From: a virus
Reading direction: 5' to 3' (one strand)
DNA: 64,000 nucleotides
IMG/VR virus record: IMGVR_UViG_3300033143_001962
Span: 1 to 64,000 of that record
Shown: in pieces, positions 1 to 64,000 of the stretch
Numbering within the stretch: the first letter of the stretch is position 1
How the letters are laid out: every line of letters starts with the position of its first letter
The notes under the pieces: model-generated
The model's input: the letters and a program-made list of their open reading frames with translations, nothing else
The model's database searches: none
Told to the model about the DNA's origin: nothing
Position numbers and translations under genes: made by a program

Positions 1-271
1 CATTAAATTGTATACCAACTGATAAGCCTGTGCCACGGTCAATATCGATGCCTGCTGTGCCCTCTGTAATAGATGATCCAGTTTCGCCAGCATTTAAAAC
101 GATAGTATTATCTGTAATTACAGTGTTGGTTGATTCTACTGACGTCTGTGTGCCAGAAACTATTAAATCACCATCTATTGTAATACCACCTTCGGCACGT
201 AACACAATACCATCAGTGACACCGACTGTTTCTATTGTGTAATTGCCTTTAATTCGTTTGTTTAAGCTCAT
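1..271 (-). CDS. Virion structural protein, N-terminal part (runs off window)
   Basis: The minus-strand frame opens with ATG at 271 and stays open to the window edge, giving 90 residues of the N-terminus. The start MSLNKRIKGNY, followed by a stretch with VLNAGE, resembles short tail-fibre or virion proteins of marine T4-like phages; this is family memory, not a search. A GGAG Shine-Dalgarno lies about 9 nt upstream and a CATAAATA late-promoter box at 293-300, so late expression is expected. The rest of the gene lies outside the window. Confidence 0.7.
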   Translation of the reverse strand, partial: MSLNKRIKGNYTIETVGVTDGIVLRAEGGITIDGDLIVSGTQTSVESTNTVITDNTIVLNAGETGSSITEGTAGIDIDRGTGLSVGIQFN

Positions 272-284
272 TTAAGTTGCTCCG

Positions 285-857
285 TTATACGTTATTTATG
301 TGTTTTAAAAATTCATCTGTAGACATTATTTCAACATTTTTGTAATTCTTTATATTATCAACTGCGTTAGTATCCGATCCAGTTACTATCGTAAAGTGTA
401 TACCTTTATTGTGCTTAATTATGGTGTTGATTTGATGATGCCAATTGCCACCGTAGGTTGCTGGGTCTGTTGATTTCTTGTAGTACGGAGTGTCTGCAAA
501 TACGTTGTTAAATTTATCGCCTGTGCTACCAAAGTCAAATCCAAACAAGTACAAGTTCGTATGCCCGTGCAAGATAGCTAATTGTACAGCATTTGATCCG
601 CTGCTCCAATTTGCGTATGGTTGTTTAAGTTTGAAAGCACCTTTGTCTGAATACGGATTGCGGGTGTAAAATATATTATCGTGGCCGTAGCCTGTCATTT
701 GTATTAAATGTGCATGATCTGAGTCTGCTGCTACTAATACATCTGGTGTGATTTCAGTATGGATAGAGTTGCATCCGTACAAATTACCTTTGTTCTTAAC
801 TGTATGTAAGCAAATAGGTTGTCTGCTTATTCCGTTTCCTGCAATATATGCCGTCAT
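285..857 (-). CDS. Conserved phage protein, possibly DUF115/sialyltransferase-like fold
   Basis: 190 residues. It starts with a glycine-rich turn (AGNGIS) and then has YGCNS, LVAADSDHA and a GSNAVQLAILHGHTNLYLFG stretch. That order resembles the Rossmann-like motif-2 glycosyltransferase-related proteins (DUF115 / MptE-like) that also occur as unassigned genes in T4-like phages. No catalytic assignment can be made from sequence alone. It lies between two virion genes on the same strand and may act on glycans. Confidence is high that it is a gene and low for the fold. Confidence 0.6.
   Translation of the reverse strand: MTAYIAGNGISRQPICLHTVKNKGNLYGCNSIHTEITPDVLVAADSDHAHLIQMTGYGHDNIFYTRNPYSDKGAFKLKQPYANWSSGSNAVQLAILHGHTNLYLFGFDFGSTGDKFNNVFADTPYYKKSTDPATYGGNWHHQINTIIKHNKGIHFTIVTGSDTNAVDNIKNYKNVEIMSTDEFLKHINNV
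293..300 (-). promoter_or_regulatory. T4-type late promoter box (CATAAATA)
   Basis: CATAAATA on the minus strand, about 20 nt upstream of the start at 271. It matches the T4 late promoter consensus TATAAATA in 7 of 8 positions and precedes a virion gene. Confidence 0.55.
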
Positions 858-921
858 TAAAAAACCCCTTATACTGTAATTATCAATATAAGAGGTTAGT
901 TAAAATTTAATTAAAAATTAT

Positions 922-1515
922 TTAGATACCGAAAGCATCACCTGCGTCATCAGCTGTTGCAATGACTGTGCCATCACCTAGCGGAGTAACATCATTCATA
1001 GTGAATACTGTATCAGCTACGCTATCTGCTGCACCAAGTAATACAAAGTTAGTTGTACCAGGTACAACAATCTTGTACTCAACACCTTCTACACCTGCTG
1101 TTACATTAATGATATTAGTTGGATCACCAGCTTCTTCTGCTTCTGCTGCACCATCTGTAGTTGAATCACTGAAGTTCCATTTGATGCTATCATTTGCGTC
1201 AGCAATATCATATACATTACCTGCGCCATCACCTAATGTTACTTTGCGAGCTGCTATCTTAATAATACGTTTAACCGTAGTATCATCTAACTTCATTGAT
1301 ATTGACATTTCATTATCAGATAATGAAGCTGCATCAACGTCAACTAAGTAACAATCAGCTTCAGTAGTGCCATCTGAACAACGGAACTCCTTAGTTGCTA
1401 ATTGCTTAACAATCCAGCCATCTACAGATGCCGAGCCGTTGTAAAATTGTACTTTAAGTTCGTTGCCACCAGCTGTTGGTGCTCCGAAAAATCGTTTGTT
1501 TAGAGGTCTTCCCAT
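922..1515 (-). CDS. Small acidic virion protein, 'MGRPLNKRFFG' family
   Basis: 197 residues, acidic, rich in A, D, T and G and without membrane segments. The N-terminus MGRPLNKRFFG is characteristic of an uncharacterised structural protein I recall from marine T4-like phages. The sequence reads as beta-rich, as in decoration or fibre proteins. It has a clear AAAGGAG ribosome-binding site and a GATAAATA late box at 1598-1605, so it is probably a separately transcribed late virion gene. The exact position in the particle is unknown. Confidence 0.65.
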   Translation of the reverse strand: MGRPLNKRFFGAPTAGGNELKVQFYNGSASVDGWIVKQLATKEFRCSDGTTEADCYLVDVDAASLSDNEMSISMKLDDTTVKRIIKIAARKVTLGDGAGNVYDIADANDSIKWNFSDSTTDGAAEAEEAGDPTNIINVTAGVEGVEYKIVVPGTTNFVLLGAADSVADTVFTMNDVTPLGDGTVIATADDAGDAFGI

Positions 1516-1597
1516 TTTAAAATTCTCCTTTGTTTAAGAATTGCCGTTCTAAGGCTACGCGGTTGGTTCCGCATAAACTAGCTTATTCTAGCACTCT

Positions 1598-1605
1598 TAT
1601 TTATC
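1598..1605 (-). promoter_or_regulatory. T4-type late promoter box (GATAAATA)
   Basis: GATAAATA on the minus strand at the 3' end of the SGNH hydrolase gene. It gives an untranslated leader of roughly 75 nt for the gene starting at 1515. Confidence 0.5.
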
Positions 1606-2443
1606 AAGTTTCAGCATTTGGGTTGGCAATTAAGTTATCAATAATTCCTAATGATTCATTGAAGAAATGATCTGCTACCCGTTCATGCCAATCTGAATCA
1701 GGATGCATTCCATCTCGTGCGCCTGTGTTCATTACAAAAGGATTGTTGTCTTGCATTTGGTGCTGTATTAGTGTTTCAACTACCGGGTTGCAGAAGAATG
1801 ACGAGTAGTGGCTGTGGAACATCGTTCTCAAAAAACTTAAATTTTTTCTAAAATTAAATAACAAGTAGTCTTCATCTACAAGTTGTTTCGGAAAGCCTGA
1901 ATCTTCAATGGCAGTCTGGATTATTTTTCCATCGTTGTGTTCGTACGGTAATTCTAAACGTGTAATTGGTGGCCAGTACACAAAGACTAAGTGAGGCTTT
2001 AAGTCTGCATCGACTTTGTAAATAGTACGAGTAACATAATCAGAACTTGCGCCGCTTGTGGATAGATTATACGCTACTACAGACTGCGTGGTATAATCTG
2101 CTATTTTTTGTTTTAACTTATTAGCCCAAATTTCATGCTGATCAACACCAACACCAACTGACATACTACACCCTACGATAAGAATTCTAAAGGCCGCTTC
2201 ATCGTAAAAACTATCTGATCTAAAGCCGTGCTCGTTAAATGTGTACTTGATATCTTTTTCGTACTGTGCGTTCTCAGGCGTGTCAGTATCCAACCAATCC
2301 ACTGTCATGTTAGGCGGATACATGTTACTTGTTGGTAGTTCCTTATCCCATGCTGTCCTTGCGCTTGTATTGTAAAGCCGTTCCCTTTGCTTCCAGGTCA
2401 TACTTTTTTCACCGGGCTTCCAAAATACAATATCACCGGCCAT
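1604..2443 (-). CDS. SGNH/GDSL-type hydrolase or acyltransferase-like protein
   Basis: 279 residues from the ATG at 2443; an in-frame GTG at 2455 is the alternative. A 'FNEHGFRSDSF' lead-in is followed by the block-I-like ILIVGCSMSVGVGV with the probable nucleophile Ser93, an N-L-S-T-S-G-A block near residue 126, and a C-terminal D-x-x-H arrangement in HPDSDWH. This order fits SGNH esterases and polysaccharide O-acetyltransferase-type enzymes, and the GFR lead-in is typical of the latter. The likely target is an ester on host or virion glycan. The start region overlaps the preceding membrane miniprotein by 46 bp in another frame. Confidence 0.7.
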   Translation of the reverse strand: MAGDIVFWKPGEKSMTWKQRERLYNTSARTAWDKELPTSNMYPPNMTVDWLDTDTPENAQYEKDIKYTFNEHGFRSDSFYDEAAFRILIVGCSMSVGVGVDQHEIWANKLKQKIADYTTQSVVAYNLSTSGASSDYVTRTIYKVDADLKPHLVFVYWPPITRLELPYEHNDGKIIQTAIEDSGFPKQLVDEDYLLFNFRKNLSFLRTMFHSHYSSFFCNPVVETLIQHQMQDNNPFVMNTGARDGMHPDSDWHERVADHFFNESLGIIDNLIANPNAET

Positions 2444-2577
2444 GCTAATGCCCACGCTATTAATCGTATTATGTAATTTATAATGCTACTTGAAACACCA
2501 GACGTGTGTTGAATATACACCCAACATACTGCACCAATCACACAATACAGTAAAACAAAAATATCTATTTCAATCAT
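2398..2577 (-). CDS. Membrane miniprotein, 59 residues
   Basis: A minus-strand frame from ATG at 2577 to TGA at 2398 encodes 59 residues. A hydrophobic N-terminal segment (IFVLLYCVIGAVCWVYI) and a second one (IIRLIAWALAWPVILYF) predict two membrane spans, followed by a basic tail PVKKV. The start overlaps the previous stop as ATGA, the standard coupling in this gene block, and the 3' end overlaps the SGNH gene start. Such a protein could be an inner-membrane factor (lysis or superinfection related), but the sequence does not show which. Confidence 0.65.
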   Translation of the reverse strand: MIEIDIFVLLYCVIGAVCWVYIQHTSGVSSSIINYIIRLIAWALAWPVILYFGSPVKKV

Positions 2578-2924
2578 CGCACGTTCGGCTGTGGGTGTGG
2601 TAGACGTTCCGGTTGTGCTATCGTGTTGTATATAATTGTTAACCAGTGCTTATCTGAATTCTCAATAACATTACCAGTTTCGTCTAAGTAACCGGGTTGT
2701 ACTTCTTCGGTCATTTTATTAATAACGTCACATGGTACTGCCAGTGTGTCATTACCACTGTTGTAATAATTTATCATTTCCATCACGGTATCGTGATCGT
2801 ACTTGCCTGCGGCTTCTGTTCTAAAACAGTATCCAGCATTTTTTGGATTCCATAATGTAATATACGGGTCTTCTTCTTTAGTGTGCTTTACGCTTACTAT
2901 GTAGTACTTACTTATGTTTTTCAT
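2574..2924 (-). CDS. Conserved hypothetical phage protein ('YIT-W-P-AGY')
   Basis: 116 residues. It starts YYIVSVKHT and contains PYITLWNPKNAGYCFRTEAAG, a pattern I recognise from short uncharacterised proteins of many phages and prophages that carry IT.W.P...GY and an AG.Y segment. It lacks the W-x-K-L element of its neighbours. It is coupled to the next gene by ATGA and overlaps the previous gene by 17 bp. Function unknown. Confidence 0.65.
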   Translation of the reverse strand: MKNISKYYIVSVKHTKEEDPYITLWNPKNAGYCFRTEAAGKYDHDTVMEMINYYNSGNDTLAVPCDVINKMTEEVQPGYLDETGNVIENSDKHWLTIIYNTIAQPERLPHPQPNVR

Positions 2925-3156
2925 TTGCTAGGCCTTTTAGTTGTTCAATCAACTCTTTATCAAGTTCTTCTCGGATTCCAATGGCTAATTCTCTTGCCAT
3001 GAAGTCTTGGAATGTTTCTGTTGGCGCTCCATGTTGTAATCTGTGCCATACCTTTTCTTCTTCGGTCATGCCCGCTTCGTCATCAGAAGGCATTATGTCT
3101 GTACCTCTGATATCCCAATTAGCCATTAGTGGGTTAGCTGGTTTTTTATTAGTCAC
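2908..3156 (-). CDS. Small W-x-R-L protein carrying a gp23 helix-like segment
   Basis: 82 residues. Around residues 30-41 is EEEKVWHRLQ, the recurring W-x-[KR]-L element of this block. The C-terminal LAIGIREELDKELIEQLKGLA aligns without gaps to gp23 residues 198-218 of this same phage: identities include L, A, I, E, D, E, L, L and A, and most other positions are conservative. A 21-residue helical match alone is only suggestive, but two other proteins in the cassette carry different gp23 pieces. It overlaps both neighbours. Expected to be soluble, charged and helical. Confidence 0.65.
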   Translation of the reverse strand: MTNKKPANPLMANWDIRGTDIMPSDDEAGMTEEEKVWHRLQHGAPTETFQDFMARELAIGIREELDKELIEQLKGLANEKHK

Positions 3157-3454
3157 TCATCTTTCCTCTTAATTCGCTTCTGCGTCCTGATATTATAATT
3201 AAATTATTACTTTTTGCAAAGTCCATTAAATGTTTGTACATTCCAGGCGCTTCTTCTTCGAGTCTATCGTCGATACATAATCCTGATGCACTGTGCTCGT
3301 CTACGAAACACGGGTGTACGTACTTGTGATATTGCATACGTTTATTAGCTCCGAATGATGCGGCGGTTCCTGCTAATCGTTTACACCAATCGCTTGGTCT
3401 GAACTTTTTACCTTCTGTAGTTATTCCTACTATTAATTTTGTCGGGTCTGGCAT
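3149..3454 (-). CDS. DUF3579-like protein
   Basis: 101 residues. IVGITTEGKKFRPSDWCKRL, then a conserved middle with CFVDEHSASGLCIDDRL, and a late FAKSNNL segment follow the pattern of the DUF3579 family as I know it from beta- and gamma-proteobacteria (…TxDGxxFRPSDWxERL…FAxxNxL). Length is close to a full domain. It is one of the few genes in the block that looks like a complete bacterial protein rather than a phage-specific module. Biochemical role unknown. An AGGA ribosome-binding site precedes the ATG. Confidence 0.6.
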   Translation of the reverse strand: MPDPTKLIVGITTEGKKFRPSDWCKRLAGTAASFGANKRMQYHKYVHPCFVDEHSASGLCIDDRLEEEAPGMYKHLMDFAKSNNLIIISGRRSELRGKMSD

Positions 3455-3474
3455 TTTAATCCTAAATGTTTCTG

Positions 3475-3666
3475 CTATTTAGCCCCGGATAATAACTTCC
3501 AATCTTTTCCATCATACGTCCACATGTCATCCGAACTGTGATCGAAGTAGATGCTGCCGGCTATAGGTTTAGCAAGCGGGTCACTAGTGAATTTTGGACC
3601 AGTGTATTTTAATCTATCCCAGACTTCTTGCTGCTCTTTAGTTAATTGTGGTGTACGTACTGACAT
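3475..3666 (-). CDS. W-x-R-L protein with a tail-fibre repeat unit
   Basis: 63 residues from ATG at 3666, chosen because GGAG lies 9 nt upstream; a longer in-frame extension to 3822 overlaps the previous gene and is unlikely. Residues 10-20 carry EQQEVWDRLKY. Residues 37-61 (starting GSIYFD, ending LLSG) match the two-copy unit of this phage's tail-fibre-like protein at 52847-54340 (GQLWFDS…VFNG and GDMWFDT…VYDG): G-x-[ILM]-[WY]-F-D-x5-[LM]-x-x-[YF]-[DN]-G-x-x-[FW]. Such units are widespread in phage tail proteins, so ancestry could be another tail gene. Confidence 0.6.
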   Translation of the reverse strand: MSVRTPQLTKEQQEVWDRLKYTGPKFTSDPLAKPIAGSIYFDHSSDDMWTYDGKDWKLLSGAK

Positions 3667-3961
3667 GCAAGTCTGCTCCGTCAGGTGGAGTTGATTTGAA
3701 CTGTATGGTAGTTGTTGCATTACTTTCAATACTGTAATCAAGTTTATGGCGTAGTTTGCAGCCGTCTTTAAAGACTTCGAATCGCACCTTCTCCAATGTA
3801 AGTGATGGTAATGCAAATACATCGCCCCAACCGTTACCTGTGAAGTGGTTTACACTTATTAGCCGGTCGCTAGCCTGCCTTAGTATATTCCACATTTCCT
3901 TTTTAGACTTAAATGCTTTTGTTATTGTTTTCTTAGGAAGTTTCATTTTAGTCTGCGCCAC
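3638..3961 (-). CDS. W-x-x-L protein with a giant-baseplate-protein-like repeat
   Basis: 107 residues. A basic N-terminus leads to KKEMWNILRQ, a variant of the W-x-[KR]-L element. The C-terminal half (V-x-F-E-V-F-K-D-G…DYSIES…IQFKSTPPDGADLHVSTY) has the same pattern as the repeats of the 4342-residue protein encoded at 39102-52130, for example one with AIDGNIQRPRYDYTLAGNVL. It overlaps the preceding gene by 19 bp and the following one by 29 bp. Function unknown; a repeat unit expressed alone is the visible feature. Confidence 0.6.
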   Translation of the reverse strand: MAQTKMKLPKKTITKAFKSKKEMWNILRQASDRLISVNHFTGNGWGDVFALPSLTLEKVRFEVFKDGCKLRHKLDYSIESNATTTIQFKSTPPDGADLHVSTYTTIN

Positions 3962-4218
3962 ATTTCCCTTTTGTGATTCTCTTTACGCTCAGCTTTATTT
4001 CTTACATGCACAAAACGTTTATGCTCTACTATCTCATCTAAGTACGGGCAGTTAAACGCAATTTTATCTATGTCATAACTTTGCCCTACTGCTTGACAGG
4101 AGGTAGCAATGTACACACCATCTTGTGATCCGTCAGGCGAGCAGGCATCAATCTCCCACTCAATGTACTCCTGGCATTGTTTATTCCAGCAAAATTCGTT
4201 AAAGACTATGTCAGACAT
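3943..4218 (-). CDS. Cys-rich NEFC-family protein ending in W-x-R-L
   Basis: 91 residues from ATG at 4218, which overlaps the previous stop. The order NEFCWNKQC…EWE…SCQAVGQSYDI…NCP resembles small cysteine-rich bacterial proteins that may bind a metal. The protein ends REMWRRLK, placing the W-x-R-L element at the very C-terminus. Paralogous to the genes at 4211-4522 and 4959-5234. The longer in-frame extension to 4344 is rejected because it runs through the upstream gene. Confidence 0.65.
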   Translation of the reverse strand: MSDIVFNEFCWNKQCQEYIEWEIDACSPDGSQDGVYIATSCQAVGQSYDIDKIAFNCPYLDEIVEHKRFVHVRNKAERKENHKREMWRRLK

Positions 4219-4522
4219 ATTGTAGTATCCTCCAAATCTTTTCCTTTTTCTTTTGCTTCTGCTCTTCTGCCCATTCCTTTTCAAACAGAAATTTTGCGCG
4301 GGCGTTAGTAACATGCCAATCAACCATACCTTGCAAATGCACACAATTATGCGGGTACGTAGGAATGTTTTCGTCGTTGTCTAAGATCTTAGAGCATGAT
4401 GCATATTCAACAGTGGACACATGAGTTATAAAACCATCTTCCATAATTAATTCTTCGCCGTACTCACTATAGCACTCGCACTCAAAATGATCTCTGCAAA
4501 GTTCGTACCAATTATAACTCAT
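4211..4522 (-). CDS. Cys-rich NEFC-family paralog ending in W-x-I-L
   Basis: 103 residues starting MSYNWYELCRDHFECEC, related to NEFC…C at 3943-4218, with later SC and NCVHL positions matching the SC…NCP of its paralogs. The C-terminus KKKEKIWRILQYV is a variant of the shared W element. The start overlaps the previous stop as ATGA. Probable metal-binding small protein; partner unknown. Confidence 0.6.
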   Translation of the reverse strand: MSYNWYELCRDHFECECYSEYGEELIMEDGFITHVSTVEYASCSKILDNDENIPTYPHNCVHLQGMVDWHVTNARAKFLFEKEWAEEQKQKKKEKIWRILQYV

Positions 4523-4731
4523 TTTAATTTATCCTCAGGGATGGACATTGCATCGTGTATCCTCTGCATGTACTGTTCTCTGAATTTATGCATCGTTGGC
4601 TGCACTGCTGTTTTAATAACATCTATATCTATATCTGCCCATCTATGCCAGCCAGTCTTAGGCTTGTTATCACCTTTAAGCTTATCCCACATTATCCACT
4701 TAGCTGTCTTTGTTTTCTTCGTCTTTTTCAT
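4519..4731 (-). CDS. W-x-K-L protein with 'GDN-P-K-TGW' linker
   Basis: 70 residues from ATG at 4731. A lysine-rich start runs into IMWDKLKGDNKPKTGWHRWAD; the same W-[DN]-K-L-x-GDN-x-P-K-TGW linker occurs in the P-loop protein at 6000-6311, so the two share their N-terminal module but not their C-terminal parts. The rest is a charged helical segment I do not recognise. It overlaps the gp23-fragment gene upstream by 32 bp. An in-frame extension to 4800 is unlikely. Confidence 0.6.
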   Translation of the reverse strand: MKKTKKTKTAKWIMWDKLKGDNKPKTGWHRWADIDIDVIKTAVQPTMHKFREQYMQRIHDAMSIPEDKLK

Positions 4732-4969
4732 ATTCTGCTCTGGCTTGTGCAAACTGTTTGTTAGTAATCGGGAGGCCGTGTATCGTCCCGTAAATATCAT
4801 CGTCAGACATTGGCTGTATGCCTACTATATCATTTGCTAATAGTGTTGGCATTACCTTTCTAATCATTGGTATCACTATACTATCAAACCCGGGCTTGTG
4901 TACTTTCTTCAAAGCCCTGAATGTTTTTTGTGCGTCACTTATTGTCTTTTTAGTTAGTTTAAAAGACAT
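4700..4969 (-). CDS. Small protein carrying an N-terminal segment of capsid protein gp23
   Basis: 89 residues. Residues 30-55 align without gaps to residues 59-84 of this phage's gp23: 15 of 26 are identical (P, I-R, VMPT, AN, VG, QPMS) and nearly all others conservative (RKVMPTLLAND against RRVMPTVIANE). The IHGL that follows matches IHTL of gp23. The N-terminal part has KTFRALKKV, a Phe variant of the W-x-K-L element. It is a free-standing gene in the early small-gene block, far from gp23 and not a broken copy of it. Confidence 0.75.
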   Translation of the reverse strand: MSFKLTKKTISDAQKTFRALKKVHKPGFDSIVIPMIRKVMPTLLANDIVGIQPMSDDDIYGTIHGLPITNKQFAQARAEYEKDEENKDS

Positions 4970-5234
4970 CTATGTACACCGGCATGTTGTTGATCCTTTT
5001 TAAGCTCTTTTCGGGCTCTAATAATTTCTTCCACATCATATCTTTTTTCTTTGCTTCATGCTTTGCTTTCTTAATATCTTCCATGTGTGGGCAATTTTCC
5101 GCTATCTTTAAAATATTAAATGTAATCTTGCTGGTGCCGATGCTGCATGTTATACACCTACCTACTTGCATTTTAATATCAGCGAAGTGCTTACACTCCT
5201 TTGCTCTGCAAAATTCGTTAAAGTTATACGCCAT
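4959..5234 (-). CDS. Cys-rich NEFC-family paralog with W-x-K-L near the C-terminus
   Basis: 91 residues from ATG at 5234, chosen because MAYNFNEFC then lines up with MSYNWYELC of its paralog; ATG at 5243 is the alternative. Cysteines fall in NEFCRAKEC, then CITC, then AENCPHME, as in 3943-4218. KKDMMWKKLLEPE is the W element, here followed by about 17 more residues. Likely metal-binding; function unknown. Confidence 0.6.
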   Translation of the reverse strand: MAYNFNEFCRAKECKHFADIKMQVGRCITCSIGTSKITFNILKIAENCPHMEDIKKAKHEAKKKDMMWKKLLEPEKSLKRINNMPVYIDVF

Positions 5235-5457
5235 TCCTATCATTATACACTTGATTGAGCAATGGTTCTACACCTTTGGATACATCGCGTATAACGCCAG
5301 GGTAGAATGAACTAATATCGTAATCGACTATATGCACACCTGGTTTCATTACGTGTCCTGTCTGTGACAGACGTTTCCACATTGCATCTTGCTCGCGTTT
5401 TAATTGCTTGCGCAAGCCGTTGCGTATTTTACGTTTAGTAATTTCTATTGCATTCAT
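5224..5457 (-). CDS. W-x-R-L protein with a family-B DNA polymerase motif A segment
   Basis: 77 residues. A basic helix leads to EQDAMWKRLSQTG. Then HIVDYDISSFYPGVIRDVSKG follows the motif A pattern of family-B polymerases (D-x-x-S-[LF]-Y-P-x-[IV]-I), which in T4 gp43 reads D-L-T-S-L-Y-P-S-I-I-R. The final segment V-x-P…QVYNDRNG is reminiscent of a downstream gp43 segment (VP…KVFNQRK). At 77 residues it cannot polymerise. The start overlaps the previous stop as ATGA. No polymerase gene is in the window for direct comparison. Confidence 0.6.
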   Translation of the reverse strand: MNAIEITKRKIRNGLRKQLKREQDAMWKRLSQTGHVMKPGVHIVDYDISSFYPGVIRDVSKGVEPLLNQVYNDRNGV

Positions 5458-5585
5458 TTATCATCTGGCTCGTTGAATATTATTTTAGCATTTTGGTAAT
5501 CTACCTGAAGCGGTATATACGGGCAATATATATAACCTGCGTTTACCTCTACTTCCACTGGAACGAATTTTAATTTGTCCCACAT
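5454..5585 (-). CDS. 43-residue W-x-K-L protein carrying a C-terminal gp23 motif
   Basis: ATG at 5585 with AAGGA just upstream gives 43 residues starting MWDKLKFVP; a TTG at 5618 would add 11. Residues 18-24 are YCPYIPL, identical to gp23 residues 338-344 of this phage (also YCPYIPL), and the downstream V/I-rich strand is similar in character. The stop overlaps the next start as ATGA, the same coupling as its neighbours, which supports it as a real gene despite its size. Confidence 0.65.
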   Translation of the reverse strand: MWDKLKFVPVEVEVNAGYIYCPYIPLQVDYQNAKIIFNEPDDK

Positions 5586-5601
5586 TATTTCCTTATCTGT
5601 T

Positions 5602-6003
5602 TTATTCGTGTTGTCCAAACTCTACTCTCTCGGCCATATTTTTCTTAATTTGATTCTGACGGTTCATATTATGAATTGTTCTAGCAAACGATGAGCGACA
5701 TAATACTGTTAAATACGAATACGCATTGCTACTCTTAGTTTCATCGTATCTGTGATAGTACCGTAACATATTAGTAATTGCGTCTTGTATTAAGTCCTCA
5801 GCGTATGTAAACGATTGAAAATTTTTCCTAGTTAATTCTTTCTCTGCTAAATGTACAAGGTACTTTGCTAAGTTGCCAGTCGTTTGTTTAATCAGTTTCG
5901 AGTGACGTATTGCTTCGCGTAACTCTGCGTTGGTTGTGATCTCAACTTGGTTGTACCATGGTGCTTTTAACTTACGCCAAAATAATTTTTGTTCTTTGTT
6001 CAT
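5602..6003 (-). CDS. gp55-like sigma-factor paralog with N-terminal W-x-K-L
   Basis: 133 residues starting EQKLFWRKLKAPW after MNK. The rest aligns along its length with this phage's gp55 (28673-29653): TTGNLAKYL against TTGNLAMMY, then TYAEDLIQDA against TYNDEMQGQA, ETKSSNAYSYLTVLCRSSF against EMKSQNPFAYYTAAVTNSF. These are the sigma-2-like region and flanking helices. It lacks the long N-terminal and insert regions of gp55 (326 residues). It could compete with or replace gp55 on RNA polymerase at an early stage. ATGA coupling to the previous gene. Confidence 0.75.
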   Translation of the reverse strand: MNKEQKLFWRKLKAPWYNQVEITTNAELREAIRHSKLIKQTTGNLAKYLVHLAEKELTRKNFQSFTYAEDLIQDAITNMLRYYHRYDETKSSNAYSYLTVLCRSSFARTIHNMNRQNQIKKNMAERVEFGQHE

Positions 6004-6311
6004 ACAGAAGACGATTCAAAGTCTATTAGAATGGGGCTGTTTTTAGTACGTACTGCCCGGCCAAGACTCTGGAAAGCGATCATACTTTTCCCTACACCAG
6101 ACTGTGCTGTGAATCCATTTATGAAGCTACGGTTAATACCGTGCATGAAGTTTGATGCTTCTGCAAGATTCCGCCAACCTGTTTTCTTAGGTGTATTATC
6201 GCCACTAAGCTTGTTCCATATTTGCGAGGGTGTGCCGTGTATCTTTTCAAACTGCTTACGTTTGCCGTTTGCTATCTTACGTTTATTAATCTGTACTTTA
6301 CTTTCTTTCAT
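6000..6311 (-). CDS. W-x-K-L protein with a truncated P-loop RecA-like segment
   Basis: 103 residues. PSQIWNKLSGDNTPKKTGW is the shared module and linker also seen at 4519-4731. It is followed by GFTAQSGVGKSMIAFQSL, a Walker A loop (G-x-x-x-x-GKS), and PILIDFESS, which has the position of the second strand of RecA/UvsX-type ATPases. The chain stops there, so no Walker B or DNA-binding loops are present and ATP hydrolysis is unlikely. It looks like the front third of a RecA-like core. ATGA overlaps on both sides. Confidence 0.65.
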   Translation of the reverse strand: MKESKVQINKRKIANGKRKQFEKIHGTPSQIWNKLSGDNTPKKTGWRNLAEASNFMHGINRSFINGFTAQSGVGKSMIAFQSLGRAVRTKNSPILIDFESSSV

Positions 6312-6463
6312 CGTGGTCCTGTATTCTTTGTTGGCTGTTTCATCGACAAAAATATACTAGATAGTAATTTCCATTCTTTCTGTGCTTCGGTGAGTGGAGG
6401 AGTGCTTAACTTCTTCCACATTTCGTGCTGTTCTCTTTCTTCTTTTGTTTTAAATATTTTCAC
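6308..6463 (-). CDS. Small W-x-K-L protein, 51 residues
   Basis: GTG start at 6463 with AGGA upstream gives 51 residues: a charged helix, then QHEMWKKLSTPPLTEAQKEW and a basic tail. A longer in-frame reading to 6526 would run through the upstream gene and has no ribosome-binding site. The segment after the W element is not recognised. It overlaps the upstream gene by 14 bp and the downstream gene by ATGA. Confidence 0.55.
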   Translation of the reverse strand: MKIFKTKEEREQHEMWKKLSTPPLTEAQKEWKLLSSIFLSMKQPTKNTGPR

Positions 6464-6743
6464 GGTGCTTCCTGAGTTTTGCTTTTGCTTGTACCCGTGT
6501 ACTAAAATCCGTAGATTCCACATCACGCATCAAATTTGCCAGTGCATCCCTTTCTTGTGCTAATCGTTTTTCTTCTTCGTAGTCAACATCAGCAGACATC
6601 ATTCGTGCTCTAATTCTGACAGACATATCCTGATCTTTACATAATAAATCCAAGTGCTTGCGGGTATGGATTAGCTCAATCTTTTCTTCTTGCGTCAGTG
6701 CTGAAATACGTAGCACATCAAATAAGTCTGTTTCAGTTGTCAT
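6450..6743 (-). CDS. Helical 'LTQ-EK' family protein
   Basis: 97 residues, strongly helical and charged. DLFDVLRISALTQEEK and RKHLDLLCKDQDMSVRIRARM match the gene at 8065-8349 (DLFTIIKLNALTQYEK; NKHLDYFENDDDSEVRRYARK), so the two are paralogs; the D-x-S/E-V-R-x-R/Y-A-R repeat is HEAT-like. No W-x-K-L element. It overlaps its upstream neighbour by 11 bp. Function unknown. Confidence 0.6.
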   Translation of the reverse strand: MTTETDLFDVLRISALTQEEKIELIHTRKHLDLLCKDQDMSVRIRARMMSADVDYEEEKRLAQERDALANLMRDVESTDFSTRVQAKAKLRKHRENI

Positions 6744-6900
6744 ATAACGTTTTCTTCTTGCCCATTGTTGCCATTAAGTACGATCTGACTAGATAATTAT
6801 CTTGTACCGCGAAGTTAGGATCAATCCAATATGACTCAACGGCATGCTGAATGCTTCCGTACTTTAATTTTAAAAATGTTACCACTTGTTCAATTTCCAT
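6733..6900 (-). CDS. LKYGS-family small protein
   Basis: 55 residues from ATG at 6900 to TGA at 6733. VVTFLKLKYGSIQHAVESYW carries the family signature ([LF]-x-L-K-Y-G-S-x-x-x-A-x-x-x-[WY]). It is the first gene behind the promoter at 6950-6979 and heads the long cassette that runs down to about 1.6 kb. Function unknown. Confidence 0.65.
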   Translation of the reverse strand: MEIEQVVTFLKLKYGSIQHAVESYWIDPNFAVQDNYLVRSYLMATMGKKKTLYDN

Positions 6901-6949
6901 TTCTAATCGCCAATAGCCGCTTGTTTATGAGGTTGCGCTTTTAAGCTAC

Positions 6950-6979
6950 ATAATAACATTTTATGTTATAAAAAGTCAA
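6950..6979 (-). promoter_or_regulatory. Sigma70-type early promoter
   Basis: TTGACT (6979-6974) and TTATTA (6956-6951) separated by 17 nt, or TATTAT with 18 nt. It is one of a set of near-identical promoters in this block and lies 50 nt upstream of the gene starting at 6900. Confidence 0.65.
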
Positions 6980-6986
6980 GTATTTG

Positions 6987-7328
6987 CTAAACATCATTTG
7001 CCAAAATTGCTGTGGCTGATGGCTTTATGCGTTTACGATCGTTGTCGTACTGAGCTGTAGCAATTTCAATACTGCTTAAATGTTTTAATAATGAGTGGAG
7101 TTTTTTATCTTCGTTGCCTAACTTTGACCACATAATGTCTTTGCTGAACAAGGTGCGAATCGCGTTAACGTTTGTTTCAATTCTTTCTAACCTGCCATTG
7201 AACTCGCCTACGTTTCCATTGTGCTGCCGGACCGTGTGTGCGAGCTTAGTTTTCAACCCCGAAATTTCATCGTCTTTGTCACGGAGTTGTTGTTGCAGGT
7301 CTCTAATTAAATTCTTCTTAGCTGTCAT
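6987..7328 (-). CDS. Coiled-coil protein with W-x-K-L
   Basis: 113 residues. Residues 1-60 have heptad-like leucine/isoleucine spacing (IRDLQQQLRDKDDEISGLK), predicting a coiled coil and oligomer. KDIMWSKLGNED is the shared W element near the middle. The C-terminal 40 residues are unassigned. It has its own promoter at 7381-7409 and an AGGTGA ribosome-binding site. Confidence 0.65.
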   Translation of the reverse strand: MTAKKNLIRDLQQQLRDKDDEISGLKTKLAHTVRQHNGNVGEFNGRLERIETNVNAIRTLFSKDIMWSKLGNEDKKLHSLLKHLSSIEIATAQYDNDRKRIKPSATAILANDV

Positions 7329-7380
7329 AAATCACCTAAATGTTATCAATACTACGCTTTCTTACTACGACTACGAGCTA

Positions 7381-7409
7381 AGTATAACATTTTTTGGTGC
7401 AGAAGTCAA
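7381..7409 (-). promoter_or_regulatory. Sigma70-type early promoter
   Basis: TTGACT (7409-7404), 17 nt spacer, TATACT (7386-7381), followed by TAG. It drives the coiled-coil gene at 6987-7328. The -35 box overlaps the stop codon of the upstream LKYGS gene. Confidence 0.75.
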
Positions 7410-7582
7410 GCTTTTCGCTTATTTAGGTTAATAAAGTTGTAATTATTGTATTGTTCTTTGGAGTACAGTAGGAGTGCTTTGTGTTCGTCGTTGGATAGAT
7501 TGATATCATTGTTGACCCAAAGGTCGAATGCGTTTGTCATGCTGCCGTACTTGAGAATTAGAAAGGTTTTTGCCTGGTCCAT
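7406..7582 (-). CDS. LKYGS-family small protein
   Basis: 58 residues from ATG at 7582. KTFLILKYGSMTNAFDLWVN is a near-consensus copy of the family. The C-terminus NLNKRKA ends on a TGA that is part of the next gene's -35 box. Its own promoter is at 7635-7663, so it is a single-gene transcription unit. Confidence 0.65.
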   Translation of the reverse strand: MDQAKTFLILKYGSMTNAFDLWVNNDINLSNDEHKALLLYSKEQYNNYNFINLNKRKA

Positions 7583-7634
7583 AGTAAATATTTACCATAG
7601 TACGGCTTTTTACGTGGGGGCGCTTTTGACCCTA

Positions 7635-7663
7635 AGTATAACGTTTTGTTATTTAAAAGTCAA
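7635..7663 (-). promoter_or_regulatory. Sigma70-type early promoter
   Basis: TTGACT (7663-7658), 17 nt, TATACT (7640-7635), then TAG. Same layout as 7381-7409; it overlaps the end of the gene at 7660-7869. Confidence 0.75.
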
Positions 7664-7869
7664 GTTTTTATTAGCAGTTTGAAGAACATTGCGTCTTGCT
7701 CTTGCTCAAACCAGAAGACTGGGGCGGTGTACTGATATATAAATTTGCCAGTGGTGTGCTTGCTGCACCATGCGGATAGTTCTAATAGATTATTTTTACT
7801 ATGTGTGAATGATACTTTATACCATGTGTTTCTATCAAAGGCATCGTAACATTCTTGATTCTTTTTCAT
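7660..7869 (-). CDS. Small protein with degenerate W element (EQDAMFFKLL)
   Basis: 69 residues. The sequence around FWFEQEQDAMFFKLLIKT repeats the EQDAM[WF]x[KR]L pattern of 5224-5457 with Phe in place of Trp. The preceding FIYQYTAPVFWFE resembles short phage proteins with a 'fwFe..DA..FkL' ending, so here the element may belong to an older family. Function unknown. Confidence 0.55.
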   Translation of the reverse strand: MKKNQECYDAFDRNTWYKVSFTHSKNNLLELSAWCSKHTTGKFIYQYTAPVFWFEQEQDAMFFKLLIKT

Positions 7870-8072
7870 CGGAAGTTATTTATTTTTTTCAGTATATCAA
7901 GCAACTCCGGAATGTCCGGGTGTAAGTCCGGATCAATGCTATCCAGCCAGTGCTTGAACTCTTGGTCGTATTTTTGTATATTGATTTCTTTAATGAGCTC
8001 TAATTTCTGCTCGGTGGTTAAATACTCTTTGGTTAATCTATGCCACAGTTCTTTCTTTTCTTCTTCACTCAC
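7866..8072 (-). CDS. Small W-x-R-L helical protein
   Basis: 68 residues. EEEKKELWHRLTKEYLTTEQ puts the W element right at the N-terminus, followed by LELIKEINIQKYDQEF, weakly similar to the LTQ-EK helical family. Acidic and helical. The start overlaps the previous stop codon region. Function unknown. Confidence 0.6.
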   Translation of the reverse strand: MSEEEKKELWHRLTKEYLTTEQKLELIKEINIQKYDQEFKHWLDSIDPDLHPDIPELLDILKKINNFR

Positions 8073-8349
8073 TTTGCCATCCTAGCGTTTTAAGTTGTTT
8101 GTTTATTCTAACGTACTCTTGTTTATGCTTTTGCTTTCTTGCGTATCTTCTAACTTCACTATCATCATCGTTTTCAAAATAATCTAAGTGCTTGTTACTA
8201 GCAATGCATAACATCTTTTCGTACTGAGTGAGGGCGTTTAATTTTATAATTGTGAATAAATCTTCCATAGCTATGTCTGTGTTTTTGCGCTTGGGCAACT
8301 CACTTCGTGCCTTGCGTTCTCTCTGTAAGTTACAGTCGAACCTACTCAC
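8065..8349 (-). CDS. Helical 'LTQ-EK' family protein
   Basis: 94 residues from GTG at 8349, which has AAGGAG upstream at close spacing; ATG at 8268 (67 residues) is an alternative that would match the start of its paralog at 6450-6743 better. LNALTQYEK and DDDSEVRRYARKQK are the paralogous blocks. It is the first gene behind the promoter at 8374-8403. Function unknown. Confidence 0.55.
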   Translation of the reverse strand: MSRFDCNLQRERKARSELPKRKNTDIAMEDLFTIIKLNALTQYEKMLCIASNKHLDYFENDDDSEVRRYARKQKHKQEYVRINKQLKTLGWQSE

Positions 8350-8373
8350 CAAGCTCCTTGCTTTCGCAGACTA

Positions 8374-8403
8374 AGCATAACATATTTTAGAGGCAAAAGT
8401 CAA
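8374..8403 (-). promoter_or_regulatory. Sigma70-type early promoter
   Basis: TTGACT (8403-8398), 18 nt, TATGCT (8379-8374), then TAG. It drives the three-gene cassette 8065-8349, 7866-8072, 7660-7869. Confidence 0.65.
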
Positions 8404-8418
8404 CCGAGGTTTGCCAAA

Positions 8419-8859
8419 CTAAACGTTGTCGTTTTCATGTAGGCGTGTGTATAATGATAGTGCTAAATCAAATTGCATAATATGTGACATTATCCAGGGA
8501 CGGATTATCGATACTAAGTAGTATCCCATAACTTTTGGATTATGCGATAACTGTGATGTGTCAGCAACTTGATGACGTATATCATTGTGTGATTCTTTGT
8601 GACAATCGGCTGCTAATTTAGGAAATCCAATTCTATGCATTAGTGCTTCTTCGTGTTCTAAATGTGTGTCAACGTAGTCAACTAGCTCATCGTAGTACTG
8701 CTGAATGTGCTCTATTGTTGGGTCATCGTGTGTAATTTCGTTAATAATATTATTGCATAATTTAAACAGATTTCGGTGTTCGTTATCTATTTGTAAGTCG
8801 CCTGTTTCAAGGTCAGGTTGCCATTCTAACGGCGTTAGATTATCGGATTGTGGGGTCAT
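8419..8859 (-). CDS. Bacteriohemerythrin
   Basis: 146 residues, the normal length of single-domain bacterial hemerythrins, which bind O2 at a diiron site. All seven expected ligands are visible in the right order: His28 (DNEHRNLF), His66 and Glu70 (THLEHEE), His87 and His91 (HKESH), His126 and Asp131 (HIMQFD), within the W…L…G…ID.EH / EE.LM…GFP / W…HI…D framework. There is no signal peptide, so it is cytosolic in the host. It has its own promoter at 8892-8920. A phage copy may buffer or sense oxygen or scavenge iron or NO; that role is inference. Confidence 0.92.
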   Translation of the reverse strand: MTPQSDNLTPLEWQPDLETGDLQIDNEHRNLFKLCNNIINEITHDDPTIEHIQQYYDELVDYVDTHLEHEEALMHRIGFPKLAADCHKESHNDIRHQVADTSQLSHNPKVMGYYLVSIIRPWIMSHIMQFDLALSLYTRLHENDNV

Positions 8860-8891
8860 TGTATAGTCCTATTTTAAGTTAGCTATTAGTA

Positions 8892-8920
8892 ATTGTAGCA
8901 CGGAATCGCACCAAAGTCTA
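8892..8920 (-). promoter_or_regulatory. Sigma70-type promoter of the hemerythrin gene
   Basis: TAGACT (8920-8915), 17 nt, TACAAT (8897-8892), 33 nt upstream of the hemerythrin ATG. It is slightly different from the TTGACT/TATACT set, so regulation may be distinct. Confidence 0.65.
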
Positions 8921-8942
8921 GTAGTTTTTTATTTATCGTGTT

Positions 8943-9089
8943 TCATTTTAATGCAAAAAATTCGTTAAGCATATTGAATTCTGCTACTGGCATTTTAGCG
9001 ACTGCTGACCAATTCATCATCATATCATATGCTTTTTGTTGTGATCCGTACTTAATAACAATGAATGATTTTATTTCTTCAGTACTCAT
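8943..9089 (-). CDS. LKYGS-family small protein
   Basis: 48 residues from ATG at 9089, which overlaps the upstream stop by 11 bp; a longer frame to 9137 is less likely. KSFIVIKYGSQQKAYDMMMNW is the family block. Last gene of the LKYGS cassette. Function unknown. Confidence 0.6.
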   Translation of the reverse strand: MSTEEIKSFIVIKYGSQQKAYDMMMNWSAVAKMPVAEFNMLNEFFALK

Positions 9090-9261
9090 AAGTGTACGCT
9101 CCTGTTCGGCGATTATTGTCTTTTGCCCATTGTGCAATCAGATCTGATTCTTCTTGTGTAAATGAGGTATCATCAAATTTATACATCCATTCTTCATAAG
9201 CAAGTATCATACTACCGTACTTTAGTACAAGAATTAGTTCAGTGTCTTTACCCGTTTTCAT
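9079..9261 (-). CDS. LKYGS-family small protein
   Basis: 60 residues. ELILVLKYGSMILAYEEWMY is the family block, followed by an acidic SFTQEESDLIAQWA helix similar to the FTEDEQCMIVGYA of 11086-11277. Overlaps both neighbours. Function unknown. Confidence 0.65.
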   Translation of the reverse strand: MKTGKDTELILVLKYGSMILAYEEWMYKFDDTSFTQEESDLIAQWAKDNNRRTGAYTYEY

Positions 9262-9403
9262 CTGACCACCATTCCATAAATTCAGTTAGCATTGCGTCGA
9301 GATCTGTACCTAAATCGTCACCTGTAAAATTACAATACACCATTACAATGTCATCATTGGACCCGTAACGTAATCTTAAATATGTTAGTACCGCTGGATT
9401 CAT
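9248..9403 (-). CDS. LKYGS-family small protein, divergent
   Basis: 51 residues from ATG at 9403 to TAA at 9248. LTYLRLRYGSNDDIVMVYCN keeps the core (L-R-Y-G-S) but has lost the Ala of the second half. The tail EFMEWWSDENG is acidic. It fills an apparent gap between 9261 and 9400 with the usual start/stop overlaps. Confidence 0.6.
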   Translation of the reverse strand: MNPAVLTYLRLRYGSNDDIVMVYCNFTGDDLGTDLDAMLTEFMEWWSDENG

Positions 9404-9618
9404 GCTTTTAACTTTGCCCACATGTACAATCTATTAATTTCTTCGTCAAACTCAGGTGTGCGTATCGTGTACCCTTTGCCGTTAATTCTATACTGGTAAT
9501 TATCAAAATCGTAAGTCTTAGGTGCAGAGACTCTGTAGTGTCTGACCCAGAACAATGTGCCATTTAAGCATTCGTATACTACATCACGTTGGTGCATTAT
9601 AACCGAGACACTATTCAT
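9400..9618 (-). CDS. 'RINGxxY' family protein ending in W-x-K-L
   Basis: 72 residues. YQYRINGKGYTIRTPEFDEEI followed by YMWAKLKA at the C-terminus. It shares the [FY]-x-[IV]-[NK]-G-x-x-Y-x5-[EA][FY] block with 9933-10124, 10117-10311 and 11277-11516. Overlaps both neighbours by a few bases. Function unknown. Confidence 0.65.
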   Translation of the reverse strand: MNSVSVIMHQRDVVYECLNGTLFWVRHYRVSAPKTYDFDNYQYRINGKGYTIRTPEFDEEINRLYMWAKLKA

Positions 9619-9940
9619 CTTTCTTCTCCGGGACGTGGTCTACTACTAATCTAAGTTCATGCATTGTTAAACGTGTGTACATACCAGGTGGTAGATTTAT
9701 CCAGTAATGATATGCATTAAACACTGACCCGTACTTCCAAATTAGTACCATCTCGGCGTTATCTTTAGTAACATCCAATGTCTCCAGGCAGCCCTGTTCG
9801 CACCATAAATTTAATAGTGGTGGTACATTTTCAACTGTTCTGACTCCTGGCATGTTAACTGCTACTTCAAACGCTGTGATCACTTCTCCGATTGAAGAGT
9901 ACTTAAGTGACAGGAATACTTGCTGTTCATCTTCAGTCAC
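9611..9940 (-). CDS. Tandem (two-domain) LKYGS protein
   Basis: 109 residues made of two family units: VFLSLKYSSIGEVITAFEVA near the N-terminus and MVLIWKYGSVFNAYHYWINL after residue 60. Its length is about twice that of single-unit relatives, pointing to an in-frame fusion of adjacent copies. Overlaps neighbours on both sides. Function unknown. Confidence 0.7.
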   Translation of the reverse strand: MTEDEQQVFLSLKYSSIGEVITAFEVAVNMPGVRTVENVPPLLNLWCEQGCLETLDVTKDNAEMVLIWKYGSVFNAYHYWINLPPGMYTRLTMHELRLVVDHVPEKKDE

Positions 9941-10124
9941 TTAGCTTCTCCCACACACGTTCTTTCTTACGTTCTTCATAAAATGCTTTTCTGTACTCAA
10001 GTGTATTTTCACTGTACAGTACATCGTTAATACGAAGTGTAACCCAGCTTTGTGAAATTGCACTTTGTCGTAGCGTACTGCATACTTGCGCAAATTTACC
10101 ACTGCTTAATTCAATTTCAATCAC
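9933..10124 (-). CDS. 'RINGxxY' family protein ending in W-x-K-L
   Basis: 63 residues. WVTLRINDVLYSENTLEYR matches the family block, and the chain ends ERVWEKLSD, almost identical to the ending EIWQKLSD of the gene directly upstream, so these two are close paralogs in tandem. Function unknown. Confidence 0.65.
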   Translation of the reverse strand: MIEIELSSGKFAQVCSTLRQSAISQSWVTLRINDVLYSENTLEYRKAFYEERKKERVWEKLSD

Positions 10125-10311
10125 TTAGCTTCTGCCATATCTCTGCTTTTTCAATAAATTCTGTTGCTGCTCGTCTAAATGCGTACGAATCTTTTTTGTA
10201 AATAACACCTTTAATTCTGAACGTGTGCCACGCAAAATTAGGATTCTTTAAACGTGGCACATTAGCCTTCACCCAATACCCGCAGTACTTTTCTCTATAA
10301 TGTGCTTTCAT
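10117..10311 (-). CDS. 'RINGxxY' family protein ending in W-x-K-L
   Basis: 64 residues. A basic start, then FRIKGVIYKKDSYAFRRA and the terminal EKAEIWQKLSD. Tandem paralog of 9933-10124, overlapping it by 8 bp. Function unknown. Confidence 0.65.
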   Translation of the reverse strand: MKAHYREKYCGYWVKANVPRLKNPNFAWHTFRIKGVIYKKDSYAFRRAATEFIEKAEIWQKLSD

Positions 10312-10320
10312 ACCCGCCTA

Positions 10321-10497
10321 CTAATAGTTGTGCTCTTGCTGAACAAATCGATAATACCAATCTAACATCTCGTGTCGTTGTACTGTAGTAAACAAATCAT
10401 AATCGCTTCGTAAGTCGCCGTCACGCATTGCGTCGTAAGCGTTAGCCATGCTCCCGTACTTTAATATTAAGAATGTTCTAGTCTTTTCAGGACTCAT
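10321..10497 (-). CDS. LKYGS-family small protein
   Basis: 58 residues from ATG at 10497 to TAG at 10321. RTFLILKYGSMANAYDAMRD is closest to the family consensus. It overlaps the stop of the upstream gene by 11 bp, like the other members. Function unknown. Confidence 0.65.
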   Translation of the reverse strand: MSPEKTRTFLILKYGSMANAYDAMRDGDLRSDYDLFTTVQRHEMLDWYYRFVQQEHNY

Positions 10498-10696
10498 TGT
10501 ACAATTCCTTTATGAAGAAGTCAAGCATCAATTCTTCTTGTTGATTAACATTCATTAAATGGTATGCTATCTGGTCTCCGAATTCAAGCGAGTCATGAAA
10601 CGCATCAGCTAACTGTTCTAAGCCGCCGTGTTTAAGTGCTAAGAATGTGTATTCCTCGGTTGTTATAAAATCATCAAGTTCAACGGTTTCAGTCAT
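10487..10696 (-). CDS. LKYGS-family protein, divergent (LKHGG)
   Basis: 69 residues. EEYTFLALKHGGLEQLADAF is a diverged family block after a 13-residue acidic extension. The protein is strongly acidic overall. It lies in register between two canonical members. Confidence 0.6.
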   Translation of the reverse strand: MTETVELDDFITTEEYTFLALKHGGLEQLADAFHDSLEFGDQIAYHLMNVNQQEELMLDFFIKELYNES

Positions 10697-10697
10697 T

Positions 10698-10886
10698 TTA
10701 ATCCCACATGTACCTGCGTCTGTTCAATTCACTGTCAGTTGCGTAGTAAAAGTAATTGTTCATTATTGTGTAGTCATCCGGCACTTGCTTTCCAACAACG
10801 GTACTAGTATTCATAAAGACTTGATAGGCTTTGTACACCGTACCGTACTTTAAAATTAAATAAGATTTAGTTGCTGCGTAGTTCAT
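10698..10886 (-). CDS. LKYGS-family protein ending in RYMWD
   Basis: 62 residues. KSYLILKYGTVYKAYQVFMN is the family block. The C-terminus RRRYMWD stops right after what looks like the beginning of a W-x-K-L element (MWDKL elsewhere), so the two modules may have been joined here and truncated. Function unknown. Confidence 0.6.
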   Translation of the reverse strand: MNYAATKSYLILKYGTVYKAYQVFMNTSTVVGKQVPDDYTIMNNYFYYATDSELNRRRYMWD

Positions 10887-11086
10887 AATATGATCTTCTG
10901 TACACGTTCAGGAATTATTAAATCACCTTGTTCCTTTTTAGATTTAATATGCGATTGAATAAAGCTTAGTAATTTGTAGTAGTCTGGATCACTGTCGAGT
11001 CCTAGTGATCGCAATGCACTGTACCTAGAAAAGATATGTGCTACGCTTCCATATTTAAGCATAAGGAATGTGTCTTCAGAATTCAT
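10883..11086 (-). CDS. LKYGS-family small protein
   Basis: 67 residues. DTFLMLKYGSVAHIFSRYSA is the family block; the remainder is basic (HIKSKKEQGD). The start overlaps the upstream TAA/ATG junction by one base at 11086. Function unknown. Confidence 0.65.
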   Translation of the reverse strand: MNSEDTFLMLKYGSVAHIFSRYSALRSLGLDSDPDYYKLLSFIQSHIKSKKEQGDLIIPERVQKIIL

Positions 11087-11277
11087 TAAATTAAATCCAT
11101 TGCATATTCCATTGCAGATTTAGTTCTTATCGCAAGATGGTGTGCCCAAGCATACCCTACTATCATGCATTGTTCATCTTCTGTAAAATCAGCATCCCAA
11201 TCATCAGATATGTTATAAGCATCAATGGCATTTTCCATGCTACCGTACTTTAATATTAAGAATGTTTTAATTGGCAT
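11086..11277 (-). CDS. LKYGS-family small protein
   Basis: 63 residues. IKTFLILKYGSMENAIDAYN is the family block, followed by a FTEDEQCMIVGYAWA helix shared with 9079-9261. Second gene of the cassette. Function unknown. Confidence 0.65.
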   Translation of the reverse strand: MPIKTFLILKYGSMENAIDAYNISDDWDADFTEDEQCMIVGYAWAHHLAIRTKSAMEYAMDLI

Positions 11278-11516
11278 TATGATTTACCGTACACTGTGGT
11301 AATTGTAGGGGCAAATACCCCATTCAATGCTGCCCAAGCTTCTAATGGTTTTACTACTTCATCGAACTCATCGGATGGTTTTTCATATATAAACCCATTT
11401 ATTTTAAAGTCAAACCTCTTAAAATTGTACTGGCGATCAGCCATTATTGTTGACTCTCTCCATACGCTGTCAAAGATTTCTCTATTTTTTGAGTACAAAA
11501 TGTCCTGATTAGCCAT
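11277..11516 (-). CDS. 'RINGxxY' family protein with degenerate W element
   Basis: 79 residues from ATG at 11516, the first start after the promoter. FDFKINGFIYEKPSDEFDEV is the family block; LEAWAALNG occupies the place of the W-x-K-L element. It leads the cassette that runs down to 8943. An in-frame extension to 11654 crosses the promoter and is rejected. Confidence 0.65.
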   Translation of the reverse strand: MANQDILYSKNREIFDSVWRESTIMADRQYNFKRFDFKINGFIYEKPSDEFDEVVKPLEAWAALNGVFAPTITTVYGKS

Positions 11517-11546
11517 GGTTATTACCCTTCTGAACGAATATAATGT

Positions 11547-11575
11547 AGTGTAACAGGTTATTTTGGGAAAGTCAA
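11547..11575 (-). promoter_or_regulatory. Sigma70-type early promoter
   Basis: TTGACT (11575-11570), 17 nt, TACACT (11552-11547), 31 nt upstream of the ATG at 11516. It reads the 13-gene LKYGS/RINGxxY cassette. Confidence 0.7.
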
Positions 11576-11608
11576 GCTTTTGATAGGCACTCATTAATAA
11601 ATATATTA

Positions 11609-12091
11609 GTGAACTACTTAATACTAATTGACGTTTGGGGACGATTGTCAACACCGTTAGAGATCATTTGTAAAACTAATATAGCATTATTAATATCTGA
11701 TGTCTCAGACAATCCAAATTGGAAAATAATATATCAGGATTTTGATCCTGATATCGATCCTAAAATTCAGCACGTTTGCAACAATTCAAATAATGCAATA
11801 CCCGAGCACGATTGGGCTAATTTAAAATTAGATTCAAAAGACATAGTGTACTTTGCTGGGTTTCATGCTAATCACTGTTTGTTTGAGAAACCGTTAGGTA
11901 TTGATAATCTATTAAGTTTGCACCCTGCTCAAGAATTTTTTGTGTTATCCGACCTAACATGTGGGCTGAATCAACACACTCCTGTACCTATCAGTGACTT
12001 ATCTATTATTAATTTCAATAATGATTATAGTGTAAAAATGAACATGCGGCGCGCAATGCTGCTCGATAATTTACTTAGTATACAAATTTAA
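11609..12091 (+). CDS. Lone plus-strand protein, possibly isochorismatase-like
   Basis: 160 residues. YLILIDVWG at the N-terminus, then DIVYFAGFHANHCLFEKPLG and EFFVLSDLTCGL, resembles the order of isochorismatase-type cysteine hydrolases (early Asp, then G-x-x-x-x-x-C and a following Asp). The usual lysine and full fold length (about 180-200 residues) are not clearly present, so this is tentative. It stands alone, divergent from the small-gene cassette and convergent with gp23, and ends at a strong hairpin terminator. No clear promoter was found. Confidence 0.5.
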   Translation: MNYLILIDVWGRLSTPLEIICKTNIALLISDVSDNPNWKIIYQDFDPDIDPKIQHVCNNSNNAIPEHDWANLKLDSKDIVYFAGFHANHCLFEKPLGIDNLLSLHPAQEFFVLSDLTCGLNQHTPVPISDLSIINFNNDYSVKMNMRRAMLLDNLLSIQI

Positions 12092-12095
12092 GTCA

Positions 12096-12123
12096 AAAAA
12101 AAGCACTCCGAAGAGTGCTTTTT
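12096..12123 (+). terminator. Bidirectional Rho-independent terminator
   Basis: Stem AAGCACTC / GAGTGCTT with a CGAA loop, flanked by an A-run on the left and a T-run on the right. It sits between the convergent gene 11609-12091 and gp23 and works in both directions. Confidence 0.85.
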
Positions 12124-12146
12124 AGATATTGCTTTACTACCTGGTC

Positions 12147-13337
12147 TTAGCTGAAAGACAAGTTGCTTACGCTGATTTCGCCTAAGTAATCACCAGCATT
12201 ACCAAAAGATGATGCAGTGTTAGTGAGTTCCACGTAACCATAACGTGTCATGAAGCTTACAACTGGTTCGAACGTAGACGGATCTAAAACAACGCCTGAG
12301 CTCATTAAAGGAATGTAAGGGCAGTAGAACGCTGGAGCGTCTGCTTCACTTGAACCTTTATAACCAATAAGTACCGGAGTACTATCAGCAGCATATGAAT
12401 CAACATATACTTTCATAGCACTGTTTAATGTACCAACTAACTTAGTGTTAGTAGGAGCTTCAAAAGTACCTTCAGTTGTACGTGCAAATGCAGATGTAGT
12501 AGCTGATTGTAATACTGTTAATGCAGCTGGACTAACAACGGCATAGTTACCTGCGCCACGACGTGTACGTTGTGCGATAAGGTTAGCAGTACGGTTAACT
12601 AATACAGCAAGTGCCGCATGTTCATCACCTACGAATGTAGCAGTACCAGATACAGCAGCTTGATCGTAGTTGAATTCAGTTGACGCTAAAGAACGTAAAG
12701 ATAATAAAATCTCTTGATCGATTTCAGCGGTAATTTCTTGTGCTAATGCAGCCATGATTTCAGCTTCGACATCAATGCCGTGCATTGATTGTGCATCTTG
12801 AGCAGCTTCAAAAGTCCAACGCGCTTGTAACTTACGTGTCTTCGCTTCAACAGCTTGCTTTAAGATTTGAACGGAAATGTTACGACCGCCTTCACCTTCC
12901 ATTTGCGCTGTAGCAGCACCACGGTAGTCAGTCTGTGTAGCACCAACGCCTGCAGAGTATGCTTGAGCAATTTTGAAAGGACTTAACGCTTCATCACCAG
13001 CTGTAGTTGGTGTACCAGCAGCAGATGTATCGTTCATTGTTGAACCGTAACGTACACGTAAAGTATGGATCTGGCTTACTGGACCAGACATTGGTTGAAC
13101 ACCTACTAATTCGTTTGCAATTACCGTAGGCATTACACGTCGAATTACTGGTAAAATTACACGGTTTAATGTTGCAACGTTACCAGCGGCAGTAGCGCCA
13201 CTTGTAGCAGATTCTGCTAAGTGGTTACGAGTGTTTTCTAGGATTACGCCCATTGTAGAACGTTTAGTACCGTCTAGACCTTCAAGCAATGCTTCTTTAG
13301 TCTCTCCCCAACGGCCTTCTAATAGTGCTTGTGACAT
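12147..13337 (-). CDS. 23: Major capsid protein gp23
   Basis: 396 residues of the T4 gp23 family, the shell subunit. Recognisable blocks are RVMPTVIANELVGVQPMSGP (residues 67-86), the helix LAQEITAEIDQEILLSLRS at 198-216, and YCPYIPL at 338-344. It is shorter than T4 gp23 (521), as expected for marine relatives with a reduced insertion domain. The N-terminal helical stretch is probably removed by the gp21 protease. Last gene of the head operon 20-21-22-23, before the bidirectional terminator. Three small proteins upstream in the genome carry separate pieces of it. Confidence 0.97.
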   Translation of the reverse strand: MSQALLEGRWGETKEALLEGLDGTKRSTMGVILENTRNHLAESATSGATAAGNVATLNRVILPVIRRVMPTVIANELVGVQPMSGPVSQIHTLRVRYGSTMNDTSAAGTPTTAGDEALSPFKIAQAYSAGVGATQTDYRGAATAQMEGEGGRNISVQILKQAVEAKTRKLQARWTFEAAQDAQSMHGIDVEAEIMAALAQEITAEIDQEILLSLRSLASTEFNYDQAAVSGTATFVGDEHAALAVLVNRTANLIAQRTRRGAGNYAVVSPAALTVLQSATTSAFARTTEGTFEAPTNTKLVGTLNSAMKVYVDSYAADSTPVLIGYKGSSEADAPAFYCPYIPLMSSGVVLDPSTFEPVVSFMTRYGYVELTNTASSFGNAGDYLGEISVSNLSFS

Positions 13338-13359
13338 ATCTAATTTTCTCCTGTTTAGA

Positions 13360-14454
13360 TTATAGCCCTGCTAACTTTTTAATGTCGATTACATTTGTAT
13401 CTTCATTTTTGTTAACAGCTTTATCACCAGTTACTGCAACGCGACTTTCTGTAACTACTTTACGTTTCTTAGGCGTAGTAGCTTCGATTGTTTTATTGGC
13501 AAGTACCGCTGGTAAATATTTTTCGAAAGTTTTATTCAAACGCGAAGTTTGAACGTTTTCGAGTAAATCCTGCATAACTACACGTTTGTCATCGTTGAGT
13601 GGACCTAACAAATCAGCTAATGTATCAGCACGTTTGTTATTTTCTGTAATTACTTTAATTTCATTATCTTTGCTTTCTGTAAGCTTTTGTAGTTTTGTAG
13701 CAATAACAACAGACTCTTTAATTTCTGTTTTCTGTGCTGCAACTTGATCCTTTAGCTTACGGATTTCTGCATTTTCGTTTAAGTGAGTACTTGTAAATTC
13801 ACTTGAGAACGCTTCAAATATTGTACGACCAAATGCGTTTTCACGCGCTGATTTAATATCTTCTTGTAATGCAGTTAGTTCAGATGACAGTTTTAACTTA
13901 ACATGGTTTTTAACTTTCGCAGCAGATTCTGTTACAAAGCGACTCTTAAGTGCTTTGAGTTGATCACGTGCTTCTGCAACTAGCTTAACCTTAGTATCAA
14001 CTAAGTCTTGCTTGTCTTGTGCAAATTCACGTATTTCTGTTGCTAACTTCTTAGAAACAAATTTTTCAATTGATTCTAAACCTTCGTTTTGCTTTTTGCG
14101 GTCATTGCGTAGTTCTTTAATTTCTTCAGCTAACTTAGCTGTCATGAAGTTATTAAACTTAGCACCACTCTCTGACATTTTCTTAATGAACTTAACACGA
14201 TCTTCTGCTAATGCAGATTTCTCTTCTTTAAATTCAACAATTTCAGAGTGCAAACCTTCGGTAACCATTTTGTCAAGAGCTTCAACCATCACTTTCTTAT
14301 CATGATCATAACGCTGTGCAAATTCTTCACGTAATTCAGTACGTAACTCTTCACGGGCTTCATTTAATTTTGAATCCCAAGCTTCCATAATTTCTGAATG
14401 TGTGTCTTCATTGATAACATTACTATCAAGCAACTGTTTGATTGCTTCTAACAT
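13360..14454 (-). CDS. 22: Prohead scaffolding core protein gp22
   Basis: 364 residues, almost entirely charged helix with long heptad patterns (REELRTELREEFAQRYD; KLVAEARDQLKALKSRF), typical of gp22, which forms the core inside the prohead and is then degraded by gp21. It lies directly between gp21 and gp23 with short gaps, as in T4. Longer than T4 gp22 (269). AGGAG ribosome-binding site. Confidence 0.88.
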   Translation of the reverse strand: MLEAIKQLLDSNVINEDTHSEIMEAWDSKLNEAREELRTELREEFAQRYDHDKKVMVEALDKMVTEGLHSEIVEFKEEKSALAEDRVKFIKKMSESGAKFNNFMTAKLAEEIKELRNDRKKQNEGLESIEKFVSKKLATEIREFAQDKQDLVDTKVKLVAEARDQLKALKSRFVTESAAKVKNHVKLKLSSELTALQEDIKSARENAFGRTIFEAFSSEFTSTHLNENAEIRKLKDQVAAQKTEIKESVVIATKLQKLTESKDNEIKVITENNKRADTLADLLGPLNDDKRVVMQDLLENVQTSRLNKTFEKYLPAVLANKTIEATTPKKRKVVTESRVAVTGDKAVNKNEDTNVIDIKKLAGL

Positions 14455-14465
14455 ATTTCAGTCTC

Positions 14466-15098
14466 CTAAATTTTAAGATCTTTGATAAACTTCATTACTT
14501 CAGTCTTCAAATATCTTTGTACACGTTTGTCCGTACTAGCTTCTTCTGCTATACCTAACATTTTAAGTCCGCCATTAAAATTCATAATGCCTTCGTATAT
14601 TGCTGTAGGGTACGCTTCAGGCGCACTAGGTTGGGCAACTATATCAACAGTGATTATTTCGAAATCACTGACGTGTCCGTTGGCTTCGTTAACATTGCCG
14701 CTTCCGCGACTTGATACACCTAACTTAACACCTGCTTCAAGCATAGTTTGAATAACTGTTCCTGAAGGTGTTGGTAGTATCTTTAACTTGCCATAACCGT
14801 TTGCGCCTTCCATCCACATATCTGTAATCATGTGCGACACACGGTCTAAATTTATTTTCAAATCTTCTGGATGATCTATTTCGCCTAAGACGCTATAGCC
14901 ACCCTTGATTTGTTCTTTTAGTGTTTGTACTGCGGTTGATATTTCATTTACTGGATATACACGTTGGTTTGCATTACGTTGGTCTCCCTGTATGCAAATG
15001 CCTTTCATGTATAAGTCTTTGCCGCCTGTGTCGTTAGCTTCGTTTAAAAGCTCGACTCTAGCAGCATCAAAAGATAAATGTTCCTGTAAAATTCCCAT
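14466..15098 (-). CDS. 21: Prohead core protease gp21
   Basis: 210 residues of the T4 gp21 (S77) protease family, which matures the head by cleaving scaffold and capsid proteins. Seen: YMKGICIQGDQRNANQRVYP, then GEIDHPED with probable catalytic His76, and GVSSRGSGN with Ser129/130. Length matches T4 gp21 (212). Position between the acidic core protein and gp22 fits. Confidence 0.93.
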   Translation of the reverse strand: MGILQEHLSFDAARVELLNEANDTGGKDLYMKGICIQGDQRNANQRVYPVNEISTAVQTLKEQIKGGYSVLGEIDHPEDLKINLDRVSHMITDMWMEGANGYGKLKILPTPSGTVIQTMLEAGVKLGVSSRGSGNVNEANGHVSDFEIITVDIVAQPSAPEAYPTAIYEGIMNFNGGLKMLGIAEEASTDKRVQRYLKTEVMKFIKDLKI

Positions 15099-15105
15099 CG
15101 TAGTA

Positions 15106-15900
15106 TTAAGAACCGCTTAAGCTTTTCTTATTAACACCAGCATCTTCGCCCTTCTTCTTAGGCTCAGTTACTTTGCTTTCGTTTGGCTCAGTTGTACCAT
15201 CGCCTGGCTTAACACTAGGTGTTGCAACATTACCTTCTTCACCAGTTGTTTGGTGTGGCTTAGCTACTGCTCCAAGACCTTTCTTACCGCTGTTATCAGC
15301 GTTAACTGTAGTCTTGTTAGTACCTTCGCTTTCAGTGCTGTTTGAAATACCTTTAGTTACTTTAGTTAAAGCAACGTTTTCGTTAAAACCTTCAAGTTCT
15401 GGTTCCATACCCATGTCACCACCCATTTCAGCGTCCATACCCATGTCATCGCCCATTTCTGGTTCCATGCCCATTTCGTCGCCCATGCCTTCATCACCAC
15501 CCATCATTGAGTCGAATTCAGCCATTAATGAATCTAATTGATCTTCTAAATCAACTACACGGTCTTCTAATTCTGCGTCTTCTTCGTCGCCTGCAACGTG
15601 ATCCATTTCATGTGAATCCATATCACCTGAATCATCAAAGTCATTATGACTTTCGCCAGCTTCGTCACCAATTTCAGGTGCCATCATATCGTCGTCTTCT
15701 GCTTCACTCATACCTTCTTCATCAGCTGCAATGTCGTTGACTAATTCGTCAGCTTGATCACCACCAAAGTTATCTTGGTCCATAAGTGACTCATAAATGT
15801 CACGAGATTTTTCAACTACGATTTCGTGGAAGAGGTCCGAAGCTTTTGCTTCTTCTTCATTGATAACGTACTCAATTAATTTTTCAAATTTATTACTCAT
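15106..15900 (-). CDS. Acidic prohead-core/virion protein (gp67/68 slot)
   Basis: 264 residues, extremely acidic. A Met/Asp/Glu/Gly-rich repeat region (units such as MGDEMGMEPEMGDDMGMD) at about residues 130-170 is followed by ENVALTKVTKGISNS and a Ser/Thr/Lys-rich tail ending NKKSLSGS. The last part resembles a protein found upstream of gp21 in marine T4-like phages. By position it replaces T4 gp67/gp68, internal core proteins. AGGAG ribosome-binding site 8 nt before the ATG. Confidence 0.65.
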   Translation of the reverse strand: MSNKFEKLIEYVINEEEAKASDLFHEIVVEKSRDIYESLMDQDNFGGDQADELVNDIAADEEGMSEAEDDDMMAPEIGDEAGESHNDFDDSGDMDSHEMDHVAGDEEDAELEDRVVDLEDQLDSLMAEFDSMMGGDEGMGDEMGMEPEMGDDMGMDAEMGGDMGMEPELEGFNENVALTKVTKGISNSTESEGTNKTTVNADNSGKKGLGAVAKPHQTTGEEGNVATPSVKPGDGTTEPNESKVTEPKKKGEDAGVNKKSLSGS

Positions 15901-16006
15901 TCTTAAATCTCCTAAAAGTATACTTTCTATGACTGTATTTAATAGCTAAAGTCTAAAAGTACGTATTTAATAGGAGAAAAGGTGTGAAAAGGTATATCTT
16001 TTGTGA

Positions 16007-16028
16007 AATCTACTAGAAATAGTAGATT
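16007..16028. promoter_or_regulatory. Perfect 9-bp hairpin with GAAA/TTTC loop
   Basis: AATCTACTA-GAAA-TAGTAGATT overlaps the stop codon of the gene at 16027-16323. It is a perfect 9-bp stem with a GNRA loop on the plus strand (TTTC on minus). No T-run follows on the minus strand, so it may be an mRNA 3'-end stabiliser or processing site rather than a strong terminator. Confidence 0.5.
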
Positions 16029-16323
16029 ATTGTTGTGCTTCTACTTCCGCTGCAAGTGCCTGTGGATCGCCACTTACTAAAATTATTTGGCCGTTAACTT
16101 GGAATTCTCTGACGCCGCGCTCTATCGGAAAGTCAAATACAGATGATGAATCGAAGCCGTACTTCTCATCAAAGTGTGCCATTGCTGTGTCGTTATGTGT
16201 ATCAAGTTCTTCTATACTAACACCGTCAAATACATATAAAATTCTACTTTCACCGTATTCATTTAACGATTCGATACGCTGCATTGATTCTGTTAATTTC
16301 TTAAGTTGGTCTAGCTCTTTCAT
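16027..16323 (-). CDS. Head-cluster small protein
   Basis: 98 residues: a leucine-rich helical N-terminus (LDQLKKLTESMQRIESLNEY) and a beta-type C-terminal part (REFQVNGQIILVSGD). Located between gp20 and the acidic core protein, directly adjoining its upstream neighbour. It may be a core component or assembly factor; I do not recognise the family. Confidence 0.6.
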   Translation of the reverse strand: MKELDQLKKLTESMQRIESLNEYGESRILYVFDGVSIEELDTHNDTAMAHFDEKYGFDSSSVFDFPIERGVREFQVNGQIILVSGDPQALAAEVEAQQ

Positions 16324-16550
16324 TAGAAAGGTTCTCCCATATCTACTTCGCCCTCTGCTGGAGCTCCATATTGTTTTTGGATTGACGTAAGCTTTGCTTC
16401 TTTTTCATACTCTCGTATATCATTCATCTTTCTTAATTTATTAATTTGCTTTAATGTAAGACGTGTTTGACGTAAGGCATACTTAGTAGACTCGTCGTCT
16501 TCTAAACTTTGCATGCCTGGTATGTGTTGCTCTACTTCGTTAATAATCAT
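16323..16550 (-). CDS. Head-cluster small helical protein (gp67/68 slot)
   Basis: 75 residues, helical and charged (LRQTRLTLKQINKLRKMNDI), with a proline-containing acidic tail APAEGEVDMGEPF. Located immediately after portal gp20. A CATAAATA late box lies at 16563-16556, only a few bases before the ATG, so any transcript from it would be nearly leaderless; otherwise the gene is read from the gp20 promoter. Confidence 0.6.
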   Translation of the reverse strand: MIINEVEQHIPGMQSLEDDESTKYALRQTRLTLKQINKLRKMNDIREYEKEAKLTSIQKQYGAPAEGEVDMGEPF

Positions 16551-16558
16551 AATACTAT

Positions 16559-18259
16559 TTATGGTAAGTCAACATCTACAGTATCAGGACCTTCTGCGTC
16601 CATACTGTCCATGTCTTCCATGTCTTCCATATCTTCGAAGTCACTCATGTCGCCTAAGTCGCCATCCATACCGCCCGGACTAACACCTACGCCACGTAAA
16701 TCAGATCCACTAGTGCCGCCCTCTTCGTCGTCTACAGCATTTTCTTCGCGCCATAGTTCTTCGTTCTCTGTCATTTCTTCTTCAGTTAAACCTAAGTAAC
16801 GTTTAAGTGCGAAGCGTTTAGACATATAAGGTATGTCCGCTGTACTGCCGAAGTTACCTAAACGTGCAGTATCAAGCTCACTTTGTCGGTAGCTTGCAAA
16901 GTTCTGTGGGTTATTAAACTTAATATCAAATAAGCCTGCGTCAATGTTAAAGCCTCTCCAGCGTAAAAACATCTTAAACTCTTCGTTTAATTGTGTTACA
17001 AGTACGTTTTGTAAGCGTTCGCAGTACTGGTTAAATCTAAATTCTTGTATTAATGCGCCAGTACCACCATCTTGTTTAGTAGTTTGATCTGCGCTGTCGT
17101 CTGGGCCGCTTGGCAAGTAACTGCTAGGTACACGTAAGCCACGTGCCATTTTGTTGTTAAAGTAACGTAAGTCATCTATCTCACTTAAGTTTTGTCCACC
17201 CGGTAATGTATCTACTGTAGAGCCACGTCCGTCTGCATCCTTAGGGAAGAAGTAATCTTCATTCATTGATATAGGATTATAGCTTGCATCAAGCATATTC
17301 TGCCCACCGCCGTTCTGTGTAGGTATACGTCGTTGATGCATTTCATTCTTAATACGTTCCACAAAGCCCATAGCTAAGTGACTAGGCATATTACCAGTAT
17401 CAATGTTAAACACTCTACGTTCTGGTGCGCGTTGGATACGATAAATTAATATAGCATCTTCTAATAATTCTTTTTGTTTATACACTTTAAACACTTGTTC
17501 AAGTATACTTTGTCCAAATGGCCAGTTATAATCCATGCCTTCTGTTAAGCTTAAGTGCATAATATGAGCAGCATCAATAGCTACTTCTTGTTGATTAAGA
17601 CTAAAACGTCCATGACTTCCGCCGTCTTGATTTGGAATTGTGTACGATTGTGGTGCAGTGGCGCCTTGCCCTGGTGCTCCGTTTTGGAAATCACTTGTTG
17701 TCTTTGCGGCTACTGTTAAGTTCTCAAAGTTAGGGTTAATGTCTTGTATAATGTACTGCTCTGGCTTTTTACCTTCACTTTCATTTACAATAACTCTTGT
17801 TACTTTATTAGTTTCAATCCAAAATAGTTTAAATGTTTCTGGATCACGGATAAACACTTGGTCTCCGTATTTAATAGAGTTACGGAATACTTTAAAGATA
17901 CGCTTGTCGAACTCGTTAAGCTTAACCCATTGTGTTAACTGTTCAGCTAGTATTTTAACTTCGTTGTCTGTAGGTTTTTCACTGTAGCTTATTTCAAATG
18001 CAGTTTTGTTTTGTTCATTTTGTTGTGTACTGAACTCAGCAATAATATCTAAACATGCATTGATTTCGCTGTCCATATCCATTGTCTCGTACTGATTGTA
18101 ACGTTCAATACGATTAGGGTGCCCAGTGTACACTTCCGGTAATGTGTTCTTGTAGTTTTGAAAACCAAAGTTCTTACCGTCGGGTCCGTGACTCGCTCCG
18201 CTTATTGGGCTCATCATTCCTGTTGTGTCTGCTACTTTGAAATACTTTTTCCATGCCAT
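16559..18259 (-). CDS. 20: Portal vertex protein gp20
   Basis: 566 residues (T4: 524) of the T4-type portal family, the dodecamer at the DNA entry vertex. Signature blocks: EDAILIYRIQRAPERRVF, then IDTGNMP and GRGSTVDTLPGGQNLSEIDD, and LRVPSSYL. The C-terminus is very acidic with Asp/Met repeats (EDMEDMEDMDSM). First gene of the head operon, behind TATAAATA at 18281-18288. Confidence 0.96.
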   Translation of the reverse strand: MAWKKYFKVADTTGMMSPISGASHGPDGKNFGFQNYKNTLPEVYTGHPNRIERYNQYETMDMDSEINACLDIIAEFSTQQNEQNKTAFEISYSEKPTDNEVKILAEQLTQWVKLNEFDKRIFKVFRNSIKYGDQVFIRDPETFKLFWIETNKVTRVIVNESEGKKPEQYIIQDINPNFENLTVAAKTTSDFQNGAPGQGATAPQSYTIPNQDGGSHGRFSLNQQEVAIDAAHIMHLSLTEGMDYNWPFGQSILEQVFKVYKQKELLEDAILIYRIQRAPERRVFNIDTGNMPSHLAMGFVERIKNEMHQRRIPTQNGGGQNMLDASYNPISMNEDYFFPKDADGRGSTVDTLPGGQNLSEIDDLRYFNNKMARGLRVPSSYLPSGPDDSADQTTKQDGGTGALIQEFRFNQYCERLQNVLVTQLNEEFKMFLRWRGFNIDAGLFDIKFNNPQNFASYRQSELDTARLGNFGSTADIPYMSKRFALKRYLGLTEEEMTENEELWREENAVDDEEGGTSGSDLRGVGVSPGGMDGDLGDMSDFEDMEDMEDMDSMDAEGPDTVDVDLP

Positions 18260-18280
18260 GTTATAATGTTCTCTTTATGC

Positions 18281-18288
18281 TATTTATA
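18281..18288 (-). promoter_or_regulatory. T4-type late promoter (TATAAATA) of the head operon
   Basis: An exact TATAAATA on the minus strand, 22 nt before the portal start. Expected to be read by gp55-RNA polymerase. Confidence 0.75.
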
Positions 18289-18322
18289 GGTTCTATTGCT
18301 TTGGTTGTTAAATTGTTAACCG

Positions 18323-20350
18323 TTATGAGTTTGTGTTGTCTTTAATCTTGCGTAACATATCAAGCTTTTTACTAATATCGCCTAGTAGTGCCCGCATTGC
18401 TGATTGTTCACCAAATTCAGCTGCTGAAATAGCTCTCCCGCCATCACTGTCGGCTTTATTATGAGCACGTTGCATTTCTATCCATTCAGCTTTTACTTTT
18501 TCTTGCTGTGCTGCTAAGTCGGTTGTATTTGCTGCGAGTGGTTGTTGTTTTTCTCTCGCTTTAACAAAGGATGCTGATTTTGTTTTTGTTACATTAGCTC
18601 GTTTAATATCGTTCTTAGCATTAGTAATAGCATTTTTCGTTAACCATTTGTCTAACCCACTTTCTGTAAACAAATCTTTTTTGTATTGTTCAATTTCTGC
18701 TTTTTTATTTTTTATTTTTAAGTCGTTTACTTTAATTCGTAACTTGTGTGCTGTTAATTGCCCGGCTTTTAATTTTTTCTCATCGGCTGCTACTAAGTTT
18801 CTCAACTCTTCTTTTAAACTTTCCGGTGCGTCTGGATTAGCTATTGCATTCTCAAGTTTCTTTCTATTGCTTTTTAAATTTGATTTAGTGTCAGCATTTG
18901 TGCCTGTGACCGCTTTAAGTGAGCCAGCAGTACCGGGTGAATCATGCGCCCATTCATTAATCTTACCTGTAATTAGCTCTAATGCACCCGCGAACTTGTT
19001 TAAGCCGGTTATAACAATACCACTGTCCATAAACATACTGTTCATATTAGCGGTAGCTTGTTGTAATGTCGTCATTGTCTTTACTATGTCTTTAGTAGCT
19101 TTATCAGCACCTTTACCTTGTGCATCACGCTGTTTAACTATGTCTTCGTACTCTAATAAATTCCTACCAGCTGTATTAGCAAGCTCAGCAAAGTTAATGA
19201 ACGGTGAGTCTGAACCTAATATTTTAGCAAGACTTTGATGCATCCCGCCAGTCTTGGCAAGTTCTTTAGCTTTTATAGTTACACCATTAATTGCTTTAGC
19301 TTGTGCTTCAGCAGCTTGTTTAGTAGTCATATCATTCTTTTTAAACTGTTTCAATGATGCTACAATGGTCTCGCCCATTGATGACTTGTATACTTTTTGT
19401 GCTGCGGCAGTGTTAATATATCCAGCTGCGATATCAGCTGCGCCTTGTGCAAGCTCAGGGGATTTCGTACGTAAGGTAGTAACAAAATCACTCATTGCGT
19501 TAGAAGCTGCAAGACCGTACTTAGATTGATGTTCGTTTAATGTTGCTCTGAATCTTGCGTCTGACATGTTTGATTCACGTTGTTTCTGCAATTCTTTTCT
19601 ACTAACACCAGACAGTTTAGCAATAGTATCTAATTCATATGCATAACGTTTAGTGCCTTGTATTATTTCTTCTTGTGACATTTGTGAACGCATGCCTAAC
19701 TTTCGTTGCATTACCTGGAAGTCAACAGATGCTTCGCCTATTTCAGCAATGCTGAAACCTAAGTTACGCATAGCTTGACCTTCAGCACCTTTCATTTCTT
19801 TCATTGTCGTGGTAAATGTTTTGCCACCTTTTAACGCAGAACTAGACAAGTACGATAAATTCTCTGAGTTTTCTTGTAGTAATTTTGAGTAAGTAGCAAG
19901 TGGTATTCCTGCTTTCTTAATATCTTTAGCTAATCCTGTTATACCTTCAGCACCCATTTGGCCAGCTTCACTTAACTGTTGGAAGTTATCAAAACCTGCT
20001 TGTATCTGCCCTATAGAAAATGTTGCTAACTCTTGCGCAGCTTCGCCTAGACCACTAAACACATCACCAAGTAATGGAATCTTACCAAGTAAGCCTGTTA
20101 TAGCGCCTATTGTAGCGTTAATGACAGGTGTTAAGTCGTTAAAGTTACCTGTACTTTTATCAACAGCCTTTGCTGAGTCTTTAAACCCTTTTGCTACTTC
20201 GCCTGTTGCGGTTCCGAATGTTTTAACTACCTTGCCTGAAGTTGTTACAGCAAGCTTGAACTTAATCATCTCTTCTACTGTAATTTTACCGGCATCAGCC
20301 AGCTCTTGCATGTGTTCAAACCATTCTTCTTCTGATCTTTCGTCTGCCAT
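18323..20350 (-). CDS. Tail tape-measure-like / baseplate hub protein
   Basis: 675 residues. It starts with an acidic segment, then a hydrophobic Gly/Ile/Leu region (ITGLLGKIPLLGDVFSGLGEAA, near residue 85), long helical Ala/Lys-rich parts and a Lys/Asn-rich C-terminus. This composition and a size above T4 gp29 (590) fit a tape-measure protein that sets tail length. It is encoded beside portal gp20 and opposite gp26 rather than next to gp48/54. The assignment rests on composition and context. Confidence 0.55.
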   Translation of the reverse strand: MADERSEEEWFEHMQELADAGKITVEEMIKFKLAVTTSGKVVKTFGTATGEVAKGFKDSAKAVDKSTGNFNDLTPVINATIGAITGLLGKIPLLGDVFSGLGEAAQELATFSIGQIQAGFDNFQQLSEAGQMGAEGITGLAKDIKKAGIPLATYSKLLQENSENLSYLSSSALKGGKTFTTTMKEMKGAEGQAMRNLGFSIAEIGEASVDFQVMQRKLGMRSQMSQEEIIQGTKRYAYELDTIAKLSGVSRKELQKQRESNMSDARFRATLNEHQSKYGLAASNAMSDFVTTLRTKSPELAQGAADIAAGYINTAAAQKVYKSSMGETIVASLKQFKKNDMTTKQAAEAQAKAINGVTIKAKELAKTGGMHQSLAKILGSDSPFINFAELANTAGRNLLEYEDIVKQRDAQGKGADKATKDIVKTMTTLQQATANMNSMFMDSGIVITGLNKFAGALELITGKINEWAHDSPGTAGSLKAVTGTNADTKSNLKSNRKKLENAIANPDAPESLKEELRNLVAADEKKLKAGQLTAHKLRIKVNDLKIKNKKAEIEQYKKDLFTESGLDKWLTKNAITNAKNDIKRANVTKTKSASFVKAREKQQPLAANTTDLAAQQEKVKAEWIEMQRAHNKADSDGGRAISAAEFGEQSAMRALLGDISKKLDMLRKIKDNTNS

Positions 20351-20388
20351 TTTAAATCCTAAAATAATATTGGGTTATAACTCCCAAG

Positions 20389-20396
20389 TATAAATA
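20389..20396 (+). promoter_or_regulatory. T4-type late promoter (TATAAATA) for gp26
   Basis: An exact TATAAATA, 28 nt before the ATG at 20424. It lies almost back-to-back with a minus-strand box at 20406-20413. Confidence 0.75.
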
Positions 20397-20405
20397 CGTT
20401 TATAC

Positions 20406-20413
20406 TATTTATG
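20406..20413 (-). promoter_or_regulatory. T4-type late promoter box (CATAAATA), divergent
   Basis: CATAAATA on the minus strand, 56 nt upstream of the tape-measure-like gene start at 20350. Its initiation region crosses that of the plus-strand box at 20389-20396. Confidence 0.55.
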
Positions 20414-20423
20414 AGAAAAGATT

Positions 20424-21263
20424 ATGAGTGAAAATCCTTTAAAGCAATATTTTAGAACAGCAGCGATACATTTAGATTTACCGTCAAAAGGTAAGTTCTA
20501 CCCAGATGACACTTTAGAAATGCCCGAGACAGGTGAAGTTGAAGTGTTTCCTATGACAGCGTTAGATGAAATAACATACAAAACACCAGACGCATTATTT
20601 AACGGTTCAGCCGTAGTTGATGTTATACAAAGCTGTATACCTGCAATTAAAAATGCATGGGAGATGCCCATTATAGATTTAACTGCGGTACTAACTGCAA
20701 TCAGAATTGCAAGTTTCGGACATCAAATTGACATCGAAACTAAATGTCCTGAGTGCGGTGAGAAGAGTGATTATGGTCTTGATTTACGCAATGTACTTGA
20801 TTCTGTTACTCCACCTGATTACTCTAAATCACTTAGTATTGGTGATCTTAAAATTATGTACAAGCCAATGTCGTACAGAGACTTAAACGAAAATAGTAAA
20901 TTACAATTCGAAGAAGCAAAGATAGAACAGTTACTTGTTACAGATGAAGCCGAAATGAGTAATGAGGAACAGTTAAAAATTATGTCTGATGCATTTAAAA
21001 AAGTATCTTTATATACATTAACTGCATTATCTAATAATATTAGTAAAATCATTACACCAGACGTGACAGTCTCCGACAACGAACACATTGTTGAATTCTT
21101 AGAAAACTGCGAACGTGATAGGTTTAAGCTTATTAAGAAAGAAGTTACTGACAGTCAGTCTGACAGTATTATAAAACCGTTACATATTAAATGCATCAAA
21201 TGTGAACATGAATACGATGAACCGTTCACTTTGGATATGTCATCTTTTTTCGCGCAAGACTAG
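20424..21263 (+). CDS. 26: Baseplate hub assembly protein gp26-like
   Basis: 279 residues. The block starting NPLKQYFR, with LPSKGKFYP, FPMTALDEI and KTPDALFNG, is the signature of the T4 gp26-type base plate protein family. Two Cys pairs, CPEC at 108-111 and CIKC near residue 256, suggest a zinc site. It contributes to hub assembly. Late promoter directly upstream; followed 5 nt later by its usual small companion gene. Confidence 0.85.
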   Translation: MSENPLKQYFRTAAIHLDLPSKGKFYPDDTLEMPETGEVEVFPMTALDEITYKTPDALFNGSAVVDVIQSCIPAIKNAWEMPIIDLTAVLTAIRIASFGHQIDIETKCPECGEKSDYGLDLRNVLDSVTPPDYSKSLSIGDLKIMYKPMSYRDLNENSKLQFEEAKIEQLLVTDEAEMSNEEQLKIMSDAFKKVSLYTLTALSNNISKIITPDVTVSDNEHIVEFLENCERDRFKLIKKEVTDSQSDSIIKPLHIKCIKCEHEYDEPFTLDMSSFFAQD

Positions 21264-21268
21264 TAATC

Positions 21269-21481
21269 TTGGATTCTGACGGTATTGAGGGGTACATCAA
21301 TCAATTGGAAGATGAAGTTAAAGACATTAAAAATTCAGCACTACAACTAACATGGGCTATGCGTGGCGGTGTGCAATATCACGACACACTTAACATGTGT
21401 TTTGACGAACGCAAAATGATAGCCGACATATCAAAAGAAAATCTAGAAGTTACTAAGAAGTCAGGGCTTCCGTTCTTTTAA
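21269..21481 (+). CDS. Conserved small gp26-companion protein
   Basis: 70 residues with a TTG start 5 nt after gp26. It begins MDSDGIEGYINQLEDEV, contains TWAMRGGVQY, and ends with E-N-L-E-V-T-K-K-S-G-L-P-F-F, an order I recognise from small proteins following gp26 in marine T4-like phages. A coupled baseplate assembly function is likely. The 3' end overlaps the convergent gene by 29 bp. Confidence 0.7.
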   Translation: MDSDGIEGYINQLEDEVKDIKNSALQLTWAMRGGVQYHDTLNMCFDERKMIADISKENLEVTKKSGLPFF

Positions 21482-21722
21482 GCAAGTCCTTACGTGTTTG
21501 CTTACCATCCTCCCAAGACACACACATAGCACCATCTAATATATTAGCTACTGCAATCTTCCTAGGAATCTGAATTACTTCATTATGTTCTACACAATAA
21601 AGTCTGTAATGATGACTTTTATCTTTGTACGTGAGCTCACGGTAGTAATGTGTGCAATTATCATTACACAAATGTTCTACTCGCTTTTCAAATCTAATGT
21701 AAAAGTCTTTGATGTTGCTCAT
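21453..21722 (-). CDS. Small putative zinc-binding protein
   Basis: 89 residues. C-x3-C (LCNDNC), then CVEH (C-x2-H) about 23 residues later, gives a possible zinc site; the rest is basic with a TRKDLLKR helix. It is the only protein gene downstream on the same strand of the structured RNA region, so it could be co-transcribed with it. Family not recognised. Confidence 0.55.
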   Translation of the reverse strand: MSNIKDFYIRFEKRVEHLCNDNCTHYYRELTYKDKSHHYRLYCVEHNEVIQIPRKIAVANILDGAMCVSWEDGKQTRKDLLKRTEALTS

Positions 21723-21740
21723 ACATGTACTTATCAGAAT

Positions 21741-22545
21741 TTAATGTCATGGCTATGAAATAATGTATTAAATGACTTAAGATCTAGCTGCGCAGATCTA
21801 TTCGTTTGTTTACTTCGTGAAACAAACTCATCTGTTTTCAGACTAATTAGTATAGATATTTTTGAAAGAGTAATTACTTAATGTATGATAGATGGAGCAC
21901 TTACTGATACTCGAACAGAGTCAGTGGCCATACTTCACCCACCCTAGGGTAAGTGAAAAAGAATTCGAACGTCCTCGTTAGTCCAAGTACATAAAATCTG
22001 ATCCCATGCGGAAATTCTAGCACAAGCCGTAAATCAAACCATGTTTCTACACGATAGGTATGTGTTACTGTTAAGTAACATGAAGGCGGTCGTCCTCAAA
22101 CCTTCTCATATCCCGACTCACACGACGGAACCCGTACACACCTCGTTGTAGTCACCAGCGTGTACTGAGTCGACGGTTGTATCTTTTTCACAGAGCCGTC
22201 ATCTTTTAGCCTAAACACTTATATCTCCCATATTGATTTATTTTCACAGTTAAACGCATTACATGGTAGGCGTATTGCATCATCGTCCTTTGGTAGGATA
22301 GTAACTGTTAATCCCGCTATTGCTCGGAACGTTTAGGTGTCCTTCTCATCATTTGGCTGAGGAAGTTTTACCGCGTGTAGTATCCGCCCCACGCAAAGGC
22401 TTTCAATAGTGTTTAGGCTAAAATCAATAAATTGCTGGTATGTATTGTGTCCCACATAACTTTTCCGTTATGCATTTCGCTGGGTGCGTATTTTGAGAAT
22501 AAGATTTTATAGAGTTTGCTCTCTTTATGTAACGTATGTGTTACA
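21741..22545 (-). ncRNA. Candidate large structured non-coding RNA (~800 nt)
   Basis: No supportable protein gene lies between 21723 and 22634. The stretch has many nested complementary segments: TTTTAGCCTAAACACT (22204-22219) pairs perfectly over 16 bp with 22408-22423; CGACTCA (22114) with TGAGTCG (22166), stacked on GTACAC (22134) / GTGTAC (22160); GTTTGTTT (21804) / AAACAAAC (21820); TGTTACT (22063) / AGTAACA (22074); ACAGTTA (22246) / TAACTGT (22302); CATAAC (22455) / GTTATG (22467); GCGTG (22373) / CACGC (22390); TGTAAC (22528) / GTTACA (22540). A minus-strand promoter at 22545-22572 supports minus orientation. Size, phage location and multi-helix design recall the GOLLD/ROOL class, but I could not match a named family. 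tmRNA and intron were considered and rejected. Confidence 0.65.
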
Positions 22546-22572
22546 TTATAGCATCTTCTGTACAAAATGCAA
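22545..22572 (-). promoter_or_regulatory. Sigma70-type promoter for the structured RNA
   Basis: TTGCAT (22572-22567), 16 nt, TATAAT (22550-22545). A perfect -10 and moderate -35, placed exactly at the right end of the hairpin-rich region; the first hairpin (22528-22545) begins at about the predicted start. Confidence 0.6.
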
Positions 22573-22621
22573 CTAATAAGTTACATTTAATGATATTTAT
22601 ATTATCAATTGTCTGTACAAA

Positions 22622-22629
22622 AATAAATA
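22622..22629 (+). promoter_or_regulatory. Late promoter box (AATAAATA) for endonuclease VII
   Basis: AATAAATA ends 6 nt before the ATG at 22635. Initiation 6-8 nt downstream would give a leaderless message; no Shine-Dalgarno is present. Confidence 0.45.
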
Positions 22630-22634
22630 CTAAC

Positions 22635-23165
22635 ATGGCATATATAGAGCTTAAAACAAAGGACATTAAAATCCTAAAAGAAAAACTCCACAAGCAAAAT
22701 GAAGGCATCTGCCCTTTGCTTGGTGTCCAAGTGCCACCTGAACAAATGGCATTAGATCATATACATAAGCTTAAGTCCGAAGACTACGCTGATGATAAAG
22801 GAACTATACGCAATGCTATAGAGTTCCGAGCTAATGCACTAGAAGGTAAAATAACAAATAATTGGAAACGTTATTACGGTGCTGATACTTCTAAGCACTT
22901 AACAGATCTTCCAACTTTCTTACGCAACCTTGCTGACTACTTAGAAGCTGGAGCTTACACAGAAGACGGAGATTTTTATATCCATCCTAGTGAAGTACCT
23001 AAACTTCCAAAAGTCAAAAAATCATCTTATAATAAAATGATTAAACTCTTCAAGATAAAATATCCCAAAAAGAAAGTACCACCTTATCCAAAATCTAAAA
23101 AATTAACTAAACTTATGGACAAGCTGTTTACTGAATTTGATATAACTGATTTTTATTACAGTTAA
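22635..23165 (+). CDS. 49: Recombination endonuclease VII-like (gp49), zinc-site-less
   Basis: 176 residues from ATG at 22635; earlier in-frame starts lack support. ICPLLGVQV followed by MALDHIHK (Asp41, His42, His44), a GTIRNA turn and ANALEGKITNNWKR match the Holliday-junction resolvase endonuclease VII core, with the catalytic D-H-x-H and Asn. The four zinc cysteines of T4 gp49 are reduced to a single Cys26. The C-terminal half (DLPTFLRNLADYL; Lys-rich tail) fits the rest of the family. Role: trimming branched DNA before packaging. Confidence 0.8.
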   Translation: MAYIELKTKDIKILKEKLHKQNEGICPLLGVQVPPEQMALDHIHKLKSEDYADDKGTIRNAIEFRANALEGKITNNWKRYYGADTSKHLTDLPTFLRNLADYLEAGAYTEDGDFYIHPSEVPKLPKVKKSSYNKMIKLFKIKYPKKKVPPYPKSKKLTKLMDKLFTEFDITDFYYS

Positions 23166-24146
23166 TCACCACTCGGTGATATGATTGATGTCACCGAGTT
23201 TTTCTTGTGTACATTTGTTCTTGCACTCCGACGATGTAAATAGTAATTCTTCGTACCAACTATCTAATTCTGTAATTGGTGTATTGTACAAATTTAACGC
23301 ATTACTTGTCCATGCATCGTTGTGTTCGTATCTATTAGCAACCCAGCAACACGGATAAAGCTCACCTCGGCTATTTAAAAATACACCCTTGTTACCAATA
23401 GAACATAAGCCGCTATTTGATGTTAATGCCGCAGCACGTTCTTTAAAGATTACTTTCAAGTCAGCGCCAGGTCTGACTTTATTAGTAATATAAGCTAACT
23501 CTCTTTCGTACCGTTTACTACTTGATAGTAAATTAGGATCAGTGGGTTTTAATTTATCGTCTTTTATCCACTTAGTACTTTTTGTTAGCTGGAATAAATC
23601 AAATTTATATTCTATAGCTAGATTTAATAAATCTTGTATGTTGTCTTGATTAAACTTAAAACCTATTGAGGCCCATACTTTATAAGTTGAGTTATTAACA
23701 CTAGTGAACGCATCAATCCCATCCATGATACCCGCCCAATCTGAATTAATGCGATACATCTTGTTTGAGGCATGATCGAATCCGTCAATACTCCAATGCA
23801 TTTCATCATTTTCATTAAGCACCTCACCAAGTGCTGTCCACCAATTCAGTGGTCTGTAGCTTCCGTTTGTTATAATAACAAACATAATGTCTGGGTTACA
23901 CGCCTTAAACCATTCAATGATTTGAATTAATTCAGTGGCATATATTGGATCACCGTCGTTACCGCATAACGTTATCTTCTTAATATTTTTAGCAACATTT
24001 GCACCTACCGTATCTTTAAAGAAATCTAGTGTTAGCTGCTTATTAAGCAACGACTCAGGCACCTCGGCCCTAGGACATCGCGGACACTGCAACGGACAAC
24101 GACTGCTTAGTTCTATATGCCAGTGGTCTAATGCTATACTAGTCAT
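23166..24146 (-). CDS. Radical SAM enzyme with SPASM-like C-terminus
   Basis: 326 residues from ATG at 24146, which overlaps the gp46 stop; an upstream start at 24173 is possible. CPLQCPRC (Cys17, 21, 24) is the C-x3-C-x2-C motif binding the 4Fe-4S cluster, and a glycine-rich TLCGNDGDP follows. The C-terminal GLCSIGNKG, ELYPCCW and SECKNKC cysteines form an auxiliary (SPASM/twitch) cluster site. Members modify peptides or nucleotides; the substrate is not evident. A second radical SAM enzyme lies at the right edge of the window. Confidence 0.85.
   Translation of the reverse strand: MTSIALDHWHIELSSRCPLQCPRCPRAEVPESLLNKQLTLDFFKDTVGANVAKNIKKITLCGNDGDPIYATELIQIIEWFKACNPDIMFVIITNGSYRPLNWWTALGEVLNENDEMHWSIDGFDHASNKMYRINSDWAGIMDGIDAFTSVNNSTYKVWASIGFKFNQDNIQDLLNLAIEYKFDLFQLTKSTKWIKDDKLKPTDPNLLSSSKRYERELAYITNKVRPGADLKVIFKERAAALTSNSGLCSIGNKGVFLNSRGELYPCCWVANRYEHNDAWTSNALNLYNTPITELDSWYEELLFTSSECKNKCTQEKLGDINHITEW
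23172..23203 (+). terminator. Terminator of endonuclease VII, inside the convergent gene
   Basis: CTCGGTGA (23172-23179) pairs with TCACCGAG (23191-23198) and is followed by TTTTTC. It terminates the plus-strand gene while encoding the last residues of the convergent radical SAM gene. Confidence 0.8.
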
Positions 24147-26154
24147 CGACGCCTTCGTATGATGTAAAGCCACCCTCTTTAATTACTTTAATTGTATTAT
24201 GCACACGACTTATTAGTTCGTCTTTGTGTGATACAAGCCATACAGACTTGTTACGCTCACGCGCCATACTCTTAAGTATTTTAATAGACGAATCAACGCC
24301 GTTAGCATCTAATCCATTGTCTAGTAGTTCGTCTACAAACAATAGGTTTATATGACTATATAGCGATTCCCATACATCTCTAAACGCCCAACTTAATGAT
24401 AATATTAAACGTGTACGCTCGCCACGACTTAAGTTATCAAAGTCTAACTCGCGGCCCATGTCGCTAATCTCTACAGTTAAGTCACTCATGAACCTAACTT
24501 GATGCGGTAATCCAATTTCGTCTAAGTAGTGTGTTAATCTATTGTTTAAGTAAGCTAAGTTCTGCTCTATAATCTTCTTACGTATAAAGCTATCCTTGCT
24601 TGTTAATAATTTAAGTAAGAATGCTTGATGTTCCTGCATTTCAGTTAATCGATTCATTTCATCGTAACTAACATCTTGTATACCACTGTCTTGCATAGTT
24701 TCAATCTGTGCAGTATATGGATCTGTTTCAAGTGCTGATACTTCTAACTGTGCTATTAATGTATTAAGTGAACTCTTGTGTTCGTGTGCTTCGTCAATAT
24801 CTTTATAAAAAGTTTTGAGTACTACAGGCTCTATGCGTGGCACTTCATCTTCAAATGGAACAGTAGGATCATCTTGTTTACTTACTGCCATCCCTTTAAC
24901 TTCAGGCGGCGATCCTAGCTCTGCAAGTTTTAATTTGTATTCATCTTCTTTAGTAGTGTTATCTGCTAACTGAGTACTGTAGTCAGTCATCTCAGTTTGC
25001 TTTGCAGTTATGTTTTCTTCTTGCTTTTCATCGTGTAGCTCTTGCCCGCATGAATGACACTTGTGGTCTACGAGTAAATCAATATCTTTTTGTAAGCCTT
25101 GCATTCTGCGTTCGCATTTTGTATTATCTGTTTCTAATTGCGTGATCCATTTGTTACAATCGAGTACTGCGGTATTGTATTCTGTTACTACTGCATCCTT
25201 AGATGCTTCTTCTGCGTCTATTACAGCATTGAACTTAGTTACTTTTTCTTTTTCAACGTGATATGCAGCCATAGCTACTTTGTGTGCTTCTTTGCTTGCG
25301 TCAGAGAGTGCGTACCACTCAGTCTTTGCATCTTCTCTTGCTTGCGTGTTGTCTTTGTGATTGCTAATTTCTTTTTCAATGTTTATGTCCATTAACTTAT
25401 TAATGGCCGTGCCAAGATTGGTGTCTTTTGTGTGTTTGTCAGTTTGCCACATTGTTTGTCTGTCTTGAAGATTCTCAATTTGCTCTTCAATGTGTAAATT
25501 AGACTTTAATATAGCACTTAGTAAGAACTCTTCTTCTTTTAAACCATCCTTTGTACTCTTGTTTGCAACTTTAAGTGCCTCTGCCTTCTCAGACAGTACA
25601 GTAATACCAAGTAGTTGTTCTATAATGTTCTTTTGATCGTTGTTACGCATTGATAAGAACGGTTCAGTGTACGTATTAAGTGCTACACTGTGCTTAAACA
25701 TATCGTGACTAAGATTTAGTAACTCTTCAATCTCTCGTTGCGTTTCTCTGTTCTCACCTTGTGCTTCATCACCTTCTGTATCTTCACCATTCTTATAAAA
25801 TTTTAATAAGTTTGGCTTACGACCGCGCTCGATTCTGTACTCAACATCATCAATGTCAAAGTCCACAGAAACAAGCATGTTCTTTTCATTTGTTTTGTTT
25901 ATTAGATTGTTAACACGAATCTTAGTAAGTGCATCACCGTAAAATGCATAACTTAATGCATTAATTAACGTAGTCTTACCAGTACCATTCTTACTGCCAT
26001 TAGCACCTAAGTCTAAGTTTTCACCTAGTACAAGTGTTAAGTCTTGTCTATCGAAATTTACTGCTTGTGTTGCATTACCAACACTCATAAAGTTTTTTAC
26101 TGTTAAATTCTTAATACGAATCAATCGAAATTCCTCATTAAATTTTCCTTCCAT
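24139..26154 (-). CDS. 46: Recombination endonuclease subunit gp46 (Rad50/SbcC-like)
   Basis: 671 residues from ATG at 26154; a TTG near 26124 with GAGGA upstream, overlapping the HNH stop, would give the more usual N-terminus IRIKNLTVKNFMS. Walker A ANGSKNGTGKT (51-61), a zinc-hook CHSCG in the middle of a long coiled coil, then NLSRGERTRLILSLSWAF (ABC signature) and LLFVDELLDNGLD (Walker B). With gp47 it resects DNA ends for recombination-dependent replication. It is separated from gp47 by an HNH gene insertion. Confidence 0.95.
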   Translation of the reverse strand: MEGKFNEEFRLIRIKNLTVKNFMSVGNATQAVNFDRQDLTLVLGENLDLGANGSKNGTGKTTLINALSYAFYGDALTKIRVNNLINKTNEKNMLVSVDFDIDDVEYRIERGRKPNLLKFYKNGEDTEGDEAQGENRETQREIEELLNLSHDMFKHSVALNTYTEPFLSMRNNDQKNIIEQLLGITVLSEKAEALKVANKSTKDGLKEEEFLLSAILKSNLHIEEQIENLQDRQTMWQTDKHTKDTNLGTAINKLMDINIEKEISNHKDNTQAREDAKTEWYALSDASKEAHKVAMAAYHVEKEKVTKFNAVIDAEEASKDAVVTEYNTAVLDCNKWITQLETDNTKCERRMQGLQKDIDLLVDHKCHSCGQELHDEKQEENITAKQTEMTDYSTQLADNTTKEDEYKLKLAELGSPPEVKGMAVSKQDDPTVPFEDEVPRIEPVVLKTFYKDIDEAHEHKSSLNTLIAQLEVSALETDPYTAQIETMQDSGIQDVSYDEMNRLTEMQEHQAFLLKLLTSKDSFIRKKIIEQNLAYLNNRLTHYLDEIGLPHQVRFMSDLTVEISDMGRELDFDNLSRGERTRLILSLSWAFRDVWESLYSHINLLFVDELLDNGLDANGVDSSIKILKSMARERNKSVWLVSHKDELISRVHNTIKVIKEGGFTSYEGVDD

Positions 26155-26726
26155 GGCAGCATTCTTAGGTTGCTTACCGCTGATGCATCTTCTACACTCA
26201 TACCTTTTTCAAAACATTCTTTTATTGTTTTGATATGATCTAACTGCCATCCACCTTCTACACCACATAACGTTCTTGGGTAATTTTGTGGGTTAATTAT
26301 TTTCTTGTGTACATTATACACTTTTCCGCTCAGTCCGTGTACCTTTCTGGCATATTTTGTATATTCCTTAATATTAGGGTTTCTTATTTTTCTTGACCCT
26401 AATCCTTTTGCAGCAACATTATTTGTTTTTTGCTGACACGAGTGCGAACAATACTTCTTTTTCAGCTTAATCATAACTTCAAATGTAGTTGTGCAATCCG
26501 GGTTAATGCATTCTCTAGTTTCACGAGGCAGTTTATTAGATCTTGTTGCTCTAGATCTACCTGTCATTGCTTTTGACTGGTTGCCTTTAATTCCCAACGC
26601 ATATCTTTTATTTCTTACTGTGCCTTCTCTGAGTCTCAACTTTTCAGCAATTTCACGCACACTTTTAGTTGTATCGTGTAATAAATTAATTTCTTCGTCG
26701 GTCCAGTTATGTGGTTTTATCATCAT
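26121..26726 (-). CDS. Free-standing HNH homing endonuclease
   Basis: 201 residues. N-terminal helix-turn-helix (WTDEEINLLHDTTKSVREIA…LREGTVRNKR), a zinc-binding C…C…CSHSC segment, and a C-terminal HNH core: WQLDHIKTIKECFEKGMS and AVSNLRMLPWKENLM. It lies between gp47 and gp46, a typical insertion site for mobile intergenic endonucleases of T4-like phages. The start sits at the edge of a GNRA-capped hairpin that would control translation. Confidence 0.88.
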   Translation of the reverse strand: MMIKPHNWTDEEINLLHDTTKSVREIAEKLRLREGTVRNKRYALGIKGNQSKAMTGRSRATRSNKLPRETRECINPDCTTTFEVMIKLKKKYCSHSCQQKTNNVAAKGLGSRKIRNPNIKEYTKYARKVHGLSGKVYNVHKKIINPQNYPRTLCGVEGGWQLDHIKTIKECFEKGMSVEDASAVSNLRMLPWKENLMRNFD

Positions 26727-26750
26727 AATATTAAGTCTCCTTAATATTAT
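26725..26750 (-). promoter_or_regulatory. Hairpin sequestering the HNH ribosome-binding site
   Basis: On the minus strand ATAATATTAAG-GAGA-CTTAATATTAT forms a perfect 11-bp stem with a GAGA loop. AAGGAG, the Shine-Dalgarno, is in the stem/loop, and the ATG at 26726 starts at the 3' end of the stem. Confidence 0.7.
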
Positions 26751-26783
26751 TTACCGTTTTACTGCTTAATCGTTAAGGTTAAT

Positions 26784-27797
26784 CTATAAATTGTTGTAAA
26801 TTTCCATTAGTAATGCAGGCTTGTAGAAATCACTTTCAATTGCTGTGATTTGCTCGCTTATAATAGTATCTACACTATTAAAGGATACTTCTGCATTATT
26901 GTCTTGTTCGAACTCGCCATCTTTAACAGGAATTAAACTTATTTCACGTAAGTTGTATTTCTTATTAAACGTTTCTTTGATAAAGTTTGCTTCTTCATAA
27001 CTTACGTCGATATCTAAGTTAACTTTAAGTGACATGCCCGGTGAAAGTAGTTCGTCACCTTTATCGATTAGCTCGCTTAGGTTTACTACCCTGTATAAGG
27101 GTTGATCTGGCCACGAATGGAATGTCGGTTCTTTATCCCATTCGAGAACCATAGCACCACGTTTATCATCACCAGCATCGGCGAAGTTATGCGGAAAGCA
27201 ATTACCAATGTATGTAACATTGCCACGTTCTTGTCGCATATGAAAGTGCCCACTGAACACTTGTTCAACGTTAGCCATTTGATCTGCATTTACGGTACCA
27301 CTGTCAGGCATTTCAACCAAAGCATTCATTTTAAAATGCGGTAGTTCGAAATGACCGAACATATACTTGGCTTTAATCTTCGTTAATTTTTTATAATCAT
27401 CGCCCACCAACCAAGGAACAATGGCAACATCATCTTGCTTAAACCAGTCATTACATATTGTAATATTCGGTAAATGTTTTGCCCATTCAATCCCGTGAAT
27501 GTCACGTTTATCTCTATAGTAAAGATCATGATTCCCAGGTATAAAGTAAAAGTTTTCAAATGCATCGTTAAGTTTCTCCAGACTTCTCAAACTGAAGTTA
27601 AGAGTCTGGAGATTAATAGACGCGCGGTGGTGATGCCAATCGCCTAAGAATAGGCCTGTTTCACAGCCTTGTTCTTTTGCAGTAGCTATAGCAAAGTCTA
27701 CGAAAGCTTCACAATCCTCATTGTGCCGCTGACTATTGCTTTTTAAACCGAAATGTATATCTGTAAATATTAGTGCTTTATTAAATAGGTTACTCAT
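26784..27797 (-). CDS. 47: Recombination endonuclease subunit gp47 (Mre11/SbcD-like)
   Basis: 337 residues from ATG at 27797 (AAAGGAGC upstream). Metallophosphoesterase motifs in order: FTDIHFG (Asp13, His15), FLGDWHHH, PGNHD, and the histidine pair in SGHFHMRQ. It forms the nuclease partner of gp46. T4 gp47 is 339 residues. Overlaps the upstream gene by 8 bp. Confidence 0.95.
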   Translation of the reverse strand: MSNLFNKALIFTDIHFGLKSNSQRHNEDCEAFVDFAIATAKEQGCETGLFLGDWHHHRASINLQTLNFSLRSLEKLNDAFENFYFIPGNHDLYYRDKRDIHGIEWAKHLPNITICNDWFKQDDVAIVPWLVGDDYKKLTKIKAKYMFGHFELPHFKMNALVEMPDSGTVNADQMANVEQVFSGHFHMRQERGNVTYIGNCFPHNFADAGDDKRGAMVLEWDKEPTFHSWPDQPLYRVVNLSELIDKGDELLSPGMSLKVNLDIDVSYEEANFIKETFNKKYNLREISLIPVKDGEFEQDNNAEVSFNSVDTIISEQITAIESDFYKPALLMEIYNNL

Positions 27798-28686
27798 GAA
27801 GCTCCTTTGGGTATGTATATGTCCATAATTCTGTTGTTGTTTTGGGAAAGTCGTCACCAATGTCATTACATCTTAATTCGAGATTTAATTCTTCTCTAAG
27901 ATATTTTTGTATGTATGCTTCGTCGTATACGGTACTGTCGTCTGGCATGTTGCAATTAATGTGTTTAGTAAAGTTATCTAAGAACAGTGCTATATCTTTG
28001 TCCTTATTAAGGTGCTTTTGTAAGCTTAACATTTCATTGTGATTTGTCATTATAGTGTCGTAACTTTCGGTTACGTCGAAGTTAAGTTCACGCGCTAACC
28101 GCATTAATGTATTTTTAAAATCAAATAATAAATCTTTGATGTTGATTTCAATACACTTGTCCTTGCTATTATATTCGCCAACTGAATTTACGCCTTTGAT
28201 AAATTCTTTATAACTGTAAAATTCTCGCATGTTTGCAACTTTTGAAAAATCCTCATCATTGATTTCTTTTCTATGCTGGTCTATTAGATATCTGTCATGA
28301 ACTTTATCGTGCTTGTTGTTGCGAATTAATAAATGCATGTCTGCGTCGGATCTAATTAATATACCTTTGACAACTTTTGATAAAATGTAATCAACACTTT
28401 CACCAGCACTCGAATCGGTTAAGTCACGCTCGTCATTAAATACATGATGCATTCGGAAAAACGGAAGTGTGTCTGGCCCGTGTACATGTTGCTCGAACGT
28501 AGGCATGTTAATCCTTGAGTTATATATTGTGAAATTTTTCTGCGTGTGAGAATTGCCATTCTTTCCCCACGGCAATTCCGGACTATCACAAAGCCCAATG
28601 CTGGTAAAATTGTTAAGTACCCAATAAAGATACGACCCGTATGCTCCAGGCTCGTATATTATAGGTATTGTTTTACTTTTTGTCAA
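27790..28686 (-). CDS. Putative sulfotransferase-like protein
   Basis: 298 residues. IIYEPGAYGSYLYWVLN at the N-terminus has the G-x-x-G-S/T-x-L layout of the PAPS-binding loop in sulfotransferases, and KGILIRSDADMHLLIRNN could hold the 3'-phosphate region. The match is weak. Located between gp55 and gp47, with 14 and 8 bp overlaps. It could modify host or virion surface carbohydrate. Fold assignment is low confidence. Confidence 0.45.
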   Translation of the reverse strand: MTKSKTIPIIYEPGAYGSYLYWVLNNFTSIGLCDSPELPWGKNGNSHTQKNFTIYNSRINMPTFEQHVHGPDTLPFFRMHHVFNDERDLTDSSAGESVDYILSKVVKGILIRSDADMHLLIRNNKHDKVHDRYLIDQHRKEINDEDFSKVANMREFYSYKEFIKGVNSVGEYNSKDKCIEINIKDLLFDFKNTLMRLARELNFDVTESYDTIMTNHNEMLSLQKHLNKDKDIALFLDNFTKHINCNMPDDSTVYDEAYIQKYLREELNLELRCNDIGDDFPKTTTELWTYTYPKELHE

Positions 28687-29653
28687 GTTTCTCGTCTGTT
28701 AAATGTTTGTCGTCTGAGTTGTCATTACTAAACTGTCTAGTCCAGCTAGGAGTTAGTCCGTTAGCTTCTAAAATGTCATCACGTATGTTCTGCATCTTCT
28801 TCTCGATGTTTAGTACCCTGGTAAAGCTGTTAGTAACTGCGGCAGTGTAGTACGCAAATGGATTTTGTGATTTCATTTCATTAAACTGTAGTCCAATTTG
28901 ACTAAGCTGTAATAAAGCTTGCCCTTGCATCTCATCATTGTAAGTATAACCACGCCAGTTACTGCGCGTTCCGTAACGTTCGCATAACTTCATGTACATC
29001 ATTGCTAAGTTGCCAGTCGTCCGCCCGTGATCTTTATTAAATGCACCAGTTTCTAAATCACCTTTCCAATGACTCTTACCTACTAGCTGTACTGCCATAG
29101 CATTATCGCCTTCCATAGCAAACCCGTGGTCTGCTAACTTTGAAACACGGTAGTGATAAAATGCAGGAAAGCCACAACGCATAGGAATCATTTCTACTTC
29201 GAGCCCAGTGCCGTCTAGTAACTCTAATTCATCGTCGTTTAATAAATCATCAAACACTGCATTAGCTTTTGCCTGCTTAGCCGCTTTAGCAGTAGCAGCT
29301 TTTGATTTCTTTTTAGGTACAAGTGGAATGTGTTCTGTAGTCATTACTCTGTAAACTACATCTTCTAATTTGATATCTTCTAATTCGGTGGGAATGTCAA
29401 GCTTTGTTAAGCGTGTTGCCCTTGCCTGTCTGCCAAGTAGTGTAACCGGTACGTCTTCCATGATGGGCTTTCCATCTTTGTCTTTGCTTACTTCGACATT
29501 TTGTGTACCCCAAATGTCCGATAAGTTTTCTACTATGAAGTCTTGTTGATTGTCTTCTACTTTGTCCAGAAAAGAACAGTATGAAATTTTACTTAAGTGT
29601 ATCTCTTTCAACATATCCTTGTTATTTAAATAATTCTTTTTACGTTTAGCCAT
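28673..29653 (-). CDS. 55: Late-transcription sigma factor gp55
   Basis: 326 residues from ATG at 29653 (AAGGAG 6 nt upstream). It starts MAKRKKNYLNNKDMLKEI; the sigma-2-like domain has TTGNLAMMYMKLCERYG, YTYNDEMQGQALLQL and NPFAYYTAAVTNSFTRVL, then IEKKMQNIRDDILEANGL. It directs host RNA polymerase to TATAAATA-type promoters. Longer than T4 gp55 (185) owing to N-terminal and basic inserts (VPKKKSKAATAKAAKQAK). A strong sigma70 promoter precedes it, fitting early/middle expression. Confidence 0.9.
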   Translation of the reverse strand: MAKRKKNYLNNKDMLKEIHLSKISYCSFLDKVEDNQQDFIVENLSDIWGTQNVEVSKDKDGKPIMEDVPVTLLGRQARATRLTKLDIPTELEDIKLEDVVYRVMTTEHIPLVPKKKSKAATAKAAKQAKANAVFDDLLNDDELELLDGTGLEVEMIPMRCGFPAFYHYRVSKLADHGFAMEGDNAMAVQLVGKSHWKGDLETGAFNKDHGRTTGNLAMMYMKLCERYGTRSNWRGYTYNDEMQGQALLQLSQIGLQFNEMKSQNPFAYYTAAVTNSFTRVLNIEKKMQNIRDDILEANGLTPSWTRQFSNDNSDDKHLTDEKLDKK

Positions 29654-29681
29654 ACATCTCCTTGTAGCTTTAGATTTAACT

Positions 29682-29709
29682 ATTATAGCACATAAGCATA
29701 ATAAGTCAA
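29682..29709 (-). promoter_or_regulatory. Sigma70-type promoter of gp55
   Basis: TTGACT (29709-29704), 16 nt, TATAAT (29687-29682), 28 nt before the ATG. The same -35 hexamer occurs in the small-gene cassettes. Confidence 0.75.
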
Positions 29710-29743
29710 CCATAATTTATTATATTGGGTTATAATATGTACT

Positions 29744-29751
29744 CATAAATA
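29744..29751 (+). promoter_or_regulatory. Late promoter box (CATAAATA) of the baseplate operon
   Basis: CATAAATA, 22 nt before the ATG at 29774, with GGAAAG as ribosome-binding site. It faces away from the gp55 promoter, so this interval is the early/late switch point. Confidence 0.65.
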
Positions 29752-29773
29752 CGTTAAACAGGAAAGTAAGTTA

Positions 29774-30601
29774 ATGGCAGATTCAATTAAAACTATAGCG
29801 GCAGCAGCGGCAGCAGAAGCACGTAAATTAAAATCAGCAACCCTGCAACAATACGCAGTGGATGAACAGAAAAAGGAAAAAGATTGGCGTGTACGATTAC
29901 ATCTGGCACCAGGTGCTGATTACTTGTATAAATCAGACAATCCTGGAATACTAGCCCCGCTTAAGGCGACAGACGGCCTTATATTTCCTTATACTCCTGA
30001 GATAGCAGTTCAGTACAATGCTAACTACCAGAACTACGAGTTAACTCACAGTAACTACAAAGGTTATTTTTATCAAGGCAGTAAGGTAGAAAATTTAATT
30101 ATAACAGCAACATTCACAGCACAGGATAGAGCAGAAGCCAACTACATGTTAGCAGCAATGCACTTCTTACGTAGTGCAACTAAAATGTTTTATGGTCAAG
30201 ACGATAGCAAGCGTGGAGTTCCGCCCCCAATATTATTCTTAACAGGCTTAGGCGAATTTCAATTTAAAAATCACCCATGTGCATTAACAATGGTGAACTA
30301 CAACTTAGAAACAGATGTGGATTATATCGCAGCAGGCTCTATGCAAACACCACCACCTCGCAAGACTAGCACTAGTGCCAGAGTGAATAAATCATTAGCG
30401 AAAGGTGCCAGAATTATTACAGGTCGGTCCGAACCAGAAGCTAACGATCCGATAGAAGTACACGACGATGTTACTTATGTGCCTACTAAGATAATAATAA
30501 ACTTCACAGCTATTCCGATACAAACACGAGATCAAGTTAGCAACGAGTTCAGCTTAGAAAAATATGCAAGTGGTGAACTACTTAAGAAAGGATTTTGGTA
30601 A
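29774..30601 (+). CDS. Baseplate tail-tube initiator-like protein (gp54/gp48 class)
   Basis: 275 residues. An Ala-rich start, then WRVRLHLAPGADYLY, GLIFPYTPEIAVQYNANY, FTAQDRAEANYMLAAMHFLR and KMFYGQDD, an order I know from the tail-tube initiator/baseplate proteins of marine T4-like and other myophages. It caps the baseplate and nucleates the tube. First gene of the long late baseplate operon; its TAA overlaps the next ATG. Confidence 0.7.
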   Translation: MADSIKTIAAAAAAEARKLKSATLQQYAVDEQKKEKDWRVRLHLAPGADYLYKSDNPGILAPLKATDGLIFPYTPEIAVQYNANYQNYELTHSNYKGYFYQGSKVENLIITATFTAQDRAEANYMLAAMHFLRSATKMFYGQDDSKRGVPPPILFLTGLGEFQFKNHPCALTMVNYNLETDVDYIAAGSMQTPPPRKTSTSARVNKSLAKGARIITGRSEPEANDPIEVHDDVTYVPTKIIINFTAIPIQTRDQVSNEFSLEKYASGELLKKGFW

Positions 30602-30897
30602 TGAGTTACAAGAATTCAAGTGCGTACAGTAATACAGGTATCAGTGATTACTATTTAGATTTAATGGTAAACAGGTCAATACCGAAGTTATCCGACGATA
30701 CTATTTTTACAATTACAGAAACGTATAACATGCGCCCAGACTTATTAGCGTATGATGTGTACGGTGATGCAGACTTGTGGTGGGTATTTGCTCAACGCAA
30801 TCCAGACACATTAAAAAATCCGTTAATTGATTTTAAACCAGGTACTGATATTTTTGTACCGCAGATAGCAACATTGCGCACAGTGCTAGGAATTTAA
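30601..30897 (+). CDS. 53: Baseplate wedge protein gp53-like
   Basis: 98 residues from ATG at 30601, overlapping the previous stop. YDVYGDADLWWVFAQRNPDT, then PLIDFKPGTDIFVP is the LysM-like signature of gp53-type wedge proteins. Shorter than T4 gp53 (196), as in many relatives. Confidence 0.8.
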   Translation: MSYKNSSAYSNTGISDYYLDLMVNRSIPKLSDDTIFTITETYNMRPDLLAYDVYGDADLWWVFAQRNPDTLKNPLIDFKPGTDIFVPQIATLRTVLGI

Positions 30898-30898
30898 T

Positions 30899-33034
30899 AT
30901 GGCTGACTTTGAACCGTTACCTAATAAGTTTAAGAAGTTTAATAACTTCACTTATTCTGTATCTATATACATTCAATCTCCCGCACATTATGCAGACATG
31001 ATTAATAGTGTCGATGGCTACACGGATCTGAGTAGGCTAACTTTACTCTTACAAAGTGGTGGTATAACTAATAGCACACTCGGAGCAAAGCGTAGCAGGC
31101 ATTTTAAAAATGACTTTTATATAAACGACATACAAATAGAAAGTTTAATAAGTGGCACAGCCACCGGCAGTCCGAGTAACTCGTACGAATTGAACTTTAC
31201 AGTTACAGAACCAATGGGGTTAACATTCCTTGAAAGCTTAAACAATGCAGTACAAGAATATAATCAGGAATTAGGGTACGCAGATGGTGAGGTCAACTTC
31301 GTAGCACAAACATACTTAATGGTAGTCCGTTTTTATGGCTATGACAAGGATGGTAATATCCAAACAGGCGACAGTATCGAAACGTCAGACGCAGATGCCT
31401 CAGTTGAAAAATATATTCCGTTTATGTTTAGTAACATTACATTTACAATGGAAGCAGCACAGGTTGTATATAGGTGTGAAGCGGTATGCCCGCAATCACA
31501 TATAGCAAACGATAAAGCACATGGAGTTATACAGAAGACAATCGGACTGAAAGGTGCAACCCTTGCAGATTTACTGTCTTCTAATAGCTCTACAAGTTTA
31601 AAAACAGTATTAAATGATCACCAAAAGCAACTAAAGAAAAACCACATGTTCACTCATGTAGACAGTTATGATTTTGAATTTGACAAAAAAGGCGGCGCCC
31701 TGGCTATAGCTGAAATGAAACAGAAAGGCGCATTAGACGTAACCCGTAATGCTTCAAAAATAGATCCTACGACGATAATAAGTACAGCTGAGTTAGACAC
31801 AAAGGCACAAGCATTATCAGCACATGCAGGAACAAGCATAATTAAGTTCTTAGACACAGCAATACGTTCTAGCGACTACATACTGAGTCAGTTCACTGAG
31901 GTAGACGATCCGGCTGTCAAGGGCAAAAAGCATTATGTACAGAAGACTGAAGGCCCGCTGAAGTGGTTCAAAATACAACCAAGACTTAAAGCTGATGTTA
32001 ACAAGTACGATAAAAAACGCAACGACTTCGCGTATCACATTACATACGTTATATCAGAATACGATGTACCGAGTTTAGGTACAGTATCACCAGTGTTCGA
32101 CGGCGTTGATTGTTTTAAAGTACACAAGGAATACGACTTTTGGTTCACTGGTGCTAATACAGAAGTACTTGATTTTAGACAAGAGTACAATGCATTTTAT
32201 CTAACATCGTTTAGTAATTCGCATTCAGAGAATAAAACAGGCTCACAAGTAAACTTTAATAATTTAATAAGCAACACAACACGTACAGCAAACATAGCAA
32301 CTTCAAATCAAGTTGCTCGCGGTGGAACAAATGATAGCACACAACAATCAGCTAACGCGGCAAGTATATTATACTCACCTGCTGATCAAGCTAATGCAGA
32401 AATTGATATAGTTGGCGACCCAGATTGGATCTGTCAGAGTGAATTGTATTACGGTCCAGGTGAAGATAAGAATTATGGTCCAGTTATGAACGATGGGTCG
32501 ATTAATCCGAACGTGGCTGAAGTATTTTTTAGTATTAGTTTTAATACAGTAGTTGATTACGATTTAACGACAGGCTTAGCAGATACAAGACACAACGGCC
32601 AAACATTATCGCAATATAAATTAGTGTACAGAGCAAACCAGATAACTACACAATTACACGATGGACAGTTTAAGCAGAAGTTGTTAGGTACTATTATGTT
32701 TATACCTGATAGATGTACAGCCGGCACTAGTAACGGATCAGGTAACGGATCAGGTAACGGATCAGGTAACGGATCAGGTAACGGATCAGGTAACGGATCA
32801 GGTAACGGATCAGGTAACGGATCACAGGGAGTATCTATTAGAGCTACAGACACAGACGCAAAACCTGCTCCGGTACTTAGTAAGGTAGGTAAGTCTAATA
32901 AAATAACTAATACACCGAGTCTCGTCAGCAAAAGAACCGATCGCTCAGCGAAGGAAGCTCTTGACTTGAAAGGCAGTACAGTTACTCAAAGTGGCTCAGG
33001 CTTTGCAAACGAATTTGATGATGACCAAGGATAA
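30899..33034 (+). CDS. Large baseplate hub-region protein with GNGS repeat
   Basis: 711 residues. The N-terminus FTYSVSIYIQSPAHYADM and the mid-part VEKYIPFMFSNITFTMEA look like baseplate proteins of marine T4-like phages encoded between gp53 and gp5; by position it may take the gp27 hub role. Residues about 611-642 are eight GNGS units (12-bp DNA repeat). The C-terminus is a basic low-complexity tail. Exact baseplate position uncertain. Confidence 0.6.
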   Translation: MADFEPLPNKFKKFNNFTYSVSIYIQSPAHYADMINSVDGYTDLSRLTLLLQSGGITNSTLGAKRSRHFKNDFYINDIQIESLISGTATGSPSNSYELNFTVTEPMGLTFLESLNNAVQEYNQELGYADGEVNFVAQTYLMVVRFYGYDKDGNIQTGDSIETSDADASVEKYIPFMFSNITFTMEAAQVVYRCEAVCPQSHIANDKAHGVIQKTIGLKGATLADLLSSNSSTSLKTVLNDHQKQLKKNHMFTHVDSYDFEFDKKGGALAIAEMKQKGALDVTRNASKIDPTTIISTAELDTKAQALSAHAGTSIIKFLDTAIRSSDYILSQFTEVDDPAVKGKKHYVQKTEGPLKWFKIQPRLKADVNKYDKKRNDFAYHITYVISEYDVPSLGTVSPVFDGVDCFKVHKEYDFWFTGANTEVLDFRQEYNAFYLTSFSNSHSENKTGSQVNFNNLISNTTRTANIATSNQVARGGTNDSTQQSANAASILYSPADQANAEIDIVGDPDWICQSELYYGPGEDKNYGPVMNDGSINPNVAEVFFSISFNTVVDYDLTTGLADTRHNGQTLSQYKLVYRANQITTQLHDGQFKQKLLGTIMFIPDRCTAGTSNGSGNGSGNGSGNGSGNGSGNGSGNGSGNGSQGVSIRATDTDAKPAPVLSKVGKSNKITNTPSLVSKRTDRSAKEALDLKGSTVTQSGSGFANEFDDDQG
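32729..32824 (+). repeat. 12-bp tandem repeat, 8 copies (GNGS linker)
   Basis: Eight perfect 12-nt units of GGTAACGGATCA (the first differing at its first base) encode Gly-Asn-Gly-Ser repeats. Identical third positions in every copy indicate recent slippage expansion. Unit length keeps the frame, so copy number can vary without loss of the protein. Confidence 0.95.
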
Positions 33035-33037
33035 TAA

Positions 33038-34507
33038 ATGAGTGATATGAATTACAGTGGCAGTAGAAAGCCGGCAAAGAATTTTAATTTAGATAGAGGC
33101 GGCGCGATAGCGCACCCTGGTCCTTTTGTGGGAGTAGTTAAAGGTACAACAGACCCTACACATGCAGGACGTATACAAGTATGGATTAAAACATTCGGTA
33201 ATATAGCTACACAAGATAATGAAGCTGATTGGATATGGGCTAGGTACATGACTCCATTCTACGGCGTAACACCACATAAAACTTACGAAACAGTACAAAA
33301 TAATCACTTCGACGAAAACGGTCAGTCGTACGGTATGTGGATGGTAGCCCCTGATGTAGAAACAGAAGTTCTTGTTGTATTTGCCGAAGGCGATCCAGAT
33401 CAAGCGTTCTATATAGGCTGTATTCCAACTCCGATGATGAACCACTCTATTCCAGCAATGGGCGCAGTGCCTGCTAGCCGTGCTAAAATTAACACCGCGG
33501 CAGATACTGTAATAGTACAAGATTTGTTTGCAGATCAAATACCAGTGTCAGACATGGACAGATCAGAACGATCACTTAATAATCCAGACTACCTTAAATC
33601 AGAGAAGCCATTTTACAAGTACCTAACGTCTCAAATGGTTAACTCAGGATTAATAGCAGATACCTTACGTGGTCCTATTACAAGTAGTGCTCAGCGAGAA
33701 ACACCAAGTCGTGTGTTTGGCTTTAATACTCCAGGCCGCCCTGTGTATAATGTACCAATGGCAGATGACGAAGTTAGGCAAAAAATAGAAGACGACGTAG
33801 CCAACGACGTAGTAACTGATACTACTGTTCATTATAGAAAAGCAGGCCATAGTTTTGTAATGGACGATGGCGACATAGATACTGATAATAACTTAGTGCG
33901 TATTCGTACATCAAGTGGCCACCAAATAACTATGTGCGATGATGAAGGCAAAGAATTTATTTACATTACACATAGTAGTGGTAATTGCTGGATAGAGTTA
34001 GGCTCTGAAGGAACTATAGATGGATGGGCTGCGAACAGTGTTAACTTCCGTACAGGTGGTGACATAAACTTACACGCCGACAAAGACATTAACTTAAATG
34101 CCGGTGAGCAGATTAACTTGCGAGCAACTAAAGACATGACACTTGAAACAGATGCTAGTTTATTACTTACAGGTAAGACAGCAGTAACAGCATACAGTTC
34201 AGCAACTATAGGACTTAAGAGTGATGGTACAATAGCACTCGATGCAGGGAGCTCGGGATCGTTTAAAGCAGGTGCAGCAATGACTATTAAAGGCTCACGC
34301 GTAGGGTTAAATGATGGCTCGGCAGCATCAGTGACAGCACCACAGGCACTATCGCAAAATAGCTGGCCAGACACGTACGAAATACCAGACAAGGGCTGGT
34401 ACGAAGAAGCTGGTAAATTCAAAAGTATTGTTTCACGCGCAACAACTCATGAACCGTACTCAGGTCATGGTGCTGGTATTGCTAACCCTAAGAAGTCAGG
34501 TAGTTAA
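33038..34507 (+). CDS. 5: Baseplate central spike gp5-like, without lysozyme domain
   Basis: 489 residues. The OB-fold segment begins with GVVKGTTDPTHAGRIQVWI (around residue 30) and continues past APDVETEVLVVFAEGDPDQA. The C-terminal half is a triple-stranded beta-helix with INLHADKDINLNAGEQINLR-type repeats. A T4-type lysozyme domain is not visible between them. It forms the needle that pierces the cell envelope. Located between the hub-region protein and gp25. Confidence 0.85.
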   Translation: MSDMNYSGSRKPAKNFNLDRGGAIAHPGPFVGVVKGTTDPTHAGRIQVWIKTFGNIATQDNEADWIWARYMTPFYGVTPHKTYETVQNNHFDENGQSYGMWMVAPDVETEVLVVFAEGDPDQAFYIGCIPTPMMNHSIPAMGAVPASRAKINTAADTVIVQDLFADQIPVSDMDRSERSLNNPDYLKSEKPFYKYLTSQMVNSGLIADTLRGPITSSAQRETPSRVFGFNTPGRPVYNVPMADDEVRQKIEDDVANDVVTDTTVHYRKAGHSFVMDDGDIDTDNNLVRIRTSSGHQITMCDDEGKEFIYITHSSGNCWIELGSEGTIDGWAANSVNFRTGGDINLHADKDINLNAGEQINLRATKDMTLETDASLLLTGKTAVTAYSSATIGLKSDGTIALDAGSSGSFKAGAAMTIKGSRVGLNDGSAASVTAPQALSQNSWPDTYEIPDKGWYEEAGKFKSIVSRATTHEPYSGHGAGIANPKKSGS

Positions 34508-34509
34508 CA

Positions 34510-35274
34510 ATGTTAGAAGATAGAATATCTGAACTTGAAAGTGAAGTAGTACAAGCACCGATTAAAAAAGATGACGTGTTAAACGAAGCTGTGAAAAATT
34601 ATAATATAACAGAAGTGCAAGCACTTACAATAGAACAAGTGCTAGGTATCATTGCCTCGAGGGTGAAAGATGTTAATCAAGATACCGACGAAGTAACTGC
34701 TAGTAGTGTTGGATTATACGGACTACGCATTCCGCAATTACAAACAAGAATTGTAGTTAAACCGCATATAGCAAACGGTGATGCAAGTGTAATTTTAAAC
34801 GATTCGTCGGTGTTTACAGGCCGCGAAGGTATTACACATGTTAACGATATTCTCGATAACGAAAACGTACAAAATAAATTACTACAAGAAACAGCAACAT
34901 TTGTAATTAATAAACTAACACAAAGAAGTCTGTTAAACAATGAGGGTGCAGCTACTATGGCAGCGGTACTCGGAGCAGCAATGAAGTACAGTGTAGATGA
35001 AATTGCAAGTTGGATAAACGGTACAGATAATACAGATATAAATAAAGTAGCAAAGCAAGCACAATACGCATCAGCCCTAGTTGATCAAAAAGTAGCTGAT
35101 GAAATTGCTAAGATACAAGCAGGAACAAATGGTGCAGTAGTTGTAGTACCAACACGTAACACAGGCACTGTAGATGATAGAGCGTCTACTAAAATGATGA
35201 ACGCAATGATAAACAACAAAGCAGATCCTGTAGAATCAAGTTACGTAGAAAAAGATGATGAGGAATATTTCTAA
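34510..35274 (+). CDS. Baseplate-cluster protein of unknown role
   Basis: 254 residues starting MLEDRISELESEVVQ (short coiled coil), with SVGLYGLRIPQLQTRI in the middle and an acidic end KDDEEYF. It lies between gp5 and gp25; the stop overlaps the gp25 start. Probably virion or assembly related by context only. Confidence 0.55.
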   Translation: MLEDRISELESEVVQAPIKKDDVLNEAVKNYNITEVQALTIEQVLGIIASRVKDVNQDTDEVTASSVGLYGLRIPQLQTRIVVKPHIANGDASVILNDSSVFTGREGITHVNDILDNENVQNKLLQETATFVINKLTQRSLLNNEGAATMAAVLGAAMKYSVDEIASWINGTDNTDINKVAKQAQYASALVDQKVADEIAKIQAGTNGAVVVVPTRNTGTVDDRASTKMMNAMINNKADPVESSYVEKDDEEYF

Positions 35275-35648
35275 TGCCGAATTTTATAGGCTTTAATACA
35301 ATAGGACAAGATAAGAAGTTCACACTAACTGATTATGAGTTAATTAAACGTGATTTATTAAATGCATTTAGTATAAGGTTAGGCACAATGCCAGGACGGC
35401 CTGAGGTTGGTTCGAAAATATGGGAAATGGTATATGATCCGAACGATGACATCTTAAAGCGTGAAATTGAAAATGAAATCACCCGCATTATTAACACAGA
35501 TCCACGCGCTGAGTTACAGTCTATACGTGTTACCCAAACACATAACACCGTGAACGCAGAAACAAAAGTTCTAATAGCACCGGATTCAAGTACTGAAACA
35601 CTGTACTTTATATTTAACACGGACACCCAAACAGTAACAGCACAATAA
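35274..35648 (+). CDS. 25: Baseplate wedge protein gp25
   Basis: 124 residues of the gp25 family, present in all contractile tails. GFNTIGQDKKFTLTDYELIK, then RLGTMPGRPEVGSKIWEMVYD and the EITRIINTDPRAELQ block are clear. T4 gp25 is 132 residues. It forms the core wedge bundle with gp6 and gp7. Confidence 0.93.
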   Translation: MPNFIGFNTIGQDKKFTLTDYELIKRDLLNAFSIRLGTMPGRPEVGSKIWEMVYDPNDDILKREIENEITRIINTDPRAELQSIRVTQTHNTVNAETKVLIAPDSSTETLYFIFNTDTQTVTAQ

Positions 35649-35669
35649 ACTGCATACATTATAGTTCAC

Positions 35670-35677
35670 CATAAATA
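35670..35677 (+). promoter_or_regulatory. Late promoter box (CATAAATA) of gp6
   Basis: CATAAATA, 29 nt before the gp6 ATG at 35706; AAGGGA is the ribosome-binding site. It gives gp6 and the giant gene an extra late start. Confidence 0.6.
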
Positions 35678-35705
35678 CAAACAATAGTATTTAAGGGAAA
35701 ATATA

Positions 35706-38700
35706 ATGGCTACAACTACACGTCAAACGGCAATCTTCGGTACAGAGGATTGGAAAAAGCTTTATAAAACATATAAAGAAGCTGACTTCCAAAGTTATAA
35801 CTTTGAGACCATTCGTAAAACAATGGTTGACTACTTACGTCAACACCACCCAGAAAGTTTTAACGATTTTACAGAGAGTTCAGAGTACGTTGCAATTTTA
35901 AACGTAATGGCATTTATGGGCCAATCACTTGCTTTCCGCTCAGACTTAAACACTCGTGAAAACTTCTTAGATACAGCAGAACGACGTGATAGTGTTACAA
36001 ACCTTGCTAAACTAGTAGGGTATACACCAAAGCGTAACGATGCAGCAAGTGGCTATTTAAAAGTACAATCAGTAACTACAACAGAAAACATCACTGACTA
36101 CAATCGCGTTAATCTCTCTAACGTAACAGTACGCTGGAACGATAAAACAAATGACGATTGGCAAGAACAATTTAGTACAGTACTTAATGCTGCATTAATT
36201 GATTCGCAAAAAATCGGCCAGCCGGGACGTAGCGCAGATGTAGTTGGAATTAAAACAGACGAGTACGCTATTAACATGACAGCAGGCTTTTTGCCAGTAG
36301 TTCCATTTAATGCATCAGTAAGTGGTTCACAAATGGACTTTGAACTTGTTAATGCTTCATCAGTGAACAAAAATTATATTTACGAACCAGCACCAAAAGC
36401 TGATGCTAAAATTAACTTATTGTTCCGCAATGATAATAATGGTTATGCAAGCGGTAGCACAGGTTACTTTTTCCACTTTAAGCAAGGTTCATTACAGACA
36501 CAAGACTTTACACTAAGCGAGCGTATTGCAAATCATTCAGTTGAATTTGATACAGACGGTGTTAATAATAGTGACGTGTGGTTATTTAAAGTTGATGCAG
36601 AAAATGCAGTAGTAACAGATGAATGGACTGAAGTAGAAAACATTTACGCATCTAATAACTCACAACTTGATACAGAAGATAGAAAGTTCTTTAGTGTTAC
36701 AAGCAGAGCAGCAGATCAAGTTACACTTAACTTTGGCGATGGCGTGTTTAGTGATATCCCAGTAGGTACATATCGTTCTTACTTACGTGAGAGTAACGGT
36801 CTTGAGTACGTTATCAACGCAGAAGAATTACAAAACATTGATGTTAGCTTAAGCTACACAAGCAGAACTGGACGTCCAGAAACAATTACATTTACACTTA
36901 GTTTAACGACTCCAATTACTAATGCTAAGAATAGAGAAAGCTTAGACGATATTAAACGCCGCGCACCAGCACGTTTCTACACACAGAACAGAATGGTAAA
37001 CGGCGAAGATTATAACAACTTCCCTTACACTGCATACAGCTCGATTATTAAAAGCAAAGCAGTTAACAGAACAAACATAGGCGCAAGTCGCTATTTAGAT
37101 TTAGTTGATCCTACTGGCAAGTACAGTAGCATTAACACATACGCAAGCGATGGATTAATTTATAAAGACGAGAGCTTGAAGTCATTTAACTTCACGTTCA
37201 ATGATAAGAATGACATTGATTTAGTATTCCGTAATAAAGTAGAACCACTACTTGCTTCACGCGGCACTATACAATTTTACTACGAGAACTACAGTAGAAT
37301 TGACATGTCATCAATTGATATACAGTGGAGTCAGAGTACTACTATAACAAATGAAACGACCGGCTTCTTTAAGAACTCATCGGATGCTCCGCTTAGTATA
37401 GGGTCATTTGTTAACGATAATAGAGAGTACTTAATTCCTAATGCACTTATTAAATTTATTGCTCCAAACGGGTATCACTTTAACGCAACTAACAAATTAG
37501 TACCAGGTACAGTAGTAACACCAGAAGATAAAGATGAAATTTGGGCAACTATTGTTTCGGTAGATACAGACGGAACAAATCAAGGTGTTGGTAATTATGA
37601 AGACGGAACAGGTCCAGTTACATTAAATCAGTTTGTGCCAACTGAAGCAATCCCGGCAGAAATTATTCCAGTGTTTAGCACAGACTTACCAGTTGCACTT
37701 GAGCAAGAAATGTTAGCGCAAGTAGAATTGTTACGTAACTTTGGCATTAGATTTGATCACTTAACAAATACATGGTACATTATTGCAGCAGATGATTTAG
37801 ATGCACAAGGTGACTTTAGCTTAGATAACGCAGGATCAACTAATAACGTAAATGAAGATGCGAGTTGGATAGTACGCTTTATTAGTACACCACAAGGCTA
37901 CGAAGTATCAGGAAGAGTCTTACAGTACTTCTTCTCAAGTGTACTTGAAACACGTTTCTTCTTTGATGATAGCAGACAAATATTTGATCCAAGAACTGGC
38001 AAGGTAGTAAACGACTTTATTAAAGTACTTAAAACAAATAGTAAGCCAGACAATAACGAACCACTGGCTGGTGATATCATTATGGATATTATAGATCAAA
38101 GTGTAGAGACTGATGGCTATGTAAACGATTACAAAGTAGAAATAAGCTTTACTGATAGTGATAAAGACGGCATCGCAGATGACCCGGATTACTTTAATAC
38201 TTTAGTTAATGCAGAAGTAGATAGTACTCGTAAAAACGTGTACTTCCAAAGTACTGTAGATTTTGATAACTTAGAACGTTACCTGCCTATTGCGTCAGAC
38301 ACTGTTAATGCAGAGTACGCAACAGAAGCAGACATTGCTTTAGTTAAAACAGAAAACGTAAACGGTCAAATATTTTATGCTTATACAGATGATGCATTTT
38401 ACGAATTAGTAGTTGACGGTATAGACCGCAGCATAGTTTTACGTACAGACTACAATGCACAAACAGGACGTGATAAATTACACTTCCAATATAAACATAA
38501 TAGTCCAGAAACAAGACGTATTAATCCAAGTGTTACAAACATTATAGATATCTTTGTTGTTACTGCTAGTTACTATGAAGCGTTCACTCGCTACATTCAA
38601 GACAATACGAATACAGTTGAAAAACCGATCGTACCAACAACAGATGAGCTAACAGTACAGTACGAGAAGTTACAAGATAGTAAAATGGTTAGTGATAATG

Positions 38701-39098
38701 TTGTTATGAATAGTGTTAAGTTTAAAGCACTGTTCGGAGATAAAGCAGACGATAATTTACAAGCATATATAAAAGTAGTGAAACTTAATAATGTTGTAAC
38801 AAGTGATAGTGAAATTAAAAGTAATGTTATTTCAGCTATTAACGAGTACTTCGATATTGATAACTGGGACTTCGGTGATACATTCTTCTTCAGTGAACTT
38901 AGCGCATACTTACATAGTAAGCTTGGTGACGTTGTAGGATCTATTGTTATTATTCCTAAGGATCCACTTAAAACATTTGGTGATTTATATGAAATTAAAT
39001 CAGCACCGCATGAGATATTTGTAAGTGCGGCAACAGTTAACGATGTAAATATAATCGATGCTTTAACAGTAAGCAAGTTACAGAACGGAGCGGTATAA
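35706..39098 (+). CDS. 6: Baseplate wedge protein gp6-like
   Basis: 1130 residues (T4 gp6: 660). The N-terminus with DFQSYNFETIRKTMVDYLRQ, then NVMAFMGQSLAFRSDLNTRE, LAKLVGYTPK and a FGDGVFSDIPVGTYR block fit the gp6/gpJ family of baseplate wedge proteins. The C-terminal half adds beta-rich material not found in T4. It forms the iris ring of the baseplate with gp25 and gp7. Confidence 0.87.
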   Translation: MATTTRQTAIFGTEDWKKLYKTYKEADFQSYNFETIRKTMVDYLRQHHPESFNDFTESSEYVAILNVMAFMGQSLAFRSDLNTRENFLDTAERRDSVTNLAKLVGYTPKRNDAASGYLKVQSVTTTENITDYNRVNLSNVTVRWNDKTNDDWQEQFSTVLNAALIDSQKIGQPGRSADVVGIKTDEYAINMTAGFLPVVPFNASVSGSQMDFELVNASSVNKNYIYEPAPKADAKINLLFRNDNNGYASGSTGYFFHFKQGSLQTQDFTLSERIANHSVEFDTDGVNNSDVWLFKVDAENAVVTDEWTEVENIYASNNSQLDTEDRKFFSVTSRAADQVTLNFGDGVFSDIPVGTYRSYLRESNGLEYVINAEELQNIDVSLSYTSRTGRPETITFTLSLTTPITNAKNRESLDDIKRRAPARFYTQNRMVNGEDYNNFPYTAYSSIIKSKAVNRTNIGASRYLDLVDPTGKYSSINTYASDGLIYKDESLKSFNFTFNDKNDIDLVFRNKVEPLLASRGTIQFYYENYSRIDMSSIDIQWSQSTTITNETTGFFKNSSDAPLSIGSFVNDNREYLIPNALIKFIAPNGYHFNATNKLVPGTVVTPEDKDEIWATIVSVDTDGTNQGVGNYEDGTGPVTLNQFVPTEAIPAEIIPVFSTDLPVALEQEMLAQVELLRNFGIRFDHLTNTWYIIAADDLDAQGDFSLDNAGSTNNVNEDASWIVRFISTPQGYEVSGRVLQYFFSSVLETRFFFDDSRQIFDPRTGKVVNDFIKVLKTNSKPDNNEPLAGDIIMDIIDQSVETDGYVNDYKVEISFTDSDKDGIADDPDYFNTLVNAEVDSTRKNVYFQSTVDFDNLERYLPIASDTVNAEYATEADIALVKTENVNGQIFYAYTDDAFYELVVDGIDRSIVLRTDYNAQTGRDKLHFQYKHNSPETRRINPSVTNIIDIFVVTASYYEAFTRYIQDNTNTVEKPIVPTTDELTVQYEKLQDSKMVSDNVVMNSVKFKALFGDKADDNLQAYIKVVKLNNVVTSDSEIKSNVISAINEYFDIDNWDFGDTFFFSELSAYLHSKLGDVVGSIVIIPKDPLKTFGDLYEIKSAPHEIFVSAATVNDVNIIDALTVSKLQNGAV

Positions 39099-39101
39099 CA
39101 A

Positions 39102-42100
39102 ATGGCAAGAATTCGTAGTGTAGATTTTTTACCTGAAATCTTTCAAACAGAGACTAACAAAAAGTTCTTGAACTCAACTCTTGATCAATTAATTCAAGAG
39201 CCAAAGTTTAAAGAAGTACAAGGTTACATCGGACGTAGGAATGCACCTGGTGCAACGCCAACTGATGGCTATGTACTAGAACCTACAGCTGATCGTACTA
39301 ACTATCAACTTGAACCGGGCGTGACATTTAAAGATAGCGATGGCAAGACAATTGATGCTCTATCTTACTTAGGACTTATTAACGGACTTAAGGCTGCAGG
39401 CGCGAATGTTGATAATCACGATCGTTTATTCCGTAGTGAGACATACAGTTGGAGTCCGTTTATAGACTTTGATAAATTTGTTAACTACTCACAGTATTTT
39501 TGGTTACCGGCTGGCCCAGATAGCGTAGACGTAGGCGAACTTGCTGACGGCGTACTGTTAACTAACGACTTTAACATGGAGCAAGAAGAAGATACATACA
39601 GCGTAGAAGACTACAGTATCGACAATCCAATCATTACAGTAGCACGTGGTGGCGAATATACATTTAATGTTAATCAACCAGGACAAGAGTTCTTTATACA
39701 AGCACAACCAGGTGCCGACGGTACCATGCCATGGGCTGCAAACATTAGTTCACGTGACGTACTTGGTGTTAGCAACAACGGCGAAGACAGCGGCGCAGTA
39801 CAATTTAACGTACCGCAAAGTAACGCACAAGACTTCTACCATAACTTAACAAGCATAGGTGATGTTGATTTAGCAACCTCAGTACGCATGGATGAGATTG
39901 CAGATCAATTATTAGATGATGTCGGTGAACACTTAGGCATACAAAACATCAACAACAATACTATTGTATTTTTAAATGATCAACTAGGCGATGCAGTCGA
40001 CTTAGGTTGGATCAATAATGGAATCCCACTGACAACATTAGCAGAACGTTATCAAGTTTTTAAAATCGTTCTCGAAGACGTCGCAGGCGATGTGTATGTT
40101 AGACTAAACCCTTACCAACTTGTAAATAACTTAGAAAAGTTTACAGTACAGTACGGTAACGAACACAGTAACAAGACATTTTATAAAACTCAACAAGGTG
40201 TGTTTAAAGAGATGCCAATTTTAACAGCATCATTGACTACACTGTACTATCAAGATTCATCACACCCGGATCGCTTTGGTGTTATAAACATAGTCGATGC
40301 AAATGAATCTCCTACACTTAATATAAGTGATATACTTGGCAGAACAGATTACACTAGCGCAAATGCAGTGGTGTTTACTAATGGATTAAAAGTTAAATTC
40401 CGCGGCAACACAAACCCAGCAGAGTACAGCGACAATGAGTACTTCGTTGAAGGCGTAGGCACTGCTATTAAGTTAGTCGCTGTCAGCGATTTAATAATAC
40501 CAGAAGCGTATGCTAAGAGTACGACAGCACCATGGGATACTAGCCCATTTGATTCAGCAGGACTCGATGGAACATTAAATGCCCCACTTGATCAAGACTA
40601 CATCACAATTAACAGATCAAGCATTGATAGAAACGCTTGGTCGCGTAGTAACAGATGGTTCCACATTGATGTAATTACTAAGACAGCAGAATATAATAAC
40701 GTTGTACTAGACTTAGATAATAACGACAGAGCAGACAGACCCGTAATAGAGTTTGATGCAGACTTACGTTTATTTAATTACGGCACTAACGGTAAGGATA
40801 GTATTAACATAGTAGACACTACAGAAGTAGATGCACTTTCAAACGTTAATGACGAAGAAAGCTATACTATAGACGGATATAACTTAGTAGAAGGATCACG
40901 GGTTGTTTTCGCAGCAGATGCGGATTTATCAGTGCGTAATAAAATTTATGTTGTTGAACTAGTTGACTTAAACAACAACGGCACAGAGACTATAAACTTA
41001 ACTCTTGCAGAAGATAGCGAAAGTGAAAACAATGACGTTGTACTTGTTACTAACGGATTAACACAACAAGGCGCAGTGTTTACATTTACTAATAATGTAT
41101 GGGTACAATCACAACAAAAAGAATCAGTTAATCAAGCTCCATTGTTTGATGTGTTTGATACAGCTGGTACCTCACTCAGTGATTTACAAGCATATCCAAG
41201 TACTTCATTTGCAGGTACTAAGGCATTTAGTTATGCAGAAGGAACTGGTCTTAAAGATAAAGTCTTAGGCTTTCCATTAAAGTACTTAAACATTGATAAC
41301 TTAGGTGACATCGTTTTCGAGAACAACCTTTACACTGATACGTTTATTTACGTAGAGAACAGTGTATCAAAAGACAATAGCCCGGTTGGCGATGGTTACT
41401 TAAGAAAGTACAGCACACGAGAAGAATACACAAATGAAATTGGTTGGTCTAAGACAGTTGAAGAATCGTACTTAGCACAAATTTTAAACTTCGAGTACAC
41501 AGGTGCAGCACTTGAATTAGATGTATTACCTAAGGTAGGATTGAGTATACCAGCTGTACATATTACTATTAACAACGAATTTATTAACCCTTCAGACTAC
41601 ACAGTAACTGATAACGTTATTACATGTTCGAATATTATTGCAGAAATAGGCGATACTATCACTGTTAATGTTATAAGTGACGAAGTAAGTAAATTAGGTT
41701 ATTACGAAATTCCAAGTAATATAGCAAGCAACATGTTTAATGAAAATACAGATTTGCTTACACTAGGTACAATCCGTAATCACTTTAATAACTTATCACA
41801 ACATATCTTAGACATTGATGGTGATGTAAACGGTGCAAACAACTTACGTGACTTAGGCGACATAAGCCGTTACGGTAATTTAATTGTACAGCAATCAGCA
41901 CCACTGGCACTTGCAGCAATGTTTATGCGCAACAAAGAATATAACTTCTTTAGTGCTACAGAGTTCAATGCAAGACAATACGAGAAATTTAAAAACCAAT
42001 TAATGGATTGGGTTAGTAAGAACGAAGTATACGGAATGGATGCAGGCGAAGTACTTGATGCCGCATTGAAAGAATTAAATGCTAACAAGCACGTAGACGG

Positions 42101-45100
42101 AAGTTTTTACTGGAGCGACATGCTTGCGACAGGTGAAGACTTCGAAGCAACAGAGTACGGTATTACTGCTATAAGCACAAATACTTTTACAACTCTTTAC
42201 TCGTACAATTACACAAGCGCAAATAGTAAAGCATTATTAGTGTACGTAAACAATGAACTACTAACTAAAGATGCAGAATACACAGTAGCGAATGATGGCC
42301 CACGTATTGAAATTTTAACTACTCTAGACGTAGGCGACATTGTTACTATAAAAGAATACAACACAACAGTTGGTTCAGGTATACCAAGTACACCTACTAA
42401 AATGGGAATGTACCCTAAGTTCAAACCAGAGCTGTACACAGATAACACATACGTTAAACCAACAGATGTTATCAGAGGACACGACGGTAGTGTTACAGTA
42501 GCGCACGGCGACTTCAGTGATGATGTTTTACTTGAATTTGAAAAACGTGTTTATAATAACATTAAAGTTAATGCTGAGATACCACTATTGTACAGTGATG
42601 TACAAGGTGGACAATTCCGCTTCACAGATTACACTGACGCTGAAATCAATCAAGTACTTGCTCCTAGCTTATTAAGCTGGTTAGGTTGGAACAGAATTGA
42701 TTACAAAACACAAGACTACAATAAGCTAGAAAGTAAAACATGGAACTACAGTTCGGCACAATGTAAAGAAGGCGACAAAGTAGCTAAAGGAAACTGGCGC
42801 GGAATTTATAACTGCTTCTACGACACAGATGCACCACATGAACGCCCGTGGGAAATGCTTGGTCTAACAGAGCAGCCAACGTGGTGGAAAAATAGATACG
42901 GCCCTGCACCTTATACAGCAGGTAACTTAGTACTATGGGACGACTTAGAAATTGGCTTAATTAAAGAGCCAGGTAACGAACGCATAGCAGAAAGATTTGT
43001 GCGCCCAGGATTAACAAACGTACTTCCTGTAGACGGTGAAGGCAAATTGTTAATGCCGCTTGATACAGTAATATCAGATTACACTGAATATGACTTTAAG
43101 AAGTCTTGGGCACTAGGCGATCACGGTCCAGCAGAAACAGCATGGCGTAAGTCAAGCGCGTTCCCTTATGCTGTACAGACTTTATTAGCATTAACTAAGC
43201 CTGCGCAGTACTTCAGCTTAATGGCAGACAGAGATAGATACACTTACAACACAGATTTTAATCAGTACTTGTACGATGAAAGACATAGAATTGATTCACG
43301 TAAGGTAGAGATACTTGAAGAAGATACATTTAAACATAGTTACATAAATTGGATTGTAGATTATAATAAGCATTACGGTTATAACTCATCTGAGAAACTA
43401 AAAGAAGATATGAGCAACTTAGGTGTTAGCTTAATGCACCACATGGCTTCATTTACAGATAAGAACAGCTTACGTATATTTACAGATAAGAGTTCCCCGG
43501 ATAGCACTAATAGTAGTTTATTACTACCAGACGAAAGTTACAACTTATTAATGTACAAGAATCAACCATTCGACGAGATTATATACTCATCTGTCATTGT
43601 ACAAAAAACAGAAGATGGCTATTCAGTGTCAGGTAACAGTGCAACGAACCCGTACTTTAAAATATTTGCAAGTGAGCCAACAGGACAGTTTAAAACTATT
43701 ACGGTAGGACGTACAGAGCGTACATCGACATCTGTTAATGTACCGAAAGACTTCACAGAAGAAGTCGTGTTTATCCCTTATGGTCACGTATTTAGAAGCA
43801 GACAAGCAGTAGCAGACTTTATCGTAAGCTATAACAAGTACTTAGTAGCACAAGGTTTGCAGTTCAATGACGCAGTAGGTACTATACAAGTTGATTGGGA
43901 AGAAATGGTTAAGGAGTTTATTTACTGGACTGACCAAGGCTGGTCAACAGGCAGTGTAGTTAATTTAAACCCATCAGCAAGCACATTAGAATTCGAACGT
44001 GAGTTAGTACTTGTAGACGACTTAAACAATTTAGAATTAAACGAACAACCACTGGATCAAAACCGCGAGCCATTACAATCCGGCGATTATGTTGTTGATA
44101 GAATTGATAATAACTTTAAAATTAGAATGTTAAACAATAACGTTATAAGTTACTTGAAGTTTAACTTAACTAACTTCGAACATTTATTAGTACTTGATAA
44201 CGTAAGTATCTTTAACGACTTAATGTACGATCCGGTTACTGGTGTTAGACAACATCGTGTTAAACTTTCTGGTTTTGCAACATATGATTGGAACGGCCAA
44301 CTTGATGCGCAAGGCTTCTTATACAACGACGATAACGTAGTTGAATGGAGCCAAACTAATAGCTACAACACAGGTGATATTGTTAAGTTTAAAAACTCGT
44401 ACTGGAGTGCAGCAGAAAAGCTACAACCAGCAGCAGAGTTTGATTTTAGTAAGTGGGTCAAGACTAATTACAATGATATTAAGAAAGGCTTGTTACCTAA
44501 TATTGCAACGAAAGCAGACCAACAACTTGATTTCTATAATAATAAAACAGCTAACTTAGAAAGTGATGTTGATTTAATGGCACTTGGCTTAACAGGCTTC
44601 AGAGCGCGTGATTACTTACGTGCATTAGATTTACATGACATAAGTCAAGCACACATATACAGTGACATGATACAGTCTAAGGGAACAGCAGATAGCTTGA
44701 ACTTATTCCAAGATGTTATACTTAACAACGAAGTTGTTGATTACGAAATATACGAAAACTGGGCAATTAAACGTGCAGAGTTCGGTGCGAGTAGTAGCAG
44801 AAGTTACATTGAATTACAATTAGATGAAACGTTCCACACAAGCAATCCGAGTATTGTAGAAGTTGTTAATGCAACCATTGACGCAGAATTTGGCGACCAA
44901 ACAATTACAACGGCAAACATATACAAGCAAAGCGAAAAGAACATAGATAAAAACATACTACCAACTAACGGTGATAAGAATTTAGATACTATGCTACCAT
45001 CAGCAGGTTTTGTTAACCCAGACGATGTAGATATTGCTATATTTGAATTAGCTGACTTCCCTGAAGTGACAGATGTCATTGATGGTACACTTGTATGGGT

Positions 45101-48100
45101 TGCTAAAGATACAGTAACAGATTGGAATGTGTACAGAGCATTTGAATTAGAAGCAGTGATAACAGATGTGCTTGATAACTTAGACGGTTCACTTACATTA
45201 ATATTTGATACTGAACACGGACTAGCAGCAAGTGAAATTTTAGTAGTACAAAATGTTGATGCAGCATTAGTAGATGGCACACATATTATAAGCTCAGTGA
45301 CTGATGACTTTAAAGTTGTTATCCCGGGCGAGTTAGCACAGAATCAAACTACTATAGATGATGTTACAGGAACAGCATTAAAGTTCCTATCAGTGCGCAT
45401 GGAAAATCCAAGCAGCATTGCAGGCTCATTTGTTGATAACAGATTATTTGCAACGGATACTGTATGGATTAACGAATACAATAGTAAAGGTGCAGTGTAC
45501 GAAAAGTCAAGTCCATTTACACCAGTGGTGTCTTACATTAGCCCAGAAGAAGAAGCTAATTCGGAGTACGGTTATGACGTAGTACAAGGTTATAACGGCG
45601 CTGGCATGATGGTAAGTGATCCGGCTATTAATACAAAAGGACAAGTGTTCTGCTTTGACAAATTTGGATCAGCCGATTATATATTAAATCAAGTACTTAA
45701 ACTTAGATCTACAGAAGTAGCACGTTATGGTGAATCACTTGCGATGTCTGAGGAATGGGCAGTAATTGGTGCACCGGGCGACGGAGCATCTATACCAGGT
45801 GTTGCAGTACTAGTATCACGTGATAAGGTTAAAGGATTGTTTAATGAAATTCAAGTTATGACTCATCCTGACGCTACTAACGCAACTCTACTAGATACAG
45901 AATTCGGTAAGAATGTTACATTAAGTACAGATGAGAATTGGTTGTACGTAAGCGAACCTAATGCAAACAAAGTTCACTCGTATCAAAAAGTAGAACATCA
46001 AGCACAAACTATTGCAACAACAATGGACGGAATTACCCAGAATATTTTTGTAGAAGATGTTATTAAAGCTGATACAAAGAATGAATTGTCGGTGACGTTA
46101 GATGGCAACTTACTTTCAACAGCAGAGTACGAATACGACGGAACAAATGTAGTATTTGATGTTACGCCAGCAGATGGTGTTATTGCCCGCGTGTCACGCT
46201 TAGACTCGAATGTGTTTGACGGTAACGGCTCAGCTCAATTCACAATAAACAATGTTTATGCATTGAATGGAATTGATTCTATTAGAGTAGCAATTGATGG
46301 CAATATACAACGTCCGCGATATGATTACACACTAGCAGGTAACGTGTTAACATTTACAACAGCACCTGACTTAGGTACTAATAATATAGTAGTTACAGTT
46401 GATACACATTTTGCTTATGTGAGCACTATTGCAGAAGCAAGTGGTGACTTCAGTACAGCAGTTGATGCAACGACAGATAGCAGTCACATTATAATTACAG
46501 CACCAGCAGATGACAAAGCATATATTTACGATAGAGTTGTTGAACGTTTTGTAGTACACAAAGATGATGCTCTATTAGAACCAATTACGTTTACCCTTAA
46601 TCCTATCGCAGGTAGAACTGTGAGCGGTAATGTATTTGTAAATGGTGTGAAGCAAATTAAAGAAGGATTCAATGTAAACCCTAATTACAGTGTAAGTGGT
46701 AATACAATTACATTTATAACAGACAATGTAAAAGTCGGCGACTTCGTTGATGTTGATACAACTGAATTTAAAGAAATACAAACATTAACAGGCCCAGCAG
46801 GTTCAAGCTTTGGTAACGATGTAAGTATTTGTAAGTCTAAGTGCTCTATATACTTCGGCGCTGAAAATGATAACGACGGCGAAGGTAGTGTTGTGCGCTA
46901 TGTTAACAAAACAAGAATGTACGGTATTATACAAAGTACAATACAGGACTTAACAGTTAGTGTAGGTGATAGTTTACGTGTCAATAATGTTGAGATCGTA
47001 TTTACAGGAACAACAATAGACCAAGTAGCACAAGATGTCAACGATGCTGCAATACCGAATGTTATTGCAAGTGTTAACGATGGTTACTTAATAATCGAAC
47101 TTAAGAACAAAACAATTACATCGATTGCTAACAAGTTAGACGTATTGCCTGGCAAAGGTACTACAATGGCATCGCTTGGCTTACAATCTTACTACAATGG
47201 ACAAACAATTACAAGTCCGCAACCAGCTGCTGGAGCACATTTTGGTAGCTCGGTGCAAATTGACTTAAACTTAAATCAATTAATTGTAGCAGCGGTAAAT
47301 GGGCCGATTGCATACGGCGCAGACACAACTGAAGTTCTCGCAGATACAACAGCGTATACAGCAGACATGGCATCAACAGGTGTAGTTTATACATACGATT
47401 TACTACCTGACGCAACAGAGTTTAGTGAAGGCAAATTAGTATTTGGCCAACAAGTTATAGATGATAAGATGGTAACTACCGGACTGTTTGGTAATGCCGT
47501 AAGCTTAGTAGACGGTACACTAGTTGTTGCATCAATTGCTTACGACACAGACACGTTAACTGATGTAGGGCGAGTTGCTATATTTGAAAATAAAGAAAAC
47601 AAGTTAAGCTGGAATGCAATTAAAACAGAAAAAGACATTGTTGATGTTAGCTTAATTAACTCAGTATTCATTTACAACAATGAAACGTTTGCTGTTGAGC
47701 AGTACCTAGATTACATCGATCCACTTAACGGTAAGATACTTGGTGTAGCTAAACAGAATATAGATTACATAGAAACAAAAGAACCAACAGTGTATGGCAG
47801 CGACTTCACAGGTGCATTATGGGGCAAACAACAAGTTGGACAAATGTGGTGGGATATTAGTACATGTAGATTTGTTGATTATAATCAAAACGATAGTGTA
47901 CAAGCAAGCAAGCTATGGGGCAAAATGTACCCAGGTAGCAGTGTTGATGTTTATCAATGGATTGAAAGTGATGTGACACCAGACTTATACGACGGCGCAG
48001 GTACAGTGTACGATGTAACTAAATTTGTTACAATGTCAGAAATAAACAATAGCGGTATTATACAAAATACTTATTACTACTGGGTTAAAGGTGTTAATGC

Positions 48101-51100
48101 AGTAGATACAAACGCTCACAAAACTTTAAGTGCAGACGCAGTAGCTCAGTACATTGAATCACCAATTAGCTCAGGCATAGCGTACTGTGCATTAATTGAT
48201 CAAAACATTGTAGGGCTGTATAACTGTAAAGAAATTATCAACAGCACTAAGTCAGTACTACATATTGAATACGATAAGATTAAAAATGATAACAATGTAT
48301 TCCACGAGTACAGCTTATTAAGAGAAAACTTTGCCAATGACTTCTTACCAGATGGGCTGTACAAAAAGTTCCAAGACAGCTTATGTGGCGTTGATAGCTT
48401 AGGCAATAAAGTACCGGATGTTAACTTAAGTTATAGTGATAGATTTGGTATTGATTTTAGACCACGTAAGTCTATGTTCATTGATAAGTTTGCAGCTCTG
48501 ACAAGTTATTTAGAGCGTGTTAATGCTATAATGAAATTAAGCACTATTGCAGAGTCTAGGGTTTATCCTTTACTTAATAGTGAAGAGCCTATCCCTGCGC
48601 AAGCATCAGGTGCATGGGATGAAAAAGTATTTAATACAGAAGAACTATCGTTCCAGGACTTAAACATTGTTCCAGCAGGGCACACGTACTTACTTGAAAC
48701 AGATAGTAATAGTAACGGCTTATGGGCAATTTACGAAGTAACAGCCACCAAGACTTTACAATTAAAACGTGTGCAAAGTTATGACACTAAACGTTTTTGG
48801 AGTACTGAGAATTGGTACGCAGAAGACTTTAGTCCGTTTACTAAATCGGATTATGTTGTAGGCACTTATGCAGAATTAGCAGCAATAGACGCAGCTAACA
48901 ACGCAGTGGCTAAAGTACTTGAGAACAGTGTTAACAAGTGGGAAATATACAGATACGAAACTGATACATGGGTACGTGTTGCGTTAGAAAGCGGAACTAT
49001 ACAGTTCAATGAACGTTTATGGAATTATGACTTAGGACGTTACGGTTGGGATACAGAAGTATTTGATGCACAATACAACGATGAAGAACCAGTAATTGAA
49101 TTAAGAAAAATTATTCAATCAATTAACGAAGAAATATTAATTGGTGACTTAGCAGTGGAACGTAACAAAGCGTTCATGTCAATGTTTAATTACATATTGT
49201 CGGAGCAACCACATGTTGATTGGTTGTACAAGACAAGTTTAATTGATGTGAATCACAGAGTACGTAGCTTAAGTCAATATGCAGTATACCAGAAAGATAA
49301 CCAAGACTACTTAGCAGATTACATCAAGGAAGCTAAGCCTTATCATACTAAGATTAAAGACTTATTACTTAGCTATGACGGCAACGATGTATTTGATGGC
49401 TCACTGACTGACTTTGATTGTCCAGCAGTGTACAGCGATGAGTACAATAAATTTATTAGCCCGATCTTAGATGATGGTGCTATCCTTACAACAGACGTAA
49501 GCAATGTACTTGCAGATGATGCACAATGGCAAACAAGCCCATGGGCTGAATGGTACAACAACTACAGATTAAATATCAGTGAAGTTGAAATAGTTAACCC
49601 AGGTAGTGGATATACATTTGCTCCTACTGTTACTGTTACAGGTGACTGTGTAAATCCTGCAGAGCTTATTGCAGTGGTATCAGGCACAGGCGAAATTAAA
49701 GAAATAGAAATTGTTAAAGCAGGCTGCGGATACATTAGCGCACCAATTATTACAATAGAAGGTGGTAACGGCAACGGCGCTACTGCATTAGCTATTACAG
49801 GTAACAACGTAGTCAGAACGCTAAACACTACTATTAAGTACGATAGGTACGAATACGAGTCAAACGTAGTAGAGTGGGAAGCACTAACTGAGTACACCGA
49901 AGACCAATTAGTACGTGTTAACAATGCAGTATATAAAGTGCTTACAACAGAAGAAAGTGCAGAAACATTTAACCCAGCATTACATGAGTTAGTTGATATC
50001 GAAACCTTAAGTGGTATTGATAGAACAACAGGCTACTATGTGAGTGATGTTAACAACCCAGGACTAGACTTATCATTATTAATTAATGGCATTGCATACC
50101 CGGGTGTTGAAGTTGACAGTGTACACTTTGCACAATCACTTGACTCAGTAGGTCCAGAAGGCTTACCGACGTACAGTGAAGAAATAATAGATACAATTTA
50201 CGAGAGCGCGTTCTTAGATACTTACTTAGGCACAACGCCTATAGATATTAATATAGACGGCGGTATGTTCATTGATACATATCACTCACATGCACCGGAC
50301 GAATTAGTTCCAGGTGCAATGTTTGATACACTTGATATTAAAGTGTTTAGTCGCCCTGGCTCAGACTACAACAATGATGGACATGGGTTTGATATACAAA
50401 GCGTAACGAATACAGCAAGTGGAACAACAGGCACGTTTAGCTTTGATGCCGCAGCAAATCACGCAATTGAGCTTGTAGTTGTTAATTTAACAACAGGAGC
50501 AACATTGTACGAAGGTGCAAATTACAGCATTAACTGGACTGACAAGACAGTAGAAGTTACTAGCGGTATTGTACAGGGTGATGAAGTTAAGATATTTGTT
50601 TATGAAATTGGCGGTGGCAATCAGTTGTACAGAGCTACAATGACAGGCGATGAAGCTAATAATACATTTACTGTACCGGCTAAACTGGACGAAATATATA
50701 ATATTGTAATGTTTGCCAATGGTGTTGAACTTACTAACGTAACAACAACCCCAATTAATAATCAGTCATCACTTGTTACTATAACAGGCACTTTACAAGC
50801 AGATGCATTTGTTACTGTTACGGTATTTGGATTTAATATTCCGCAGCGCGACGAAAGCTACCCAGTTACACAAACGTTTATATATGGTACTGATGCACTT
50901 GAAATGGACGTTGATGCATTGACTGGTAAGAACAGACATAACGCTATTGTTGAAGTAAACGGCTTACGTTTACAGCCAGAAGAAGGTGTGCGTAGTATTG
51001 CAAATGGAATAAACACAACGTTCTTATTGCCACAAGGCGGCAATTACAGTCATGACTTAGTTGCAGATAATGAAGTGTCTGTATATGTTAACGATGTGTT

Positions 51101-52130
51101 ACTTGCGAATGGAATTGATTACACATTAAGCCCAGCAGCTCCACAAGCTGCAAGATACGGCACAGCGAAGTACGGTACAGCATTGTATTATAATAGCACC
51201 GGGAACTTTATCCCGCGTTATGTAATATTAAACACTGCACCAGTTGATGGTCAGAAAGTAGAAGTATTTGTTAGTCACGAAACAGCATACGAATTTGATG
51301 TTAACACATTAATATTAGATGCAGCACCAACTAACGGTGATATTGTAGCAGTAACAACATTTAAAGATGTTAGAGAACTTGATATACTAACAGAAGTATA
51401 TGTTGGCCCAACACAAATCGAAGAAGCACAGTTAGACTTGTACGATACAGAAGGTTACGATACACTTGCTTTTGATTTAACATCAGGTGTAGACGTAGAT
51501 GTAAATGTATTCCGAAGCAGTAAGATTGCACTAGCAAATACAAATAGACTATGGGTAACATTAAACGGTGAACGTTTAGCAGCTGGCGAAGATTATAGAA
51601 TTGAGAACACTAACGAGTTAGTACTTACAATTCCAGTAATATCTGAGACAGATGTTGTAGCCGTAACTAGTATTACTGATAGTATTATTACAGATGGTTC
51701 AGAGTTCCGTATATTTAAAGATATGCGTGACAGTGTTGGTATGTACAAAATCTCAGATACTACAACTACAGAATTAATACAAGATTTAAACATAGCAGAC
51801 GACATAATACATGTACGTGATGCAAGTGTACTAGGACAGCCGAATCTAGCTATTGCTAAGTTTGGTATATTAACTATTAACGGTGAGCGCATTACATACA
51901 GAGAACGCGACTTACTTAACAATACGGTTAGTGGGTTACGTCGTGGTACAGCTGGCACAGGTGCAGCAGATTTGCACAGTGCAGATGACAGAGCTTACGA
52001 TATTAGTTCTAAGAGTTTTGTACAATGGGATTATGATAGAATATGGTACGCTGTAGGTGATGGCGAAGCGTCAAATGGAATTCCGTTACAGGACCAAGCG
52101 ACGATACCTGCTTTATTCATTAAAAAGTAA
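39102..52130 (+). CDS. Giant baseplate/tail structural protein (gp7 position), 4342 residues
   Basis: 13 kb, by far the largest gene. N-terminus: ARIRSVDFLPEIFQTETN and SPFIDFDKFVNYSQYFWLP, as in large wedge-region proteins of marine T4-like phages; it follows gp6 where gp7 lies in T4 (1032 residues). At least eight beta repeats of the type V-x-[VL]-[ND]-[GN]…DY[ST]…[IV]-x-F…P…[DG] occur (near residues 816, 1046, 2326, 2393, 2506, 3866, 3993, 4149). FG-GAP-like units (RYGESLAMSEEWAVIGAPG; FGNDVSICKSKCSIYFGAE; LFGNAVSLVDGTLVVAS) around residues 2200-2820 suggest an integrin-type beta-propeller. The C-terminus holds NGERITYRERDLLNNTVSGL. It probably combines the wedge and fibre functions of several T4 genes. 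Confidence 0.8.
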   Translation: MARIRSVDFLPEIFQTETNKKFLNSTLDQLIQEPKFKEVQGYIGRRNAPGATPTDGYVLEPTADRTNYQLEPGVTFKDSDGKTIDALSYLGLINGLKAAGANVDNHDRLFRSETYSWSPFIDFDKFVNYSQYFWLPAGPDSVDVGELADGVLLTNDFNMEQEEDTYSVEDYSIDNPIITVARGGEYTFNVNQPGQEFFIQAQPGADGTMPWAANISSRDVLGVSNNGEDSGAVQFNVPQSNAQDFYHNLTSIGDVDLATSVRMDEIADQLLDDVGEHLGIQNINNNTIVFLNDQLGDAVDLGWINNGIPLTTLAERYQVFKIVLEDVAGDVYVRLNPYQLVNNLEKFTVQYGNEHSNKTFYKTQQGVFKEMPILTASLTTLYYQDSSHPDRFGVINIVDANESPTLNISDILGRTDYTSANAVVFTNGLKVKFRGNTNPAEYSDNEYFVEGVGTAIKLVAVSDLIIPEAYAKSTTAPWDTSPFDSAGLDGTLNAPLDQDYITINRSSIDRNAWSRSNRWFHIDVITKTAEYNNVVLDLDNNDRADRPVIEFDADLRLFNYGTNGKDSINIVDTTEVDALSNVNDEESYTIDGYNLVEGSRVVFAADADLSVRNKIYVVELVDLNNNGTETINLTLAEDSESENNDVVLVTNGLTQQGAVFTFTNNVWVQSQQKESVNQAPLFDVFDTAGTSLSDLQAYPSTSFAGTKAFSYAEGTGLKDKVLGFPLKYLNIDNLGDIVFENNLYTDTFIYVENSVSKDNSPVGDGYLRKYSTREEYTNEIGWSKTVEESYLAQILNFEYTGAALELDVLPKVGLSIPAVHITINNEFINPSDYTVTDNVITCSNIIAEIGDTITVNVISDEVSKLGYYEIPSNIASNMFNENTDLLTLGTIRNHFNNLSQHILDIDGDVNGANNLRDLGDISRYGNLIVQQSAPLALAAMFMRNKEYNFFSATEFNARQYEKFKNQLMDWVSKNEVYGMDAGEVLDAALKELNANKHVDGSFYWSDMLATGEDFEATEYGITAISTNTFTTLYSYNYTSANSKALLVYVNNELLTKDAEYTVANDGPRIEILTTLDVGDIVTIKEYNTTVGSGIPSTPTKMGMYPKFKPELYTDNTYVKPTDVIRGHDGSVTVAHGDFSDDVLLEFEKRVYNNIKVNAEIPLLYSDVQGGQFRFTDYTDAEINQVLAPSLLSWLGWNRIDYKTQDYNKLESKTWNYSSAQCKEGDKVAKGNWRGIYNCFYDTDAPHERPWEMLGLTEQPTWWKNRYGPAPYTAGNLVLWDDLEIGLIKEPGNERIAERFVRPGLTNVLPVDGEGKLLMPLDTVISDYTEYDFKKSWALGDHGPAETAWRKSSAFPYAVQTLLALTKPAQYFSLMADRDRYTYNTDFNQYLYDERHRIDSRKVEILEEDTFKHSYINWIVDYNKHYGYNSSEKLKEDMSNLGVSLMHHMASFTDKNSLRIFTDKSSPDSTNSSLLLPDESYNLLMYKNQPFDEIIYSSVIVQKTEDGYSVSGNSATNPYFKIFASEPTGQFKTITVGRTERTSTSVNVPKDFTEEVVFIPYGHVFRSRQAVADFIVSYNKYLVAQGLQFNDAVGTIQVDWEEMVKEFIYWTDQGWSTGSVVNLNPSASTLEFERELVLVDDLNNLELNEQPLDQNREPLQSGDYVVDRIDNNFKIRMLNNNVISYLKFNLTNFEHLLVLDNVSIFNDLMYDPVTGVRQHRVKLSGFATYDWNGQLDAQGFLYNDDNVVEWSQTNSYNTGDIVKFKNSYWSAAEKLQPAAEFDFSKWVKTNYNDIKKGLLPNIATKADQQLDFYNNKTANLESDVDLMALGLTGFRARDYLRALDLHDISQAHIYSDMIQSKGTADSLNLFQDVILNNEVVDYEIYENWAIKRAEFGASSSRSYIELQLDETFHTSNPSIVEVVNATIDAEFGDQTITTANIYKQSEKNIDKNILPTNGDKNLDTMLPSAGFVNPDDVDIAIFELADFPEVTDVIDGTLVWVAKDTVTDWNVYRAFELEAVITDVLDNLDGSLTLIFDTEHGLAASEILVVQNVDAALVDGTHIISSVTDDFKVVIPGELAQNQTTIDDVTGTALKFLSVRMENPSSIAGSFVDNRLFATDTVWINEYNSKGAVYEKSSPFTPVVSYISPEEEANSEYGYDVVQGYNGAGMMVSDPAINTKGQVFCFDKFGSADYILNQVLKLRSTEVARYGESLAMSEEWAVIGAPGDGASIPGVAVLVSRDKVKGLFNEIQVMTHPDATNATLLDTEFGKNVTLSTDENWLYVSEPNANKVHSYQKVEHQAQTIATTMDGITQNIFVEDVIKADTKNELSVTLDGNLLSTAEYEYDGTNVVFDVTPADGVIARVSRLDSNVFDGNGSAQFTINNVYALNGIDSIRVAIDGNIQRPRYDYTLAGNVLTFTTAPDLGTNNIVVTVDTHFAYVSTIAEASGDFSTAVDATTDSSHIIITAPADDKAYIYDRVVERFVVHKDDALLEPITFTLNPIAGRTVSGNVFVNGVKQIKEGFNVNPNYSVSGNTITFITDNVKVGDFVDVDTTEFKEIQTLTGPAGSSFGNDVSICKSKCSIYFGAENDNDGEGSVVRYVNKTRMYGIIQSTIQDLTVSVGDSLRVNNVEIVFTGTTIDQVAQDVNDAAIPNVIASVNDGYLIIELKNKTITSIANKLDVLPGKGTTMASLGLQSYYNGQTITSPQPAAGAHFGSSVQIDLNLNQLIVAAVNGPIAYGADTTEVLADTTAYTADMASTGVVYTYDLLPDATEFSEGKLVFGQQVIDDKMVTTGLFGNAVSLVDGTLVVASIAYDTDTLTDVGRVAIFENKENKLSWNAIKTEKDIVDVSLINSVFIYNNETFAVEQYLDYIDPLNGKILGVAKQNIDYIETKEPTVYGSDFTGALWGKQQVGQMWWDISTCRFVDYNQNDSVQASKLWGKMYPGSSVDVYQWIESDVTPDLYDGAGTVYDVTKFVTMSEINNSGIIQNTYYYWVKGVNAVDTNAHKTLSADAVAQYIESPISSGIAYCALIDQNIVGLYNCKEIINSTKSVLHIEYDKIKNDNNVFHEYSLLRENFANDFLPDGLYKKFQDSLCGVDSLGNKVPDVNLSYSDRFGIDFRPRKSMFIDKFAALTSYLERVNAIMKLSTIAESRVYPLLNSEEPIPAQASGAWDEKVFNTEELSFQDLNIVPAGHTYLLETDSNSNGLWAIYEVTATKTLQLKRVQSYDTKRFWSTENWYAEDFSPFTKSDYVVGTYAELAAIDAANNAVAKVLENSVNKWEIYRYETDTWVRVALESGTIQFNERLWNYDLGRYGWDTEVFDAQYNDEEPVIELRKIIQSINEEILIGDLAVERNKAFMSMFNYILSEQPHVDWLYKTSLIDVNHRVRSLSQYAVYQKDNQDYLADYIKEAKPYHTKIKDLLLSYDGNDVFDGSLTDFDCPAVYSDEYNKFISPILDDGAILTTDVSNVLADDAQWQTSPWAEWYNNYRLNISEVEIVNPGSGYTFAPTVTVTGDCVNPAELIAVVSGTGEIKEIEIVKAGCGYISAPIITIEGGNGNGATALAITGNNVVRTLNTTIKYDRYEYESNVVEWEALTEYTEDQLVRVNNAVYKVLTTEESAETFNPALHELVDIETLSGIDRTTGYYVSDVNNPGLDLSLLINGIAYPGVEVDSVHFAQSLDSVGPEGLPTYSEEIIDTIYESAFLDTYLGTTPIDINIDGGMFIDTYHSHAPDELVPGAMFDTLDIKVFSRPGSDYNNDGHGFDIQSVTNTASGTTGTFSFDAAANHAIELVVVNLTTGATLYEGANYSINWTDKTVEVTSGIVQGDEVKIFVYEIGGGNQLYRATMTGDEANNTFTVPAKLDEIYNIVMFANGVELTNVTTTPINNQSSLVTITGTLQADAFVTVTVFGFNIPQRDESYPVTQTFIYGTDALEMDVDALTGKNRHNAIVEVNGLRLQPEEGVRSIANGINTTFLLPQGGNYSHDLVADNEVSVYVNDVLLANGIDYTLSPAAPQAARYGTAKYGTALYYNSTGNFIPRYVILNTAPVDGQKVEVFVSHETAYEFDVNTLILDAAPTNGDIVAVTTFKDVRELDILTEVYVGPTQIEEAQLDLYDTEGYDTLAFDLTSGVDVDVNVFRSSKIALANTNRLWVTLNGERLAAGEDYRIENTNELVLTIPVISETDVVAVTSITDSIITDGSEFRIFKDMRDSVGMYKISDTTTTELIQDLNIADDIIHVRDASVLGQPNLAIAKFGILTINGERITYRERDLLNNTVSGLRRGTAGTGAADLHSADDRAYDISSKSFVQWDYDRIWYAVGDGEASNGIPLQDQATIPALFIKK

Positions 52131-52145
52131 GCAGTTAATGATTTG

Positions 52146-52153
52146 GATAAATA
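52146..52153 (+). promoter_or_regulatory. Late promoter box (GATAAATA)
   Basis: GATAAATA ends 9 nt before the ATG at 52163, so its transcript would have little or no leader. Confidence 0.5.
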
Positions 52154-52162
52154 ATAGCAATT

Positions 52163-52813
52163 ATGCAAGACGATAAAAAACAAGAGAGTACAGAAGAAGT
52201 GAAAAAACCAAACGAACAAAGCGGCGTACAGGTTACAGGTCACATTAAAATTACTGATCCTGTCACAGGCGAAGTAATACTTGACAAACGCAACGCTATT
52301 CATTATGAAAACTTCAGTGAGTCACTGGCTAATAGCTTGTCCAATAAGAATGTTGGGCAAATATATCAAATGTCATTTGGCAACGGCGGCACAAGTGTTG
52401 ATCCTACAGGCGTAATTACTTACTTGCCTGCTAACTCAACAGGTCAGAACGCTGATTTGTACAATCAAACATATTCAAAAGTAGTTGACGATAGTTCAAC
52501 TGCTAATACAGATACTTCAAGAAACAATTTAACAGTTATTCATACTAGTGGTAAGGTTTACACTGATATACTAGTTAGTTGCTTACTTGATTATGGTGAG
52601 CCATCAGGACAACAAGCGTTCGATAATAGTACGCAACTTGATGGAGAGTTTGTATTTGATGAACTTGGCTTAAAGAGCTGGTACGGAAGTGCCGAGGATT
52701 TGAAATTAATCACTCATGTAGTTTTCCACCCAGTGCAAAAGTCCTTGAACAGACAAATACAAATAGATTATACAGTTCGCATCCAGACGTTGACGAACTT
52801 GTCAACAACTTAA
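52163..52813 (+). CDS. Conserved baseplate/fibre-region protein
   Basis: 216 residues. A charged start, then GVQVTGHIKITDPVTGEV, KRNAIHYENFS, MSFGNGG and VITYLPANSTGQNADLYNQT. I recognise this order from proteins downstream of the large wedge genes in marine T4-like phages; likely a virion component of the baseplate periphery or fibre attachment. No enzyme motif. Confidence 0.7.
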   Translation: MQDDKKQESTEEVKKPNEQSGVQVTGHIKITDPVTGEVILDKRNAIHYENFSESLANSLSNKNVGQIYQMSFGNGGTSVDPTGVITYLPANSTGQNADLYNQTYSKVVDDSSTANTDTSRNNLTVIHTSGKVYTDILVSCLLDYGEPSGQQAFDNSTQLDGEFVFDELGLKSWYGSAEDLKLITHVVFHPVQKSLNRQIQIDYTVRIQTLTNLSTT

Positions 52814-52816
52814 AAT

Positions 52817-52824
52817 GATAAATA
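52817..52824 (+). promoter_or_regulatory. Late promoter box (GATAAATA)
   Basis: GATAAATA, 23 nt before the ATG at 52847, with GGAG as ribosome-binding site. Confidence 0.6.
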
Positions 52825-52846
52825 AAGCTAATATACGGAGCAATCG

Positions 52847-54340
52847 ATGGCTTATACAATAAACAAAACAGATGGTTCTATCTTCGCAACAGTATCGGAT
52901 GGAACAATCAATACAGACAGTAGTGTTACTGTCATTGGTAAAAACTACGCTGGTTACGGCGAATTTTTAGGTGAAAACTTTTTACGCCTTTTAGAAAACG
53001 GTTCAAATGCGGCAGCACCAGCTAACCCATTACAGGGCCAGCTATGGTTTGATTCAGCAGCAGGTTTACTTAAAGTATTTAACGGTACAACATTTAAGAA
53101 CTTAGGCGCAGCGGCAGCAGACAGTGTTGCTCCACCAAGTAATGTAACAGGCGACATGTGGTTTGACACAGTTAACTCACAGTTAAACGTTTATGATGGA
53201 GCTGACTTTATATTAGTTGGTCCAGCATTTACAGCAGGCACAGGTACTTCTGGCGCCATTGTTGATACTATCCAAGATAGTTTAGCAGTTGATCACGTTG
53301 TAATTAAATTATACGCAGAAGACGACATTGTAGCTATTGTAAGCAAAGACACAGAATTTACAATTGGTACACCACTGCCAGGTTTCGCAACAACAATTAC
53401 TCCAGGTGTTCAATTAGCATCAACAGTAAACGGTGAGATTCCAACGTTTATCGGTCAAGCTACAGATTCACAATTATTAGACGGTATCGACAGCACAGGC
53501 TTTATTAGTGCTACTACTGATGACACTACAACAGGAACAATTGGCATTTTAAATGACAACGGTTTAACAGTTGGCGCAGATAGCGATGCAAAGATTACAG
53601 TAAGTGGCACAAATGTTACAGTTGGTAATACAACATTAGACGGAGACTTGATTTTACAAGTTAACGATGGAGGCGTACCAACTGACGTTATAACAATAGA
53701 TGGCGCGACAGGTAGAGCAACAGTAGCAGCACCACTTACTGCAAACGATGTAGCTAACAAAGATTATATCGATACTGCAATAACAGCAGCCGTTGATCCT
53801 GTTACAGGTACTGCATTACTTAAAGATGGTAGCAATGATGTCACTGGCGTTATTAACCCAGCAGCAGATAATGCAACAGATTTCGGTGAAGTAGCAAAAC
53901 GTTGGGCAACAGTACATGCAGTAACATTTAGCGGTAAAGCTACGACAGCACAGTACGCGGATTTGGCGGAACGCTTTGAAGCAGATGCTACAATGGTTCC
54001 AGGCACAGTAGTTGAGTTAGGCGGTATAGCAGAAATTACAGCTTCGGTAAGTGATTTATCAAGTGAAGTGTTTGGTGTTATAAGTACTAATGCAGCGTTC
54101 TTAATGAACTCAGACGCAGGCACAAATGAAACGCATCCACCAGTAGCAATGAGCGGTAGAGTACCGGTCAGAGTTATTGGAACGATAAATAAAGGACAGC
54201 GTTTAGTGTCGGCAGGCGACGGCTTAGCCAGAGCAGCTACACTAGAAGAAATTAACTCTTTCAATGTAATCGGAAGAGCACTAGAAAGTAAAACAACAAG
54301 CGGCGAAGGTGTAATTGAAGCATTCGTAACCGTTAACTAA
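52847..54340 (+). CDS. Tail-fibre-like protein with chaperone-type C-terminus
   Basis: 497 residues. Two N-terminal units, GQLWFDS…VFNG (64-87) and GDMWFDT…VYDG (102-125), are the phage-tail 'W-F-D' repeat. The middle is beta-rich. The C-terminus AQYADLAERFEADATMVPGT, then VFGVIST and GRVPVRVIGTINKGQRLVSA is the conserved end of many marine phage fibres, probably an intramolecular chaperone or peptidase-like domain. Likely a host-contact protein. The early small protein at 3475-3666 repeats its first unit. Confidence 0.8.
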   Translation: MAYTINKTDGSIFATVSDGTINTDSSVTVIGKNYAGYGEFLGENFLRLLENGSNAAAPANPLQGQLWFDSAAGLLKVFNGTTFKNLGAAAADSVAPPSNVTGDMWFDTVNSQLNVYDGADFILVGPAFTAGTGTSGAIVDTIQDSLAVDHVVIKLYAEDDIVAIVSKDTEFTIGTPLPGFATTITPGVQLASTVNGEIPTFIGQATDSQLLDGIDSTGFISATTDDTTTGTIGILNDNGLTVGADSDAKITVSGTNVTVGNTTLDGDLILQVNDGGVPTDVITIDGATGRATVAAPLTANDVANKDYIDTAITAAVDPVTGTALLKDGSNDVTGVINPAADNATDFGEVAKRWATVHAVTFSGKATTAQYADLAERFEADATMVPGTVVELGGIAEITASVSDLSSEVFGVISTNAAFLMNSDAGTNETHPPVAMSGRVPVRVIGTINKGQRLVSAGDGLARAATLEEINSFNVIGRALESKTTSGEGVIEAFVTVN

Positions 54341-54361
54341 TTAAACAGGAATTTTTAAAAC

Positions 54362-55282
54362 ATGGCTTATACATCGGGCAACACAATATTAGATGACGAG
54401 TACAACAGCTTTGCAGCAAGTGTGAACGCAGTTATGTCGACAGGTAGTGGCGAAGGCGGTTACGGGCAAGGTGCAGTGTCTACAGTATCAGCAGGTACTA
54501 TAGTGTCAGCAGCACAATGGGCAACATTGCTAAACAAAATTAGCTCAGCAGCGTCGCATCAAGGTTCTAGTATTACAGGTATTGCTAACCCAGTAACAAC
54601 AGATACTATTACAGCAGAAGCAGCACTTACTAGTAACATTTCGACTATCGGAACTAACAAGAAAAACGCAGCGGCAAGTGGTACAGCTATCACAGCTGGT
54701 GGCACTTCGTCAACTACAGCATCATGGACTACAACACGCGCAACAACACAGCGCGTAACATTTGGCAGTACTGAACAAAGACGTTTCTTTTTCAACGCAG
54801 GTGGACGTATTACGATTTCGTTCTCGCGTACTGGCGGAACAGCACATGCTAAAAATACAGGTTGGACAGATTTATGTACAGCTTGCGGCACAATTAACTT
54901 AACTGGTGGTAGTGCAGCTAAAACAATAGCAGCGGTATCATACACAGGTCTTTCAAAGAAAGGCGGAAGCGGCACAGTGTCTATACTAAACACAGGTACA
55001 GGTGAAGAAGATTTAACTGGTACGTTAGTAACTCATTTCAGACAGTACGATGCATCTGCAAATTATACAGCAAATCGAATCGATCTTGCGCTTGCTGATG
55101 GTGCAGCAACTATTGACATCAGAACAACATTCATTGATGATGCTGCTGACGAACCTGAAGATCCAAGCCTTGATATAGTAGATGGCACTTTAACTTGTAC
55201 AGTAACAGTAGTTCCACCAAGTACTGCTAATTTATCTAGCACTTGGGGCACACCTAGTATTAGTACTACTGAAGCACTATAA
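54362..55282 (+). CDS. Virion/fibre-associated structural protein
   Basis: 306 residues, low in charge and very rich in Thr, Ser, Ala and Gly. It begins with DDEYNSFAASVNAVM, later has STEQRRFFFNAGGRITISFS and GWTDLCTACGTINLTGG, ending with a beta-rich VDGTLTCTVTVVPP. The N-terminal pattern occurs in marine myophage structural proteins next to fibres. The last gene before a terminator. No enzymatic motif. Confidence 0.65.
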   Translation: MAYTSGNTILDDEYNSFAASVNAVMSTGSGEGGYGQGAVSTVSAGTIVSAAQWATLLNKISSAASHQGSSITGIANPVTTDTITAEAALTSNISTIGTNKKNAAASGTAITAGGTSSTTASWTTTRATTQRVTFGSTEQRRFFFNAGGRITISFSRTGGTAHAKNTGWTDLCTACGTINLTGGSAAKTIAAVSYTGLSKKGGSGTVSILNTGTGEEDLTGTLVTHFRQYDASANYTANRIDLALADGAATIDIRTTFIDDAADEPEDPSLDIVDGTLTCTVTVVPPSTANLSSTWGTPSISTTEAL

Positions 55283-55303
55283 CATTTTGGTACAATCCAA
55301 TTA

Positions 55304-55328
55304 AGTAAGGGGCTTTTGCCCCTTTACT
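55304..55328 (+). terminator. Rho-independent terminator of the late tail operon
   Basis: AAGGGGC-TTTT-GCCCCTT stem followed by a T-rich run, 26 nt after the stop of the previous gene. Confidence 0.85.
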
Positions 55329-55351
55329 TTTGACTTCTTTTTTGCTATAAT
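55323..55351 (+). promoter_or_regulatory. Sigma70-type promoter of the modification island
   Basis: TTTACT (55323-55328), 17 nt, TATAAT (55346-55351). Initiation is predicted at about 55358, the first base of the ATG, so the message would be leaderless. Confidence 0.6.
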
Positions 55352-55357
55352 TAGCAG

Positions 55358-55666
55358 ATGAAAGATAAACTCAAAAACGTCCGCCAGCACTTCGATCACG
55401 ATGCTGCAAAACAAATACTCAAAGAAAAGTACGAAGCCAAAATGCTATTTGCAGCTTTCGAAGGCATGTGGAAAGCAGGTCCAGAATTAATTAATACACT
55501 CAAAATTGAAATTACTGGTTGCTATGCAAACATGGTATTAATTGACGAGTACGGTAATCCATGTAGCGTTAAGAGAATGGAATTATTATCATTGGCTCAA
55601 CAACGTTGGAAAGAACAAATGAATGGTTGGCACAAAGAATTTGAAGAGTTGCAAAGTAAACGATGA
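55358..55666 (+). CDS. Small conserved hypothetical protein
   Basis: 102 residues, helical, with KNVRQHFDHDAAKQILKEKY and AAFEGMWKAGPELINTLK, and a C-terminal LAQQRWKEQMNGWHKEFEEL helix. First gene of the right-hand island, and its stop overlaps the next start as ATGA. No Shine-Dalgarno. Family not recognised. Confidence 0.6.
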   Translation: MKDKLKNVRQHFDHDAAKQILKEKYEAKMLFAAFEGMWKAGPELINTLKIEITGCYANMVLIDEYGNPCSVKRMELLSLAQQRWKEQMNGWHKEFEELQSKR

Positions 55667-56478
55667 GTAGAGGCGTACTAATATTTGCGTTTAACAATAA
55701 AACGTTAGACTACTTTAAGCAAGCAGTCTGGGTAGCTGATAGAGTACAGCGATTCCTTAACCTTCCAACAACTATTGTTACTGACGAAGCAAGCTTAAGC
55801 ACAAAAACAGAGCACAATGTTATTATTAAAGAAGTACACGTTATGTCTAAACGTGTATTTGATGTTAGTAAAGGATCACAGTCTGATTTTTGGTTTAATG
55901 CTAATCGCTTCCAAGCATACGATCTTACGCCGTACGACGAAACTATAGTAATTGATAGTGACTACATTGTTAGCAGCGATCAACTTAATTTATTATTTGA
56001 TTCGCCACATGACTTCTTATGTCATAGAGATGTGTACGATGTGTCTAATAGAAATAGCTTAAGTGGGGATTGCACATTTGGTAAGGTGCAAATGCCGCAC
56101 TACTGGGCTACTGTCTTATTCTTCCGCGAGTCAGCTCTTGCAGAAGACATGTTTGAGCTAATAGAAATGATTAAAGAGAATTGGAAATTTTATAGTCAGT
56201 TGTATCAGTTCACTGGAGCATTGTTCCGTAATGACTTTGCAGTTAGTATAGCACTGTCTATTGTTTACGGGCATAGATTACATGCTATTCCTACTATACC
56301 GTGGAACTTGCCTACAGCGGTAACAGATATAGAAGCTACGCAAATAGATGATACAACATTTGAATTAACGTACGAGAAGCACTACAGGAATAAGAAACGT
56401 CCTATGAAAACAATTATTAAAGATCAAGACTTACACTTGTTTAATAAGGTAGCGTTAGAGGCAATGATAGATGCATAA
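55663..56478 (+). CDS. GT-A-type glycosyltransferase-like protein
   Basis: 271 residues. ETIVIDSDYIVSSDQ (D-x-D at 98-100) is a metal-binding motif of nucleotide-sugar transferases; the preceding RFQAYDLTPYDETIVIDSD is arranged as in GT8-like enzymes. WATVLFFRESALAEDM follows. It would transfer a sugar to DNA, protein or host glycan; acceptor unknown. Overlaps its neighbours by a few bases. Confidence 0.7.
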   Translation: MSRGVLIFAFNNKTLDYFKQAVWVADRVQRFLNLPTTIVTDEASLSTKTEHNVIIKEVHVMSKRVFDVSKGSQSDFWFNANRFQAYDLTPYDETIVIDSDYIVSSDQLNLLFDSPHDFLCHRDVYDVSNRNSLSGDCTFGKVQMPHYWATVLFFRESALAEDMFELIEMIKENWKFYSQLYQFTGALFRNDFAVSIALSIVYGHRLHAIPTIPWNLPTAVTDIEATQIDDTTFELTYEKHYRNKKRPMKTIIKDQDLHLFNKVALEAMIDA

Positions 56479-57307
56479 GTTAGACCCAAACGGTTACTTA
56501 ATAGTAGCAACTAACACAGATGATGTAGACTACATTGATTGTGCGGTTGCATGTGCGCGTAGTATTAGATTGCACACACCAGACGCTAAGATATGCTTAT
56601 TAACTACTAGCGATGTGAAATTGGTCGCACATACAGTATTTGATTACATTAAGTTATTTCCGTACCCAGTCAATAAAGAAAATCCATTTGCAAACGATTG
56701 GCAAATATACCACGCAAGTCCATTCCGTGAAACGATTAAAATAGAAGCGGATATGATTATCCCGCATAGTATCGAACATTGGTTTAGTATGCTTAGACAC
56801 AAAGATGTTGTACTAACACTTGGAGCAAGGAACTACAAAAATGAAAAAACAAATGAAAGACATTATAGAAAAATATTTGATGCAAATAATTTACCTGACG
56901 TATATAATGCGATTACTTACTGGCGCGTAAGTCAAACAGCACATGACTTCTTTGCGTTAGTTAAGCATTTATTTGATGCATGGCCAGACGTGCAGCAGCA
57001 AATTAAATTAGGCAGTACTGACATTGGCACTACAGATTTAGTGTACGCAATAGCGGCAAGGTCTATGGGTGTAGAAAAAGTAACTTTGCCAGAAACATCA
57101 TATCCTACGCTTATACATATGAAAGGAAGGATAAATAAGCTTGTAGGCGAAGACTGGACAAAAGAATGCGTTTACGAATTCGATAAATCAAACATTCGTA
57201 TTAACACTATCGATCAACAATATCCCTTTCATTACCAAGTCAAAGAATTTAGCAAGGAATTAAACAAATATTATGACGAACTTCTTCAAAGCCCTGAGCC
57301 AAGTTAA
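56471..57307 (+). CDS. Glycosyltransferase-like protein (GT8-type)
   Basis: 278 residues. YLIVATNTDDVDYIDCAVAC, then IKIEADMIIPHS with E-A-D at 92-94 in place of D-x-D, and ITYWRVSQTAHDFF. The layout is similar to the previous gene, suggesting two related transferases. Acts in the cytosol by absence of membrane or signal segments. Confidence 0.65.
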   Translation: MHKLDPNGYLIVATNTDDVDYIDCAVACARSIRLHTPDAKICLLTTSDVKLVAHTVFDYIKLFPYPVNKENPFANDWQIYHASPFRETIKIEADMIIPHSIEHWFSMLRHKDVVLTLGARNYKNEKTNERHYRKIFDANNLPDVYNAITYWRVSQTAHDFFALVKHLFDAWPDVQQQIKLGSTDIGTTDLVYAIAARSMGVEKVTLPETSYPTLIHMKGRINKLVGEDWTKECVYEFDKSNIRINTIDQQYPFHYQVKEFSKELNKYYDELLQSPEPS

Positions 57308-57596
57308 CGAGCCAGTCTATCAAAAAATAGAATTTAGGCTGTACTACGACGACGAAAATAAGCCAACGTTCTACACCATGGAAGAACTTGAAGGCAATTA
57401 CATTAACATAACAGCACTAGAGTTTGCAGAAGGCAGGCAAGATGTAGTTATCAAAGATGGCAAAATTAAACGTGTTAGTGGTATAAGCATAGGTAAATTA
57501 GTACCATCGCAGGATGGATATGGCACACTACGAGACGATGTCAGTATAGTAGGATTAGAAACATTATGGAGTATGAAAACGTATGAGAACGATTAA
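57273..57596 (+). CDS. Hypothetical protein of the modification island
   Basis: 107 residues. KIEFRLYYDDENKPTFYTME and YINITALEFAEGRQDV are beta-type. It overlaps the upstream gene by 35 bp and the downstream one by 14. Resembles short uncharacterised proteins often found in marine T4-like phages; function unknown. Confidence 0.6.
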   Translation: MTNFFKALSQVNEPVYQKIEFRLYYDDENKPTFYTMEELEGNYINITALEFAEGRQDVVIKDGKIKRVSGISIGKLVPSQDGYGTLRDDVSIVGLETLWSMKTYEND

Positions 57597-57834
57597 AATA
57601 AAGAAAGCATTCACTGAAGACTTAGTGCCAGTGGTAAAAATAATATTCGATGATCAAGAAGCATCAGCGACATGGAAGCCACACATTGTTGAAGATATGG
57701 AAAAGTATCACCCTGGGATTGATGTCACGGACGAAATTGTAAAGGCTCTAGTTGGAGAGTTAGATTTTGAATTTACATTAACTGAAGATGAAAAGGTTAT
57801 GTGTTTGGAAAAATTATCAGAAACCTTTAAATGA
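57583..57834 (+). CDS. Small acidic hypothetical protein
   Basis: 83 residues. VPVVKIIFDDQEASATWKPH and an acidic C-terminal helix ending LEKLSETFK. Overlaps the neighbours on both sides (ATGA to the next gene). No recognisable family. Confidence 0.55.
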   Translation: MRTIKIKKAFTEDLVPVVKIIFDDQEASATWKPHIVEDMEKYHPGIDVTDEIVKALVGELDFEFTLTEDEKVMCLEKLSETFK

Positions 57835-58769
57835 GTGAATACAGCATGGACATAGCTGATATGGACGTTGTTTATCTTAGTTACGACGAGCCGCAGAAAG
57901 AAGAGTTCTGGGTTAAGATTAAAAACATGGTGCCATGGGCAGTACGTGTAGACGGAGTTAAAGGCAGCGACGCAGCACATAAAGCCGCAGCTGATGCAAG
58001 TCAAACAGATCGCTTCGTTCTAATAGATGGCGACAACATGCCAGACTTAGACTTCTTTAATCAGTCTATAAATTTTGTAGACGCTGATTACGAAAAAGCA
58101 GTATTCCGTTGGAGAGCACGTAACGAAATAAATGGCTTAATGTACGGCAACGGTGGACTTAGTTGTTGGACTAAAGAGTTTATATACAACATGAAAACAC
58201 ACGAGGCGAGTGAAGGCGATGATGAAACCGATGTCGAATTTTGTTTCGATCCTAATTACTGGGCTATGCATGATTGTTTCAGTACTACTTTTCCTAATGG
58301 CAGTCAGTACCAAGCATGGCGTGCCGGTTTCAGAGAAGGCGTTAAAATGTGTCTTATTAAGGGCACTAAGCCGAGCATTATAGAATTTAAAGATCAAGTA
58401 CATAAGCGTAACATGGATAACCTAAGCATTTGGCATAATATAGGGCTAGACGTAAAGAACGGCGAATGGGCCATAGCAGGAGCAAGACAAGGTACGTACA
58501 TGACTATGCTAGACGACACGTGGGATTATAAAGACGTACAAGACTTCGATAAAGTAGAAGAAATTTACAATACAAGTGTACGTGGATTTAATGCTGAAGG
58601 CTTAATGGATGATATAGGTGACGAGCTTGAAGCACAATTAGACATGACTATATTGCTACCAGACACCGCTAACAGTAGATTCTTTAAGCATCATTACAAA
58701 GCTAACTTTCATAATAAAGGTATCGGCGTTAAAGAAATTGATGTCATACGGGAGCAAGAAGGATGGTAA
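57831..58769 (+). CDS. Glycosyltransferase-like protein (GT2/GT-A type)
   Basis: 312 residues. MDVVYLSYDEPQKEEFW, then RVDGVKGSDAAHKAAADASQ and RFVLIDGDNMPD with D-x-D at 66-68: the order of a GT-A fold with metal-binding DGD. FRWRARNEINGLMYGNGGLS follows. Third transferase of the island. Its stop is nested in the start of the first oxygenase gene. Confidence 0.7.
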   Translation: MSEYSMDIADMDVVYLSYDEPQKEEFWVKIKNMVPWAVRVDGVKGSDAAHKAAADASQTDRFVLIDGDNMPDLDFFNQSINFVDADYEKAVFRWRARNEINGLMYGNGGLSCWTKEFIYNMKTHEASEGDDETDVEFCFDPNYWAMHDCFSTTFPNGSQYQAWRAGFREGVKMCLIKGTKPSIIEFKDQVHKRNMDNLSIWHNIGLDVKNGEWAIAGARQGTYMTMLDDTWDYKDVQDFDKVEEIYNTSVRGFNAEGLMDDIGDELEAQLDMTILLPDTANSRFFKHHYKANFHNKGIGVKEIDVIREQEGW

Positions 58770-59323
58770 GTTGGCTAGACACAAACATATCTTTTAATAA
58801 TGCATTGTCAGATAACGGCCACAAATTAATCAATAAATTAATGATACAGTCACTTAGTGAGTCAGAAGGGAAGATGGACAAGTATTATTTTGACGATGTT
58901 GATTTTGTCAATGAAGCATGGCTTAACTCTCTTAAAGATGCAGGATTGTATCCGTATGTTGCTCTAGCAGTATATCGACGCGAAGGTGCACACGGTTTAG
59001 AATTTGCACATACTGATTCACTTACTACGTATGCGGCCTTAAATTGGGTAGAGTGTACAGGACTAAGTGAAATGGTATGGTACACCCCAACAAAAGACCC
59101 GACAATGATTGAAGCAATAGATACATTAGTATACGAACACGATGACCTAATAGAGATAGATAGTAAGGACATTCATGGTGATAATATGACACTAGTTCAA
59201 ACGAATATACCTCACGACGTCCGCCGTGACGGTGCAGCTCGTCTGACAATTAGTGTACGTTTCCGCAACGGATGGCAATCTTGGGAAGAAGCAGTAGAAT
59301 TTTTTAAAGGTAATAACTTATGA
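58763..59323 (+). CDS. 2-oxoglutarate/Fe(II)-oxygenase-like protein 1
   Basis: 186 residues. FAHTDS (His83, Asp85), the distal NIPHDV (His151) and RLTISVRF (Arg166) form the H-x-D…H…R pattern of 2OG/Fe(II) dioxygenases, on a double-stranded beta-helix-like sequence. WYTPTKD follows SEMV, as in its three paralogs. It probably hydroxylates an amino acid, peptide or sugar. Overlaps the next gene by ATGA. Confidence 0.75.
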   Translation: MVSWLDTNISFNNALSDNGHKLINKLMIQSLSESEGKMDKYYFDDVDFVNEAWLNSLKDAGLYPYVALAVYRREGAHGLEFAHTDSLTTYAALNWVECTGLSEMVWYTPTKDPTMIEAIDTLVYEHDDLIEIDSKDIHGDNMTLVQTNIPHDVRRDGAARLTISVRFRNGWQSWEEAVEFFKGNNL

Positions 59324-59934
59324 ACCCGTATTACGCAACAACAAATATAGATTTTATGAACGGTATCTCAAATTACGGCGCAGAAGAAATTAGACGCTTA
59401 GACGCTGAGAGTATAACTAACCCGGAACAATTCTCAATTGAGAAGTACTTCATTGATTACGATGATAAAGAAAAGAACTTCCTGACACTTGAATGGAAAG
59501 ACAAACTAGTAGCAGCAGGTCTAGAGCCGTATTACGCTTTGGTGTTTGTTAGACAAAACACAGAACACAATAATGCAGACGGCCCGCACGTTGACGCACA
59601 GCCCGACGGTATATTCACAGCATTAAATTATGCGCATTGTTTAGGTGAAGAGAAAATGGTTTGGTACAAGGCGAATGAAACAGTTACAGACCTTAGTAAG
59701 GTGCCAGTACATGATACGCTGCCTTATATACAGTACGAAAAAAGTAAAGTCCGTGAAGTCGCATCAGCACCTACAGCAAGCCGTGGAAGCTTAATGTCGT
59801 TAGTGCGAACAGACATTCCGCATGACATTATTATTAAAGGTAACAGCAGACGCTTGTCAGTTAGCTTGCGCTTTCACAATAAATTTAAAGATTGGGAAGA
59901 AGCAGTAGAATTTTTTAAAGGTATTAAAATATGA
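59320..59934 (+). CDS. 2-oxoglutarate/Fe(II)-oxygenase-like protein 2
   Basis: 204 residues. GPHVDA (His90, Asp92), DIPHDI (His168) and RLSVSLRF (Arg184). Ending WEEAVEFFKGIKI is almost the same as WEEAVEFFKGNNL of the previous gene, so this is a recent tandem duplicate. ATGA overlaps on both sides. Confidence 0.75.
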   Translation: MNPYYATTNIDFMNGISNYGAEEIRRLDAESITNPEQFSIEKYFIDYDDKEKNFLTLEWKDKLVAAGLEPYYALVFVRQNTEHNNADGPHVDAQPDGIFTALNYAHCLGEEKMVWYKANETVTDLSKVPVHDTLPYIQYEKSKVREVASAPTASRGSLMSLVRTDIPHDIIIKGNSRRLSVSLRFHNKFKDWEEAVEFFKGIKI

Positions 59935-60566
59935 TATACAATAACAACGGTAAACACTTAATGATAATTGGCTTCAATGCAAGCACAATTACACAAGAGA
60001 TAACGTACATGTTTGAAGAAGGCATTATGCGTGGTGATGCACCTGGTCTTAATTTTGATGTTATTACACCTGACGAATTCTTTAAGATTGGCCAGAAGGA
60101 AGTATTCCAGTACCTTGTTATGTTTAACAAAGATCAGAAAGTACGTAAAGACGTTATAGATACAATAAACTGCGAAGGTTTAAATTGTGTTAGTGCAGTA
60201 CATCATACAGCCTGGATGCCAGCAAATGCATACATTGGCAAAGGAACAGTTATAGGTCCATTTGCATCATTGTACCAGCATACTAAACTAGGAGACCACG
60301 TTGTCTTAGAAGCATACAGTATGGTAGGACATCACTCAGAGGTTGGAGACAATGTGCATATACGTCCTAATGTAATGATATCTGGCAATGTAACAATAGG
60401 TGATAATTGTATGATCAACTCGCGGAGTACAGTACTTGAAGGTTATAGTATTTGCGACGGAGTAGCATTAGGGGCAATGACTTGTGTGCGTAAGCATATA
60501 ACAGAGTCCGGTATATACTTGGGTACAAGTGCTAAACGTGTTGGTGAATTTGCTGATGCGACTTGA
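59931..60566 (+). CDS. Hexapeptide-repeat acyltransferase (NeuD/PglD-like)
   Basis: 211 residues. The N-terminal part holds HLMIIGFNAS, a nucleotide-type fold start; from residue 95 there is a left-handed beta-helix: AYIGKGTVIGPFASLYQHTK, VGHHSEVGDNVHIRPNVMIS and GNVTIGDNCMINSRS. The His pair in GHHSEVGDN is the usual catalytic site. It would acetylate an amino sugar, in line with the neighbouring transferases. Confidence 0.85.
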   Translation: MIYNNNGKHLMIIGFNASTITQEITYMFEEGIMRGDAPGLNFDVITPDEFFKIGQKEVFQYLVMFNKDQKVRKDVIDTINCEGLNCVSAVHHTAWMPANAYIGKGTVIGPFASLYQHTKLGDHVVLEAYSMVGHHSEVGDNVHIRPNVMISGNVTIGDNCMINSRSTVLEGYSICDGVALGAMTCVRKHITESGIYLGTSAKRVGEFADAT

Positions 60567-61536
60567 GATACAAAAACATATCGGCAATGACGAGTTAGTT
60601 GATACAACTACATTAATTATTTCAATAATTGACATCATGCACGAGCACGGTGAAATCACAATGGTAACCGATGAGGTATTTTCAGCTGTTAACACTGGCT
60701 TCGTTGATGTACTAGATAAACTAATCCGGCACTATAATTGGGACAGGAAAAAGATTACACTCGAGTATGTTAATAGAAAAGAAATGGAAACTATTACGCA
60801 ATTTAATGCCGTGATGTTCTCGGATTTTAAGTCTGGTACATTAGCCGGTAGTCGCACATTTGATGTTCCTACATCGTTACCGTGGAATAAGGAAATGGAT
60901 TTTGGTATGTTTATTGGTCGGCTTAATTTTACAAGACTGTGCGCATTGGATAGTTACCGGAATTTTAAATATAAAGAATTTGGCATCACGTCGATGAATC
61001 AGGCACCTTACGAGGATTCCGTTAACGATAAGTTTATCTTACAATATTTAAAAGCCACAGATACGAAGTGGGCAGACATAAAGGATCTCCAGCCGTACAG
61101 CGATCTCGGCGAAGTAATAAAGCCACCTATAATTCCACCCGCAAGTTTAATAGGATGGGAGAAGGTATACGAAAAAATAGCAATTGAAATCATATGCGAA
61201 ACTAATGATTCGTACGGTAATATGGCTATTACTGAAAAGTTTCTCAGGTGTTGTTTGTATAAGCGACCATTTTTATTAATAGGCAGCCCGGGTATTCTGC
61301 TTAGTTTAAAAACCGATTACTGGCATACTGATGAGAAACCGAGATTCTTTGAGGATGTAATACCATTGAACTATGATAACTTATACGGCAAGGAACGAGT
61401 GGACGCCGTGTTTGATTTACTTGCTAATTTAATTAGTACAGGTAAAATTAATACAATACTTGAAGATTGCAAAGAAGACATTGAACACAATTTCAAGATA
61501 GTAAGTGAAAACATACAAGGATTATCAAATGCATAG
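60556..61536 (+). CDS. Glycan-related transferase-like protein
   Basis: 326 residues from ATG at 60556; 60529 is possible. ITEKFLRCCLYKRPFLLIGS near residue 230 recalls the C-terminal 'ITEK-R…KPF…G' block of exostosin/fucosyltransferase-type enzymes. No other motifs are evident. It overlaps the acyltransferase by 11 bp. The assignment is weak. Confidence 0.5.
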   Translation: MRLEIQKHIGNDELVDTTTLIISIIDIMHEHGEITMVTDEVFSAVNTGFVDVLDKLIRHYNWDRKKITLEYVNRKEMETITQFNAVMFSDFKSGTLAGSRTFDVPTSLPWNKEMDFGMFIGRLNFTRLCALDSYRNFKYKEFGITSMNQAPYEDSVNDKFILQYLKATDTKWADIKDLQPYSDLGEVIKPPIIPPASLIGWEKVYEKIAIEIICETNDSYGNMAITEKFLRCCLYKRPFLLIGSPGILLSLKTDYWHTDEKPRFFEDVIPLNYDNLYGKERVDAVFDLLANLISTGKINTILEDCKEDIEHNFKIVSENIQGLSNA

Positions 61537-62128
61537 CAACAACTTACCAGACTGGTATAAAACAGAAATAGTATTTAGTGAGCAGTTCTCACTTAGTGAG
61601 TTTGGACACGAAGCAGTAAAAACAATGAAAGAACGTGCAGAAAAAGAATACGTGTGTCACGTAGTATATGAAGAAGACACACGTATCTTTAGTGACAGTT
61701 GGTTGCAGTACCTTGCAGAATTTGGACTACATCCTACAAGTGTGCTAATTATATGTAGGCTATCCCAAGCCCAACACCCACACGCACATTTAGATAAGTC
61801 ACTGGGCATACATGATAGCGGAGCACTTAATTGGGTAGAAGATAATAACGATGACAGCGAAATGATATGGTACGAGATGCCAGCATTAGATGTTGACCGT
61901 TACGACTTTGAAAGCGATCCACGCTATACTAATTTTAGAAGCGAGCAGTTAACAGAACGTTCTCGTGCTACACTTGGCGGTAGCGATAATATGGCATTAG
62001 TCAGAACAGACATTCCGCATAATATTATAATGGGTGACGTGCCTAGGCTGGCTGTTAGTGTACGCTTTAGTGAAGGTGAGTACACATGGGCAGAGTCCGT
62101 AGAAAGAATGAAGGAGTACATAGTATGA
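61529..62128 (+). CDS. 2-oxoglutarate/Fe(II)-oxygenase-like protein 3
   Basis: 199 residues from ATG at 61529 (AAGGA 8 nt upstream); a GTG at 61505 is less likely. HAHLDK (His87, Asp89), DIPHNI (His164), RLAVSVRF (Arg179), with SEMIWYEMPAL between. Coupled to the next gene by ATGA. Confidence 0.75.
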   Translation: MHSNNLPDWYKTEIVFSEQFSLSEFGHEAVKTMKERAEKEYVCHVVYEEDTRIFSDSWLQYLAEFGLHPTSVLIICRLSQAQHPHAHLDKSLGIHDSGALNWVEDNNDDSEMIWYEMPALDVDRYDFESDPRYTNFRSEQLTERSRATLGGSDNMALVRTDIPHNIIMGDVPRLAVSVRFSEGEYTWAESVERMKEYIV

Positions 62129-62718
62129 GTGAATGTATGCACAGAACAAACATAAGTTTTAAAGGCGCGCTATCCGAGTTAGGTGGAATAGAAATAAATC
62201 GTATCAGGCGACTAGTTGACAAAAAAACATTCCATCATCAAAAGTTTATATTAGATAAAGAAAAGATATTTACAGATGAATGGATGCAGTACGTACATGA
62301 TAAGTTAGGAATGACTCCTACTACTGCAATGGCATTTTGTCGTAACCCGCACGTACAATTAGGCGCAGCACATATAGATGGCGGCCGAGACCGTGAAATA
62401 TTTATGGGTCTGAATTGGGTGCAAGGCGAAGACGATAGTGAAATGATATGGTACGACATGCCCGACGTACTCAACGATATGCTTGAAGATGAATATGTTA
62501 AGTACTGGACGTTCCCAGAAGATGAATACGACTTAAAAGAAATACATAGAGAGTGTGTTGGCAATAGTGATAACTTAGCACTTGTACGCGCAGACATACC
62601 GCATGATGTTATTATGGGAGACAAACAACGTTTCGGGTTTACAATACGTTTCTGGAAAGACTACGAAAGTTGGGATGATGTTGTAGAACAATTTAAGGAC
62701 GTTATAGTTGAAGAGTAA
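62125..62718 (+). CDS. 2-oxoglutarate/Fe(II)-oxygenase-like protein 4
   Basis: 197 residues from ATG at 62125 (AAGGAG 8 nt upstream). AAHIDG (His83, Asp85), DIPHDV (His160), RFGFTIRF (Arg175); SEMIWYDMPDV is shared with protein 3, so 3 and 4 form the second related pair. All Fe and 2OG ligands are kept. Confidence 0.75.
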   Translation: MSECMHRTNISFKGALSELGGIEINRIRRLVDKKTFHHQKFILDKEKIFTDEWMQYVHDKLGMTPTTAMAFCRNPHVQLGAAHIDGGRDREIFMGLNWVQGEDDSEMIWYDMPDVLNDMLEDEYVKYWTFPEDEYDLKEIHRECVGNSDNLALVRADIPHDVIMGDKQRFGFTIRFWKDYESWDDVVEQFKDVIVEE

Positions 62719-64000
62719 ATTTTTAACAGATGCAGAAAACATGAAGGAAAAGTTGGATACAGTATCTCCTTCATTTTGTTTAGCAAAGTGGAAGCAAGTA
62801 TCCTTGCACTTAACAAATGGCATGAATAACTCTTGCTACCATCCTCCATTGCATAAAATTAATGTAGACGATATAATAAAAGATCCAAGCGCACTACATA
62901 ATACAGCAGAAAAAGCTATAGCCAGAAAACAAATGGTGAGCGGCGAGCGACCCTCTGAATGTAGCTACTGTTGGGCAATGGAGGATAACGGTGAGTTAAG
63001 TGACAGGCATTACAGAAGTGGAGAACCATGGGCAGCACAGGACTTTGATACAATAGTCGCAAACCCAGAAGCTTCTGTAACGCCATCGTATGTAGAGGTT
63101 AATTTTAACCACTCATGTAACTTAGCTTGCTCTTATTGCAGCCCACAATTTTCGAGTACGTGGGGGGTTGAAGCAAGAAAGTTCGGAGCTTACCCTACTT
63201 CAACTCCACATAACGATCCTGCTTATTTTGCAGGTAATCGTAAACCAATTCCTAATCGCGAATACAATCCATACGTAGAAGCATTTTGGAAATGGTGGCC
63301 CGAGCTTTACAAAGACTTAGTACATTTCCGCATGACAGGCGGCGAACCATTACAAGATAAAAATACTTACAAAGTCTTTGATTATGTTTTGGAAAATCCA
63401 AAACCTGATTTACATTTGAATGTAACTTCAAACCTGTCTGTAGATCAGAAGCTGTGGGACAAATATTTAGGGTACGTTAAGCAATTAACTACTGGCAAGA
63501 TTGAACACTTCATGCAGTACGTATCAGTAGACACATGGGGTGAACAAGCAGAGTACATACGGCACGGGTTAGACTTTGATTTACTTTGGAAACGAGTAGA
63601 CCAGTACTTGACAGAAGTGCCTGAGTACTGTAGTATTACATTTATAATTACTATGAATAACTTGTCGATATACAGTTTGGATAAGTTAATGGAAGGCATC
63701 TTAGAGTTGCGTAAGAAGCACAGTAAAACATATCAGCGTGTATGGTTTGATACTCCAGTCTTGCGTACACCAGAATGGCAGAGCTTACAAATTCTGCCAG
63801 AGTACTATGCAACTAAGTTGATGGATATAAAAGAATTCATGATAGACAACGCGGAGACAGCTGATGAGCTGTATCATGGATTCAAAGATTATGAAATACA
63901 ACGTATGAGCAGAGACATAGCTTGGATGAGACAAGGAACTGATAACGTGGAACAAAAGAAAGCGGACTTTTATCGCTTCTTTAACGAAGCAGACAAACGT
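62708..64000 (+). CDS. Radical SAM enzyme (twitch/SPASM type), 3' end outside window
   Basis: Open from TTG at 62708 (AAGGA 8 nt upstream) to the window end, 431 residues; ATG at 62740 is the alternative. SCNLACSYC (Cys137, 141, 144) is the cluster motif, FRMTGGEPL the SAM-binding GGE. The N-terminal PSECSYCWAMEDNGELSDR resembles the CW.E…G..S.R region of radical SAM proteins in marine T4-like phages. Substrate unknown; neighbours suggest peptide or sugar modification. Confidence 0.85.
   Translation, partial: MKSKFLTDAENMKEKLDTVSPSFCLAKWKQVSLHLTNGMNNSCYHPPLHKINVDDIIKDPSALHNTAEKAIARKQMVSGERPSECSYCWAMEDNGELSDRHYRSGEPWAAQDFDTIVANPEASVTPSYVEVNFNHSCNLACSYCSPQFSSTWGVEARKFGAYPTSTPHNDPAYFAGNRKPIPNREYNPYVEAFWKWWPELYKDLVHFRMTGGEPLQDKNTYKVFDYVLENPKPDLHLNVTSNLSVDQKLWDKYLGYVKQLTTGKIEHFMQYVSVDTWGEQAEYIRHGLDFDLLWKRVDQYLTEVPEYCSITFIITMNNLSIYSLDKLMEGILELRKKHSKTYQRVWFDTPVLRTPEWQSLQILPEYYATKLMDIKEFMIDNAETADELYHGFKDYEIQRMSRDIAWMRQGTDNVEQKKADFYRFFNEADKR

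Follow-up and report, generated by a model that had tools for sequence, protein, structure and literature searches.

Islands that combine several radical SAM genes with glycosyltransferase genes are already known from marine T4-like phages. In pelagimyophages and cyanomyophages, the host recognition cluster, an island that in the pelagimyophage type lies between the VrlC gene and the neck gene gp14, is favoured by its authors as a means of modifying the host O-chain (PMC7029224). The T4-like marine genome TARA_ERS488813_N000010 carries 12 radical SAM genes, which the corresponding report discusses as Fe-S proteins (PMC5332604).

Here we describe an operon from a large, uncultured, water-borne, T4-like phage. 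It shares with the host recognition cluster (PMC7029224) a T4-like genome, an island of hypervariable content close to the tail fibres within the structural region, glycosyltransferases, and radical SAM cassettes that vary between close relatives. The two differ in that the present operon holds a fixed core (genes B, C and F, five radical SAM genes and a carbamoyltransferase gene) around a defined slot, and lies behind a conserved terminator and a sigma70-like promoter. TARA_ERS488813_N000010 is likewise a T4-like phage rich in radical SAM genes; the passage on them describes no operon with transferases and a carbamoyltransferase (PMC5332604). The Moraphages are similar by description, being jumbo phages of aquatic habitats whose core genome includes four groups of putative glycosyltransferases; radical SAM, carbamoyltransferase and oxygenase genes go unmentioned in that text (PMC12619734). 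The Vibrio phages K566 and K567 (OZ196521, OZ196593; ~255 kb) also possess clustered radical SAM genes of the N_Twi type, but in K566 the cluster adjoins ribonucleotide reductase rather than annotated tail genes, and the best match in these phages to R4, one of the radical SAM proteins of our operon, reaches only 27% identity. Within the INPHARED phage collection, K566 and K567 included, we found no homologue of gene F, no close match to the phage, and no megablast match to the whole reported stretch; no paper on this operon was found among the open-access articles searched. We propose, with a probability of about 0.45, that the operon is transcribed early and builds and decorates a glycan, most likely one of the host envelope, using swap-in decorating enzymes.

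Extent of the operon and its boundary with the tail genes

The window analysed comprises positions 1 to 64,000 (64,000 nt) of IMG/VR record IMGVR_UViG_3300033143_001962. A first-pass annotation had described one overlapping operon of transferase, acyltransferase, oxygenase and radical SAM genes at 55358-64000, and all of the listed genes were found there in order, head to tail on the + strand, with every consecutive pair overlapping by 4 to 43 nt (Table 1). While the overlap thus stands, the extent does not, since this island is only the front part of an operon of ~22 kb (genome 55358-77397) that runs ~13.4 kb beyond the window and ends at about genome 77397. A ThyA-family gene lies just past this end on the opposite strand. 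Nothing in 52000-64000 scored above the Rfam gathering score.

Table 1. Features at the front of the operon, in window coordinates; kept relatives are defined in the text.
Feature	Position	Strand	Length (aa)	Description
Intrinsic terminator after tail genes	55307..55324	+		GC-rich 7-bp stem, T-rich tail
Sigma70-like promoter	55323..55351	+		TTTACT-N17-TATAAT; -10 ends 6 nt before gene A ATG
A	55358..55666	+	102	Conserved core gene; 80/80 kept relatives
B	55663..56478	+	271	Putative transferase; invariant D98/D100; 80/80 kept relatives
C	56471..57307	+	278	Putative transferase; invariant E92-A93-D94; 80/80 kept relatives
D	57273..57596	+	107	Conserved; 80/80 kept relatives
E	57583..57834	+	83	Relatives in 0/80 kept loci
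F	57831..58769	+	312	GT-A-fold protein (predicted); invariant D66-G67-D68
OX1	58763..59323	+	186	2OG/Fe(II) oxygenase; accessory slot start
OX2	59320..59934	+	204	2OG/Fe(II) oxygenase; sister of OX1
HEX	59931..60566	+	211	Left-handed beta-helix sugar N-acyltransferase, PglD/VioB/NeuD type
G	60529..61536	+	335	Transferase-like; conserved TEK...RPFL motif; related to H357 downstream
OX3	61505..62128	+	207	2OG/Fe(II) oxygenase
OX4	62086..62718	+	210	2OG/Fe(II) oxygenase; sister of OX3; accessory slot end
R1	62708..64000, on to genome 64078	+	456	Radical SAM, N-terminal twitch domain

Conservation was assessed through gene F, which is better conserved than any other gene at the front of the operon and whose 271 IMG/VR relatives yielded 80 kept loci (63-75% identical) on which the kept-loci counts are based. 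The island had been placed directly after the tail genes, and it does adjoin them across a gap of only 75 nt; because a terminator and a promoter-like motif sit in this gap, however, the operon is not simply continuous with them. A hairpin followed by a T-run was found in this intergenic region in 60/64 distinct relatives. The promoter -35 overlaps the T tract of the terminator and, if this promoter is used, the gene A transcript would be leaderless. The pattern TTTAC-N17..19-TA[TC]A[AC]T occurs in 43 of 62 distinct relatives (each with a distinct gap no longer than 400 nt) against 0.05/62 in shuffles. Four MAG contigs carry a marine form of the operon that has diverged, and none of them matches the strict pattern (0/4); in three of these sisters (L129, L131 and L132), we saw by eye a -35 of TTG type, a spacer of about 17 nt and TATAAT, followed at about 6 nt by an ATG.

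Among the genes of the phage is one for a late sigma factor of gp55 type (phrog_12791, 5.4e-72). The T4-type late core ATAAATA lies upstream of tail gene T52847 in 59/59 relatives, upstream of gene A in only 1/65, and at tail gene T52163, taking its mechanical start, in 1/61. These position-specific counts replaced a count of the T4 late promoter TATAAATA over the whole window, which was uninformative (4 seen versus 8.45 expected). While such promoter-like motifs fall short of proving early expression, and some readthrough past the terminator may occur, the operon is probably transcribed on its own, and early.

This arrangement bears on the possibility that the enzymes act on tail or capsid proteins, either by attaching a glycan to them or by hydroxylating them, as is known of transferases encoded by other phages and viruses. 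In its favour are the position directly after the tail genes, one of which (T54362) is found in 79/80 kept relatives, and the precedent of virion glycosylation in mycobacteriophages, as cited in PMC12619734. The late tail genes, however, are set apart from the operon by the conserved terminator and the separate sigma70-like promoter, and we regard a virion target as doubtful.

A fixed core around a variable slot

Full operons were fetched from 20 of 28 searched contigs, picked for length and with a near-duplicate skipped. Genes D, F, R1, R3, R4, R5, R6, X382 and the carbamoyltransferase gene were present in the same order in all 20, and the last of these in 28/28 long contigs searched. What stays fixed among the uncultured relatives is a core of B, C and F, the NodU/TobZ-type carbamoyltransferase and five radical SAM paralogs with a twitch domain.

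Of the transferase-like genes at the front, B and C are mutually homologous (hhalign 98.9%); a profile comparison showed no relationship between F and B. C has a weak match to phrog_1903 (8.3e-05). Of the GT-A-like transferases proposed by the first-pass annotation, F bears out the assignment through its invariant acidic motif and its predicted fold (AlphaFold model, pLDDT 76.9): over residues 5-158 this matches the PBCV-1 capsid glycosyltransferase 2p6w (Foldseek 7.7e-4), HddC (2.6e-4) and B4GALNT1 (VIA Z 9.9, rmsd 3.1 over 140 residues). We refer to F as a putative transferase, since the GT-A fold also includes nucleotidylyltransferases. Because 2p6w acts on a major capsid protein, this match would also suit modification of the virion. 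A PDB profile search with alignments of the oxygenases, F, B, C, R4 and G gave nothing useful.

R1, which had been called a radical SAM enzyme, passes the N_Twi_rSAM model NF033640 (325 bits, cut-off 170) and is the first of six twitch-domain radical SAM genes in the operon. R1, R3, R4, R5 and R6 score 292-403 bits; R2, at 163.7 bits, falls below the cut-off. Three cysteines of a CxxxCxxC motif (C137, C141, C144) and four N-terminal ones (C24, C43, C85, C88) are invariant in all six copies. An R1 ortholog occurs in 75/80 kept loci and 20/20 fetched operons, and the five orthologous enzymes retain 46 to 77% identity among operons. The carbamoyltransferase has both Pfam domains of the NodU/TobZ O-carbamoyltransferases, each over its cut-off (PF16861, 172 bits; PF02543, 122 bits), and aligns with the solved relatives TobZ and GdmN, but it is short (502 aa) and scores far under the NodU equivalog cut-off.

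The slot, which is bounded by F on one side and by R1 on the other, ranges from 0 to 5751 bp and is empty in 21 of 60 distinct relatives (65 in all, of which 5 had no R1 on the contig). Pfam families among 73 slot proteins comprise radical SAM (10), AMP-binding (3), epimerase (2) and hexapeptide (2), with one each of sulfotransferase, GDSL and PhyH. In this phage the slot holds OX1-OX2-HEX, G and OX3-OX4, in which G, flanked by the two oxygenase groups, is apparently the older occupant. G is found in 22/80 kept loci, with the slots of the nearest relatives carrying it at 45-47% identity, and has no Pfam or PDB match. Insertion of cassettes through duplication of the F 3' end was rejected as a general mechanism because, of the 48 loci whose slot is occupied, only one (L026) showed it. 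The acyltransferase assignment of HEX is upheld by a Hexapep match (2.1e-29). HEX scores below the cut-off of the NeuD/PglB/VioB model TIGR03570 (1.8e-34; 119.1 bits, cut-off 160.8), and we liken it to sugar N-acyltransferases because it aligns with PglD, VioB and perosamine N-acetyltransferase.

So many radical SAM genes raise the question of whether they act with oxygenases and ligases in the maturation of a natural product or ribosomal peptide that the infection would release or use. The six paralogs with their shared cysteines, the weak scores of the N_Twi family against many peptide-maturase models, and the AMP-binding enzymes of some slots are consistent with this. The bacterial gene contexts of R4 relatives were inspected by eye at 8 of 20 loci: one (L137) looks like a cluster of polyketide or fatty-acid type, which would suit this reading, three chromosomal ones (L136, L140, L145) have neighbours that look like polysaccharide genes and would favour a glycan, and three of the eight (L139, L141, L142) show no evident glycan genes. 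On the other side, reading the operon by eye we recognised no precursor peptide, leader-recognition domain, transporter or protease within it, and the carbamoyltransferase, GT-A and PglD-type genes suit sugars better, which makes peptide or small-molecule biosynthesis improbable.

The four oxygenases

OX1-OX4 match one another at E 1e-13 to 1e-36. That they form two duplicated pairs, as proposed, agrees with a tree in which OX1+OX2 (36% identity; support 99/98) and OX3+OX4 (37%; 87/79) group within one clade (94/97). The proposal that all Fe and 2OG ligands are kept was likewise confirmed, the HxD motif (H83, D85), the distal H151 and both candidate 2OG arginines (R160, R166) being invariant in 18/18 distinct family members, including those from outside the window. 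An OX1 model (pLDDT 79.7, pTM 0.80) has a predicted double-stranded beta-helix fold, and its best matches among those listed are 2OG oxygenases. It superimposes on 1e5r, of the proline 3-hydroxylase/AspH-like subgroup, with Z 9.6 (rmsd 3.9, 145 aligned) and on AspH with Z 8.4 (rmsd 3.6, 136 aligned), several classes falling within about 1.5 Z. This closeness to protein hydroxylases would fit a virion substrate, and the best VIA matches, which include proline 3-hydroxylase and a nucleoside-antibiotic hydroxylase, would fit peptide or natural-product maturation. AlkB structures appear among weak Foldseek matches; TET/JBP are absent from the fold matches listed, which is not decisive.

The four proteins have no Pfam or PHROG family and no NCBIfam match over cut-off. 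A single-protein search of IMG/VR with OX1 found no relative, and tblastn of OX2 and OX4 against INPHARED phages found none; an alignment of five oxygenase sequences retrieved 15 loci. A scattered distribution without the transferases had been named as an argument against a joint pathway, and it was found in part, with an F homologue in 4/9 other oxygenase-carrying records searched and none in 5/9. Since relatives are scattered and this family occupies the slot of only 1/80 kept F relatives, we consider the oxygenases accessory to the pathway, not its core; by conservation they are the operon's least conserved part and look like a late addition to the slot.

Gene contexts, read by eye for nine of the 15 loci and for L114, are unrelated to one another and mostly do not adjoin LPS genes. 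In L114, an lpxC gene (TIGR00325, 256 bits, cut-off 187) lies between oxygenase relatives, a neighbourhood that would link the family to lipid A in another phage. L114 also has a GXY run of 7 or more triplets near three oxygenase paralogs, so that collagen hydroxylation may apply there. For this genome, hydroxylation of collagen-like proteins was dropped because no GXY run of at least 7 triplets was found in the window or in L003-L013, a result that also counts against a virion substrate. The unrelated contexts could mean that unlinked host-metabolism or stress genes pile up in a permissive spot. Against this stand the tight overlaps, the fixed core order and a slot repertoire that is consistently of sugar and radical SAM type, and such a chance assembly seems highly improbable.

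A proposed glycan pathway with exchangeable decoration

The first-pass annotation had left the product open between a decorated glycan, a virion protein and a DNA base. The glycan is supported by the PglD/VioB-like N-acyltransferase, the NodU/TobZ-like carbamoyltransferase, the GT-A protein and the epimerases, sulfotransferases and acyltransferases of the relatives' slots; no gene for sugar-nucleotide synthesis was identified within the operon. The link to a virion protein is weakened by the sigma70-like promoter that the operon has to itself, behind a terminator, while the promoter at a nearby tail gene is of late type, and for a DNA base no specific support was found. DNA carbamoyltransferases of TobZ type are known, and together with the ThyA-family gene beyond the operon and the AlkB matches they could suggest that hydroxymethylated bases are the substrate on which the oxygenases, the transferases and the carbamoyltransferase work. 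No hydroxymethylase was recognised within the operon, however, and the sulfotransferase, epimerase and GDSL genes of the slots do not point to DNA, so that base hypermodification is very unlikely.

For the glycan pathway, we infer the chemistry and order of steps as follows. The core (B, C, F, five radical SAM enzymes and the O-carbamoyltransferase) would make the backbone and its standard tailoring, and the slot would accept swap-in decorating enzymes; in this phage, HEX would acylate an amino sugar, and the oxygenases would add hydroxyl groups to the sugar or to its acyl or aminoacyl substituent. As the target we favour a glycan of the host envelope (LPS or O-antigen type), which would be altered during infection, for example to keep other phages out.

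The conservation of five radical SAM enzymes at 46 to 77% identity, in a group without an INPHARED match, implies important chemistry for which our searches found no assignment. Because the slot ranges from empty to full, relatives offer natural knock-outs that allow the gain of a given cassette to be matched to a change in the product. From the conserved terminator and promoter we predict that an island adjoining tail genes, and easily taken as virion-related, is expressed apart from them. In a bolder form, which we consider unlikely as a whole, this early operon with its fixed glycan core, five radical SAM steps and variable slot would constitute a viral 'serotype' system of a widespread aquatic T4-like lineage, in which a strain-specific glycan excludes competing phages. 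If so, infected cells would carry a glycan particular to the strain and made by way of radical chemistry.

The operon and its fixed core

The virus record to which the window belongs is 249,797 bp long and carries T4-like head and baseplate genes, with matches to a major head protein (phrog_138, 1.7e-97), a portal (phrog_213, 6e-106) and a baseplate wedge protein (phrog_10646, 1.2e-278). Its tail region includes a single 4342-aa ORF that spans 13 kb (39102-52130). From 55358 to the end of the window there are thirteen overlapping plus-strand genes, and fetching the rest of the record (L003) revealed that the operon extends to genome position 77397 (L003 15397). Between X382 and the carbamoyltransferase gene CT lies a 59-aa cysteine-rich ORF (L003 12097-12276), which we take to resemble DUF1289.

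Features of the virus record (window and genome numbering are identical over the first 64,000 positions)
Feature	Position	Strand	Remarks
Late sigma factor, gp55-like	28676-29713	-	phrog_12791, 5.4e-72; 346 aa, longer than T4 gp55
Final tail gene	ends 55282
Terminator	55307-55324		between final tail gene and A
Sigma70-like promoter	55323-55351		upstream of A; -10 ends 6 nt ahead of ATG
Gene A	starts 55358
Operon beyond the window			R2 to R6, small ORFs, SGNH-like protein, H357 (G-related), X382 (conserved, 382 aa), two tiny ORFs, CT, Y539
Y539			539-aa protein with remote similarity to F
Thymidylate synthase-family gene	directly after operon	opposite
Twitch-domain radical SAM gene outside operon	90466-91689	+
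Twitch-domain radical SAM gene outside operon	239590-240624	-

All 20 fetched operons contain D, F, R1, R3, R4, R5, R6, X382 and CT in unchanged order, and CT was found in 28 of 28 long contigs. Other genes are patchier (H357-like, 19 of 20; the SGNH gene, 4; Y539 and G, 2 each; R2 and the oxygenases, 1 each). A diverged version of the operon is present on four marine MAG contigs, all of which have the tail genes, B, C, F, R1, R3 and R4, with R6, R5 and CT in some. The six radical SAM proteins of the operon (R1-R6) all keep a CxxxCxxC motif and four N-terminal cysteines; five score above the cut-off of the twitch-domain model NF033640 and R2 slightly below it, while a family search across the whole genome found eight such proteins and one marginal match.

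A variable slot and its oxygenases

The putative glycosyltransferase F has 271 relatives in IMG/VR and no homologue among INPHARED phages at the sensitivity used. In the loci of the best 80 of these 271 (63-75% identical), A, B, C, D and F were each found in 80 of 80, R1 in 75 and G in 22, and each oxygenase gene (OX1-OX4) and the acyltransferase gene HEX in a single locus (E 1e-4); a profile of the oxygenase family was likewise positive in just one kept locus, L032. The oxygenases do not belong to the operon core. The space between F and R1, where they lie, is variable: in 60 distinct relatives with both genes it measures up to 60 bp in 21, 61-1000 bp in 15, 1001-2500 bp in 17 and more in 7, with a maximum of 5751 bp. 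Since this slot holds a G ortholog alone in the nearest relatives (L014/L015 and L016), the lineage of the window phage seems to have gained OX1-OX2-HEX on one side of G and OX3-OX4 on the other. Pfam searches of 73 slot proteins identified radical SAM (10), AMP-binding (3), epimerase (2), hexapeptide acyltransferase (2), sulfotransferase (1), GDSL (1) and PhyH (1) domains, and by eye several others resemble SGNH hydrolases, methyltransferases or other oxygenases. The slot of one relative (L026) contains two partial copies of the F 3' end (at ~13316 and ~14005), one of them at the end of an ORF that looks sulfotransferase-like by eye; such copies were absent from the other 47 non-empty slots scanned.

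The first-pass annotation had described the oxygenases as duplicated pairs that keep their Fe and 2OG ligands. OX1-OX4 are true paralogs, which a phylogenetic tree places in a single clade of two pairs, and all four matches to the family in the virus's own genome fall within the operon. Because 18 of 18 distinct family members keep every residue that binds the metal or 2OG, all four enzymes look catalytically intact. It had also proposed a structural comparison with hydroxylase families. OX1 is predicted to fold as a double-stranded beta-helix, and the top matches of the model are 2OG oxygenases (MINA53, AlkB and FIH with Foldseek; with VIA, proline 3-hydroxylase at Z 9.6, a nucleoside-antibiotic hydroxylase at 9.0 and AspH at 8.4), with class scores too close to one another to single out a substrate. 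At their 3' ends (59244-59323 and 59855-59934), OX1 and OX2 share a 43-nt block at 93% identity although the two proteins agree at only 36% of residues, a pattern such as gene conversion or recombination would leave. In a different large phage (L114, a 452,799-bp contig), three family members flank lpxC, with the paralogs interleaved with it (5259-8106) and a collagen-like protein nearby. The lpxC context suggests that the family's targets include lipid A or LPS, although most of the remaining relatives sit in other contexts.

Probable separate transcription of the operon

The gap between the final tail gene and A contains a hairpin and T-run in 60 of 64 distinct relatives. The sigma70-like pattern TTTAC-N17..19-TA[TC]A[AC]T was matched in 43 of 62 distinct gaps, versus 0.05 of 62 in shuffles, and in 40 of these 43 the -10 ends 5-7 nt ahead of the start. 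None of the four marine sister contigs matched the pattern; by eye, a similar box is retained in three.

In T4, gp55 acts at TATAAATA late promoters. The corresponding core, ATAAATA, precedes the tail gene T52847 in 59 of 59 distinct relatives (3.4 in shuffles). It is found ahead of A in 1 of 65 and never ahead of B, C, D, F or R1. Counting against this contrast, it precedes another tail gene, T52163, in 1 of 61 with mechanically assigned starts, although the window copy has the motif at 52147. From these signals we infer that host RNA polymerase transcribes the operon separately from the late genes, probably ahead of them.

A putative glycan pathway and its precedents

HEX aligns with PglD, VioB and perosamine N-acetyltransferase; CT groups with TobZ, GdmN and NodU; and F has a predicted GT-A fold, one match being a viral capsid glycosyltransferase. 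The putative transferases B and C form a related pair and retain acidic motifs, whereas G matched no Pfam or PDB entry. By eye, bacterial relatives of R4 adjoin glycosyltransferases or sugar epimerases (L136, L140, L145), sit within a polyketide-like cluster (L137) or have a carbamoyltransferase nearby (L143, L140), with no glycan genes evident around those in L139, L141 and L142. Contigs L133, L138 and L146 (Elusimicrobia MAG) carry several R4-like radical SAM genes each, one bacterial MAG contig having as many as seven. Taken together, this evidence favours glycan building and tailoring.

Published work describes a hypervariable host recognition cluster in pelagimyophages, in which glycosyltransferases occur together with radical SAM cassettes (PMC7029224), as well as 12 radical SAM genes in one marine T4-like genome (PMC5332604) and 2OG oxygenases and carbamoyltransferases in T4-like cyanophages (PMC3037559); this kind of system is therefore already known. 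In the open-access literature searched, no description was found of the fixed core with its multiple radical SAM genes, of the defined slot or of the insulated promoter. Twitch-domain radical SAM genes also form a cluster in the deposited record of the jumbo Vibrio phage K566 (OZ196521), a possible cultivable model.

The position of the operon and the precedent of virion glycosylation give real weight to the alternative that these enzymes act on the virion. Because the operon has a separate promoter, the host envelope is the likelier target.
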